Program-made: the position numbers and the translations under genes
The notes under the pieces: model-generated
The model's database searches: none
Seen by the model: only the letters and a program-made list of their open reading frames with translations
Told to the model about the DNA's origin: nothing
Part shown: positions 1 through 36,560 of the stretch, one piece after another
Position numbering within the stretch: position 1 is the first letter of the stretch
Layout: the number at the start of each line of letters is the position of its first letter
IMG/VR virus record: IMGVR_UViG_3300025327_000097
Span: 1-36,560 of that record
Length of the DNA: 36,560 nucleotides
From: a virus
Reading direction: 5' to 3' (one strand)

Positions 1-51
1 CGATCCCGTCCAGGGTGGTAGTCCGGGTCGGGATCGCCCCACCGCGCCCCC

Positions 52-372
52 CTACGGGGCTGGCTTGGGCGCCTCGGGCGCCCACGGCCCCTTCCCAGCC
101 TTCATCAGCACGAGGTTGACGAACCGGTCGGCCCCGATGACGAGGACTGTCACAAAGCCCGCGTTCTCAGGTTGCTGAAGGACGGTTCCGACTTCGCCCA
201 CCGTGTGCCCGGTCAGGACGGCAAAACCCCAGACAGCGAGCGCGCAGACGAACATGATGCCCGCCTGCTGCCAGTCCCACTTCTCCGGGTTGTCCCCGAG
301 CTTCGTTCGCGCCCAATTCACAAGTCCCCATCCATGCCCGCCCGCGAGGGCCACAGCCAAAGTCACAAACAC
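52..372 (-). CDS. small membrane protein, holin candidate
   Basis: 106 residues with three hydrophobic stretches, at about residues 2-18, 38-60 and 71-90, and a short Pro/Lys-rich hydrophilic end (KAPEAPKPAP-like). Small size, several membrane helices and a place at the end of the tail module fit a phage holin, but holins share little sequence, so the role is inferred. GTG at 372 is the best start; a second GTG lies two codons further in. The gene begins 8 bases after the gp10-like gene ends, and a GGAG lies about 20 bases upstream. No endolysin is visible next to it inside the window. It could equally be a general phage membrane protein. Confidence 0.6.
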   Translation of the reverse strand: MFVTLAVALAGGHGWGLVNWARTKLGDNPEKWDWQQAGIMFVCALAVWGFAVLTGHTVGEVGTVLQQPENAGFVTVLVIGADRFVNLVLMKAGKGPWAPEAPKPAP

Positions 373-380
373 TTCTGCTT

Positions 381-839
381 CTATGTTCTCAACTCCTGTG
401 TTTTCTTCAATTCCAGTCTGATTTCTTCTTCGATCATCAACGGCCCCCTGGCCTTCAGCTTGTCAATCGCCGGACGCATGAATGGCTGGGCGTCCGTGCC
501 GGGATGATGAACTCGGTGGGCAAAGTGGACTTCTCCACCCTCGCCCTCCCACCTCAGCGCTTCGCGCGTCTTGGGGACGATGTCGTGCGGCATGGTGGGG
601 TACTCTACGTAGAGGGCATAGTCGGCGTAGGCGCCAAGCTCGCATGACGCGCCATCTTTTCCAACAGCCTTGGGCTGTTGGGCATCTATCGAGCGCAGTA
701 GGTTGCCCTCGTCCACAGGCACCTTCTTCTTGGCCTCCTCCACGATGGCGTCGGCCACGCGCTTCACGCCCTTCATCGCCCCTTTCTGCATCGTAGAAAG
801 GAGGATCTTGTTGTTGTCAATGACCTTGGGTTTCTTCAT
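381..839 (-). CDS. HK97 gp10-like head-tail/tail completion protein
   Basis: 152 residues from ATG 839; an in-frame ATG at 866 inside the previous gene is the alternative. Visible family features are an N-terminal helix, the segment AKKKVPVDEGNLLRSI, the following YADYALYVEYPT, and AQPFMRPAID near the end. This pattern (helix, VPVDTGNLRRSI-like, YA.YVEFGT-like, PFLRPA-like) is typical of the HK97 gp10 / minor tail family that helps join the tail to the head. The gene starts 4 bases after the stop of the tail-tip gene. In most siphoviruses this gene sits just after the capsid gene; here it is about 17 kb away, at the end of the tail module. Confidence 0.75.
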   Translation of the reverse strand: MKKPKVIDNNKILLSTMQKGAMKGVKRVADAIVEEAKKKVPVDEGNLLRSIDAQQPKAVGKDGASCELGAYADYALYVEYPTMPHDIVPKTREALRWEGEGGEVHFAHRVHHPGTDAQPFMRPAIDKLKARGPLMIEEEIRLELKKTQELRT

Positions 840-843
840 GGGA

Positions 844-2523
844 TCACACGTCGTGAGAATGGGCATGGCTGATGTAGCCGGACACGGAGATGATCACGTT
901 TCGGTTTGCTCCGGTGCGGTTCGTGAGGATGAAATGTAGGGTGTCGTTGGTGGACTGAATCGTGTCTTTAACGTGAGCCGCAGAGACGTAAATCGTGAAA
1001 TACATATCCCCATCTCCGTCTGCTTGCATCATGCATTTCTGGTAGATGATCCAACTTCCAGACGAACCCATTCCAATTTCAACGTCGTAATCCCCTCCGG
1101 CCAAGTCCCCATTGAGGACACAATAAATACTGACTCCTTCATCAACATCTCTGTCAAAAGCAGTGTCGGCAGTCAGAGTCACCGTTAGTGATGCAGCATT
1201 AGCGAGAGCGGCGTCTGAATTGGTTCCCGGCTGTGTGCTTTTCCATTTTGTGCCACCGACTGTCTTAGCCAGCGCAGAAGTCATCCCCCCGTAGAGCCGC
1301 TTGATCGCCTGCTCATGTCTCAAAAGCATCTCCATGTATGACCTTGGGAGGCCCAAAGTCACTTTCATCTGCTCGTTGGCTTGGTCGTACTCGAATTCGA
1401 GGAATTTGCCCTGGATGATCTCAACGCCGTTGTCCTCGATCCCTGTCTGGTCTCCGATGACCGCGTCGAACGCGGTCACGAATAGCTCGGCCTTCGCCAA
1501 CACCGCCTCGCCGCGCTTGATGCCCGTGGCCGTGCCCTTGAATAAATCCAGCACCGTGTCTCGCAACAGCAATGCTGTTGCCGAGTTTTGGATGAGAGGA
1601 TCCTGCACGACTTTGTCCCGCACCTCGGGGAACGTCGCGTCTGTTGCGAACGCTGTATCCGCCGGAGATGTCCCCGTCCCCACGCCGCCATAACGCACCT
1701 TCACTTTGTTGATGACGCGATCCCTGTCCTCCAGGGTCAAAAATGAGATGAGTTCAATCTCGCTCATGAGCACCCTCCCTTCATCCCGAGGAGAGAACGG
1801 GTTGGCCGTCTCATACAGCGCGTTGTTTGGAGCAAAGAGGCTGACGACCGGCAAGAAGCTGGAGTTGTTAGTAACCTCGATGAAGTAAGGGAATTTCGTC
1901 GTGGCATCGCCAATCCTGGCGATTTCAGAAAGAATGGTCAGCAGGTCGAGCTTCTTGACCTTCAGCGAGATCGTCGGCCCGGTGTCGATTGAACCGGCTA
2001 TGACGCGGGCCGTCCCTATCAGCGTGAGGATGCCGTCCGTGGCGCGAGTCAGGATGTTGTTGAACGTCCCCGTTAGCGTCTTGTCGTCGTCGTACGTCAT
2101 CTCCTTCAGAGAGTAGTGGAGGCCGTAGCCCTTCAGCGCCCAGATGATCGACTTGCCGTTCTTGATTGCTTTCTGGTCACCGACAGGCTCGCCAAGCCTC
2201 CCTGTCATGATTTCTTGCGACCCAGCGGCGGCGCCAGTCTCGGAAGTCGAATCCGTGGGAAGCCCTGTGCCGGTGCTGGCCCTGCCGAACACCCACGTCG
2301 CCACCTTGCCGTCCGTGGATTCCTTGTTGGTGATCCTAAACAGCCGATTGGCCGTCATGTAGCCCTGCTGAGCGGTGCTTGTCAGGTACACTGTGGCCTG
2401 GAAGAGAGGTGTTTGGCTTGCTGTCTTCTTGAATTTCATCCCGACGAACCGCGTCAGCTCGACCCAATTGGAGCCGGGCTCGCCATCACGAACCCAGAGG
2501 CGATAATATTTGGAAGAGCCTAT
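844..2523 (-). CDS. large tail-tip / baseplate-like protein, apparent ATA start
   Basis: 559 residues if read from ATA at 2523; the first ATG in frame is at 2439. The 28 codons upstream of that ATG look coding (KYYRLWVRDGEPGSNWVEL), and the frame begins exactly where the previous gene stops, at TGATA, in place of the usual TGATG overlap. A strong ribosome site GGAGGTG lies 5 bases before the ATA. The product is mostly beta and lacks an enzyme motif. It has a hub-like middle part (about residues 130-250) and a C-terminal beta domain ending in His-rich AHSHDV. Its place after tape measure and tail-tip genes suggests a distal tail or baseplate component; the family was not recognised with certainty. 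Confidence 0.65.
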   Translation of the reverse strand: MGSSKYYRLWVRDGEPGSNWVELTRFVGMKFKKTASQTPLFQATVYLTSTAQQGYMTANRLFRITNKESTDGKVATWVFGRASTGTGLPTDSTSETGAAAGSQEIMTGRLGEPVGDQKAIKNGKSIIWALKGYGLHYSLKEMTYDDDKTLTGTFNNILTRATDGILTLIGTARVIAGSIDTGPTISLKVKKLDLLTILSEIARIGDATTKFPYFIEVTNNSSFLPVVSLFAPNNALYETANPFSPRDEGRVLMSEIELISFLTLEDRDRVINKVKVRYGGVGTGTSPADTAFATDATFPEVRDKVVQDPLIQNSATALLLRDTVLDLFKGTATGIKRGEAVLAKAELFVTAFDAVIGDQTGIEDNGVEIIQGKFLEFEYDQANEQMKVTLGLPRSYMEMLLRHEQAIKRLYGGMTSALAKTVGGTKWKSTQPGTNSDAALANAASLTVTLTADTAFDRDVDEGVSIYCVLNGDLAGGDYDVEIGMGSSGSWIIYQKCMMQADGDGDMYFTIYVSAAHVKDTIQSTNDTLHFILTNRTGANRNVIISVSGYISHAHSHDV

Positions 2524-3359
2524 CAGAACACCTCCACCGCGCCAACTCGGAACTCGAATGAATACGTTGATTGATCGAGTTCTCCAGACACTTCGATGGC
2601 CCGCAGGTTGCCGACTCTACCGTAGAACAGCCGGGCCGGAGTGCCATTGAGCGTGGTGTCTGCCGGGGACGACCCATAAGTCGTTGCTCCCCAATTTGGC
2701 CATCCAAGAGAGAACAGCGACAACCCGTCCTTGGCTTGGTCTGCAATGAAATCGACCAGCCTGCTGCGTATGTAGTGGCCAGTGACTGCGCCAGAGACCG
2801 TGTTGGAGTTGTTCGTGCCCTCAACCTCCGCCCCTTCAGCGGCGAATTCCGCAACAGTCACAACATGACAATTCACTGTCGGCGTCAGCGACGGGTAGTT
2901 CGTCCCATCGACTGGAAACAAACTCCCTGTCGCTCGTATGACAACCTGATACGAACCGATATCGAACTGGAAGTTCGTGGAGTCACCGCCACCACTCACA
3001 TCGGCCCCTTCGTTGCCTGGGAGGATAGGCGCAATGAGCCGCTTTTCCAAACCGAATTCGAGCTGCTCGGCGGTTAGGTAGAAGTATTCGTTCCTGACTT
3101 GCAGGACTTCCGTGTTGTCGTCGTGGTTGATGGCTACAGAACCATCCACGCCACGGGTGCAAGTAGTGAATTGCGTTGCGTTCTTGCCCGTGTAGGTGAT
3201 CAACTCCTTATCGATCTTCAGCATACCGGAGCTGGCGTAGCTTGTGGTCGAATCCACCGTGATCGTCGTGGCGCTCGAATTCAAAGCGCCATTGAGCAGA
3301 GTGACCGACGCGGGCGTGAGCTTCCGCGTCCTGCGGAGGAAGAAGGTCTTGGTCGTCAA
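2523..3359 (-). CDS. distal tail protein with shared beta domain
   Basis: 278 residues. TTG at 3359 overlaps the tape measure stop as TTGA and follows a GGGGGGAGG ribosome site at good spacing. Residues about 28-88 form a compact beta domain with the pattern TTITVDST..Y...G.L.I..E.ITYTGK...FT.C.RG, which recurs in the head-tail connector gene at 12439-13317 and, more weakly, in the fibre gene at 9305-11518. The rest is a beta-rich structural domain (about 90-278). Following the tape measure directly, it occupies the slot of a distal tail (Dit-like) protein. The role is inferred from place and composition. Confidence 0.6.
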   Translation of the reverse strand: MTTKTFFLRRTRKLTPASVTLLNGALNSSATTITVDSTTSYASSGMLKIDKELITYTGKNATQFTTCTRGVDGSVAINHDDNTEVLQVRNEYFYLTAEQLEFGLEKRLIAPILPGNEGADVSGGGDSTNFQFDIGSYQVVIRATGSLFPVDGTNYPSLTPTVNCHVVTVAEFAAEGAEVEGTNNSNTVSGAVTGHYIRSRLVDFIADQAKDGLSLFSLGWPNWGATTYGSSPADTTLNGTPARLFYGRVGNLRAIEVSGELDQSTYSFEFRVGAVEVF

Positions 3360-4171
3360 GGTGTTATTCCTCCCCCCGTGTACTCAATGAACCAACTCGA
3401 AGACTGAATTTCCTCAACGAGTTCTGGAGATTGTGTGATCCCCTTCACCCACCCTGTAAGTGTATTGATTAACTGCTGAATCCACCCAATAAGAGTGTTG
3501 AAAGCGTTGATGAGCGGCTGGAAGGCCCCAACGATGGTGTCCCAAATTCCGCCGAGGACATCTCCTATTCCAGCAACAACCCCGCCAAGGAAGTCGGCTA
3601 CCCCCCCAACGAATTCAGCTATTTTTCCAGGGATTGAACCAATGAAGTTCGCGACTCCGCCAACGAAGTTTCCAATTCCACCAACTATCATTACGGCCGC
3701 GTCCCAGAATCCTCTAAACACTCCCACGAGCACGTCTACAGTCGTCTTGAAGAATTTGAACATATAATACCCAATGATTAAGAAACTGATTATGATCTTC
3801 CCGAAGAAGACGAGAGCGTCGATGAGCCACTGGAGCCTGCCGCTTTGTATGGCTTTGATGAAAGCGGCGAGGAGCGGTTTGAGTATGGGCCACAGGGCGA
3901 TGAACGCGAGGTCGGAGATGAGGCCAAACAAGTCCCACATTGCCCCCAAGACCGACTTGAACCCGCCGCCCGCCGTGACCATCATCACCGCCGCTCCAAT
4001 CAACCCCGCGCCGGTGGCGACCGCTCCGGCCCCGGACTTCGAGAAACTCTGGTAGAGCTTGTCGAGCTTGGGCTGCTGCTTCATCAAGAAGTCCATTTTC
4101 TTTTTCTCTTTCTCGGGGACGTTGTAGTCTACCGTGTAGATGATCTTGCCGCCCTGCGCCTCGTCACCCAT
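3356..4171 (-). CDS. tape measure protein, short
   Basis: 271 residues. It starts with a charged helix (KEKKKMDFLMKQQPKLDKL), followed by long hydrophobic and Gly-rich helices (about residues 48-150) and quasi-repeats of the type GGIGNFVGGVANFIG and GGVADFLGGVVAGIGD (about 165-215). These are usual signs of a tape measure protein, which sets tail length and leaves with the DNA. The two genes before it are the tail-assembly chaperone pair, the canonical neighbours. It overlaps the chaperone by 8 bases, and GGTGA lies 7 bases before ATG 4171. It is short for this family; at about 1.5 angstrom per residue it would measure a tail of only about 40 nm. Confidence 0.8.
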   Translation of the reverse strand: MGDEAQGGKIIYTVDYNVPEKEKKKMDFLMKQQPKLDKLYQSFSKSGAGAVATGAGLIGAAVMMVTAGGGFKSVLGAMWDLFGLISDLAFIALWPILKPLLAAFIKAIQSGRLQWLIDALVFFGKIIISFLIIGYYMFKFFKTTVDVLVGVFRGFWDAAVMIVGGIGNFVGGVANFIGSIPGKIAEFVGGVADFLGGVVAGIGDVLGGIWDTIVGAFQPLINAFNTLIGWIQQLINTLTGWVKGITQSPELVEEIQSSSWFIEYTGGGITP

Positions 4172-4771
4172 ATCTTGTCACCGCCGTGCGCGCCCTCGAC
4201 TTCCTGTCGGCCGCTTCTTGGGTTTCTCTCTCAAGTTCCTTCCGTCCTTCGGAAAAGCCGATAAGGTGCTGGATTGTCTCCAGTGGCAGTTCATCAAATT
4301 CGCTCTTCGTGATCGTGACCACACCCTCCTTGGCGAGCACGTACAGCTCCATGTCCGATATCAACAGCGCCGAGACGGAAACAACTCTCCGTCTCATTGC
4401 AAGTTTTTTGCTTTCTCCACCTCTTCGGCTCGGCCCTTGAGACTCTGGAGAGCCGCATCGATCCCGGTTTCTTTGAGGATCCTGTCAACGAGGACATCGT
4501 CGGTCAAGAGGAACCACCCATCCGGAAGGGCCGATGGGATGCTCCACTCCACCAAGATCATCTTGGCGAGTTCGTTCTGGTACACAAACGGGGAGAACCC
4601 GTCCTTGATCCCGTGCCTCTTCTGGAACGCCACGACAGCGAGTTCCAGAGCCTCGTCCCTGAACTTGCGGGTGATCGGAAGGTACTTGACCTTCACAAAT
4701 TCCCCGTCATGCTCAAAGGTCACTTCCTTCGCGGTCGGGGTGACCACGAATTTCTGTTGTCTTTGATCCAA
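4164..4771 (-). CDS. tail assembly chaperone gpGT-like frameshift product
   Basis: The zero frame from TTG 4771 reaches the slippery sequence A AAA AAC (complement of 4403-4409), read as GCA AAA AAC. A -1 slip there continues without a stop into the frame that ends at 4164, giving about 202 residues. The added part has about 79 residues, including LYVLAKEGVVTITKSEFDEL, and ends ARTAVTRYG. It also contains its own ATG at 4397. In lambda and many other tailed phages the shorter and longer chaperones are made in a fixed ratio by the same device, and the long form binds the tape measure and tail tube. Here the slippery site and frame relation are seen directly; use in vivo is inferred. Confidence 0.75.
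4394..4771 (-). CDS. tail assembly chaperone (gpG-like)
   Basis: 125 residues from TTG 4771, which follows GGTGA at 5-base spacing; TTG 4783 and GTG 4780 are in-frame alternatives. The acidic alpha-helical protein, with KYLPITRKFRDEALELAVV and WSIPSALPDGWFLLTDD, sits between the tail tube and tape measure genes, the standard place for a lambda gpG-type chaperone that coats the tape measure during tail assembly. The stop TGA overlaps the ATG of the next frame (ATGA), and a perfect slippery heptamer sits seven bases before that stop, so a fraction of ribosomes should make the longer form described separately. Family membership rests on context and the frameshift more than on sequence identity. 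Confidence 0.8.
   Translation of the reverse strand: MDQRQQKFVVTPTAKEVTFEHDGEFVKVKYLPITRKFRDEALELAVVAFQKRHGIKDGFSPFVYQNELAKMILVEWSIPSALPDGWFLLTDDVLVDRILKETGIDAALQSLKGRAEEVEKAKNLQ
4403..4409 (-). promoter_or_regulatory. -1 ribosomal frameshift slippery site
   Basis: The minus-strand heptamer AAAAAAC is phased X XXY YYZ with the chaperone frame (GCA AAA AAC). It lies 7 bases before the zero-frame stop, and the -1 frame is open through the next coding segment. Confidence 0.8.
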
Positions 4772-4784
4772 CGTACTCACCAAC

Positions 4785-5888
4785 CTACGCTACATCTGCA
4801 GAATACTGACCGAGAGAATCGTACGACACGGCGTGGAATGTCTCCGGCGAGAGACTCACGTCCACAGCGACTTCGTTGCCATCGGATGTCAAACCATGCT
4901 TGGCGGATTTGACCATGCACTGGCGGAACGCGAAGTCGATGCGGTCAAGGTTCGACCGCATGAATGGGATGAGAACGTCGAATTTGCCCTCAGCCATCAG
5001 CAGGTCATACACTGCATCAGCCGTGGCCGATTCATCCCCGGACAGCTTGCCTGTCGGCACGACTTGGATCGTCAGGTCGAACTCCGGAAAGCCCGTGATG
5101 AACTCCGCCGGGTTTGGAGCGCTCGCGCTCCTGTAGTAATACTGTTCCTTGAGATTCTGGCGCAAGCCGAAATTGAACGACCGCACCCTCATCCACTCAC
5201 GCGCGCCTGTGTACCTGTTCGAATAAACGAACGGATCGGCGGACGCATACGCACTCGTGAAGTCATACGTCCCGGCCACACGAATGTGCGCGTCCCGGTC
5301 GTAGAACATATATGGGTCTCCAGTCCCGGCTGGCTGAGCCCAAAGAGACGGCGAAGCCGTCTGCTCGTCTTCCACGTCAACCGACTTTGTGTCGATGGAG
5401 AGCGTAAGCTCTCCAGTCTCAGGCGCGCTGAAGGAGCACCCGTCGAACACCGTGCCCACGAACGACCGCATGAAGTCCGGCGAGCTGCTTTGGGCCTGGA
5501 GGATCCCTCCCCACGTGAGGGACGGCATGACCGCGCCCTCGACTGGAAACATCTTGTGGATTTTGGGGCCAGCGCCGACTGCGGCTGTGAAGGTTTCTGC
5601 CCCAAAGACGTAGTAGAGCAGCCTGGCGTTCGTCAGGACAACCGGGAGAGAGCCGTTGAACACACGGCGTCCGGCCTTCTGGGTGAACCATGCCCTCCCC
5701 GCGCCGAAGGAGCGGTACTGTTTGATGTCCAGTTCCAAGTCGGGGAAGTCGATGTCTTGATTCGTGATGCCGAAGAACTGCGGGTTGGCGTTGCCGCCGC
5801 TGCCGCCGAAGGCGGCTGGCTTCGTTCCAAAGGTCGCTTCTCGACCAAATGCCACGCGCGATCCTGCTGAAATGTACGGTGCTACCAT
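4785..5888 (-). CDS. major tail tube protein
   Basis: 367 residues; ATG 5888 follows AGGAGG at good spacing. The N-terminus (VAPYISAGSRVAFGREATFG) is typical of siphovirus tail tube proteins, which begin with a loop describing a reference or strain. Beta-rich sequence follows, with alternating Asp/Phe-rich strands such as FPDLELDIKQYRSFG and FPEFDLTIQVVPTG. The position just before the chaperone pair and tape measure is the canonical place of the tube gene. No sheath gene is visible, which fits a non-contractile tail. It is longer than many tube proteins (about 150-250 residues), so it probably carries an extra surface domain. Confidence 0.75.
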   Translation of the reverse strand: MVAPYISAGSRVAFGREATFGTKPAAFGGSGGNANPQFFGITNQDIDFPDLELDIKQYRSFGAGRAWFTQKAGRRVFNGSLPVVLTNARLLYYVFGAETFTAAVGAGPKIHKMFPVEGAVMPSLTWGGILQAQSSSPDFMRSFVGTVFDGCSFSAPETGELTLSIDTKSVDVEDEQTASPSLWAQPAGTGDPYMFYDRDAHIRVAGTYDFTSAYASADPFVYSNRYTGAREWMRVRSFNFGLRQNLKEQYYYRSASAPNPAEFITGFPEFDLTIQVVPTGKLSGDESATADAVYDLLMAEGKFDVLIPFMRSNLDRIDFAFRQCMVKSAKHGLTSDGNEVAVDVSLSPETFHAVSYDSLGQYSADVA

Positions 5889-6173
5889 CTATGCATTCCT
5901 CCTCACGTACCTCACGTCCTTGTAGTGCCAAGCGAATTGGATGATTCCGGCGATGGCGATGATCCTGAGAGAGATGAACAGGCTGTTTTCTCGCTCAAGA
6001 CCAAAACTCTCGAATGACCGTCCGAGGGCCAACACGCCGATGCAGAATGATGAAGCGATGGCTCCCAAGACAGCTGGCGTTTCTTTCAACCTCGCTCGCC
6101 GCGTAAGGGTGGCCGCAAGGATTAACAATGTGAGGCCAAGGGCCGCGTTACTGGCGAAATCAACCCACGTCAA
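5889..6173 (-). CDS. small membrane protein
   Basis: 94 residues from TTG 6173, which overlaps the previous stop as TTGA and follows a G-rich ribosome site. Three hydrophobic segments are seen: about residues 6-24 (ASNAALGLTLLILAATLT), 34-51 and 66-82, separated by basic loops, with a basic C-terminus (KDVRYVRRNA). It forms a pair with the coiled-coil membrane protein just upstream, resembling the XhlA/holin pairs of some phages. A lysis or membrane role is therefore possible but not shown. No catalytic motif is present. Confidence 0.6.
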   Translation of the reverse strand: MTWVDFASNAALGLTLLILAATLTRRARLKETPAVLGAIASSFCIGVLALGRSFESFGLERENSLFISLRIIAIAGIIQFAWHYKDVRYVRRNA

Positions 6174-6448
6174 ACAACCGTCCCCCCGATGTAGTTCATG
6201 GCCGCAAGGCTGATTCCGGCGATGAGGATTACCCAAGGTGAATACTTGGCATACTTGCGGTCGCTCGTCTCTGTCCCTTCGAGGGATTTGATTCTGGACT
6301 CGTGGCTATCGACCTTCTTCTTGAGGTACGTTGAGCCTCGGACGTTCTCTGCCACGACCTGCCAGATGTTGACCTTCCAGTCGTTGTTGTCCCATTTCAT
6401 GACTTCTGAAATGGGCGTCTCGATCAGTTCGTCAATGTTCCTGCTCAT
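6170..6448 (-). CDS. coiled-coil protein with C-terminal membrane anchor (XhlA-like)
   Basis: 92 residues. Residues 1-40 are polar, with Trp-rich VMKWDNNDWKVNIWQVV; 41-65 form a charged coiled coil; 71-90 form one hydrophobic helix (WVILIAGISLAAMNYIGG). The order soluble helix, coiled coil, tail anchor matches the phage XhlA/hemolysin-like family, which acts at the membrane with a holin. ATG 6448 follows GGGTGA, and the gene is translationally coupled to the neighbouring membrane protein. Family assignment is by architecture only. Confidence 0.55.
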   Translation of the reverse strand: MSRNIDELIETPISEVMKWDNNDWKVNIWQVVAENVRGSTYLKKKVDSHESRIKSLEGTETSDRKYAKYSPWVILIAGISLAAMNYIGGTVV

Positions 6449-6452
6449 TGGT

Positions 6453-7130
6453 TCACCCCATATCGTCTTGGATCAAGAGCACGTTCTCATCTGCGGCGGC
6501 TTGGAACGTAAAGGTGTTGGAAAACTCCAACCACCCGCGATAGGTCGTCCCTGTTTCTGTGTCATTCTCCAGCAGGTCGCCGCTACTGGCGTCGCAGCCC
6601 CAGCGGATGCTACCGTTGTGGCCCTGTGTGCCACCGGCCGCTGTCGGCAGGCCCCCCACGCCTACCTCAATGAGCAGCCGGTCGCCCGCGATGCAGGTGT
6701 AGTTTGTGAGCGCCGTACTTGGGAAGTTGCGGTTCGTCAGCGGTGAGTTGTCGATTTCGGTCGTTGTGTCTCGGGTGATGGCCAGGAGGGTTGCCCTCTC
6801 GGTTGTGCCGTCCTCCGAGATCACCTTGACGACGAATGTGAGGAATAGGTTGTTCCCGGCGTTCGCCTCGATGCACTGGAGTTGCGCCTTGACATTCCCG
6901 CTCAGCGCCTGGGCGTCCAGTTTGTCGCTTACGTACTGCCGGTGCATCGCATCTTGGTTGACAAGATGGTCGGCGGCGTCTGGAGTGTAGGCTGTGGTTG
7001 CGAGCGCTGATGCGTCCGGAGTCCTCAGGAGCTTGCGCGTCACGCCATTGTTGTGCTCCCACTCCGCGCCCGGCGAGGGCGGCGTAACCGGAGCGGCCTC
7101 CGTTTCCGGGAAGTAAACGCGCGTTACCAT
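6453..7130 (-). CDS. virion-associated beta protein, unrecognised
   Basis: 225 residues from ATG 7130. A flexible start rich in Pro (ETEAAPVTPPSPGAEWEHNN) leads to a short helical stretch (YVSDKLDAQALSGNVKAQLQ) and then a beta sandwich with alternating hydrophobics (LFLTFVVKVISEDG, RLLIEVGVGG, WLEFSNTFTFQA). The C-terminal domain looks like the jelly-roll or carbohydrate-binding type modules of viral fibres. Its place directly after a fibre gene supports a receptor-binding or fibre-associated part, but no specific family was recognised. Confidence 0.55.
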   Translation of the reverse strand: MVTRVYFPETEAAPVTPPSPGAEWEHNNGVTRKLLRTPDASALATTAYTPDAADHLVNQDAMHRQYVSDKLDAQALSGNVKAQLQCIEANAGNNLFLTFVVKVISEDGTTERATLLAITRDTTTEIDNSPLTNRNFPSTALTNYTCIAGDRLLIEVGVGGLPTAAGGTQGHNGSIRWGCDASSGDLLENDTETGTTYRGWLEFSNTFTFQAAADENVLLIQDDMG

Positions 7131-7134
7131 GTTT

Positions 7135-8463
7135 TCACGGCCTCGTGTAATCAACCTGAATGGCGAGCTGTGTGACCACGCCCGCAGTCGTGACAACCAT
7201 GATCTCAAGTTTGTCGCCCGCAGCATAGGCGGCATCTTGGACGGCGCCACCGTCCGCCCAGGCATCTGCCGAGACAAGTGAAAGAGCAGAGGCGAGGTGG
7301 CTCGACGCGCCGTTTCTCCGGGCGTTCACAGTCGCACCCGTCCCGCCGACTCGATAGCCTTTGACCGCAGTAACGGTGCAGGCAAAGGGCGCGCGCCAGG
7401 CGATGATGTTGAGCGCGGCGTTCGGGATGCCCGCAGACATATAGATCACGCCCCCGCGGCTTATCGGAACCGCCTCGAAAGCGAAGGCGGTGGCGCTCGT
7501 AGGACGGAGGAATTGCCCAGCGGTTTTCCCCGAGATCGTGTGTGTCGCGGAGTCAAGGACGTGGGCCTTTGGGGGTTGGTTGTCCGCCAGCTCGCCCGAG
7601 AGGCCCGCGACTGAGATTTCGTCCGCGCCAGCGTTCTGGTGAGACGCCGCGTGTGCCGTGGGGGTCTGAGCGTCAGCGAGCGCCCCAGAAAGGCCCGCCA
7701 CCGAAATTTCGTCGGCCCCTGCATTTTCATGTGTCGCCTTGTGCGCGGCCGGAGTCGCGACGACGATTTCCCATGCGGCACCGTTGTCGCGCGAGAGGAC
7801 GAGGGTGTCGGTGGCGAACCAGAAACGGTTTGCCACTGCGGCGGCCGGACGCTGTGCGGCCGTGCCGATCCCAATGTCTCGAACTGCTCCATAAGTCGCG
7901 ATGAGGTCGCTGATCTTGGTGTTCAGATTCGCGAGTGTGTCTGCGCTGTGGGCGGCGCCACCAAGGGCGTGTGCCGACGGAGTCTGGGGATCCGCAAGCG
8001 CCCCGGACAGACCCGCCACGCTGATTTCGTCTCCTCCTCCGTTCTGGTGGGAAGCGGCGTGAGTGCTCGGCGCGAACGTCGCTGGCTTCCCGAGCACTTG
8101 ATCCCAATGGATGACCGTGTCGGCCCAAGCTGTGCCGTTGCTCCTCTGCCAGCGCTGCTGGCCAGCGTCCGTAATGTAGTAAACGGCCCCGGATGGAACA
8201 GCAGTGGCGGCGGGTTGCGCGGCGGCCGTGCCGAGCATGATGATGTCGGTGCCGAGCACCTTCTCGGCGCTGAGGCCCGCGTTCGCCGCGTAGGTGATGT
8301 ATTCGGCGTCGGTGGGGGCTCCGCCTCCACCGCCAGCCACCCCCACAATCTCGTTCCCAACACGTTTGAGGAACAGCCCATCGGCTATTTCGTCCATACT
8401 GAGCGTGTACCCTGTAGGGCACTTGATGTTGCTGATGACTTCTGTGATGTTGTCGACGGGCAT
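7135..8463 (-). CDS. tail fibre with HxxSHQ/GGADEI repeats
   Basis: 442 residues; ATG 8463 with AAGGAG upstream. Three copies of an about 31-residue repeat built on HAASHQNAGADEISVAG and LSGALADAQTP are seen at residues 135-166, 241-272 and 271-302. A second repeat pair (GTAAAQPAATAV...GQQRWQRSNGTAW and GTAAQRPAAAV...SRDNGAAWE) occupies about 77-114 and 199-232. The His/Asp/Glu-rich repeats are common in phage tail fibre shafts and may bind metal ions on the trimer axis. The last 110 residues form a beta-rich head (FACTVTAVKGYRVGG), probably the receptor-binding end. A Gly-run hinge lies near residue 45. Confidence 0.75.
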   Translation of the reverse strand: MPVDNITEVISNIKCPTGYTLSMDEIADGLFLKRVGNEIVGVAGGGGGAPTDAEYITYAANAGLSAEKVLGTDIIMLGTAAAQPAATAVPSGAVYYITDAGQQRWQRSNGTAWADTVIHWDQVLGKPATFAPSTHAASHQNGGGDEISVAGLSGALADPQTPSAHALGGAAHSADTLANLNTKISDLIATYGAVRDIGIGTAAQRPAAAVANRFWFATDTLVLSRDNGAAWEIVVATPAAHKATHENAGADEISVAGLSGALADAQTPTAHAASHQNAGADEISVAGLSGELADNQPPKAHVLDSATHTISGKTAGQFLRPTSATAFAFEAVPISRGGVIYMSAGIPNAALNIIAWRAPFACTVTAVKGYRVGGTGATVNARRNGASSHLASALSLVSADAWADGGAVQDAAYAAGDKLEIMVVTTAGVVTQLAIQVDYTRP

Positions 8464-8468
8464 CCAAT

Positions 8469-8894
8469 TTACTCCTTCAAGGACTCCTCGTACTCAAGCA
8501 GGCCATCGAGCTTCTGCCGGGCTCCCTTGTAGACAGCCTCGGCCTCCTCCATCGCCTCGCGGAACACGCGCAGTTCCTGCGACCCGTGGCCCCCAAGTTC
8601 GTCTCGCTCAGCCTTCAGCTTCACGACTTCCGCTTCGAGCTTCAGCTTGCGCGAATCGACTTTCTCGGGAAGCACCGGCAGGCCGAGGTCTTTGGCGGTG
8701 TCCGCCCACTCCTCGATGCCCTTGAGCTTGGTTTCGGCCTTCTCGATCTTCTTGTTCGCTTCTTGAATCTTCTCGCCCCAATCCTTCTGCCTGTGGGCGA
8801 AGCTGGTGCTCCTCGATTGCCACTCGACTTCTTGCGCGCGGCAGTCGATCTCAAGCGCCTTCTTCGCCTTCTTGAAATCTTCTGTCATTTCCAA
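8469..8894 (-). CDS. coiled-coil protein, unrecognised
   Basis: 141 residues from TTG 8894, or 139 from ATG 8888. The start region GGTGAGTACGTTGGA is almost the same as that of the tail chaperone gene near 4771. Nearly the whole protein is a Lys/Glu/Ala-rich coiled coil (residues about 5-60 and 80-140) broken by a Pro segment (LGLPVLPEK). It lies between a small virion protein and a fibre gene, so it may be a fibre connector or assembly chaperone; this is inference. No enzymatic motif is seen. Confidence 0.55.
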   Translation of the reverse strand: MEMTEDFKKAKKALEIDCRAQEVEWQSRSTSFAHRQKDWGEKIQEANKKIEKAETKLKGIEEWADTAKDLGLPVLPEKVDSRKLKLEAEVVKLKAERDELGGHGSQELRVFREAMEEAEAVYKGARQKLDGLLEYEESLKE

Positions 8895-8899
8895 CGTAC

Positions 8900-9295
8900 T
8901 CACCCTCTTACCTGCAACCTGATGGCGTAGATCGAGAAAATCTTGGCGTTGTCGCCAAAGAACTTGGGCACAAGCTCCTTCTCCGAGCTGATGCTCGGAA
9001 TCGTCTGCCAGGTAGACCTGACAACCGTCGGGGTCGTGTAGTTGAAATTGGTGGCGGTGATCCAAACCGTGCTGTCCTCGTCTTCAAGGCGGAACTCCGC
9101 GCCAGCCAGGGCCAGGTTCAAAGCCCCTGTGACGACCATCCTCATCTGCTCGCCGCGCATGGCAGTTGGGTCGAAAGGCGCCCTGGCACCCTTGAACGCG
9201 CTGAGTATCTCAGTCCACGCCGCCGGGGGAGTCATCGACACCCCTATGGCGTCCTGCAACAATAGGATGTCCCGCCATTGGTATTTGATCGCCAT
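8900..9295 (-). CDS. small virion protein, unrecognised
   Basis: 131 residues; ATG 9295 follows GAGGTGG. The sequence is mixed alpha/beta, with an N-terminal helix (WRDILLLQDAIG), a middle segment with MRMVVTGALNLALAG, and C-terminal strands (TVWITATNFNYTTPT). It sits between the long fibre and the coiled-coil gene in an unbroken gene chain, so a fibre-network or adaptor role is plausible. I do not recognise the family. Confidence 0.5.
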   Translation of the reverse strand: MAIKYQWRDILLLQDAIGVSMTPPAAWTEILSAFKGARAPFDPTAMRGEQMRMVVTGALNLALAGAEFRLEDEDSTVWITATNFNYTTPTVVRSTWQTIPSISSEKELVPKFFGDNAKIFSIYAIRLQVRG

Positions 9296-9304
9296 CTTTC
9301 CACC

Positions 9305-11518
9305 TCACAGTTGTGTCCAGACGCCCACCACGCAGGCATAAATGCCTGCGGGGACGTTGGAGTCGTAGATCATCGCACCATCGCTCGCCACGACCGGCAT
9401 CGTTGTGCGGTCGGCCGGTGGCAGGAGGATCTTGCAGGCGTTCACACCCTCGTCGTGGATGATGCTGAAGCCGAGGACTCCGCGCAGGCGCCATCCGACT
9501 CGCGTGTCCACGTCGGCTGTCCCGCCTCCGGCGAGGTCTTCATAGATTTGCGCGGCGTCGAACGTCTCGTTTGCCACGCCGGTGTGGTTGCTGATCCTGA
9601 GCGTGAAGTTGGGAGAGTCGTTCAGTGTCGCGGCAATCGCGACAGCCGGGGCATAAAGAATTTCCGTCGTGTTGAGGTGAAAGCGTTCATCCGTGCCGTC
9701 GCCCGAGTAGAAGACGAGAGGACGAGCATTTCGGATTTGGTTTTCGGTCGCGGTAACAATCAAACTATTGCCCGAGACATTGAACCCGATTAGCGTCGTC
9801 TGACCGATCATGAAGGTCGTCGTTGACATACCCGCACGGAGTTCGGTTCCATTTACACTGGAAACTGCGAGCCCGAGATCGAGTGAGGCATTCCCCGCCG
9901 TGCGAATGATCATGTTCGAGTTGCTCGCACCTGCCCACGTCGTGCTACCGACCGCGATGGTGAAGCGGGATTCCTCGGTTACGACGTTGCCGCTGTAGAA
10001 CACGAGCGGGCGAGCATTGTTAATTGAAACGACGGAGTCCGTGAGACGGAGGGTGTTAACGTTGTTCATGATGATGTCCAAGATGCCGTTCTCCGCATGG
10101 TAGAAGTCTGTCCCATCGGGGCTGGTGAGCCTCGCGCTCCCGTCGGCCCCGAGTGTCGCCGAGCCGACCGCGATGGCGCCGGTGGCCGTGTCGATCACGA
10201 TGTCCGTCGCGAGCGAGGCGAGCCAAGTCGTTACCCCGGCGGTCGGGGTGATGCGGGATTGCTCGGTCACACCGGCGTCGGAGTAGAAAATTGCCGGGTA
10301 TCCACCTCGGAATTGGAACGAGGCCGATGAGACGACGTAAAGGTGCGCGAGGCCCATTTCCAGGCGGATCGCCGTGTCGATGCCGATGCGGTCGTTAGCG
10401 CCCCCGCCGAGGTACGCCGTTCCAGACCCGTCGCGGTTGATTTGTACGCTCCCGTTCACGCCGTCGTTGATGACGATTGCGTTGTTGGCCTGGTCGTTCT
10501 GGATGATGATGTCCGAGCCGGAGGCCGCGAGCCAGGTAGTCGCGCCGACGGACGGGGTGAAGCGCGACTGCTCGGTCACGTCAGCCCCGGAGTTGAATAC
10601 CAGCGGCGTGGCGTTGTTAATAGCCACTGACGAGTCTCCAATGTTGACACGGGAAACACTGGCAGTGAAAAACTGGTGCCCTCCATTCAAAATCGCCAAG
10701 AAGTCTGTATCGTCGGGGCTGTATAATCGTACCTGCGATGCCGTCACGCCTGCGGCAGTCCCCCCAAGGGTGATGGCACTTCCTGTGACGCCTCGGACAA
10801 TCGGCGTGCTGATGCTGGTAGTGACTTCGAGCACACCGACGTCAGACAACGTGGCGCGCGCTGTCCCACCTTGGTTCTTGATGGTCAAAGAACCAGAAGC
10901 CGTCAGCACCTGCAAGGTGTCCACCGACAGCACTCCACCACTGCTCAAAAGCATCTTGTCAGTGCCTCCGAACGTCCATCGCAACTGAGACGTGGGCCCT
11001 GTGGTCAACAAATCGTGGTACACGCGAGCGTCGTAGTCTGCCGAGGCCGAACCGTTCCAATACTTTCCCCGGAGTACCACTCCAGGCGAGTCCTTGAGCT
11101 GGTCTCCGACCAGGGCCACGCCAGCTTCGAGTATCAAGTCCTCGTCCAGGCCCGAGCCGCCCAAGGCATCCTCGATGGCCTGGAGTTCGACTCGAACCTG
11201 ATTGAAAAACAGCGCCGGAGCCACAGCTCTAACCGCCGTGCCAACTGGGTGGGCCACGGCTGTTGTCCCATCTCGCGCCCTCGTCACGGTGAGTGTGTTG
11301 GAGTTGATGGCGGTGATCAGCACAACTTCGTATCCGTTTACCGACCGGAGAGCGACGTACATATTGACAAGGAATTTCGTGCCATCGTTGACGACGAACG
11401 ACACGGTGCCAGCCACCACTGCAGTCGTCAGAGGCGAAGCCTCTACATTTGTGTAGACGCCGATGTCGGCGTCCACGAACGTCCCCGGAAACTTGGCTGT
11501 CACCGCCGCGTAAACCAT
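9305..11518 (-). CDS. long repetitive tail fibre
   Basis: 737 residues, starting at ATG 11518 directly after the previous stop. Residues about 36-100 resemble the beta domain shared with the connector and distal tail proteins (TLTVTRARDGTTAVAHPVGT). The shaft holds four copies of a unit like INNARPLVFYSG..VTEQSRFT..VG.TTWLA at about 297-338, 399-442, 496-538 and 593-618. A second element, SPDGTDFYHAENG-like, occurs at about 265 and 464. A module near 142-185 (KDSPGVVLR...YHDL) reappears near 638-685 (NDSPNFTLR...YEDL), flanking the shaft. The C-terminus is a small head domain. Beta-prism or beta-helix trimer fibres look like this; host binding is inferred. Confidence 0.75.
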   Translation of the reverse strand: MVYAAVTAKFPGTFVDADIGVYTNVEASPLTTAVVAGTVSFVVNDGTKFLVNMYVALRSVNGYEVVLITAINSNTLTVTRARDGTTAVAHPVGTAVRAVAPALFFNQVRVELQAIEDALGGSGLDEDLILEAGVALVGDQLKDSPGVVLRGKYWNGSASADYDARVYHDLLTTGPTSQLRWTFGGTDKMLLSSGGVLSVDTLQVLTASGSLTIKNQGGTARATLSDVGVLEVTTSISTPIVRGVTGSAITLGGTAAGVTASQVRLYSPDDTDFLAILNGGHQFFTASVSRVNIGDSSVAINNATPLVFNSGADVTEQSRFTPSVGATTWLAASGSDIIIQNDQANNAIVINDGVNGSVQINRDGSGTAYLGGGANDRIGIDTAIRLEMGLAHLYVVSSASFQFRGGYPAIFYSDAGVTEQSRITPTAGVTTWLASLATDIVIDTATGAIAVGSATLGADGSARLTSPDGTDFYHAENGILDIIMNNVNTLRLTDSVVSINNARPLVFYSGNVVTEESRFTIAVGSTTWAGASNSNMIIRTAGNASLDLGLAVSSVNGTELRAGMSTTTFMIGQTTLIGFNVSGNSLIVTATENQIRNARPLVFYSGDGTDERFHLNTTEILYAPAVAIAATLNDSPNFTLRISNHTGVANETFDAAQIYEDLAGGGTADVDTRVGWRLRGVLGFSIIHDEGVNACKILLPPADRTTMPVVASDGAMIYDSNVPAGIYACVVGVWTQL

Positions 11519-11665
11519 TTACTCGCCCTCCACCAGAACTTCCACGTTGACTTCAGTGTAGTCGCCTATTAAAAGACCGCCGCCTGGCTGCATCTCGCCT
11601 GGGTAAGACGAGTCGCCCTCAACAACCGTGAAGTCCGCCACAGCCAGCACAATTTTTTCAGACAA
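11519..11665 (-). CDS. 48-residue acidic protein
   Basis: TTG 11665 follows GAGGAGG at about 6-base spacing, and the stop TAA is directly followed by the ATG of the fibre gene. The frame fits the gene chain exactly: it overlaps the previous gene by 8 bases. The product begins MSEKIVLAVADFTVVEGD, has a Gly-rich turn (MQPGGGLLIGDY) and ends in an acidic strand. It looks like one small beta domain, perhaps a fibre adaptor. It has no recognised family. Confidence 0.6.
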   Translation of the reverse strand: MSEKIVLAVADFTVVEGDSSYPGEMQPGGGLLIGDYTEVNVEVLVEGE

Positions 11666-11954
11666 GTTGAACCTCCTCTTCTGTTAGAGCCTTCTCGCCG
11701 CTCCCGGCGACGATGGTCTCGATGCTGAGCCTGTACGTGCCCTTGGCGAGGCCCGTTGTGATCCAGCGCCAAAGCAGTTCCCCGAGAGCCTTGTAAGACG
11801 TTGTTGCAGACGCGGCAACAACGACTCCGGATGGGTCGTAGACCGTCACGCTCGACCCTTGCATATCGAGGTAGTCGCCGTCCGTCGTGTCCTCCAGGCG
11901 CTCGCGCGTCCTGATGATGATCTGTACCGTGGCGCCCACGGCGTACTGGTTCAT
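11658..11954 (-). CDS. small Ig-like virion protein
   Basis: 98 residues from ATG 11954 (ATGA overlap with the previous stop). The sequence has the rhythm of a seven-strand Ig-like or fibronectin-like domain: VQIIIRTRERLED, GSSVTVYDPSGVVV, LWRWITTGLAKGTYRLSIE. Such single domains are common on phage capsids and baseplates, and the TTGL..GTYRLSI ending recalls Ig-like domains of baseplate proteins. Given its place between tail-terminator-like and fibre genes, a role in the tail or fibre collar is possible. Function unknown. Confidence 0.55.
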   Translation of the reverse strand: MNQYAVGATVQIIIRTRERLEDTTDGDYLDMQGSSVTVYDPSGVVVAASATTSYKALGELLWRWITTGLAKGTYRLSIETIVAGSGEKALTEEEVQLV

Positions 11955-12442
11955 GCGACCACCTCGCGGAAGCGCCAGTTGATCTCGATATCGATAGCCC
12001 GGCGCCGGAACATCTTGGTCGTCTTGTCGAACGAAGCAATCCGCACTCCCCACTTCATCCAGACGCGCCCGCTGATGTTGGTGTCCGTCCCCAGGCTGTC
12101 CACGCGGTGTGCAAGTATGATCCTGCGGGCCTCCTCGATCAGCTTGACGAGGTGCTCGCGCGTGCCGTTCGTGGTATAGAAATCCAGCGTGACGACCGCC
12201 GTGTGGTTCACGAAGTCATAGCCGATGGTGACAGGATCCTCCTTCTCGCTGACGATGTAGATGACCACTTGGTCGCCCGAACGGAATGTGACGAACTTCG
12301 AATCCTCGGCGTACCACAACTTTGGCTTGGAGGACACTTCAGTGTCCCAATTCTTGTCGAGCAAGTCCTTGATCATCTTCGCGGCATCGAAGCTGGTCAA
12401 GCCCTCCTTCAACAGAACCATTGCGGCGGGGTCGGTCGTCAT
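11951..12442 (-). CDS. tail terminator / tail completion-like protein
   Basis: 163 residues from ATG 12442 (ATGA overlap with the connector stop). It begins with a helix and the segment AAKMIKDLLDKNWD, followed by strands with VVIYIVSEKEDPVTIGYDF and VVTLDFYTTNGTREHLVKLIEEARRIIL. A short N-terminal helix, a beta-sheet and a long helix in this order resemble phage tail terminators (lambda gpU type), which cap the tail and bind the connector. The position after the gp6-like connector supports this. No residue is diagnostic, so confidence is moderate. Confidence 0.6.
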   Translation of the reverse strand: MTTDPAAMVLLKEGLTSFDAAKMIKDLLDKNWDTEVSSKPKLWYAEDSKFVTFRSGDQVVIYIVSEKEDPVTIGYDFVNHTAVVTLDFYTTNGTREHLVKLIEEARRIILAHRVDSLGTDTNISGRVWMKWGVRIASFDKTTKMFRRRAIDIEINWRFREVVA

Positions 12443-13317
12443 AAGAGCACGAACCTCTGGAAGGTGTTGGGCACCTCGCGATTCCATTCTTCGTTCCAGC
12501 GCTGGACAGCCGCATTGCGGTCGATCCCTTGTCCACCTTCGCCGGACACTGCGATGAAGGGCTCGTTTTCGAGGAACATGGCGGCGGCACGTTTGATGAC
12601 GAGGTGACGCACGTAGTCGTCCACTTGGAAGACCTTGGAATCGTCGGCGTGAGCCGCAGCCTCAGTATTGAAGATGCCGCGCTCACAGCCAGTGAAGGTT
12701 GTGGTTGTTTTGCCGCTGTAGCCGATGTATTCCTTGCCGATGCGAATCCAGCCTTCGAATCCGTACTTTTTCGTGCTGTCCACGGTCACGGTCGTGGCGC
12801 CGACAGTCAGTCCTGCGACGTCGTTCACCTGCGTGGGCAAGAATCCGTGCTCGTAGGTGATCCTCAAGAGCGAAGCTCGACGCGGGATGAAGGTCTTGCG
12901 AATGTAGATGATGCCCTGCTCTTCATCCACCCAATAGTCCTTGTCACGGCCCTGCGTCTTGGTGCTGAGCCATTCACTCCAGACGCCACTTAACTCGCTC
13001 CCCTCGTAAATCTCCAGTTTGTGACCACGGGTCGTGGTCAGCGGCAAGATCGGTTTGTAAATTGTCCCCGTTGGACGGGGGACAGTCACGAAGTCAAACA
13101 ACTCCTTATGCCTGCTGCGCAGGCTTTCGAGGTCATGCACCTCTTCGGTGTGAAACACGGGCTTGTACGCGCGCCCTGTGCGGCGCTCGAAGTCGCCCTC
13201 GACTTGGACGATGAGAGAATCGAGGGTCGCTTCCGAGACCGGGCTGTTCGCGTCGATTGCTTGCTGGAGGAGCAAGAAGTTGGACACGTCGTTTGGGGTG
13301 CAGTAGACTGATCTCAT
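12439..13317 (-). CDS. head-tail connector (gp6-like) with inserted beta domain
   Basis: 292 residues; ATG 13317 overlaps the previous stop as ATGA. The N-terminus CTPNDVSNFLLLQ and the helix ATLDSLIVQVEGDFERRTGRAY are typical of the HK97 gp6 / SPP1 gp15 adaptor family, which forms a ring under the portal. The C-terminal helix after residue 233 (VRHLVIKRAAAMFLENEP) is also typical. Between them, residues about 165-233 hold a beta domain (TVTVDSTKKYGFEGWIRIGKEY, split by FTGCERG) that closely matches one in the distal tail protein at 2523-3359. The insertion makes the protein about twice the usual adaptor length (100-150 residues). Confidence 0.75.
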   Translation of the reverse strand: MRSVYCTPNDVSNFLLLQQAIDANSPVSEATLDSLIVQVEGDFERRTGRAYKPVFHTEEVHDLESLRSRHKELFDFVTVPRPTGTIYKPILPLTTTRGHKLEIYEGSELSGVWSEWLSTKTQGRDKDYWVDEEQGIIYIRKTFIPRRASLLRITYEHGFLPTQVNDVAGLTVGATTVTVDSTKKYGFEGWIRIGKEYIGYSGKTTTTFTGCERGIFNTEAAAHADDSKVFQVDDYVRHLVIKRAAAMFLENEPFIAVSGEGGQGIDRNAAVQRWNEEWNREVPNTFQRFVLL

Positions 13318-15785
13318 GCCGTCACCCCGTGGATCAACTGTAGGGGCATATACGTGCCCTTGATGAAGCCGCCCGAGCGGGCTTTGGCCGGAGTATCCGT
13401 GTCGAGGTTGCAGACGATGATGTTGTCGAAGAGGAGCCGGCCGTCATTCGTATGGTCAAAATAAGCGGTGAACCTGTCGATCACTGTCTGAGGATCTCGG
13501 AATGGCGCATCGGCATCCCGCACGACGCCATTGATCGCAATTGAGTAGATATCCGAAGCGCAATCAAACCCGATCACGAAGTCGTATCGTGTGCTCCCGA
13601 CGTATGCGAGAGGCGTATCGAAATTCACAAAGACCGCGCCATTCTGAACCTCCTGAATGCGGAAGGTCGTACCTCCATCCGTCGTTCGGAAAGTCGGTTC
13701 CGGGCCGATGGACGAAGCCCCTGGTGCGCCGTTGGAGAGAATTAGAAACACGCCTTCAATTGCGGACGCCACGGCCATCGAACTATGCGTATAGACGGAG
13801 ACGCGAAATATTCCCCGAACAATCGTGGGTGAGAACGTTGGGGAAGTCCAACTCGTAATGCCGGTCGCCGCCGCTGGCTCATTGATATCCAACGAGTTCA
13901 ACCCCGTCTCTGGGTTGCTTGCGGACACATCAATCGCTCCCCCGCCCGCCCCTTCCAGCGTCGTCCCCAAGGCCGGGTTCGCGCCAGCCGTCTCGCCCTC
14001 GAAGCCGTAGCCGAATACGCAGCGGAACACAACGCGCTTCCTCGTGCCGCCATAAATCCCAAGTCCCTGGCGACTCCACCCCTTGGGCATGATCACGCGC
14101 AGGCCGTCCGCGAAGAACGGGCCGTTCGCGCTTGCCTCATTGCACGCGGCATCGCGCAGGTTGTAAACGAGCACCGCCCCGTTGAGGTCGATTGTTTCGT
14201 TGTAAGACCCACGGTCGACGTACAGCTCGCCGTTCAGAACATAGATTGCGCTGTTGAGCTTCGGACAATACTGCGGGTCATTCAAGGTGCTGAGCTTGAT
14301 CTGCCCGGCCTTGCCGTAGACGTACGAGCCGTCGAGATTGTGGTTGCAAGAAGCGAACGTGCCCGTTGCGGTGATCGCACCTTGGTAGGTCGAGGAGATG
14401 GATTTCCACGTGTCGCCGCTGGAGACGGTGAGCGCGCCGACGAATGTCATGGACTTTGCGATCATCGTAAGAGCGTTGGTTGCCCCGGTTGTAATTGCTG
14501 GCGTAATCTCCCCGCTCTGTAATGTAACGGTGCCGTTCACGTCCATAGTTGGAGCAGTTCCGACGAATGTAAATGGGAATGATGCACTGGCGGCTCGAAC
14601 TGTCATAGTGTGGCCTGCGGTATTGCTCCACCCGATCGCGCCGTTGTTCGTGATCGTGGAGGATGCTAACGCCGTCCCGAACACTATTGAGGCGCTGATG
14701 GAGGCCGCTCCGGGCGTCCCGAGTAATTGGATGGTTCCCGCGTTCGTCAGGTTTCCTTCGATCGTAACGGTCAGGGTTGCCGAGGCGACATATGCTAAGT
14801 AGGAATTGGCGCCAGCGGCGGTTTTGTTGATGTTGTAGAAGGTGATGTCGACATTGCTCTGTTGGAGCGTCTGATTATTCGTGTCAATCGTTACAGTTCC
14901 AGAATTATGATTGAACGTGTGCCCACTCTGGAAATTACAGTCGGAGCCGCAGAGCCACGACCCACTCGCGTTCGGCGCGTTGAACGTGCCGCCGCTCGCA
15001 ACCGTCAGCGCCGCATTCTGGTCGAACGTCCATGCGGTATTGCTCCCGAACGAACCCCCGATCGTAAGCGTTCCGTTCGCCACCCACGTCCCGCCGCTGC
15101 TGAAGATTGCCGTCGTACCCGAAGCGATTGTCACCGCCCCGCTGTGCGTGATCGTGTAAATGTCGCAATCCAACGTGAACGCGGGAGCCCCTGTCGTGAC
15201 GAGCGTGGCGAATGGCGCGGCTTGGTCGATGATCACAAGGTCACCGATGTCCGTGCTGAGGGAGTCGAATATCACAGCGTCTCCAGCGATGGGGACTGTC
15301 TGCCCTCCAGCCCCCCCGCTGGATGCAGACCAATGTCCTACGTCTGACCAAACGCCGTTGCCGCTGTCACCGACCTGCACCCAATATCTCGTAAGGCCGA
15401 ACGGCGCAAGCGTGAGCGGGTTGTGTAGGTCGAAACCATAGACGAGAAGGAGAATCAGCCCAACCGTAACGCCTCCGATCAAGAGCCAGTCCCACTTTTC
15501 GGCACGAGACTTGAGCTTGCCAGCCCACGCCAGGATTCTGACCTTCAGCCGGGGGCGTATGGTCATCCCGCCGCCCCTGCGCCATCTGACGACTTGTCCT
15601 GGGCCGATGTTGAACTGACGCAAAACACGCTTGCGCCGGAACTCTTCAACCTCTCGCGCGGTCTCGCGAGCAAAGCGTCGTGTTGACCACGGGTTGAAAC
15701 GGCCATTGAAGACGGCGCTATCGCTGTAGAAGAGGAACGCAAATGTCGTGACGATCAGCAGACCGTCAGGGCTTTTTCTCGACAT
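13314..15785 (-). CDS. membrane-anchored beta-helix surface protein
   Basis: 823 residues from ATG 15785. Two hydrophobic segments (about residues 8-21 and 99-118) flank a very basic stretch (RRFARETAREVEEFRRKRVLR, RWRRGGG), as in a membrane hairpin with a cytoplasmic loop. Next come GVWSDVGHWSASSGG and a long Gly/Ser/Thr/Ala-rich region with NGTLTIGGSF-like steps, typical of right-handed beta-helix adhesins (about 140-540). The last about 200 residues (IVRGIFRVSVYTHSS, YSIAINGVVRDADAPF) resemble a concanavalin-like lectin fold. The gene is chained between virion genes. A virion protein is unlikely to have two membrane helices, so it may sit in the host membrane and face outward; this is inference. 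Cysteines are rare. Confidence 0.65.
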   Translation of the reverse strand: MSRKSPDGLLIVTTFAFLFYSDSAVFNGRFNPWSTRRFARETAREVEEFRRKRVLRQFNIGPGQVVRWRRGGGMTIRPRLKVRILAWAGKLKSRAEKWDWLLIGGVTVGLILLLVYGFDLHNPLTLAPFGLTRYWVQVGDSGNGVWSDVGHWSASSGGAGGQTVPIAGDAVIFDSLSTDIGDLVIIDQAAPFATLVTTGAPAFTLDCDIYTITHSGAVTIASGTTAIFSSGGTWVANGTLTIGGSFGSNTAWTFDQNAALTVASGGTFNAPNASGSWLCGSDCNFQSGHTFNHNSGTVTIDTNNQTLQQSNVDITFYNINKTAAGANSYLAYVASATLTVTIEGNLTNAGTIQLLGTPGAASISASIVFGTALASSTITNNGAIGWSNTAGHTMTVRAASASFPFTFVGTAPTMDVNGTVTLQSGEITPAITTGATNALTMIAKSMTFVGALTVSSGDTWKSISSTYQGAITATGTFASCNHNLDGSYVYGKAGQIKLSTLNDPQYCPKLNSAIYVLNGELYVDRGSYNETIDLNGAVLVYNLRDAACNEASANGPFFADGLRVIMPKGWSRQGLGIYGGTRKRVVFRCVFGYGFEGETAGANPALGTTLEGAGGGAIDVSASNPETGLNSLDINEPAAATGITSWTSPTFSPTIVRGIFRVSVYTHSSMAVASAIEGVFLILSNGAPGASSIGPEPTFRTTDGGTTFRIQEVQNGAVFVNFDTPLAYVGSTRYDFVIGFDCASDIYSIAINGVVRDADAPFRDPQTVIDRFTAYFDHTNDGRLLFDNIIVCNLDTDTPAKARSGGFIKGTYMPLQLIHGVTA

Positions 15786-15799
15786 ACATACCGACCAAC

Positions 15800-16258
15800 T
15801 CACACGTACCCTTGCGTTACACCGAGGATCGCGTTGATGGCGGACAGATTGCCCGTCCCTGTGGATTTGAACCTGCTGAATCTGGCGTACGCCAAGCCCC
15901 TGCACGGCAGGATGCCAATGACCTTTTTCAGAGTGTCGATGGCGTCGGGCGTCACATCCACGTAGCCAAGGACAGCCCACTGCGCGCTGGTCAGGTCTTC
16001 ATAGGGCGTGCCTTCGATCTCGAACGTAATGGTTGCGACGGTCGTCGCAACCTTGACTCCAGCGAGGATAGCCAGCTCATCCCCGGAGAGTGGGACAGCC
16101 TTCTGGTTGGCGCTTGTCACGGCATAGTAGGTGTTGGCGGTCGGCGCAACCTTGGCGTCGTTGTCGTGGAAGGCTGAGACAGACTCCCAATCCTCGGGAG
16201 AGCGAGACTGCTTGTTTGGAGCCGCAAGCGCCCAATTCCCGTACGAGTTTCGAGCCAT
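15800..16258 (-). CDS. small virion protein, decoration candidate
   Basis: 152 residues from ATG 16258, 14 bases before the surface-protein gene. The N-terminal part is polar (WALAAPNKQSRSPEDWESV). The rest is a mixed alpha/beta domain with Thr/Val-rich strands (VATTVATITFEIEGTPYEDL) and a closing hydrophobic tail (INAILGVTQGYV). Size, place in the head-completion module and lack of catalytic motifs suggest a capsid decoration or minor structural protein. The family is not recognised. Confidence 0.5.
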   Translation of the reverse strand: MARNSYGNWALAAPNKQSRSPEDWESVSAFHDNDAKVAPTANTYYAVTSANQKAVPLSGDELAILAGVKVATTVATITFEIEGTPYEDLTSAQWAVLGYVDVTPDAIDTLKKVIGILPCRGLAYARFSRFKSTGTGNLSAINAILGVTQGYV

Positions 16259-16576
16259 CTAAAGCCCCCAAACTTCAATCCATATCTTGAATGGACGCGC
16301 CGCGTCCAAGATGTCCACGATGAGAGCCGGGTGCTGAGTGTCGCCGTCCCAAGCCACGCCGAACACTTCTCCGATTGGCTGAGGTCGGATGCTGTAGATA
16401 CGGCGCATACCCAGCTCACCCAAGGAGATTGGAATGACAGGGTCGCCTTGGTCGAGGTTCTTCACCTCGATTTCAGCGAACCGCAGGCGCTGGCCGGTCT
16501 CCGTGACGATGGAGTCGGGGCGCAGATGAATGGAAATCTCCGGGGCTTTCGCCCCGGAGGAAATTGTTCTCAACAC
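16259..16576 (-). CDS. small beta protein, unrecognised
   Basis: 105 residues; GTG 16576 follows the previous stop without a gap. The codons just after the start lie in a perfect 9-bp hairpin closed by GAAA (16538-16559), which may tune translation. The protein has alternating strands (LRFAEIEVKNLDQGDPVIPI, IGEVFGVAWDGDT) and ends ARPFKIWIEVWGL. It is part of the chain of three small genes after the capsid gene, which in other viruses encode decoration or completion proteins. No specific family was recognised. Confidence 0.5.
   Translation of the reverse strand: MLRTISSGAKAPEISIHLRPDSIVTETGQRLRFAEIEVKNLDQGDPVIPISLGELGMRRIYSIRPQPIGEVFGVAWDGDTQHPALIVDILDAARPFKIWIEVWGL
16538..16559 (-). promoter_or_regulatory. 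GNRA-type RNA hairpin near a start codon
   Basis: The transcript strand reads CTCCGGGGC, GAAA, GCCCCGGAG: nine perfect base pairs closed by a GAAA tetraloop with a C-G closing pair. It lies 15-38 bases inside the gene that starts at 16576. Confidence 0.5.
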
Positions 16577-16906
16577 TCAGATCCGCCCCTTCGCGTGGAT
16601 CCGGAAGGTTCCGACATCCACCGCGCCCGGCTCATCGAGGACGAGCACTCCGGCCGTCGTGGTCGATGGAGTCTGGGCGTACACCGTCAGGACTGGTGCC
16701 GTGAGGCTCCCCGTCATCTTCGGCACGTACGCCTTCTCTTCCATCTCGACGCGCACGTCGGTTAGGCGGGAGAAGCCGAGCAGGGCTGGCGTCAAGGGCA
16801 CGCCGTTCGTGGCGTACTCCGTGATGTCGATCTGCCACTCCTTCTCCCACTCGGTTCCGACCAGCTTGCGCGGCAAGATTTCAGTCAGGGTGTAGGTCAG
16901 GGCCAT
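16577..16906 (-). CDS. small beta protein, unrecognised
   Basis: 109 residues from ATG 16906, three bases after the previous stop. It is predicted to be all-beta, with LTYTLTEILPRKLVGTEW, WQIDITEYATNGVPLTPALL and a C-terminal GTFRIHAKGRI. Sequences of the form ...YATNGVPLTPALLG...V.VEME are common in small phage structural proteins near the capsid gene. A decoration or completion role is likely but not demonstrated; I do not recognise the exact family. Confidence 0.55.
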   Translation of the reverse strand: MALTYTLTEILPRKLVGTEWEKEWQIDITEYATNGVPLTPALLGFSRLTDVRVEMEEKAYVPKMTGSLTAPVLTVYAQTPSTTTAGVLVLDEPGAVDVGTFRIHAKGRI

Positions 16907-16909
16907 GCT

Positions 16910-17389
16910 CTACACCACCCCCTTCGGCAAGAACGCCCTGTAGTCCGTCAGGGCGTCCGCTGGGAGCTTCCCGGCCTTCACCTTCGCCGCGATTGCGACG
17001 GCTTTGGCTTCTTTCGACTTGCGCTCCGCCGCAGAGACTTCTGCGTCGGGCACAACTTCGAACACGCCGCCATTGCGCCTCCCGTTCTTCGCGTCCGGCA
17101 CCCACTCCTTGCGTTGCTTGCCGTCAGCCCCGAGGATGGGAATGGGCTTGCCGCTCTTCAGAACGGCATTTCCCTTCTCGTTCCTCTCCACGGCGTCCAC
17201 CTCGGACTCCATCGGCCCGAGGAAAACGTCTTTTTCCGCAGGGCTCCAGGCGTCGTCGTGGACGAAGTAGACCGAGTCCTTGGTGATCTTCCCCGCCTTG
17301 TCCCTTTCGGGAGGCAGGAAATTGGAGGTCGCGCCGGAGCGCGACCACCTGCCAAGAACCGGCCTCCCTCCGGTCAGTCGTACGTACAT
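16910..17389 (-). CDS. unrecognised protein downstream of capsid gene
   Basis: 159 residues from ATG 17389, preceded by GGAGGGAGA about 5 bases upstream. It is highly polar and Lys-rich, with YVRLTGGRPVLGRWSRSG at the start, a middle SYF-like segment (DSVYFVHDDAWSPAEKDVF) and a helical, Ala/Lys-rich C-terminal part (AERKSKEAKAVAIAAKVK). It begins just after a hairpin that holds the capsid gene stop codon. It could be a head-associated minor protein or an assembly factor. No motif gives a function. Confidence 0.5.
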   Translation of the reverse strand: MYVRLTGGRPVLGRWSRSGATSNFLPPERDKAGKITKDSVYFVHDDAWSPAEKDVFLGPMESEVDAVERNEKGNAVLKSGKPIPILGADGKQRKEWVPDAKNGRRNGGVFEVVPDAEVSAAERKSKEAKAVAIAAKVKAGKLPADALTDYRAFLPKGVV

Positions 17390-17403
17390 GGTTTTCTCCC
17401 TCC

Positions 17404-17423
17404 ATCTCCGCCTACGCGGAGAT
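17404..17423 (-). promoter_or_regulatory. hairpin holding the capsid gene stop codon
   Basis: Perfect 8-bp inverted repeat ATCTCCGC / GCGGAGAT with a 4-base loop GTAG; the loop contains the capsid gene stop TAG. No T-run follows, so it is not a classical bacterial terminator. Confidence 0.45.
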
Positions 17424-18602
17424 CGACCTGATCTTGGCGCTCGTGTTGAACCTCGTCACGTAGATCTGCTCGCACGTCAGGAAGATCGCCTGCGTGTCGA
17501 ACTTCTGCCGGATCACGGGGTTGTCCACTTCCACGTACAGGGTCGGGAACCCTACGCGAATGTGGATGTTCCTCATGTCAGGCAGGTAGATCCGGTCGAT
17601 GCCGTCCACCGCGACGTTCTTGTCCACGACAAACGGCCTCATCTGGTACGCCCGTGTGGTGTAGCTGATGTCCCTGCCGGGGTGCAGAGCCGTCTGGCTG
17701 AGCCCCTGGTAGTCCAGCTTCGCCTGCACCTGCGACAGGTCGAACCGCCCATGCGCCTTCAGCTCGTCGTAGACAGCCTGGCGCGTGTCGCGGCCCGTCA
17801 GCCAGACCTGCGCGCTCGCGACTCCGCCATCGTCTTCTGTGAAGTTGATGGCCTTGTCGAGCGCCTTGGTCTGGAACGGCAGGTCGGTTCCAAACGTGAG
17901 TTTGGAACCATCCGGTCGGATGACGTGCGCGTCGTACGTCGTGGCGCTGTCGCGGTCGATTGCACCCTCGTACACGTCAAAGTGCCCGGTTCCAACCGCC
18001 GCAATCGCGTCTTCCTCGGCATCCGAGGAATACAAGCGGTCGATGGTTTCCATGCCCTTGCCCGTCCCGTTCGCGTCGTTCTTGGCGTCCGTGGTGTTGT
18101 TGGTGTCCAGCGTGACCGATTCTGACTCGGCATTCTTGAGCAGCTCTTCGTTGAGTAGCTGCACGTGGACGTCGCGCTCCGCCGCCTTCTTCCACGACCA
18201 CAGGTCGAGCCCGTCGTCGTGCTGGCTGCGGAAGCCCGCGTCCAGCGTCAGGTCGAACGGCGTGTGCAAGAACCCAGGAATGGTGCTGAGCTCATCGGGG
18301 CTGAGGTCGACAACAGCTCCGATGGAGCCGGGGTCTGCGCCGCCGTAACCCTTGGTCGGGGGGTTGGTCGTGAGCACGCGGAAACCGCTGCGCTCCCACA
18401 TCTCCTTCTTGAAGATGGCGTGGCCGTTCGCTTCGCGGTTCACGTGGTCGTAGACCACGGCGCCGTACGTCGGGTTGATGGCCCCGCTGTGTCCGGCGAC
18501 GTTGCCCGTCTTGGCAAAGTAGCCCTTCAAGAACGGCACGTAGTGCTGTTGGTTGTAGGCCCACTCCACCATCTCTCCGATGTTGGTGATTAATGGCGGC
18601 AT
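17412..18602 (-). CDS. major capsid protein (HK97 fold)
   Basis: 396 residues; ATG 18602 follows GGAGGGAG. It is the first globular protein after portal, MuF protein, protease and scaffold-like genes, the canonical capsid position. The N-terminal arm (PPLITNIGEMVEWAYNQQ) leads to a body with YDHVNREANGHAIFKKEMW and later strands and helices, including PFQTKALDKAINF and the C-terminal IHIRVGFPTLYVEV. Gly/Asp-rich loops around residue 175-200 may be an insertion. No protease cleavage site was identified in the sequence. The HK97 fold is inferred from context and the family rule that such viruses use it. Confidence 0.8.
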   Translation of the reverse strand: MPPLITNIGEMVEWAYNQQHYVPFLKGYFAKTGNVAGHSGAINPTYGAVVYDHVNREANGHAIFKKEMWERSGFRVLTTNPPTKGYGGADPGSIGAVVDLSPDELSTIPGFLHTPFDLTLDAGFRSQHDDGLDLWSWKKAAERDVHVQLLNEELLKNAESESVTLDTNNTTDAKNDANGTGKGMETIDRLYSSDAEEDAIAAVGTGHFDVYEGAIDRDSATTYDAHVIRPDGSKLTFGTDLPFQTKALDKAINFTEDDGGVASAQVWLTGRDTRQAVYDELKAHGRFDLSQVQAKLDYQGLSQTALHPGRDISYTTRAYQMRPFVVDKNVAVDGIDRIYLPDMRNIHIRVGFPTLYVEVDNPVIRQKFDTQAIFLTCEQIYVTRFNTSAKIRSISA

Positions 18603-19358
18603 CTAACTCCCTCCGTTGAACATCTTGTCGATGAAGCGGAACGTCTCGTAGGACTGATCCTGCGAGGGTGGGATCCACCCGTCCGCGCCCGGCCCGGTCT
18701 GCTTCCGGTCGAACTCGATTGCTTTCTCGACGGCGAGCCTCGGGTTCTTGTGGTAGCTCATCTGCTCCTGCGTGAACCCAGCCGGGTACGGCGTCATGGC
18801 CAAGACCGCCTCGGGGATGGTCTTCTTGACCAGTTCCTCCTGGGCTTTCTTGATCTCTTCTGCCTGCACCTTGAGCTTGTCCTCCACGGCCTTCTGGATC
18901 TTCTCTTCGGCCTTGCCGAAGAACTCGTCCAGGCTCTTCTTCGTGAAGGAGCCCTCCGTCCCGAGCGTGAATCCGCCTGCACTGCCCTTGGTCGACGCCT
19001 GCGGGCTTGGCGTGTTTGGCGCCTTGCCCATCTCAGCGTTGTCCGCAGAGCCCAGGTTGCCGCTCTCAGTCCCCTGTGCCGGAGGCACTGCCTTGATCGC
19101 GATGCCGCGCCGCTTCAGGTCGGTGAATACCGACTTGAGCATCGCGTCTCGCTGGTGCAGGGCCTTCAACACTTCGTCTCGCTCCGCCGCCGCCTTCTCC
19201 GCAAGGGTGACGGCCTTCTCGACCAAACCCTCGTAGTGCCTCAGCCTGTCGGCGGACTTCTTCTCCGAAGACTCGTCAGAGGACTCTTTCTTCTCTTCTT
19301 TGTCCTCCTCCTTCTCCTCGGAGGTCTTCTTGTCCTCCTTCTTCTCTTCGTCTGCCAC
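18603..19358 (-). CDS. scaffolding protein candidate
   Basis: 251 residues; GTG 19358 directly follows the previous stop TAA. The first 37 residues are almost only Lys, Glu, Asp and Ser, then coiled-coil helices (about 38-85), a disordered Pro/Ser/Gly linker (90-130) and a second coiled coil (about 140-185, KAEEKIQKAVEDKLKVQAEE). The C-terminal part (YKNPRLAVEKAIEFDRK) may dock to the capsid protein. Charged coiled-coil proteins directly before the capsid gene are typical phage scaffolds, which fill the procapsid and leave or are digested. The family was not identified. Confidence 0.65.
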   Translation of the reverse strand: MADEEKKEDKKTSEEKEEDKEEKKESSDESSEKKSADRLRHYEGLVEKAVTLAEKAAAERDEVLKALHQRDAMLKSVFTDLKRRGIAIKAVPPAQGTESGNLGSADNAEMGKAPNTPSPQASTKGSAGGFTLGTEGSFTKKSLDEFFGKAEEKIQKAVEDKLKVQAEEIKKAQEELVKKTIPEAVLAMTPYPAGFTQEQMSYHKNPRLAVEKAIEFDRKQTGPGADGWIPPSQDQSYETFRFIDKMFNGGS

Positions 19359-21233
19359 TTACTTCGCCTCCTTCGTGATGTGATGAGAGTATTCTTGCTG
19401 GAACAGGTAGAAATCATGGGGTGTCAGCGCACCCTCGTGGATGACTCCATGCTCCAGCGCCTTCTGCATGACTTCGAAATACATCACGGCGTCATCAAAC
19501 ATCTTCTGCATCTCGAAGCAACCAGAGCAGTAGCCGTTGTATTCAGTCCAGTATGACTTGCCGAGCTTGCTGTAGGCAATCCTGTGCGCCGCCTCGTCGC
19601 CGCTCTCGGCCCACCCAAAGTCGCTCGGCTTGTCCTTGAACCTCTGCTTGACGTGAGAGAGCAGGCGCTCGAACTTCTTGCCGTGGTTGTGGCCTGGGCC
19701 TGGTTTGGTGATGAGGTCTTCGTCTTCGATGACTTGCTCACGGCATTCGTCGCACTGGCAGTCCGGCGCGTGGCGCCGAGGCCCCTTCTGCTGCTCCGAC
19801 GAGTTAGCCTGTGCAGTGCTGGCCATCTGACCAGCTACGTTGCCAGCCATCTCGATGGGCTTCTTGATGGCTTGACCGATGCCGCCCACAGCCGCAGCTA
19901 TCTGCTTCTCCTTCAGAGAAACAAGTGAACCGGCAGCGCCAAGCGCCTGGTGTGCAGCCGCTTGAGCGCCTGCGCCTGACGTTGTCGTTGGAGTTCCAGC
20001 CCCAATCAGCGTGTGGCCGATGTCCTGAGCGCCTTCACCCATGCGTTCAGCTGGAGTTTTCTTGCGCTCGTCCTCGCGCTTCGCAGTTGGGCCATCCGGC
20101 CCTGGCTCCTTCAGCTTGTCCTTTTCGAGAAACGCGAGACGTTCCTCGAATGAACGCTGGAAGAACCCGCGTGGCTGCTCGCCCCGGCTCGATTCTTCGT
20201 TGGCGCTGTCCTTTCCCCGGTCGCTGCCCTCGGGGTACTCGTAGTAAACCTCGTCTTCCTTGGGCTTCTTCATCGGGCCTTTGTCCGAGTGCGCGACACG
20301 GATCGTCGGGCCCTTCGGGTTGTTGGGCGTGCCGAGGGGGAACTTGATCTCTTCGCCGTCCTTGATCGGGTGCGCTTTCATCTTGCGTCGACCCTGTGCC
20401 AAAACACGATCAACGTACTCAGGACTTCGCTCACCGTGACCATAAGGAGAACGTTCTTCGGCTGTGAGGTTGGAAAGATTTCCGACTGGAACAGTCGACG
20501 CCGCGTCGGAATAGCCAGTTCCGAGATGATCTCCTGCTTCCGGTTTACGCTTTGGGCCTTTCTGTTCCATCTGTCCGCCCCGTGGCTCATACACAACCCA
20601 CGCGCCCTGTTCGTTGATCTCGTTTTCGAACCCGGCATCGCTGAGCCTGCCCATCGCGTCTTCCTCAAGTTCGTGCGCGAACTCAGTATCGCCGGACTCT
20701 TGCATCTTGGCGTACTCGGCCTGGAGGTCGGACACGTCCACGCCGTAGGATTCGGCTTCGGCCAGGATGTCCTCAGTGCGTTCACCGCCCATCTGGAGGT
20801 CGAGGACGGTGGATGGTTCGCGTTCTTCTTCATCCGTGTCCGGCGGAAAGTCGCTTTCTACGAATCCGCCTGCGAGTGGATCATCTTCGGGGAAATCCAA
20901 CTCCGATTCGTCCCCGGTTTGCTCGGCCAGGTAGTCCTCGACGGAGCGACCTTGACCCGATGGGCGCCCTCCGCCTCCACGGACGTTGTCGAAAGGATCG
21001 CGTTGGGTGCCATAGGGCTGACCACGGGAGTCCGTTTCCTTCTCTTCGTCTGGAACCGACGTCACGGCTCCCCTCGACCCACCGCCCCCCTGGAGCAGCG
21101 ACTGCGCCGCAGGCCCGTAGACGGTTTCGCCTGTCCTCATGTTCTTGGCGCCCATGCCTCCACGGGTGCCCATGTGAGGAACCCATTCGCCGGTCTTCTG
21201 TAGGCTGTGCAACCACTCCTGTTCCCAACTCAT
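19359..21233 (-). CDS. disordered head-associated protein with Cys motifs
   Basis: 624 residues from ATG 21233 (ATGA overlap with the protease stop). Most of the protein is low-complexity and charged, with repeated KGPKR-like basic steps. It shares two motifs with the protease gene: RGFFQRSFEERLAFLEK (compare FGQRHLTRSFDERLEAL) and EWVPHMGTRGGMGAKNMRTG (compare MWTPRSGGGGARNIETG). A Gly/Ala-rich region around 425-480 may be membrane-active (AAAVGGIGQAIKKPIEMAG). Cysteines at about 492, 494, 497 and 569, 572 suggest a metal site, followed by a globular helical C-terminus. Possible roles are internal scaffold, cargo or ejection protein; none is proved. Confidence 0.6.
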   Translation of the reverse strand: MSWEQEWLHSLQKTGEWVPHMGTRGGMGAKNMRTGETVYGPAAQSLLQGGGGSRGAVTSVPDEEKETDSRGQPYGTQRDPFDNVRGGGGRPSGQGRSVEDYLAEQTGDESELDFPEDDPLAGGFVESDFPPDTDEEEREPSTVLDLQMGGERTEDILAEAESYGVDVSDLQAEYAKMQESGDTEFAHELEEDAMGRLSDAGFENEINEQGAWVVYEPRGGQMEQKGPKRKPEAGDHLGTGYSDAASTVPVGNLSNLTAEERSPYGHGERSPEYVDRVLAQGRRKMKAHPIKDGEEIKFPLGTPNNPKGPTIRVAHSDKGPMKKPKEDEVYYEYPEGSDRGKDSANEESSRGEQPRGFFQRSFEERLAFLEKDKLKEPGPDGPTAKREDERKKTPAERMGEGAQDIGHTLIGAGTPTTTSGAGAQAAAHQALGAAGSLVSLKEKQIAAAVGGIGQAIKKPIEMAGNVAGQMASTAQANSSEQQKGPRRHAPDCQCDECREQVIEDEDLITKPGPGHNHGKKFERLLSHVKQRFKDKPSDFGWAESGDEAAHRIAYSKLGKSYWTEYNGYCSGCFEMQKMFDDAVMYFEVMQKALEHGVIHEGALTPHDFYLFQQEYSHHITKEAK

Positions 21234-24232
21234 GTCAAAGCCTCCAGGCGCTCGTCAAAAGAACGGGTGAGATGGCGCTGACCGAACTGTTCCGCTTGTG
21301 GATCACGGCCTTGAACGAGTTTTCCACCACGATTGCCAGGTGGGATGTAACCACCAGCCTGCATCGAATCGCGGTCGGCAAGGTACTCATGAATTTGATC
21401 GAGGTTGACACCCTCGACTCTGGCGTCTGTGCTTCCATCGTCCCACGGAGTGTTGCCCACTCGATCTGACCGAGAACGCGATGATGGGTCGTCCTGACCC
21501 GCGTAAGAGGGGCGATAGGGCCCCTTGACCTTGTTTCCACCCATCGGGCGGAAGTCGAACTCCATCGCGTCCGGCCATTGCGAATACTCCATTCCCGCAG
21601 GCACCATCAGCCTTGGGTCGCGCTTTGGCTGTTGCTGGGGTTGGCTCCTCGGGGTCAGCGCACGCGCCGCATCGCGGACAGGGCCCTTGCGCTGTGGGGG
21701 ATACATCTCGTCCTCAACGTCACCCATTGTGAAGTCCTCACCTTGGAGTTCGTCAATCGCTTGGTCAGCACCGGGCTCGCCCAGAGCCTCAAAGGGTTGT
21801 TCCATAGGTTGTGCTTGCTCCATCTCCGTCGCTTCAGCCGCGACGTCCATCAGTTCGCTGACGACGAACTGCGCCAGGTTCGGGTTGCCGCGCGCCCAAG
21901 GCGTGTTGAGGACTGCCTGCTTGATTTCCTCCGCCGCAGTGGGGTCGATCTCGTAGAGGTCGAGGGACTTCTCCAGCACCCGAAGCCGCGCCTCAAAACC
22001 CATCGCCTTGCTCTTGCAGCACCGCACGCCGTGGCCACAGCCGCAGTCGAGTGACCGTTGTAGGTGGCGCTGGCGGAACTCATCCAGAGCAGGAAAAGCC
22101 GCGTTGGAATCCATGACGGCGCCGAGTGGCACGGCGCCTTGTCCGGTTTCGCCAAGCACGAAAGACGGTTCCTTGCCAGCCTCCCTCGCCGCACGGTGTG
22201 TTGCTTCGGGGAGGAGCATTCCGCCACGGTCATAAATGTCCCACATCTCGTCACCAAGGCCAGTTGCCCTGTTGAACTGGATGTCTGAACGCGGCTCGGA
22301 CTGCTCAGGCTGACTGGCGAATCTTATCCAATCCTTTGGGTTTGTCGGATCGGGAGCCGCCTTCCTCGGCCACCCGTGATACACTCTCCCACGCCGCTCG
22401 ATGGCCTCCATCTCATCCGGGTCGACGCCCATGCGCTCTTCGCCCGTCTCTATGTTGCGCGCTCCGCCGCCGCCTGAGCGAGGCGTCCACATCTGCTGTC
22501 GTTTCCGACGTGAAGGCCCCTTCTGCTGCCGCATCGTGTTAATCTTCATGCCGCCGCCGCGTCCGCCGAGGCGTCCGCGCTCAAGCGGGTTGCTCTGGAG
22601 CTGATCCATAGAACCAGCTGGCATTTCTTCCGGGTGGCGCGCGGAGCCGCTGACCGGGTCGATACGAGTCCTCCACGCCGCGCGCTCGCGCAAACCCGTC
22701 TTATTGGGGATGGGCGTGTGCGACCCCACCTGTTGGAGGTCTCCCACGGGGCGTCCTTTTTTGTCTCGGCCCTGCGCCATTGTTGGGTATTCAGCGCCCT
22801 CCACCGCGCCGCGAGCTCGTTCCTGCTGCTCGTAAGGAGTGTAGGCCGCGCGCCCGAACTTGTCCGGGTCACGTTCTGAAACCCAGGACGGGCCGCGCTT
22901 TTCGAGGAACGCGAGGCGGGCTTCGGGTGACAACATCTTCTCTCCGCGTCGTCTCGCCCATTTGGGCACACTTCCTTCGGCGTGAGGTGCTTCCAGTCGT
23001 TCCCAATCTCGCGCCGAGGCAGGGACTGGTTCGTAGCCCAGGCGTTCGAAGTGTCGGATCATGGATTCTTGCTTCGGAGAAACTTGGCGCCGCTTAGGCC
23101 CGCGCGTCAAGTATCGCTGGCGGAAGTTCTGAGTGCCACGAGCCGCATCAACGTTCGTTCTTCCAGCAGAAGTCCAATTAGTGTCGAGTGGACGAGCCAT
23201 CTCATCAGCCACGTTCCTATTTGTTGCGACGGAGTGTCCGGGCTGCTCGGGTCGATTGTATTCAGGATACCTCTCGATAGGGATGTTCTCATCCGGATGC
23301 GCAAACAAGTCAAGAGTATCTTTGACCCGACGAGCCTCGTCGTCATCATCCGGTCGGTTCGGTGGCACCATTGCCTTCTCCAGCATCGCGATCCTCTCGT
23401 CCGCTGACCGTTTCATGTAATCCTGCCTGAACTGACGAACGGTTTGATTCTTGTTGTCTTCGCCTTCGATGACGCCGATTGGCCCTGGCGGGTTTGCGAA
23501 ACTGTAGTCGGAATATTCTGCTTCGGATGGGTGCCTCCACTGATCATAAGCGGAGTCCGCTTCCTCGTCTGGAGGATACAAACCCTCTTCGATTGGATTC
23601 AGAATGTTGGGGTCTGGCGGGCCTTCCGTGTGGTTCGACCTGTATCCGACGACGATATCTTCCGGTCGGACGACCCGGACTTTCTCCAACCTGTCCTCGA
23701 ACGACTTAGCCACAACCTTGAATGCGGCGCCCTGGTTCATCCCCGTTTTGCAAACCGTTACAGCAGACAAATCCACCGCGTCGATTTGATTCACGATCTT
23801 GCAGGTGAACGAGTCGCACACGTTGGTCTTGTTTTCCACGCGCGACTGCCCAGAGATCGAGAACGAGTTCAATTCGCCTTTCTCAATTTCCGCCCTGACC
23901 TTGAGGCTGAAGTCCGTGTCGTCGTAAATCTTGCCGACGACGAACAGCATCTCGTCGCCTGGCTTCACGCCGCCTTTGGCGAGGTGCGGGTACTCGGCCA
24001 TGTCCTGTTCGACCACTGGTCGAACAGAAGTTGCATACGGCCCCCAGCCCTTCAGAATTTCTCCAACGAGGATGTCCCCGTGCTGGAGGCTTAGCCTCCC
24101 ACGAAGAAGGAGTTGAGGCAGGCCAGCCTTGAGAGCGGCGCCTGTAATCAAGTCGCCCTCTCTGTCAACGACGGCCACGCTTGCGGGGCCAGCGATGATG
24201 AAGTCCCTGCCGGATTTGGATATGAGTCGCAG
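21230..24232 (-). CDS. prohead protease (XkdF/S78-like) with long repetitive tail
   Basis: 1000 residues if started at CTG 24232; the first conventional codon is GTG 24178, which would cut off the coding-like RLISKSGRDFIIAGPAS. The N-terminal domain (to about residue 175) has features of phage prohead proteases: AVVDREGDLITG, His in LSLQHGDILVGE (about 51) and the likely catalytic Ser in LNSFSISGQ (about 125). The remaining 800 residues are disordered and charged and hold recurrent units such as FRQRHLQRS and ERIAMLEK, many KGP(K/S)R steps, a Cys cluster CGCGHGVRCC, and an end FGQRHLTRSFDERLEAL. Proteases of this type cut scaffold and capsid proteins; fusing protease to a long scaffold-like tail is unusual. 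A TATA-like box precedes it. Confidence 0.75.
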   Translation of the reverse strand: MRLISKSGRDFIIAGPASVAVVDREGDLITGAALKAGLPQLLLRGRLSLQHGDILVGEILKGWGPYATSVRPVVEQDMAEYPHLAKGGVKPGDEMLFVVGKIYDDTDFSLKVRAEIEKGELNSFSISGQSRVENKTNVCDSFTCKIVNQIDAVDLSAVTVCKTGMNQGAAFKVVAKSFEDRLEKVRVVRPEDIVVGYRSNHTEGPPDPNILNPIEEGLYPPDEEADSAYDQWRHPSEAEYSDYSFANPPGPIGVIEGEDNKNQTVRQFRQDYMKRSADERIAMLEKAMVPPNRPDDDDEARRVKDTLDLFAHPDENIPIERYPEYNRPEQPGHSVATNRNVADEMARPLDTNWTSAGRTNVDAARGTQNFRQRYLTRGPKRRQVSPKQESMIRHFERLGYEPVPASARDWERLEAPHAEGSVPKWARRRGEKMLSPEARLAFLEKRGPSWVSERDPDKFGRAAYTPYEQQERARGAVEGAEYPTMAQGRDKKGRPVGDLQQVGSHTPIPNKTGLRERAAWRTRIDPVSGSARHPEEMPAGSMDQLQSNPLERGRLGGRGGGMKINTMRQQKGPSRRKRQQMWTPRSGGGGARNIETGEERMGVDPDEMEAIERRGRVYHGWPRKAAPDPTNPKDWIRFASQPEQSEPRSDIQFNRATGLGDEMWDIYDRGGMLLPEATHRAAREAGKEPSFVLGETGQGAVPLGAVMDSNAAFPALDEFRQRHLQRSLDCGCGHGVRCCKSKAMGFEARLRVLEKSLDLYEIDPTAAEEIKQAVLNTPWARGNPNLAQFVVSELMDVAAEATEMEQAQPMEQPFEALGEPGADQAIDELQGEDFTMGDVEDEMYPPQRKGPVRDAARALTPRSQPQQQPKRDPRLMVPAGMEYSQWPDAMEFDFRPMGGNKVKGPYRPSYAGQDDPSSRSRSDRVGNTPWDDGSTDARVEGVNLDQIHEYLADRDSMQAGGYIPPGNRGGKLVQGRDPQAEQFGQRHLTRSFDERLEALT

Positions 24233-24263
24233 TGCTGATCGAGAGCATGGGGTGGGAAGAACC

Positions 24264-24273
24264 CATATTTAAG
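24264..24273 (-). promoter_or_regulatory. TATA-like promoter before the protease gene
   Basis: Minus-strand CTTAAATATG in one of the few non-coding gaps (24233-24282). At archaeal spacing, transcription would start near 24242, about 10 bases before the proposed CTG start at 24232. Archaeal promoter logic is applied by inference. Confidence 0.45.
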
Positions 24274-24282
24274 GTATGGCGC

Positions 24283-24363
24283 TTACTTCTGCTTCTTCCT
24301 TGAATGCTGGAGCCAGTTCCAATCTTCTGGCTTCTTGCGGAAGTCAAAGCGCTTCTTGGTCAT
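24283..24363 (-). CDS. 26-residue basic peptide, tentative
   Basis: ATG 24363 is preceded by AGGAGG three bases upstream and overlaps the end of the MuF fusion gene by 20 bases, as do other junctions here. The peptide is very basic (KKRFDFRKKPEDWN and RKKQK end) with two Trp. It is too short to judge by itself. It fills the space between the fusion gene and the promoter gap, and if translated it may bind nucleic acid or be a leader peptide. The same DNA could also simply be untranslated 3' sequence. Confidence 0.35.
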   Translation of the reverse strand: MTKKRFDFRKKPEDWNWLQHSRKKQK

Positions 24364-26899
24364 CTTCTTCCTCCTGTCGTCCAATCTTCTCGACGCGGAA
24401 CCCAGACAACCGTTCCACGACCGCGCTCCACGCTGTGTCCGCAATCGCTTGCTCGTCATGAAGTTCCGCTGAACCGAACAAAAAATCATCCCGTTTATAA
24501 TACGCCGATCCGTGCGGCGTGGCCACAATGTATTCGGCTTCGCCGCCGTAGAGAGATTCGTCAGCATAGAACGCGCCGACAACCGAAGAGACCGGGATGC
24601 TGGCATTTATCATTACGCCGTGCTCCTCTCCGCCACCCTCTTCCATGAAATTTTTCGCGACCCGAGGTGATGCAGTCCACGACTCAAGCGTCCGATGATC
24701 GATGAGCGCGTCTTCTTCATCTCCTTTGGCGATATGCTTCCCGATGGCTTTTCCAGTGGCGCCCTTGATCCCACGGTAGACCGTGATCGTGTCCGTCTCT
24801 GGATTGTACGTCGGGTCGATCTTCCGCACCAGCCCCTGCACGCGCTGGACGGACGCCTCGATATCGGCAAACGTTTCCATGCTCGGATTCGTCCTCTTCC
24901 CGACGATGACCGTCTCGGGGATGTGCGGGTTCTGAAACTTCAACGCGGCCCAGGCCCAAAGCGGAAACGCCCTTGGCGTCTCGTTGCTGTGCGCCCATTC
25001 TTTGTAGAGGTTGTGGGTTTTGTCCTCAACGATGTGACGCTCGTCCTTCCATTTGTTCGGGCCGCTGGACGGCGTGACCTTATCCATGAACGTCTCCCAG
25101 GAGTACGTGTAACCTTTCTTGTTGGCGTCGTTAGCAACCTCCTCAGCAGCCTCGATCATATCCTCTTTGGTCTGTTCAGGAGTACGCTCAGCATCTAATC
25201 CTCCACGGATTTGATACTCCACTGCCATTTGAAGCCCGTCGTTGAACTTATCCCTGAACGACTCAAGGTCAGTCTCGATCCGCGTCTTCACGGCGGTCTC
25301 AAGCTCGCTCTTTGGTTTCTTCTGCTCGGGTGTGCGTGGGGGCGGAGCGATAGGGCCCCGCATATCTGCTGTTATCCTGAACTCGGGATCATACGCTGAA
25401 AGTATTGAGCTTTCACCCACCTGTTTCGCGGGCACCGGGTGTCCAGTCTGCGCCGCATGGCCCGCGAGTCCTTGAGGACTCGCGAAACAATGGCCGGGGA
25501 TGTCGCAGTAGCGTCCCACCCCGTGCGACAACTTCATCAAGTAGTCAGTATCCGGCTCCGACAGCCGTAGCGCCCTCAGCAACGTCCTCGCTCTGTAGGG
25601 GTGCAACATCATGACGTCGCCCTTGTCGGGGTCGCGATCCCACTCAAACCCAAGGTGCTGATAGAACTTCTCGGCCTCGTCGGTCGGTTCGAGGATGATC
25701 GGCACGTCGCGGTCGACGGATTCTTGCGCGACCTGCTGCATCAGCTTCTTGCCGTGACCCTTGCCACGGTCAGCGCCCAAGTGGTTGATGTGGATCGCGC
25801 GCCCGTGCTTCGGGTGCTGAACCTCGTTCCACGACATAGCGCCCGCGATCTTATCGCCTTCTTCGGACGTGATCAGATTTGACTCGCCCGAGAAACCTTC
25901 GCGGAGTGCGCGACGGCCCATGACCTGTGGGAGGTTGGGCACATTGCCGCCTTCAGGAGACTGTTGCCACGCGCCGACCTGCTCTTCGATCTCCTGCGGG
26001 TACTTCCGACCTTTTCGAATCTCCTTGCTGACAGTGCGCCAGAAGCCGTGACGACAATTCGGGTGGCTGAGAGGGAAACCACCATCTCGCGTGGGGTTCC
26101 ACTTTGGCGACCCTCCGAATGTCGTGTCCGTGGACACGGCAATGACAATTCGCTTGAGTTCCTCAAGCGACACGCCGTCCTCGGTGCGCCGGATGATCTC
26201 CGTGCAGATTTTGCACTGTTTCTTGTCCTTCAAGTCACGACCAAAACGATAGAGCAGCTTCTCGTCAGTCTCGCGCTCGAACTCCTCATAGGCGTTCATG
26301 CGAGAAGTTTCCCACACCTTCCATGTTTCCGTCCGGGCGATCCTCTCCAGGGACTTGCGCCGCTCCCAACCCACCTCGTCAATCATGCGGAGGACAATCG
26401 GCCCCGACGCTGGCGCCCCAGCGCGGAAGGCTTCAGCCACGATTTCGTTGAAGCGCGTGGAAATCGTTTTACTGAATCCCGCAAATGATTCTGCCACGCC
26501 CTTCCCCTCAATCAGGGTCTTGAGCGCGCCCTCATGCACGCCACCCATCTTGAACGGATAAGCCAGGTCGCGGCCGACCTGCTTCAAACCCTTCTCGTAT
26601 GCCTTCCGCGCTTGCTCGCGGAAGCCAGCAACGAGTTCTTCGCCTATCCGCTCGGCAGCGCGGTTAAGCGCCAGCTCCAGTTCTTCCTTGGTGGGTTCGC
26701 GCTTGCCCGCGACCTTCTCGATTTCTTCTTCGAGGATTCGCTTTAGCAAAGCGGACATCTTATCCTGCTCGGACGCACGCCCTTTGAACATGACGCGATT
26801 CGCGTCAGCCCACTCTATAAACAGCGCGTTGCGCTCGATGTCGTCGCCTTTGAAGTCCATCCAACGCCTGTAAGCGTTGAGCGAATCAACGACGCTCAT
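24344..26899 (-). CDS. MuF head protein fused to GNAT, zinc finger and ADP-ribosyltransferase
   Basis: 851 residues from ATG 26899, which overlaps the portal end by 14 bases. Residues 1-305 are a MuF / SPP1 gp7-type minor head protein, with the IARTETWKVWETSRM helix (about 187-201), C229-x2-C232 and the HPNCRH end motif (279-284). About 325-435 is a GNAT acetyltransferase with the acetyl-CoA loop R378-GKGHG and the C-terminal EAEKFYQHLGFEWD. C465, C471, H481 and H487 form a C2H2-like finger. From about 525 a helical region leads to an R-S-E class ADP-ribosyltransferase: R709 in VYRG, S740-WTAS, and E787-AE. MuF-linked toxins are known in temperate phages; two enzyme domains in one such protein is striking. 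The enzymes' targets are unknown. Confidence 0.85.
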   Translation of the reverse strand: MSVVDSLNAYRRWMDFKGDDIERNALFIEWADANRVMFKGRASEQDKMSALLKRILEEEIEKVAGKREPTKEELELALNRAAERIGEELVAGFREQARKAYEKGLKQVGRDLAYPFKMGGVHEGALKTLIEGKGVAESFAGFSKTISTRFNEIVAEAFRAGAPASGPIVLRMIDEVGWERRKSLERIARTETWKVWETSRMNAYEEFERETDEKLLYRFGRDLKDKKQCKICTEIIRRTEDGVSLEELKRIVIAVSTDTTFGGSPKWNPTRDGGFPLSHPNCRHGFWRTVSKEIRKGRKYPQEIEEQVGAWQQSPEGGNVPNLPQVMGRRALREGFSGESNLITSEEGDKIAGAMSWNEVQHPKHGRAIHINHLGADRGKGHGKKLMQQVAQESVDRDVPIILEPTDEAEKFYQHLGFEWDRDPDKGDVMMLHPYRARTLLRALRLSEPDTDYLMKLSHGVGRYCDIPGHCFASPQGLAGHAAQTGHPVPAKQVGESSILSAYDPEFRITADMRGPIAPPPRTPEQKKPKSELETAVKTRIETDLESFRDKFNDGLQMAVEYQIRGGLDAERTPEQTKEDMIEAAEEVANDANKKGYTYSWETFMDKVTPSSGPNKWKDERHIVEDKTHNLYKEWAHSNETPRAFPLWAWAALKFQNPHIPETVIVGKRTNPSMETFADIEASVQRVQGLVRKIDPTYNPETDTITVYRGIKGATGKAIGKHIAKGDEEDALIDHRTLESWTASPRVAKNFMEEGGGEEHGVMINASIPVSSVVGAFYADESLYGGEAEYIVATPHGSAYYKRDDFLFGSAELHDEQAIADTAWSAVVERLSGFRVEKIGRQEEEDDQEAL

Positions 26900-28568
26900 A
26901 GGGCGGCTCCTCTTCTTCGGGCGGAGGTTCCTCGCCAGGCGGAGGGCCTCCGCCTCCACCGCCTGGAGGCATTCCACCCATCATGCCTGGCATCATCATG
27001 GGCTGAGGCTCATCTGGGAACTCGAAGTGCCCTTCGTTGTCCCGCGCAATCGCGGGGAAGCCCAACATCTGCATCATTTGGGCGTATTGGGCTTCGGCAA
27101 GTTTCACTTGCCATTCCATCATCTCGTTCTTCTCCTCCACCTCCTTGAGCTTGAGTTTCCAACCCTTCTTGCCCATGATCTCCAGCAGGCGTGGGAAGAA
27201 GAAGTCATTGAAGTGCGCCTGGCCGATCTCGGCGGCAAGCTGCGTGACTTGCCACTGTGTCGGCCCCTGGTTCTGCAGGCCAGCCGCGTCCGTGATGCCG
27301 TGGATGATTGGGGCCACGCCCCAATTGGCCGCGATGCGCTTCGTGAAGTACGCGTGCGTCTCCATCATCCCCAGCTCCGGCGGAGGCTTGGAAAGTTCAG
27401 TGACCGTGACGGGAACTCGACCGCCGCTGTCTCCTGGGTCGTAGGCGATCTTGGGCATATAGGTGCCGCCAGCGGTAACGTTGCGGTCTTCCGCTTCTTT
27501 CAGCACAGGCCTGATCTGATCTGCGGCGCGCGTCGGGATCCACAAGATGGCGCGGGGGATTCGCCCTTCTTCGTACCATCTACGTACGTAGGTTTCCATG
27601 AAGACCTGGGTGCGCGCGATGTTGTAGGACGCGATGCCTGGCGGCAAGCCATAAAGGTACGACTGCGAATACTTCGAGCCGTGGATGACTTCGCCTGGCG
27701 TGTCGATGTCCGGCCCGATGAAAAACTCGACTGGCGTGTCCTTCGAGCCGATCTCGTGGCTGACGTACCAGACGTCGCGCAGCTTCATGCCGCACCGCCC
27801 GTTCTCGTCGCTGTAGTCGCAGAAGCCCGGCTGTTCGCGGGCGGCCCCTCCTACAATGCCGGACGATCCAGCGCCGCCGACTCCAGCCTGGATGTAGTTG
27901 TAGGGGCGCAGGCGAATCGAAGTGGGCCGATGACGCAAACAAATGAAGTAACGCCCGCCGGGGATGTGGGTGCGCGGATCCTGCACGGCTTTGAAATTGC
28001 GCGGGTCTGCGATGAACATCTCCTTGACCTTGCGCTCTTCGATCAAACCCGTCTCAGGGTTCAACTTGTATTCTTGAAGGACAACCGCGAAGCTGTCGTC
28101 GGCAATTTCGAGGTGGTCGTTGTAAATCTTCAGCGCGTCGATCAGGCTGTGGCCGTTGCGGTCGACCTGCTTGAAAAACGCTTCGCATTCTTCGATGACG
28201 TTCTCGTCGGGGTCGGTGTACCAGACGAGGCCGATGCCCTGCGGGTCACCCATGCCGCATTTCTCGCAAACGTCCGGCTCGGATTCAGCATCATGCTTGT
28301 GCCCACAGGCGTTGCACTGCCTGCTGTATTCCGGCTCCCACTCGTAGCCCTTCTTGAAAAAGTAGTCGCGCAGAGTCTGAATGGACTTGCGGACACTGGA
28401 ATTCTCCATCATCATCAGGTAGAGGTCGTCCAAGTCGACTTCGTGGCGCCAGGGCCTGGTGCGATCCATGACTTCCGGGCGGTCGCTGTAAGAGCTGTAG
28501 TAGTACGGCGCCAGCGGGCGCGAGGCGCTCGCCCCGGTCAATCCAAACTTAATGAGTGGTCTTGCCAT
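26886..28568 (-). CDS. portal protein with zinc ribbon
   Basis: 560 residues; ATG 28568 follows CAGGTGG. It is a phage portal of the type with YNDHLEIADDSFAVVLQ in the wing and IHGSKYSQSYLYGLPPG before the long stem helix. MMETHAYFTKRIAANWGVAP and the C-terminal helices are typical. An insertion at residues 85-104 (C85-x2-C88, C101-x2-C104) forms a zinc ribbon. The last 60 residues are Met/Gly/Pro/Glu-rich and disordered (PPGGGGGGPPPGEE). It forms the dodecameric DNA gate at the capsid vertex, with terminase upstream and the MuF gene downstream in the standard order. Confidence 0.85.
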   Translation of the reverse strand: MARPLIKFGLTGASASRPLAPYYYSSYSDRPEVMDRTRPWRHEVDLDDLYLMMMENSSVRKSIQTLRDYFFKKGYEWEPEYSRQCNACGHKHDAESEPDVCEKCGMGDPQGIGLVWYTDPDENVIEECEAFFKQVDRNGHSLIDALKIYNDHLEIADDSFAVVLQEYKLNPETGLIEERKVKEMFIADPRNFKAVQDPRTHIPGGRYFICLRHRPTSIRLRPYNYIQAGVGGAGSSGIVGGAAREQPGFCDYSDENGRCGMKLRDVWYVSHEIGSKDTPVEFFIGPDIDTPGEVIHGSKYSQSYLYGLPPGIASYNIARTQVFMETYVRRWYEEGRIPRAILWIPTRAADQIRPVLKEAEDRNVTAGGTYMPKIAYDPGDSGGRVPVTVTELSKPPPELGMMETHAYFTKRIAANWGVAPIIHGITDAAGLQNQGPTQWQVTQLAAEIGQAHFNDFFFPRLLEIMGKKGWKLKLKEVEEKNEMMEWQVKLAEAQYAQMMQMLGFPAIARDNEGHFEFPDEPQPMMMPGMMGGMPPGGGGGGPPPGEEPPPEEEEPPYERR

Positions 28569-28875
28569 TGTTTTCCACCTGCTGGACGGTTACGCGAATC
28601 TTGGTGCCTGCGCCAAGATTCTGATAAAGGAAAGCGGCGATGTCGGTGTAATCTACTTTTGCCTTTACTTCTTGGCCCACCTCCTCGAAAGCGACGGGGC
28701 CTTCGAGGACGAGGGCACCGACCGTGGCGTGAAACTTCTTCGTCCTGTTGTCCATGTCTATCGTCACTTCGTGACGGATCATGGCGCGCAGCTCCTTCTC
28801 GCTCCACGGCCTTTGCCTCGCAAAGCCTTCTCCGGTGAAGGAGCGGTCTCGTCTATCCGGGTCGCTGACCATCAT
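28549..28875 (-). CDS. small protein before portal, unrecognised
   Basis: 108 residues from ATG 28875 (ATGA overlap with the previous stop); it overlaps the portal start by 20 bases. A basic and polar N-terminus (SDPDRRDRSFTGEGFARQR) is followed by a helix (WSEKELRAMIRHEV) and a beta-rich body with KKFHATVGALVLEGPVAF and GAGTKIRVTVQQVEN. No motif points to an activity. Its strict coupling to the portal gene suggests a packaging or assembly factor, but this is only contextual. Confidence 0.5.
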   Translation of the reverse strand: MMVSDPDRRDRSFTGEGFARQRPWSEKELRAMIRHEVTIDMDNRTKKFHATVGALVLEGPVAFEEVGQEVKAKVDYTDIAAFLYQNLGAGTKIRVTVQQVENNGKTTH

Positions 28876-29162
28876 CTCGCCTTCTTCAGTTCTGCGATTT
28901 CTTGCTCCATGCGCGCCCTCCACGCCACCTCACGGTCGGACTCGCGCGTGATCATCGTCGTGAAGCCCGCCGCCATCTTCTGCTCTTCCGTCAGCACAGC
29001 TTCGGGTTCAGGCGGGTGACGCAGGGGCTCGATGTAAAGGGCGTAGTAGAAGTTGGCGGCCCAGAACGAAGCCACGCCGAAGACAAGCCACGGGTGGACG
29101 AACCACGCCGCGACGGTCGTGGTCATAGTCATCATGATGTTGTAGGCGAGTCTTTCGTCCAT
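28872..29162 (-). CDS. small membrane protein with coiled-coil tail
   Basis: 96 residues; ATG 29162 has GGAGG seven bases upstream. Residues about 8-44 are strongly hydrophobic, with many Thr, Trp and Phe (MTTTVAAWFVHPWLVFGVAS), forming one long or two short membrane helices. The rest is a charged coiled coil (EEQKMAAGFTTMITRESDRE). It could anchor something at the membrane. No family was recognised, and it has no visible link to the packaging genes except the operon. Confidence 0.55.
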   Translation of the reverse strand: MDERLAYNIMMTMTTTVAAWFVHPWLVFGVASFWAANFYYALYIEPLRHPPEPEAVLTEEQKMAAGFTTMITRESDREVAWRARMEQEIAELKKAR

Positions 29163-29163
29163 T

Positions 29164-29262
29164 TCATGGCCTCCGCAAGTTCTTCTTCAGCGGCTTGTCG
29201 CCCTTGGCGATGAATTCCTCATCCTTGCGGATGAGGCCCTTTTTGAGCGGCTCGTCGGTCAC
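29164..29262 (-). CDS. 32-residue basic peptide
   Basis: GTG 29262 overlaps the previous stop (GTGA), and the stop lies just before the next ATG, so the frame fits the gene chain without a gap. The peptide is MTDEPLKKGLIRKDEEFIAK in its first 20 residues and ends basic (KKNLRRP). It is too short for a domain search by eye. Overlap geometry and codon pattern support translation; function unknown. Confidence 0.5.
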   Translation of the reverse strand: MTDEPLKKGLIRKDEEFIAKGDKPLKKNLRRP

Positions 29263-29447
29263 GGCACCACCACCTCGGGCCGTAGCGCGATGTCGAACAC
29301 CTTGATGATGCATGGCGCGCAGATGAACCTCGTCATGCGCGCCTCACTACCATCGTAAGGCCCGTCGAGAACCATGTTCGACTCGTTGGGCTTCAGCCCG
29401 CGCGCAATACGCCCTGGAGTGCAATACGAGCACGGCTGTGAGATCAT
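29259..29447 (-). CDS. small zinc-ribbon protein
   Basis: 62 residues; ATG 29447 overlaps the previous stop (ATGA). Cysteines C6-x2-C9 (CSYC) and C43-x2-C46 (CAPC) make a four-cysteine zinc ribbon with a 33-residue loop. Loop sequence includes GRIARGLKPNESNMVLDGPY. It is one of several small ribbon proteins in a row (29259-30304), probably involved in nucleic-acid or protein binding. No specific family was recognised. Confidence 0.6.
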   Translation of the reverse strand: MISQPCSYCTPGRIARGLKPNESNMVLDGPYDGSEARMTRFICAPCIIKVFDIALRPEVVVP

Positions 29448-29659
29448 CGTGTTCTCCCCTTGACCATCAGCTGGTCGTGCTCCAATTCGTTCAGCTTGTC
29501 GATGGGAATCTCCTTCAGCAAGTTGTGCGGCGCTTTCACCACGACTGGAGGGACGAACGACTCATCGAGCCAAGCCACTTGCCCGCAGTTCGGGCAGGCC
29601 TTGAACTTCGAGGCGAAGCGGAAGGGGCCCATGTCATTCTTGCAGGATGGGCAGTTCAA
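29444..29659 (-). CDS. small zinc-ribbon protein
   Basis: 71 residues from TTG 29659, which overlaps the previous stop as TTGA. C3-x2-C6 (CPSC) and C22-x2-C25 (CPNC) are the classical knuckles of a zinc ribbon, as in transcription factors and ribosomal proteins. The C-terminal half is helical and charged (IDKLNELEHDQLMVKGRTR). It may bind DNA, RNA or host proteins; the ribbon alone does not tell which. Coupled to the next ribbon gene. Confidence 0.65.
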   Translation of the reverse strand: MNCPSCKNDMGPFRFASKFKACPNCGQVAWLDESFVPPVVVKAPHNLLKEIPIDKLNELEHDQLMVKGRTR

Positions 29660-30105
29660 GCCACTCGCCTCCCGCGCGGTCGTTGCTTGAGTACCCTATG
29701 CCCCGAGCGCAAGGCCCTGATCATACGCATGGCCGCGCGCTCCTGGCGGATCCCAATCGCCGTCATCTTGCGCGCTGTCGGCCCGACTGGGCGCGTCGTG
29801 CCCTTGTGCAGCACGCTGGACGGCTTGCCATCCAGCAGTTCGACTGCTTCATGCGTCCAGCCCGAGCCCACGACGTTGCGGTGGAACGCCTCGACGCTGG
29901 CGTCTGCAAATTCCTGCCGCGAGAGAAAAGCGCTGCAGTTGGGGCACTTCTGCTCAAGGCTGAAGTCCGCGCTCATCAACAGGCTGCAACGAGGGCACCG
30001 GATGGGGAATTGGCGCTCGGTGTTGAAAGCCACGCGGCTGACTTTGCCGAGTGGGTGGTCGTCGTACTGGAGGTGGCTCGTCTTGCGGGGTTCAATGATG
30101 GGCAA
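29656..30105 (-). CDS. zinc-ribbon protein
   Basis: 149 residues from TTG 30105, which has a perfect GGAGGTG ribosome site about 5 bases upstream. C37-x2-C40 (CPRC) and C54-x2-C57 (CPNC) form a ribbon near the N-terminus. The basic C-terminus (IRALRSGHRVLKQRPRGRR) would suit nucleic-acid binding. It overlaps the previous gene by 14 bases and the next as TTGA. A regulatory role is possible; the target is unknown. Confidence 0.6.
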   Translation of the reverse strand: MPIIEPRKTSHLQYDDHPLGKVSRVAFNTERQFPIRCPRCSLLMSADFSLEQKCPNCSAFLSRQEFADASVEAFHRNVVGSGWTHEAVELLDGKPSSVLHKGTTRPVGPTARKMTAIGIRQERAAMRMIRALRSGHRVLKQRPRGRRVA

Positions 30106-30304
30106 ACCGCACCTCCATCTCTTTCTTTCTATCTTCCATGTAAGTGAGAGGAAACTCTTTTTCCTGTTCTTCGATTCGTATGAGCCCTTCAGCATCATGT
30201 TCATGAATCTCTGGCACTTTCTTCTTGCAAGGAATACAGAACCACATATGCGGCGCTGGAAGACCCATCGCCCGCTTGACTTCGTAATGGTTCGAGAATC
30301 GCAT
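30092..30304 (-). CDS. small CxxC protein
   Basis: 70 residues; start ATG 30304 shares one base with the previous stop (TAATG). C23-x2-C26 (CIPC) together with H34 and H36 could form one metal site. The remainder is charged (IRIEEQEKEFPLTYMED) and ends in HH. It belongs to the ribbon-protein cluster before the portal. No family was recognised. Confidence 0.55.
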   Translation of the reverse strand: MRFSNHYEVKRAMGLPAPHMWFCIPCKKKVPEIHEHDAEGLIRIEEQEKEFPLTYMEDRKKEMEVRFAHH

Positions 30305-30552
30305 TAGCGTACCACCTTGCTCGACTCAGGGCTCGCCTGAGTCGGTGCGGGCGCTTCCCCAGCACATTCATTCGGCCAGTGCCAGTCATCATTCTCAAAC
30401 CCGTGCTTGATGCGCCCACTCAACGCCGTGTGGAGCGGCCCGAAGATCGTGGCGGTGATGTGCTTGTCACCCACGCTCGTGACGATGGCTGGAAGACAAG
30501 TCTCCCAATCCTTGACGTGGATGATCCTGTCGATTGTCAACGGGCCGTTCAT
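30304..30552 (-). CDS. small conserved-type phage protein ending in WHWP motif
   Basis: 82 residues; ATG 30552 overlaps the previous stop (ATGA). The pattern VKDWETCLPAIVTSVGD, ITATIFGPLH, and DWHWPNEC is shared by a widespread class of small phage proteins with a CxAAIVT...GTWHWP arrangement; they have no known function. The C-terminus is Pro/Ala/Ser-rich. It is encoded in the small-gene block between terminase and portal. The similarity is from memory of the pattern, not from a search. Confidence 0.6.
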   Translation of the reverse strand: MNGPLTIDRIIHVKDWETCLPAIVTSVGDKHITATIFGPLHTALSGRIKHGFENDDWHWPNECAGEAPAPTQASPESSKVVR

Positions 30553-30911
30553 GACTTCGCCTCCATCAGCACTCCCTCGACCAAGCCTTTGACTTCAAAC
30601 CTCACAGCCGTGCGCTTGCCGAATGTCAGACTTGTGCAAAGGGATAATCCAGTGAAGTGCTCGGGCTTCACCTCTTCGTAACCCGTGCCCCCGAGCCCGC
30701 TATTGTTCTGATCAAAGAACGAGAGGTTGAAGTTCGCAGCCGAAAACACGCGCGCCCGGCCATCAGCGTCCAGTCCCTGGACGCAAGCCGTCGTGCCGTC
30801 GTACGTCGCGCGGAGAGAAACGATGGGAGCCTGCTGTGGTGCCTCAACCAAAACGATTGCCACGAACAGGCTGGCCAAGGCCGCGCCCAACACTACACGC
30901 TGGCGCCCCAT
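30549..30911 (-). CDS. secreted or membrane-anchored small protein
   Basis: 120 residues from ATG 30911; a GTG at 30920 would add three residues. Residues 6-22 form a hydrophobic signal or anchor after two Arg (RQRVVLGAALASLFVAIVLV), followed by an extracellular-type beta domain with two Cys (TTACVQGLDADGRARVF, LSLCTSLTFGK) that could pair. A TATA-like box is centred 27 bases before the ATG, so the message may be leaderless. This would be the first gene of a transcript covering the portal region. Function unknown; exclusion of other viruses or surface modification are options. Confidence 0.6.
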   Translation of the reverse strand: MGRQRVVLGAALASLFVAIVLVEAPQQAPIVSLRATYDGTTACVQGLDADGRARVFSAANFNLSFFDQNNSGLGGTGYEEVKPEHFTGLSLCTSLTFGKRTAVRFEVKGLVEGVLMEAKS

Positions 30912-30933
30912 CAGCGGCACTTATAAACCCCCC

Positions 30934-30942
30934 ATATATTAA
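30934..30942 (-). promoter_or_regulatory. TATA-like promoter, leaderless spacing
   Basis: Minus-strand TTAATATAT, centred about 27 bases upstream of ATG 30911. This is the distance from archaeal TATA box to transcription start, so transcription could begin at the start codon. The box overlaps the terminase stop codon. Confidence 0.5.
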
Positions 30943-32369
30943 CCCGTCGCCGCTTCCAACTCGTCCAGCACGACAAGCTCCATCGGCGCTCCCCTGTCCA
31001 AGTCCATTGCTCCATAGCGCGCGGCATCCATCGAATGATCGTTCACCTTGAGCGGCCGCTCCTTGATCGGCCTGCCTTCCTTGCTCTCTTCGTAAACGTA
31101 TTGCCGGAACTCAGAAATGGTGTTGACGGCGCGGCGGTCGACAAACAGCCTCGGGCGCCCGTCGCGCTGCACCTTCAACCGCCCTCGAAGAAGCGACACG
31201 CCGTAGTTGACGTCGCCCTCCTTCTCCAGCGACCCGCGCATCTTACCAGCGATGTTGCGCGGCTTGCGCGTCGTACACCCGGCACGGTTCAGCCTGTAGA
31301 TCGCCTCGGGGTTCGACGGGTCAGCAATGCCCTGGCCCTTGCCCCACTTCTCTTCCATTCGAATGCGTTCTTGGATCATCTCCTCGACCAGCATATCCTC
31401 GGCATACACCTCTTCGAGAATCCACATTCGCTCGTCCCCGTCCACGCCGCAGGCGAGGACAACCATCGGGTTGTGCAGGCCGAAGTCATGCAAATAGAGC
31501 ATCTTGGAATACTTACGCTCGATGTGCGGAGGCTCGTAGATGTTCACGACGTGGACTTCCGGGTTGAACTCGGGGTAGACCAAGCCCTCGAACGCAGTCC
31601 AGAGCCCTTCAATTTCTTGTTGAGCGAACGCGCCGGTGTATTTGTTGACGAGCCGCTGGATGAATTTGTCCGTCAACCACGGGTTGTCCCTGGCGCTCGA
31701 TATGATGTAGTTGTTCTCAAGAGGGTGCCCTGTCTTCTCGAACAGCTCCCACAAGAACGTGAAACCGCGCGGCGTGCTCGTAGCCCAACCCATGTGGTTG
31801 TACGGCAGGCCGTCCCATATGTGGACTTGGCGCAAACAGCCGAGCAGGATGTCCCACGCCATGTGGCCCATGAGCGCCGCTTCATCCGCCCAAAACCAAG
31901 TCGCGTCGATGCCACGGCTGACATCCTCTTCTTCGGTCGAACGGAACCAAACGAGGGATCCGTTGATTATCTCCAGCCGCTTGTCCGAGTCGTTGTAGCT
32001 GTGGATGAGCCACGGGTGCAGCATTTTGAAGAATGTCTTCTGAGTCGCCTGCTTCAACACTTTGTATGTAGGCGCGAGGATGATGCCCTCGCTCCCTGGC
32101 TGTTCTATCGCTTGCCGGACGGCTTCAGCAGCGCCTGCGGTAGTCTTACCGCTGGCTCTCCCTCCAACGTAGCCCCGGAACGTCGTGTCTTCTTCAAAGC
32201 CAAAATGGAATTGAACCTGCTTCTCGTGGCGCTTCTTCTTCAAAGGCGAAAGCCTGAACGGGTCGTAATGAGCGTAGCGCCACGACAGGCCGTAGAGTGT
32301 AGATAGGAACCCGAGCCTCATGTAGTCCGCGCTATTGGGATCCGGGAGCTTCTTCAGGTCTCGCGGCAT
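30939..32369 (-). CDS. terL: terminase large subunit
   Basis: 476 residues from ATG 32369, which overlaps the small subunit by 38 bases; ATG 32321 is an alternative. The ATPase half shows Walker A GGRASGKT (69-76), Walker B TWFWADE (157-163) and the coupling motif ATSTPRG (196-202). The nuclease half has the three acidic positions of an RNase H-like fold: D295 in YLHDFGLHNP, D350 in GIADPSNP and D448 in HSMDAARYG. The enzyme cuts concatemeric DNA and pumps it through the portal. All key residues are intact and the length fits the family (about 420-550). Confidence 0.95.
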   Translation of the reverse strand: MPRDLKKLPDPNSADYMRLGFLSTLYGLSWRYAHYDPFRLSPLKKKRHEKQVQFHFGFEEDTTFRGYVGGRASGKTTAGAAEAVRQAIEQPGSEGIILAPTYKVLKQATQKTFFKMLHPWLIHSYNDSDKRLEIINGSLVWFRSTEEEDVSRGIDATWFWADEAALMGHMAWDILLGCLRQVHIWDGLPYNHMGWATSTPRGFTFLWELFEKTGHPLENNYIISSARDNPWLTDKFIQRLVNKYTGAFAQQEIEGLWTAFEGLVYPEFNPEVHVVNIYEPPHIERKYSKMLYLHDFGLHNPMVVLACGVDGDERMWILEEVYAEDMLVEEMIQERIRMEEKWGKGQGIADPSNPEAIYRLNRAGCTTRKPRNIAGKMRGSLEKEGDVNYGVSLLRGRLKVQRDGRPRLFVDRRAVNTISEFRQYVYEESKEGRPIKERPLKVNDHSMDAARYGAMDLDRGAPMELVVLDELEAATG

Positions 32370-32901
32370 TTTCAGCACGTTTGACCCCGGTATCAGGCTT
32401 CCCCGGAGCCTCGGCGGATTCGAGGCGGGCAAGGATTCGGGCAGCGTCGTCAGCATTTCGCACCTCCTCTCTCACCAACACCTTGGGGTCGGCAATGAGA
32501 ATGTTGATCTGAGCTGCCTGCTGGAGAGTGCCTTGGTTGGGCAAGTAGAATTTGCCCATGCGATCCCACCAGCGCCCGTAGGCCCCTTCGAGGTGCTCCA
32601 TCGTCTTCAGGTCTTCGGCGGCCCAATACGCTTCCCTGAAGCGCCGGATGTCTTCCTCCGCCATTTGACGCAGGTCTTCCATGTCACGCTGGGCAGCAAG
32701 CGACATGACTTGCTCGCGCTTGCCGTACGACTCGCAAAACCGCCTGATGATCCGAACCGTGACGTCAACGCCATGCTCGTTCAAAAGGAAATTGCGGATA
32801 TACATCCACCCATGTCCGTTCGCGTACATACGAAGGACGATGCCACGATAGCCCCGCTCGATCAAATGCTGAGCGCTGGCTAAAACGACCGCTTCGGACA
32901 T
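32332..32901 (-). CDS. terS: terminase small subunit candidate
   Basis: 189 residues from ATG 32901. It lies directly before the large subunit and overlaps it. The N-terminus looks like a helix-turn-helix (LRMYANGHGWMYIRNFLLNEHG), followed by helices with KREQVMSLAAQRDMEDLRQ and a coiled coil, and a disordered charged C-terminus that may bind the large subunit (AENAARPEEAPGSQ). Small terminases recognise the packaging site and share little sequence, so the call rests on gene order, size and the HTH. A TATA-like box lies upstream. Confidence 0.75.
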   Translation of the reverse strand: MSEAVVLASAQHLIERGYRGIVLRMYANGHGWMYIRNFLLNEHGVDVTVRIIRRFCESYGKREQVMSLAAQRDMEDLRQMAEEDIRRFREAYWAAEDLKTMEHLEGAYGRWWDRMGKFYLPNQGTLQQAAQINILIADPKVLVREEVRNADDAARILARLESAEAPGKPDTGVKRAENAARPEEAPGSQ

Positions 32902-32930
32902 CGCTTTAGGGATGATTTAAAAGAGCCCGC

Positions 32931-32939
32931 CCTTAAACC
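32931..32939 (-). promoter_or_regulatory. TATA-like element before the terminase genes
   Basis: The 45-base gap 32902-32946 holds GGTTTAAGG (centre about 34 bases from ATG 32901), preceded by purine-rich GAGGGGAAA resembling an archaeal BRE. A second AT-rich box TTTTAAAT lies at 32915-32922, too close to the ATG for normal spacing. Confidence 0.4.
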
Positions 32940-32946
32940 TTTCCCC

Positions 32947-33159
32947 TCACTGCACGGGTGCAAGCACCCAAAACGGCACGCACCGCGTGCAGGTGCTGTA
33001 GTTCGCATTGACACGACGTGAACACCGAACGCAGTCCGTTATGGGGATCACGTATTGCACGCAACTCAAATTCATATGTTCTTGAAGATGCCGATGGGTG
33101 TCGAATTTTAGTTTGCACCCAGAACACCTGCCATCCCCAAATTCGCGGATGACAATCAA
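32947..33159 (-). CDS. C2HC zinc-finger plus zinc-ribbon protein
   Basis: 70 residues from TTG 33159 (TTGA overlap); GTG 33174 would add five. C12-x2-C15-x12-H28-x4-C33 is a finger of the C2H2/C2HC type, followed by a ribbon C43-x2-C46-x10-C57-x2-C60. Small proteins with such fingers are frequent in archaeal viruses and usually bind DNA. It is the last gene before the gap with the terminase promoter, so it could regulate that region; this is inference. Confidence 0.65.
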   Translation of the reverse strand: MIVIREFGDGRCSGCKLKFDTHRHLQEHMNLSCVQYVIPITDCVRCSRRVNANYSTCTRCVPFWVLAPVQ

Positions 33160-33251
33160 CGTTCCACGACCCACAAGATCAAATCCACCAGCGCACTGAG
33201 GAAAAAGTACGCGCCGATAAGGAGCAGGCCCACGACGAGAAGCCCTACCAT
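33156..33251 (-). CDS. 31-residue single-helix membrane peptide
   Basis: ATG 33251 follows GGTGGA and overlaps the previous gene by 7 bases; the stop is shared with the next TTG (TTGA). Nearly the whole peptide is a hydrophobic helix (MVGLLVVGLLLIGAYFFLSA) ending in an amphipathic WVVER. Such peptides may modulate membrane proteins or act as small holins. Function unknown. Confidence 0.55.
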   Translation of the reverse strand: MVGLLVVGLLLIGAYFFLSALVDLILWVVER

Positions 33252-33583
33252 TCCACCTTCACCTTCCCACGAGCCGCCATGCGTTCGAAGTTGACCTTGT
33301 TCTTGACGCTGAGCGCACCGACAAGGTCGTCGCAGTTGCCACCCAGCCGCTCCCAATACAGAATCGCGTACGTGATCACATCCACAAGCTCCCCACGGAT
33401 CCGCTCCGGGCCGCTGTCATCCCCCTTGGTTCCACCGCCAAGCGCCTTCTTCGTCGCGTTGCAGACTTCGCCCGCTTCACCAGCCAAGGCGTTGCTCCAG
33501 TAAATCAGACTGGACTGCCGCCATCCCTGGAGCAGGTCGTCATCCAACGCAATGATCCGTTTATAGACTTCTTCGAACGTCAC
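33245..33583 (-). CDS. MazG-like nucleotide pyrophosphohydrolase
   Basis: 112 residues; GTG 33583 with AGGAGG upstream. The all-alpha NTP-PPase motifs are visible: E36 and E39 in LAGEAGEVCNATKK, and E65, D68 in GELVDVITYAILYWERLG, followed by the basic part NKVNFERMAARGK. Enzymes of this family hydrolyse (d)NTPs to the monophosphate and pyrophosphate with Mg. Phage versions may alter nucleotide or alarmone pools in the host. The four acidic residues are intact, so it is probably active. Its substrate cannot be read from sequence. Confidence 0.75.
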   Translation of the reverse strand: MTFEEVYKRIIALDDDLLQGWRQSSLIYWSNALAGEAGEVCNATKKALGGGTKGDDSGPERIRGELVDVITYAILYWERLGGNCDDLVGALSVKNKVNFERMAARGKVKVEW

Positions 33584-33839
33584 TCGCTTTCCTCCTTCTC
33601 GATCTCGGCGCGGGCATCGTCCAAATGTTTCTGGCAGGAACTTGAGAACTCTGGGCCGAGGTCATTCGGATCAGAACAATTCTCGTCTTGATCGAGCTCG
33701 CACAAGAACCGAGCGTAGATCGCACCCGCTTCTCCCGCTCCTTGCGCGCAAAGCGGACGGCTTCGAGGCACCCCTCACCGCACGCGCAGGCCGCATGATG
33801 CGCCTCAATCTTCCTCAGCCGTTCTTCGAGCGTGGTCAT
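33580..33839 (-). pseudogene. small Cys-containing gene broken by a -1 frameshift
   Basis: The frame from ATG 33839 (ATGA overlap with the previous stop) looks coding through EAHHAACACGEGCLEAVRF and ARKERE, to about 33735. The frame that ends at 33580, with the correct GTGA overlap to the MazG gene, looks coding from about there on: AGAIYARFLCELDQDENC, GPEFSSSCQKHLDDARAE. A single -1 shift around 33725-33750 would give one protein of about 86 residues. No slippery heptamer is seen, so a base missing or extra in the sequence, or a real mutation, is more likely than programmed shifting. Function unknown; cysteines may bind metal. Confidence 0.6.
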
Positions 33840-34180
33840 TGCATCGCCTTCCGCAGTTCCTCAGTCAGTTGCTTGCGGCCCTCTTCCGAGTCCCACATCT
33901 CAATGCGGTGCTTTGCCCACAATTCGGCCCTCGCTCGGTCAAGCGGCGTGATGATCGGATTTGGATACTTGAACATCTCATTGAGAACCCGCATTTGCCG
34001 CTCCTGCTTGGCGAGTTCTATGAGATCGTCCACATCCTTGAGTCGGAACCCAAAGAGCATGAAATCCCGTCCGAGAACGAGCATCCGAGATGGGCCAAAT
34101 TCGTCTTCGAGTTGTCGGCGGAACACCTGCCATTTGGAGTTGAACTCCCCAATCCTCGCGTCAAACCGTTCGTCGCTCAC
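33836..34180 (-). CDS. charged helical protein, unrecognised
   Basis: 114 residues from ATG 34180 (ATGA overlap). The sequence is alpha-helical and charged, with FNSKWQVFRRQLEDEFGPSR, KDVDDLIELAKQERQMRVL and a C-terminal RKQLTEELRKAM. It resembles small accessory proteins common in viral early regions. No motif for activity was seen. Confidence 0.5.
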   Translation of the reverse strand: MSDERFDARIGEFNSKWQVFRRQLEDEFGPSRMLVLGRDFMLFGFRLKDVDDLIELAKQERQMRVLNEMFKYPNPIITPLDRARAELWAKHRIEMWDSEEGRKQLTEELRKAMQ

Positions 34181-34605
34181 TTCGGTATCCTCCCTTCGCT
34201 TTGCAGTTCGGTGCGGGCTTGGTCTTGAGCGGTTGGTAGTGGATTTGGAAGTGTGTAGTCATATCCCTCCGCGAACGCAAGCGAACGTTGAGTTTCGATT
34301 TTCGCCGCCCTCTCCTCGATCAAAGCCTCTTGAAGGCGCGCAATCGTCGTTGCCTGACAAGCATAGCGAGAGCGGTTATGAGCGGTGCAATGATCGCCGT
34401 CATGTCCGGGTAGGCTCTCCCATACGCAATCACGCCCGGAGTCCTTCATCGGTGGGGCTTCGAGTCCACTCACCCGCCTCACTTCTTCGAGGAGGGCTTC
34501 GTGATCCTGATGGAGTTTCACAGCCTCATAGCCGTGGATGTCATCCCATCCCGATTTCTCGGAACGCTCCTCGATCTCCTTCAGTTGCTCGGGTGTTAGT
34601 GTCAT
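34177..34605 (-). CDS. coiled-coil accessory protein, unrecognised
   Basis: 142 residues; ATG 34605 follows GGGAGG at 8-base spacing, one of the clearest ribosome sites in this block. A short N-terminal helix (MTLTPEQLKEIEERSEKSG) is followed by HQDHEALLEEVRRVS, a Cys/His middle (DCVWESLPGHDGDHCTAH) that could bind a metal, and a second helix (IARLQEALIEERAAK). The C-terminus is Pro-rich. Role unknown. Confidence 0.5.
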   Translation of the reverse strand: MTLTPEQLKEIEERSEKSGWDDIHGYEAVKLHQDHEALLEEVRRVSGLEAPPMKDSGRDCVWESLPGHDGDHCTAHNRSRYACQATTIARLQEALIEERAAKIETQRSLAFAEGYDYTLPNPLPTAQDQARTELQSEGRIPK

Positions 34606-34629
34606 AAGAATTCCTCCCGTTTCACCTTT

Positions 34630-34695
34630 CTACGCTGCCTGCACCTGTCGCAGGTGGAGGCCGAGCAGTCTACGGATGGAGTATCTCACATTCAT
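34630..34695 (-). CDS. 21-residue peptide, tentative
   Basis: ATG 34695 begins 7 bases after the previous stop and is preceded by GGAG and GAGG. The peptide MNVRYSIRRLLGLHLRQVQA is basic and amphipathic. Its codons include the inverted repeat at 34637-34661, so the stretch may be a regulatory or leader region rather than a functional gene. Confidence 0.3.
   Translation of the reverse strand: MNVRYSIRRLLGLHLRQVQAA
34637..34661. repeat. imperfect 25-base inverted repeat
   Basis: GCCT, G, CACCTG, TCG, CAGGTG, G, AGGC: two arms that pair in 10 of 11 positions around a 3-base centre. It lies in the only loosely packed spot of this small-gene block, before the gene starting at 34605. It may be an operator or an RNA stem. 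Confidence 0.4.
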
Positions 34696-34702
34696 CCGCG
34701 CC

Positions 34703-34900
34703 TCACTCCTTGGCGGGGCGGCGCCCCGGCCAATCGCGATATCCGAGGGCTCGATCACTCAACACAGTCGCGTAGTAGCTCGGCCCGATCATCCACTTGA
34801 GCGCGCGGTCGGGGTGGCAAGCCGGGCACGCCCACGCGCAACCGATGATGTGGTGGCGACCTTCGCTCATCAACACGAGATGGAGTTTTTGTCGCGCCAT
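34703..34900 (-). CDS. small Cys/His protein
   Basis: 65 residues; ATG 34900 lies just after the previous stop, and a GGAGG from the repeated gene-end sequence is about 10 bases upstream. C21, C25, C28 and H29 (IGCAWACPACHPDRALK), with His residues nearby (EGRHHIIG), may bind zinc. The C-terminus RDWPGRRPAKE is basic. Function unknown. Confidence 0.55.
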   Translation of the reverse strand: MARQKLHLVLMSEGRHHIIGCAWACPACHPDRALKWMIGPSYYATVLSDRALGYRDWPGRRPAKE

Positions 34901-34902
34901 CG

Positions 34903-35055
34903 TCAGCGGCCTCCCTTGGGGCGCTTGCGGAAGTCCGTAACCGCAATGGATTCCGCAACCGCCGTGAAGTTCAGCGAAACCATATCGTCTGCCATCACCT
35001 GTATGTAATCTCCATCACCCGTCGAGGTTTTGGAGATAGTCACGCGGAGCCTCAT
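34903..35055 (-). CDS. 50-residue protein with repeated C-terminal tail
   Basis: ATG 35055 overlaps the previous stop (ATGA) and has GGAGG about 9 bases upstream, supplied by the previous gene's end. The product is a single alpha/beta unit (MRLRVTISKTSTGDGDYIQV, LNFTAVAESIAVTDF) with the basic end RKRPKGGR, which is nearly identical to the end of the neighbouring gene. No known function. Confidence 0.55.
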   Translation of the reverse strand: MRLRVTISKTSTGDGDYIQVMADDMVSLNFTAVAESIAVTDFRKRPKGGR

Positions 35056-35237
35056 CGCTCTCGGCCTCCCTTGGGGCGCTTCGGCCAATATGGATTGCTT
35101 CGCCGAGTGAACTTTACGACTCCGACAAACCGCCAGGGCGCGAAACGGGCGCACTTCCAGCAATTCGGAATTAGCACTTCTTCCTCGGTGAGCGCGAGTC
35201 TTGCGCCGCATCCGAATTTGCACTTCCAGATGTTCAT
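35052..35237 (-). CDS. small zinc-ribbon protein
   Basis: 61 residues from ATG 35237 (ATGA overlap), preceded by GGAGG. C6-x3-C10 and C26-x2-C29 (KCKFGCGARL, IPNCWKCARF) form a ribbon. The end WPKRPKGGRER repeats the end of the next gene at both protein and DNA level. It may bind nucleic acid; no family was recognised. Confidence 0.6.
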   Translation of the reverse strand: MNIWKCKFGCGARLALTEEEVLIPNCWKCARFAPWRFVGVVKFTRRSNPYWPKRPKGGRER

Positions 35238-35389
35238 CGCTCTCGGCCTCCGGGGGCGGCGAGGGGGCGCTGTGCATACACTTCCTCGATGAGCGCCCAA
35301 TACTCGTCAAGTTCGGCCCCCTTGAGCCGTTGCATCGCCCCATAGAGTTGGACTCGGAGGAGCATCAGTTTCTCTTCGTTGCTGTGCAT
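35234..35389 (-). CDS. 51-residue helical protein
   Basis: ATG 35389 directly follows the stop of the previous gene, and AGGTGA lies 5 bases upstream. The peptide is one or two helices (MHSNEEKLMLLRVQLYGAMQ, ELDEYWALIEEVYAQR) with a Pro/Gly/Arg end (APGGRER). Its gene end carries the same CGGAGGCCGAGAGCG sequence that serves as ribosome site for the next gene. Function unknown. Confidence 0.5.
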   Translation of the reverse strand: MHSNEEKLMLLRVQLYGAMQRLKGAELDEYWALIEEVYAQRPLAAPGGRER

Positions 35390-36560
35390 CTACCTCACCT
35401 CGCCCGGAGGGGTCGGGGCCGTCCGCTCTCCGCAGGTCTCGCAGACCCATTGCAGTTCGGGCCTGTGGTCGGGGCACGGCGCGTTTTCGGCGGCGGGTGG
35501 GCGACTCGGCTCCCCGGGCTTCTCATCGCCTTTGGCCCGTGGCGTTACTGCCGTTTCAACCACCGCCTTTACCGTCGCGCCGCGCTCTGAATTATCCGGG
35601 CACTTTGCGCAGTGATCACCCTCATAGACCTCTTCCCGGCCGGGGTTGTAACCCTCGCACTTCGCCGTCTCGGGGGCGGGCTTGGCGAACGCGCTTCCGT
35701 CCTGGCAGGGTTCTCGCCCGTTCGTGCCGGGGATTGCGCCGTATCTCTCAACTGTCTTTCCGCCATCATCCGACCCGAAATGATGGGTGTCGTGCTTCGC
35801 GCACTTCGGAGCCGGAGCGGGCGGCTTGCCATGCATCCTGTTATCGAAGGTCTTGAAATCCTTTAGGTTCTCCATCAGGCGTTCCTCATCGACCTTCGGA
35901 GCCGGAGCGGGGGCGGGCTTGAACCCATCGGCCAGGAACGCCTTTAGGTCGTCGGGACTGGAAATCTCGACCGGAGCGGGCGGCGAGAGGGGGGCCGAGC
36001 AAGTCCCGCAGACTGGAGATTTCATCCCTCTGGCCATCGCACGAATGAAGTCCGGGTGGTGCTTGTCCAATTGCGCCCTCAGCACCTCGGCCTCGGCGCG
36101 GGCCTCTTGGGTTTCTCGCGCGTTTTCCTCACAAGCCCTCGCCTCCTCATCATAATCGTCTTTCCAGCGTTCGACTTCCGCGAGCGCCGCATCGCGCTCC
36201 TTGATGAGCGAGCGGCGGGTTTTCCAATGGACTTCATCCTGCGCCTTCAGCGCCTCGGCCTCGGCACGGGCCTCCGTCTCACTTGCCTGGGAGCGCATGA
36301 TTGCTTCGCCGGTTACTTTGTTGGCTTTCAGTATGCGCTCGTTGGCGTCCGCAAGCGCCGCGTCGCGCTCCGTGCGAGCCGCGTTTCTTAGATCAATCCA
36401 CAACTGACGGCTCTCCCGCAAAGCCGTTTGAGTTTGCTTCGCCGAGGCCAGTTCGGACTCCAACTCGCACCCGTAGGTCATATGGGCGTTGCAAAATCCA
36501 CCTTCGGCAAACTCGTGCTTCGGAGCCGGAGCGGGCGGCGAGAGGCGGGCCAGTTCCTTA
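35390..36560 (-). CDS. coiled-coil protein with CxxC motifs, 5' end outside window
   Basis: The frame stays open to the window edge: upstream of ATG 36481 it reads KELARLSPPAPAPKHEF and FAEGGFCNAHM, which matches the style of the rest, so the start is probably outside. The N-terminal half is a coiled coil with two tandem copies of about 56 residues (ERDAALAD...EARAEAEALKAQ and ERDAALAE...EARAEAEVLRAQ). The C-terminal half is disordered, with PPAPAPK linkers and possible metal sites: CGTC, CAKHDTHH, CAKC, CETC. It may be a scaffold or adaptor; the function is not known. Confidence 0.6.
   Translation of the reverse strand, partial: KELARLSPPAPAPKHEFAEGGFCNAHMTYGCELESELASAKQTQTALRESRQLWIDLRNAARTERDAALADANERILKANKVTGEAIMRSQASETEARAEAEALKAQDEVHWKTRRSLIKERDAALAEVERWKDDYDEEARACEENARETQEARAEAEVLRAQLDKHHPDFIRAMARGMKSPVCGTCSAPLSPPAPVEISSPDDLKAFLADGFKPAPAPAPKVDEERLMENLKDFKTFDNRMHGKPPAPAPKCAKHDTHHFGSDDGGKTVERYGAIPGTNGREPCQDGSAFAKPAPETAKCEGYNPGREEVYEGDHCAKCPDNSERGATVKAVVETAVTPRAKGDEKPGEPSRPPAAENAPCPDHRPELQWVCETCGERTAPTPPGEVR

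Follow-up and report, generated by a model that had tools for sequence, protein, structure and literature searches.

The locus described here raises the question of where a virus puts an adhesin that carries a hydrophobic helix: on its own particle, or on the surface of the cell that it has infected. The gene lies in IMG/VR virus record IMGVR_UViG_3300025327_000097, whose whole length of 36,560 nucleotides was analysed and is called the window below. The original prediction had described an adhesin-type, membrane-anchored protein between a capsid-associated gene and the head-tail connector gene. This description held up: the gene overlaps its neighbours by 4 bases on both sides, and its product, P0002, has both an adhesin module and a hydrophobic helix. 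Placement in the membrane of the infected cell is a live reading and is slightly favoured. The genes discussed are these:

9305-11518: 737-aa fibre-like gene, between the connector and tail tube genes
12439..13317, minus strand: head-tail connector gene, a relative of HVTV-1 gp125 (30% over 158 aa)
13314..15803 from a GTG start (829 aa), or from ATG 15785 (823 aa), minus strand: adhesin gene (P0002), defined by open frame, overlaps and coding statistics
15800..16258, minus strand: small capsid-associated gene, likely the HVTV-1 gp123 counterpart from its position and weak similarity (20-23% identity)
17412..18602, minus strand: major capsid protein gene, phrog_24667, 24-25% to HVTV-1/HCTV-1 by BLAST

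The 823-residue open reading frame first reported at 13314-15785 is real, and its strand is minus. The minus-strand frame is open from 15980 to 13314, and ATG 15785 gives 823 codons; the plus strand of 13314-15785 has many stops in that reading. The adhesin gene and the connector gene share 4 bases, ATGA, which hold the TGA of the first and the ATG of the second. At the other end, GTG 15803, which is in frame, forms a GTGA overlap with the TGA (15802-15800) of the upstream gene and has AAGGG just 5' of it. The start is likely either this GTG or ATG 15785. Because of the GTGA overlap and the AAGGG, whereas no clear ribosome-binding site precedes ATG 15785, GTG 15803 may be the true start, which would give 829 aa.

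Translation might also begin later, at ATG 15566 (residue 74). The coding statistics of 15785-15567 average +0.14 in the adhesin frame (references: 0.20 for the 5th percentile of real genes, -0.25 for the 95th percentile of off-frames), and the other five frames are negative or near zero, which favours translation upstream of ATG 15566. Further in, no ATG, GTG or TTG lies between residues 102 and 136; the TTG at residue 102 falls within the membrane helix, and the GTG at residue 136 falls within the adhesin module. A start downstream of the helix, making a module without it, was rejected because no start codon precedes the module. The original prediction had considered a start beyond two hydrophobic segments. 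Such a start is excluded for the second segment, and for the first ATG 15566 is possible.

The N-terminal part of the protein has three features:

15708..15764, minus strand: hydrophobic segment 1, residues 8-26, insertion score 4.4, no helix predicted there
15495..15707, minus strand: very basic stretch, residues 27-97, by charge count, predicted cytoplasmic
15432..15488, minus strand: predicted transmembrane helix, residues 100-118, by insertion score and a helix at 100-117 in the structure model

Residues 100-118 are predicted to be a strong transmembrane helix. Their insertion score, a rough measure with a weighting of our own, in which lower is better, is 0.02. None of the 13 other window proteins tested does as well; the tape measure protein of the window scores 1.40. 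Among 119 full-length open reading frames of the module family (matches listed), the lowest score is 1.21, so all are above that of P0002. The segment has a Kyte-Doolittle peak of 2.25 and an octanol sum of -10.8. The Kyte-Doolittle peak alone proves little, because 434 of 5000 composition shuffles of the protein reach it.

Segment 1 was found to be different. Its score lies near those of the soluble virion proteins tested (4.6-10.2), and two membrane helices were therefore rejected, although residues 1-97 rarely give such clustering by chance, as only 78 of 5000 shuffles match it. So of the two N-terminal segments first described, the second stands as a predicted membrane helix and the first is not supported as one. 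The very basic loop reported between them was confirmed, with 21 K/R against 5 D/E in residues 27-97; a low-confidence model places a helix at residues 33-51 within it. The 52 residues after the helix (119-170) hold 1 K/R against 4 D/E. Because of the K/R excess before the helix, the positive-inside rule predicts an N-in/C-out topology, with the N-terminus inside and the large part outside. P0002 shows what is expected of a type II single-pass protein, a basic N-side flank followed by a hydrophobic helix of some 19-21 residues, and the topology check called for earlier accordingly predicts one helix, N-in/C-out.

The adhesin module comes right after the helix:

15264..15389, minus strand: RYWVGG adhesin module, residues 133-174, by motif and a Thr-Arg junction as in internal family copies

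It reads RYWV, then two W, then SGG..G..VP...D.V.FD. The degenerate second-half pattern (SGG..G..VP...D.V.FD) occurs once in the window and had no match in 100 shuffles, and in P0002 it is preceded by R[YF]W, in keeping with the family pattern. The motif is present in at least 119 IMG/VR stretches, and an alignment of 24 sequences has 11 invariant columns. P0002 itself has no close relative in IMG/VR or among phage records, no match in the PDB and no PHROG family by profile search. The closest named likeness is P19250A_0021 of a Methylophilaceae phage, a "PE family protein" with 51% identity over 47 module residues; proteins of this type share with the P0002 module a gene context typical of virion adhesins. 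In phage P19250A the module gene comes after the genes for host-specificity protein J and a tail fibre. Neighbours of module genes elsewhere tell a similar story: 9 of the 10 proteins tried match tail, head or structural PHROGs, and one matches only an unknown-family PHROG. RYWVGG thus appears to be a widespread virion-adhesin module, very common in environmental viruses and normally without an anchor. It had no match as a string in the literature searched, and the four family members scanned had no PHROG match and no Pfam match above cut-off. The module, apparently without a Pfam or PHROG family, merits a family of its own.

Among the matches listed, the 119 IMG/VR stretches hold 129 copies of the motif, of which 104, in closed frames, lie no more than 60 residues from the first start codon, 23 lie more than 170 residues in, and 2 belong to neither class. 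In the 170 residues ahead of these 129 listed copies, hydropathy peaks at 1.54 on the Kyte-Doolittle scale and no helix reaches 1.8; the anchor therefore looks peculiar to P0002 in the sampled family. RYWVGG proteins elsewhere, again among the matches listed, start with the module (residue 4) or hold it internally, and P0002 alone has a preceding helix. The residue before the listed N-terminal copies is D or N in 92 of 104 and T in 3; of the 23 listed internal copies, 22 are preceded by T and one by S. P0002 has T, like the internal copies, so its fusion looks natural, with no lost start codon. The junction residue and the coding signal both oppose a frameshift or the loss of a start codon at this point, and these ideas were rejected.

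Beyond the module the protein was harder to read:

14436..15263, minus strand: beta-strand-rich region, residues 175-450, in a low-confidence model; family BLAST matches reach about residue 411
13317..14054, minus strand: C-terminal region, residues 578-823, lectin-like by eye, no profile match, pLDDT 31.9

Structure prediction, proposed earlier as a check, gave a whole-protein model (24 sequences) that is beta-rich from residue 132 to 450, but its pLDDT of 44.6, and the 31.9 of the C-terminal region modelled alone, are too poor to use. On the model, residues 175-450 may form a beta-solenoid; the hydropathy autocorrelation of the protein peaks at 0.11, with no clear solenoid period. The lectin-like end that had been suggested was not borne out. 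When checked for a LamG/ConA-type lectin, residues 578-823 had no Pfam match even at E 10, and no PHROG or PDB match. Weak Pfam matches of P0002 to MazE and LysM fell below cut-offs and were rejected.

The relatives of the virus were sought by BLAST of 34 window proteins against 25 HVTV-1 proteins. Terminase, portal, MuF, protease, capsid, connector, tail tube and tape measure proteins match in the same order (E 2e-31 to 1e-7), and by these matches the virus is related to the haloarchaeal Druskaviridae (HVTV-1/HCTV-1). It resembles them in its homologous capsid, portal and connector set with the order kept, and differs in that identities of ~23-30% fall short of family-level similarity. Druskaviridae genomes are ~100 kb, compared with 36,560 bases for this record, which is possibly a fragment. 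In IMG/VR, the capsid protein found no relatives as a single sequence, and its alignment found 5 loci, three of which are isolated druskaviruses. A search of 18 of the 28 loci with terminase relatives found neither the capsid nor the adhesin gene in any record. A second IMG/VR contig of 12,150 bases has an identical terminase and no match to the adhesin protein, and no second contig covers the adhesin gene. Neither a provirus nor a host genome came up in two genome scans.

No match to the adhesin gene was found in HVTV-1 or HCTV-1. In both viruses, four small genes lie between the capsid and connector genes, and the last of them before the connector, HVTV-1 gp124/HCTV-1 gp116 (phrog_24068), encodes ~110 aa with one N-terminal hydrophobic helix. 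This membrane protein is kept in 8 of the 8 druskavirus records found, which represent few distinct viruses. The window also has four small genes after the capsid gene; P0002 comes next and fills the slot before the connector. The slot proteins are like P0002 in having one hydrophobic helix and lying directly before the connector; they are unlike it in their size, in having the helix at the very N-terminus and in lacking an adhesin part. P0002 had no profile match to phrog_24068, no BLAST match to HVTV-1 gp124, and no detectable sequence similarity to the slot proteins of other viruses. Homology with gp124 is not claimed, as position alone is common to both. The proposed comparison of the gene across relatives thus found none close in IMG/VR or phage records, and a small unrelated membrane protein in the HVTV-1/HCTV-1 slot. 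By analogy, the position is suggestive of a membrane role without proving one.

Small membrane-protein genes adjoin the (putative) connector gene in three families of haloarchaeal tailed viruses. In HSTV-1, membrane gene gp16 precedes gp17, whose similarity to the connector is weak (E 0.009); in HRTV-28 membrane gene gp17 directly follows the connector gene. HFTV1, Humcor1 and psiM2 have no membrane gene between the capsid and connector genes.

The reading preferred here, quite possible and held only tentatively, is that P0002 is a virion-type adhesin module made into a single-pass membrane protein and shown late in infection on the surface of the infected cell. Its strongly basic N-terminal stretch of ~97 residues would stay in the cytoplasm, helix 100-118 would span the host membrane, and the beta-rich adhesin module and C-terminal domain would face outward. 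As the gene is encoded together with capsid and connector genes, it would presumably be expressed late along with them, and the infected cell would wear the adhesin at that stage. That cell, probably archaeal, may then bear a viral adhesin that binds the same surface glycans or proteins as virion fibres do; our guess is that the most likely outcome would be receptor masking or cell linking. What speaks for display is a helix that outscores the window proteins tested and the family, with its basic side first; the lack of any start codon that would yield the module without the helix; and the small membrane protein that HVTV-1/HCTV-1 hold in the slot between the gp123-like gene and the connector gene.

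Nearly as likely is that P0002 is a virion adhesin (a head fibre, neck or tail fibre) whose basic and hydrophobic N-terminal part attaches it to the particle or ties an oligomer together, and which is never inserted in the membrane of the producing cell, or only during entry. The gene sits beside capsid and connector genes, and the family module adjoins tail fibre, spike and other structural genes; because of this family context, a virion protein is the default. The window also has the 737-aa fibre-like gene, whose product has no relative among phage records. The earlier statement that virion proteins rarely have membrane helices needs qualifying, as the tape measures of the window, HVTV-1, HCTV-1 and HFTV1 have such hydrophobic segments and yet end in virions. 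The turrets of HFTV1 are encoded in its morphogenesis cluster (PMC12494034), and in its gene order turret genes gp30-gp31 lie between the tail completion and tail tube genes. However, the helix of P0002 stands far above those of the family and of the soluble virion proteins of the window, and the charge pattern is that of a signal anchor. The HFTV1 turret proteins gp30/gp31 and the HSTV-1 tower are haloarchaeal tailed-virus surface proteins from the morphogenesis cluster, and unlike P0002 they have no membrane helix (Kyte-Doolittle maxima 0.45, 0.88 and 0.92). Comparison of P0002 with the turret and tail fibre proteins of HFTV1 and with the tower of HSTV-1 gave no significant match (best E 1.3), and the idea that P0002 is a turret or tower protein was rejected on that ground.

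A secreted adhesin is improbable. Here the helix would be a long signal sequence, cleaved for example after Val-Tyr-Gly (residues 115-117), where Val at -3 and Gly at -1 after the hydrophobic core suit signal peptidase by the established rule, judged by eye. The N-region would be 26 residues long from ATG 15566; from the favoured start it is ~99-105 residues, long for a signal peptide, and the coding statistics back translation upstream of 15566. More improbable still is an assembly or frame artefact joining a small slot membrane gene to a separate adhesin gene, which the separate 110-aa slot protein of HVTV-1 and the single contig would allow, and which the continuous coding signal in a single frame, the internal-type residue before RYWV and the lack of a start codon at the module all oppose.

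Superinfection in prokaryotic viruses is usually blocked by small dedicated membrane proteins. A full adhesin that is encoded in the structural operon and tethered to the cell membrane would represent another route. The broader form of the display reading is rather unlikely: that the virus coats the infected cell with a tethered copy of a virion adhesin, masking receptors or gluing infected to uninfected cells, and that the slot is a recurrent site for membrane proteins. If it is true, the slot before the connector would be a recurrent site, in this archaeal-type tailed-virus branch, for proteins acting on the host envelope, and adhesin display would give an entry into late cell-surface remodelling by archaeal-type tailed viruses. 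In HFTV1, a distant haloarchaeal tailed virus, pre-infection reportedly left attachment unchanged (PMC9973310).

Several other genes of the window may be of interest. The minus-strand gene at 24344-26977 encodes a MuF-like head protein in which a GNAT acetyltransferase domain is embedded (PF13673, E 2.3e-8); in the comparable region, HVTV-1 gp115 has a zeta toxin joined to an ADP-ribosyltransferase domain. At 19359-24178, also on the minus strand, a protease/scaffold-like protein and its neighbour both carry a repeated QRHLTRSxDERLxxLEK-like motif, seen by eye. The 442-aa protein of 7135-8463 (minus strand) has QNAGADEISVAGLSGALADAQTP-like repeats, again by eye, and is probably a fibre part. 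Just before the tail tube gene are two small overlapping membrane-protein genes (5889-6236 and 6170-6448, minus strand), which are similar in position and helices to HFTV1 gp33 and gp34.

Follow-up and report, generated by a model that had tools for sequence, protein, structure and literature searches.

Why should a prohead protease carry 823 residues beyond its catalytic domain, in which the same short motifs return several times, and why should those motifs continue into the next gene? The question is raised by the virus contig IMGVR_UViG_3300025327_000097, whose 36,560 bases are analysed here as a whole (the window). The original prediction for this locus had proposed that the motifs are either docking sites to the inner capsid wall or repeated cleavage sites for the attached protease, the latter making the protein a self-processing protease–scaffold. 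The reading we prefer, with a probability of roughly 0.45, merges the two: the products of the two genes, P1 and P2, would be a protease–scaffold that processes itself, each kind of role, cutting step and helical handle, being combined in its repeats.

The head module lies on the minus strand at 17.4–32.9 kb – all window features below are on this strand – in the order TerL, portal, MuF, P1, P2, scaffold-like gene and capsid protein, so that P1 sits inside the head genes, as a prohead protease should. The window contains a homologous protease, capsid protein and portal of the Druskaviridae type, and for all three the closest counterparts are in Druskaviridae (HVTV-1, HCTV-1 and HCTV-5, which infect haloarchaea); because of this similarity the host of this tailed virus is most likely archaeal. 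No provirus turned up in genome contigs scanned with alignments of the protease and of the capsid protein. The MuF-like minor head protein (24344–26977) includes a GNAT acetyltransferase domain (PF13673, E=2e-8). By eye, its C-terminus also shows an ADP-ribosyltransferase-like region (YRG, ESWTAS, GGEAEYIV) and a C2H2-like stretch; in Druskaviridae, a zeta-toxin protein is found in the neighbourhood corresponding to this gene.

P1 (21230–24232; 999 residues) matches the head maturation protease family phrog_23555 (E=1e-36), and its protease domain (23702–24229) is 44–48% identical to the Druskaviridae proteases; twenty-odd protease relatives were collected. In an AlphaFold model built on a 17-sequence alignment, this N-terminal domain is modelled confidently, and residues 1–186 superpose on T4 gp21 with Z=10.8, which places them in the protease fold; many herpesvirus assemblins score Z 6–9, above unrelated entries. 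Across the 17 sequences His50 is invariant, as are S124, I125 and G127 of the SFSISG serine region, with S126 nearly so, making His50 and the SFSISG serine conserved candidate catalytic residues. The beginning of the gene is unusual in that no in-frame ATG is present: a CTG at 24232 would yield the full domain and a GTG at 24178 a truncated one, and an ATG-started frame in another phase (24178–24270) overlaps the start. The near-identical contig L002 has the same ATG-less arrangement, which may reflect a non-ATG start, a frameshift or a sequence error common to both contigs. As for length, which had been called unusual for a prohead protease, P1 is indeed extreme, but extensions as such are usual in the family, where ORFs run to about 400–830 aa; in haloarchaeal members, protease and acidic extension (roughly 280–500 aa) share one ORF, and the capsid gene comes next.

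The most prominent motif is a two-part repeat, consisting of part A, FRQR(H/Y)L(T/Q)RS, and part B, S(F/A)(D/E)(E/A)RLAxLEK. Part A occurs four times, in P1 only, and part B five times, four in P1 and one in P2; each part A of P1 precedes a part B, with gaps of 0, 56, 17 and 0 residues. Unit 1 (23375–23431, in predicted helix 260–285) is contiguous and reads FRQDYMKR/SADERIAMLEK, the slash marking, here and below, a proposed cut. Unit 2 is divided into FRQRYLTRG (23099–23125, helix 360–375) and SPEARLAFLEK (22898–22930, helix 435–444), and unit 3 into FRQRHLQR/S (22052–22078, helix 713–727) and GFEARLRVLEK followed by K/SLDLYEID (21968–22000, helix 734–759). Unit 4, FGQRHLTR/SFDERLEALT (21233–21286, helix 977–998), forms the very C-terminus of P1, whereas unit 5, FFQR/SFEERLAFLEK (20121–20165), lies in P2 and has its part A reduced to the remnant FFQR.

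The motif is thus present in both genes at every place where it had been predicted, and its copies stand far above shuffled proteins: leave-one-out profiles score them at 15–31 bits, against a best score of about 10 bits on average, and 15.9 at most, in 20 shuffled window proteomes. The case rests on these profiles, since single best pairs of copies are mostly within chance. Other ORFs of the window contain no comparable match. Recent duplication of DNA is ruled out by a codon comparison among copies: at identical residues, codons agree in 22 of 59 cases for part B (22.3 predicted from codon usage) and in 17 of 33 for part A (13.0 predicted). Because synonymous codons are saturated in this way, the copies are, as far as codons can tell, old or convergent peptide motifs under selection. 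The original prediction had named beforehand a lack of conservation in homologues as the outcome that would speak against it, and on this point it fared badly, as the exact 19-residue motif is in no relative found.

Two further elements of the prediction proved real. The tryptophan-containing unit W.P..G..GG.GA.N..TGE (W-box) has two copies, beyond chance, one in P1 (WTPRSGGGGARNIETGEERMG, 22427–22489) and one in P2 (WVPHMGTRGGMGAKNMRTGETVYGPAAQSLL, 21093–21185), the latter with a single counterpart in the relative L034, introduced below. The KGP steps number seven as [KR]GPx[KR], with 0.2 expected and no shuffle of 2000 reaching this count. Similar RGP stretches are seen in the capsid N-arms of four relatives (L003, L004, L009 and L047), e.g. 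TQARGPKGENPGKLRK/ADG, and, in several relatives, behind the protease domain. Separately, a Cys-rich insert, DCGCGHGVRCC (22016–22048), separates the two parts of unit 3 and has DCGCG in common with L034, where DCGCGCGGEC is found behind the protease; P2 carries DCQCDEC just upstream of its C-terminal domain. These Cys-rich elements are possibly metal-binding.

The relation between P1 and P2 is clarified by L034 (IMGVR_UViG_3300045003_000239, a 61-kb contig), in which a single 829-aa ORF encodes the protease together with a P2-like tail. P2 (19359–21233; 624 aa) is collinear with the extension of this protein, and the ATGA at 21230–21233, where the P1 stop overlaps the P2 start, marks the split point relative to L034. 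In Smith–Waterman comparisons with the L034 tail, the N-terminal 60 aa of P2, with the W-box, reach z = 4.6, the middle block z = 12.7 and the C-terminal domain (KPGPGH...C..C, 19446–19706), which shares 45% identity with the C-terminal end of the L034 protein, z = 21; the 7-mer GAQAAAH is also common to both. Downstream, the order is likewise the same, with a scaffold-like gene (248 aa in L034) followed by the major capsid gene (both at L034:10403–12393), and the two capsid proteins are 49% identical. For the P1 extension, on the other hand, the comparison with L034 detects no similarity (z = 0.5), and the distance from protease to W-box is about 830 residues in the window vs about 100 in L034. 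No unit is found at the L034 site aligned with the P2 copy, and exact A or B units, like the 820-aa extension of P1, are absent from all relatives found.

Because L034 encodes the protease and a P2-like tail as one ORF, P1 and P2 resemble a single protease–scaffold protein that has been enlarged and divided. The simplest history, as read from sequence comparison, would involve a single protease–tail gene, split in the lineage of the window (or else fused in that of L034), and, in the window, a large insertion or expansion that set protease and W-box far apart. Pfam, PHROGs, NCBIfam and PDB sequences, queried with the extension, P2 and individual motifs, gave nothing meaningful, tblastn of P2 and single motifs against phages gave no real match, and single-protein scans of viral contigs with P2 or the P1 extension returned only the near-identical contig (L002/L058), or nothing.

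That the repeats lie in disordered sequence, as originally supposed, agrees with the AlphaFold model: pLDDT is below 50 in 622 of the 999 P1 residues and in most of those beyond residue about 180, and the repeat units are among the few helices predicted in the extension, i.e. helical islands in disorder. The best-scored part of the extension is a small helical region at residues 765–805 (21815–21937). In units 1 and 4, one continuous predicted helix runs through A, B and the proposed scissile bond. Part B has a high helix propensity and an ordinary hydrophobic moment; a strongly amphipathic docking helix was considered and is unsupported. The model of the P2 C-terminal domain is mostly helical and of low confidence.

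At the centre of the repeat is a [KR]S-Φ-[DE] step, where Φ is A, F, L, M, I or V. This pattern was chosen after inspecting the repeats, and only five of its nine sites in P1, P2 and the scaffold-like protein lie outside the repeat units, one of them directly adjacent; nine compares with 0.73 expected and was reached in 0 of 5000 shuffles, whereas the rest of the window has three vs 2.5 expected, the chance level. Directly behind the protease domain lies a candidate release site, K/SFEDRLEKV (AK/SFED, 23678–23707), at whose position L034 has VK/SADK. P2 has GQGR/SVEDYLAE (20922–20948), and the scaffold-like protein KK/SADRL (K at 19257–19259) and KK/SLDEF (K at 18936–18938). The R/SFDE of unit 4 is 10 residues from the C-terminus of P1. 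Two of the five B copies are without an adjacent [KR]S.

A looser form of the same signature is found among relatives. In their extensions, Lys is followed by Ser or Ala 86 times vs 44.5 expected (z 7.2); Lys–Ser is enriched 2.4-fold vs 1.1-fold in other proteins of the same loci, and Lys–Ala 1.7-fold vs 1.5-fold. In most relatives, K/[SAG] immediately precedes the protease domain, often follows it closely as well, and recurs 21–27 residues from the C-terminus of the extension. An apparent avoidance of Lys–Pro in the halovirus extensions vanished in a wider set (12 vs 15.1) and was dropped. The idea of repeated cleavage sites in a self-processing protease–scaffold is indirectly supported by the [KR]S core, which recurs just after the protease domain and within the scaffold, and by Lys–Ser/Ala/Gly steps at the relatives' protease flanks, extension tail and N-arm end, though not by the exact motif, which the relatives found lack. 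Docking to the inner capsid wall would be compatible with repeated helical islands in a disordered chain, and the two ideas may both apply. Precedents exist: HK97 is cleaved between K103 and S104 (PMC10275583), and the SPN3US protease prefers Ser at P1', makes several cuts inside propeptides and trims off the one at its own C-terminus, although the E-124 site in gp54 is cut after Glu (PMC10052503). That prohead proteases of head-tailed viruses can carry a scaffold has already been noted (PMC4284463).

The N-arm end just mentioned belongs to the capsid protein. In 14 Druskaviridae-type capsid proteins, the N-arms keep LMK/S, R/[GSA] and K/A-[DN]-G; the window's major capsid protein (17412–18602) is without the 60–75-aa N-arm of its relatives; in the alignment its first residue falls one column past the Lys of the K/A step (K/ADG) that they conserve. 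Basic columns in the N-arm are conserved in 3/5 vs 2/15 of the positions contrasted, a difference that is not significant (p=0.07). Between P2 and the capsid gene, the window has instead the scaffold-like gene (18603–19358; 251 aa), whose product matches the L034 protein in the same place at z=5.2. Scaffold function seems to have moved in the window from the capsid N-arm to a separate gene.

On the reading we prefer, P1 and P2 would be a split, enlarged prohead protease–scaffold (core) protein with an N-terminal domain of the assemblin/T4 gp21 type, the long disordered remainder, along with P2 and the 251-aa scaffold, filling the prohead. Each repeat would present a short helix B, usually behind a basic helix A, the two meeting at a [KR]/S-hydrophobic/Ala-[DE] step. 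The helices could serve as handles anchoring the core protein to shell or scaffold. Cuts by the protease at the [KR]/S steps, in its own chain and in neighbouring proteins, would free it behind its domain and sever the handles, so that the core could be cleared before DNA packaging. The protease fold, the one-ORF relative L034, the nine [KR]S sites and the Lys-small signature of relatives are consistent with this, as are units that are predicted to be helical in a disordered chain and are conserved despite saturated synonymous codons. The continuous helix predicted over the proposed scissile bond in units 1 and 4 is unfavourable to cleavage, conservation over about 19 residues exceeds what a cleavage site needs, and part B is not a classical amphipathic docking helix. 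It is because conservation spans 19 residues that a binding role is suggested as well. A stronger version, in which the protease carries several cut-and-hold cassettes, each a helical handle with a scissile [KR]/S step of its own, and a single round of self-processing frees the whole core from the shell at many places, is a doubtful extension of this reading.

The same observations can be divided differently. If A and B were multivalent helical motifs binding the capsid inner wall, portal or scaffold, with the [KR]S step merely part of the binding motif, one would expect helical islands in disorder, including one at the very C-terminus, 19-residue conservation among copies with saturated synonymous sites, two B copies without [KR]S and, in units 1 and 4, an unbroken helix over the proposed cut; this account is nonetheless unlikely, as [KR]S-x-[DE] also turns up outside full units, namely after the protease domain, within P2 (SVED) and within the scaffold, and L034 is without exact units though its capsid and scaffold are homologous. 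Those isolated steps would instead suit a scheme without docking in which every unit serves the protease as an extended recognition sequence: a step lies behind the protease domain and recurs in all three core proteins, and the Lys-small signature of relatives and HK97 K103/S104 point the same way. We think this improbable, given B copies that lack [KR]S, the helix across the proposed site and conserved positions far in excess of what prohead protease sites usually need. Cleavage might also be incidental, with basic A and more acidic B helices pairing within or between chains as cross-links that condense the core protein; A always precedes B in P1, at a variable gap, but hardly anything of part A is left in the P2 copy, and such pairing strikes us as a long shot. 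Finally, the extension might simply drift, its copies being functionless, decaying remains of internal duplications. The extension's lack of detectable similarity to L034 and the absence of exact units from every relative found would fit, yet residues are conserved while synonymous codons are saturated and the units coincide with predicted helices, and we give this view almost no credence.

If the combined reading is right, maturation cuts after Lys/Arg and before Ser/Ala/Gly are predicted across Druskaviridae-type viruses, where they are so far unmapped, and the window would show a protease–scaffold protein that has grown around one repeated short element and then been split into two genes. 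It would also bear on how, within the lineage of HK97 and the herpesviruses, scaffold function shifts among the protease, the capsid N-arm and genes set apart for it.

Among known systems, the closest set comprises the Druskaviridae proteases – HVTV-1 gp119, HCTV-1 gp111 and HCTV-5 gp118 – and their IMG/VR relatives. Like the window, Druskaviridae have the protease just upstream of the capsid gene, a long charged C-terminal extension and Lys-small steps at the domain flanks and near the C-terminus; unlike it, they have one 624–665-aa ORF directly before a capsid protein with its own N-arm. In the window the ORF is split into a pair of 999 and 624 aa, the scaffold is encoded separately and the capsid protein lacks the N-arm. 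A/B units, W-box and KGP steps were not found in Druskaviridae or the IMG/VR relatives of this set. L034 shares with the window the protease domain, W-box, GAQAAAH, middle block, KPGPGH C-terminal domain, K/SAD behind the protease domain, DCGCG element and separate scaffold gene, and differs in its single ORF, one W-box and lack of exact A or B units. From these comparisons, P1/P2 would be an enlarged version of protease–scaffold fusions that relatives also have.

Further afield, the T4 protease (gp21) cuts after Glu. The Lys/Ser site of HK97 and the multiple propeptide cuts and C-terminal propeptide removal of SPN3US (gp245) resemble what is proposed for P1, although the SPN3US protease cuts after Glu, unlike the window's proposed Lys/Arg sites. 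We know of no comparable repeat-bearing extension in the HK97, T4 or SPN3US prohead proteases. Herpesvirus pUL26 cleaves itself at a release site and near its C-terminus, and in PrV a Ser stands behind the presumed M-site (PMC4498786). The pUL26/pUL26.5 system has the same protease fold as P1, by model comparison, with the protease N-terminal to the scaffold; P1 likewise fuses its protease to a long disordered extension, which would be a scaffold by analogy with pUL26, and on sequence its K/SFED behind the domain and R/SFDE near the C-terminus may be compared with the release and maturation sites. Herpesvirus sites have Ala before the cut, unlike the Lys/Arg of the window, and herpesviruses express the scaffold from an overlapping in-frame gene with the same 3' end, an arrangement absent from the window, where it is a separate downstream gene. 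They also have one capsid-binding tail, vs several units here, so that the cut-and-hold cassettes of P1, if real, would be a multivalent form of the herpesvirus design with its single release and maturation sites.
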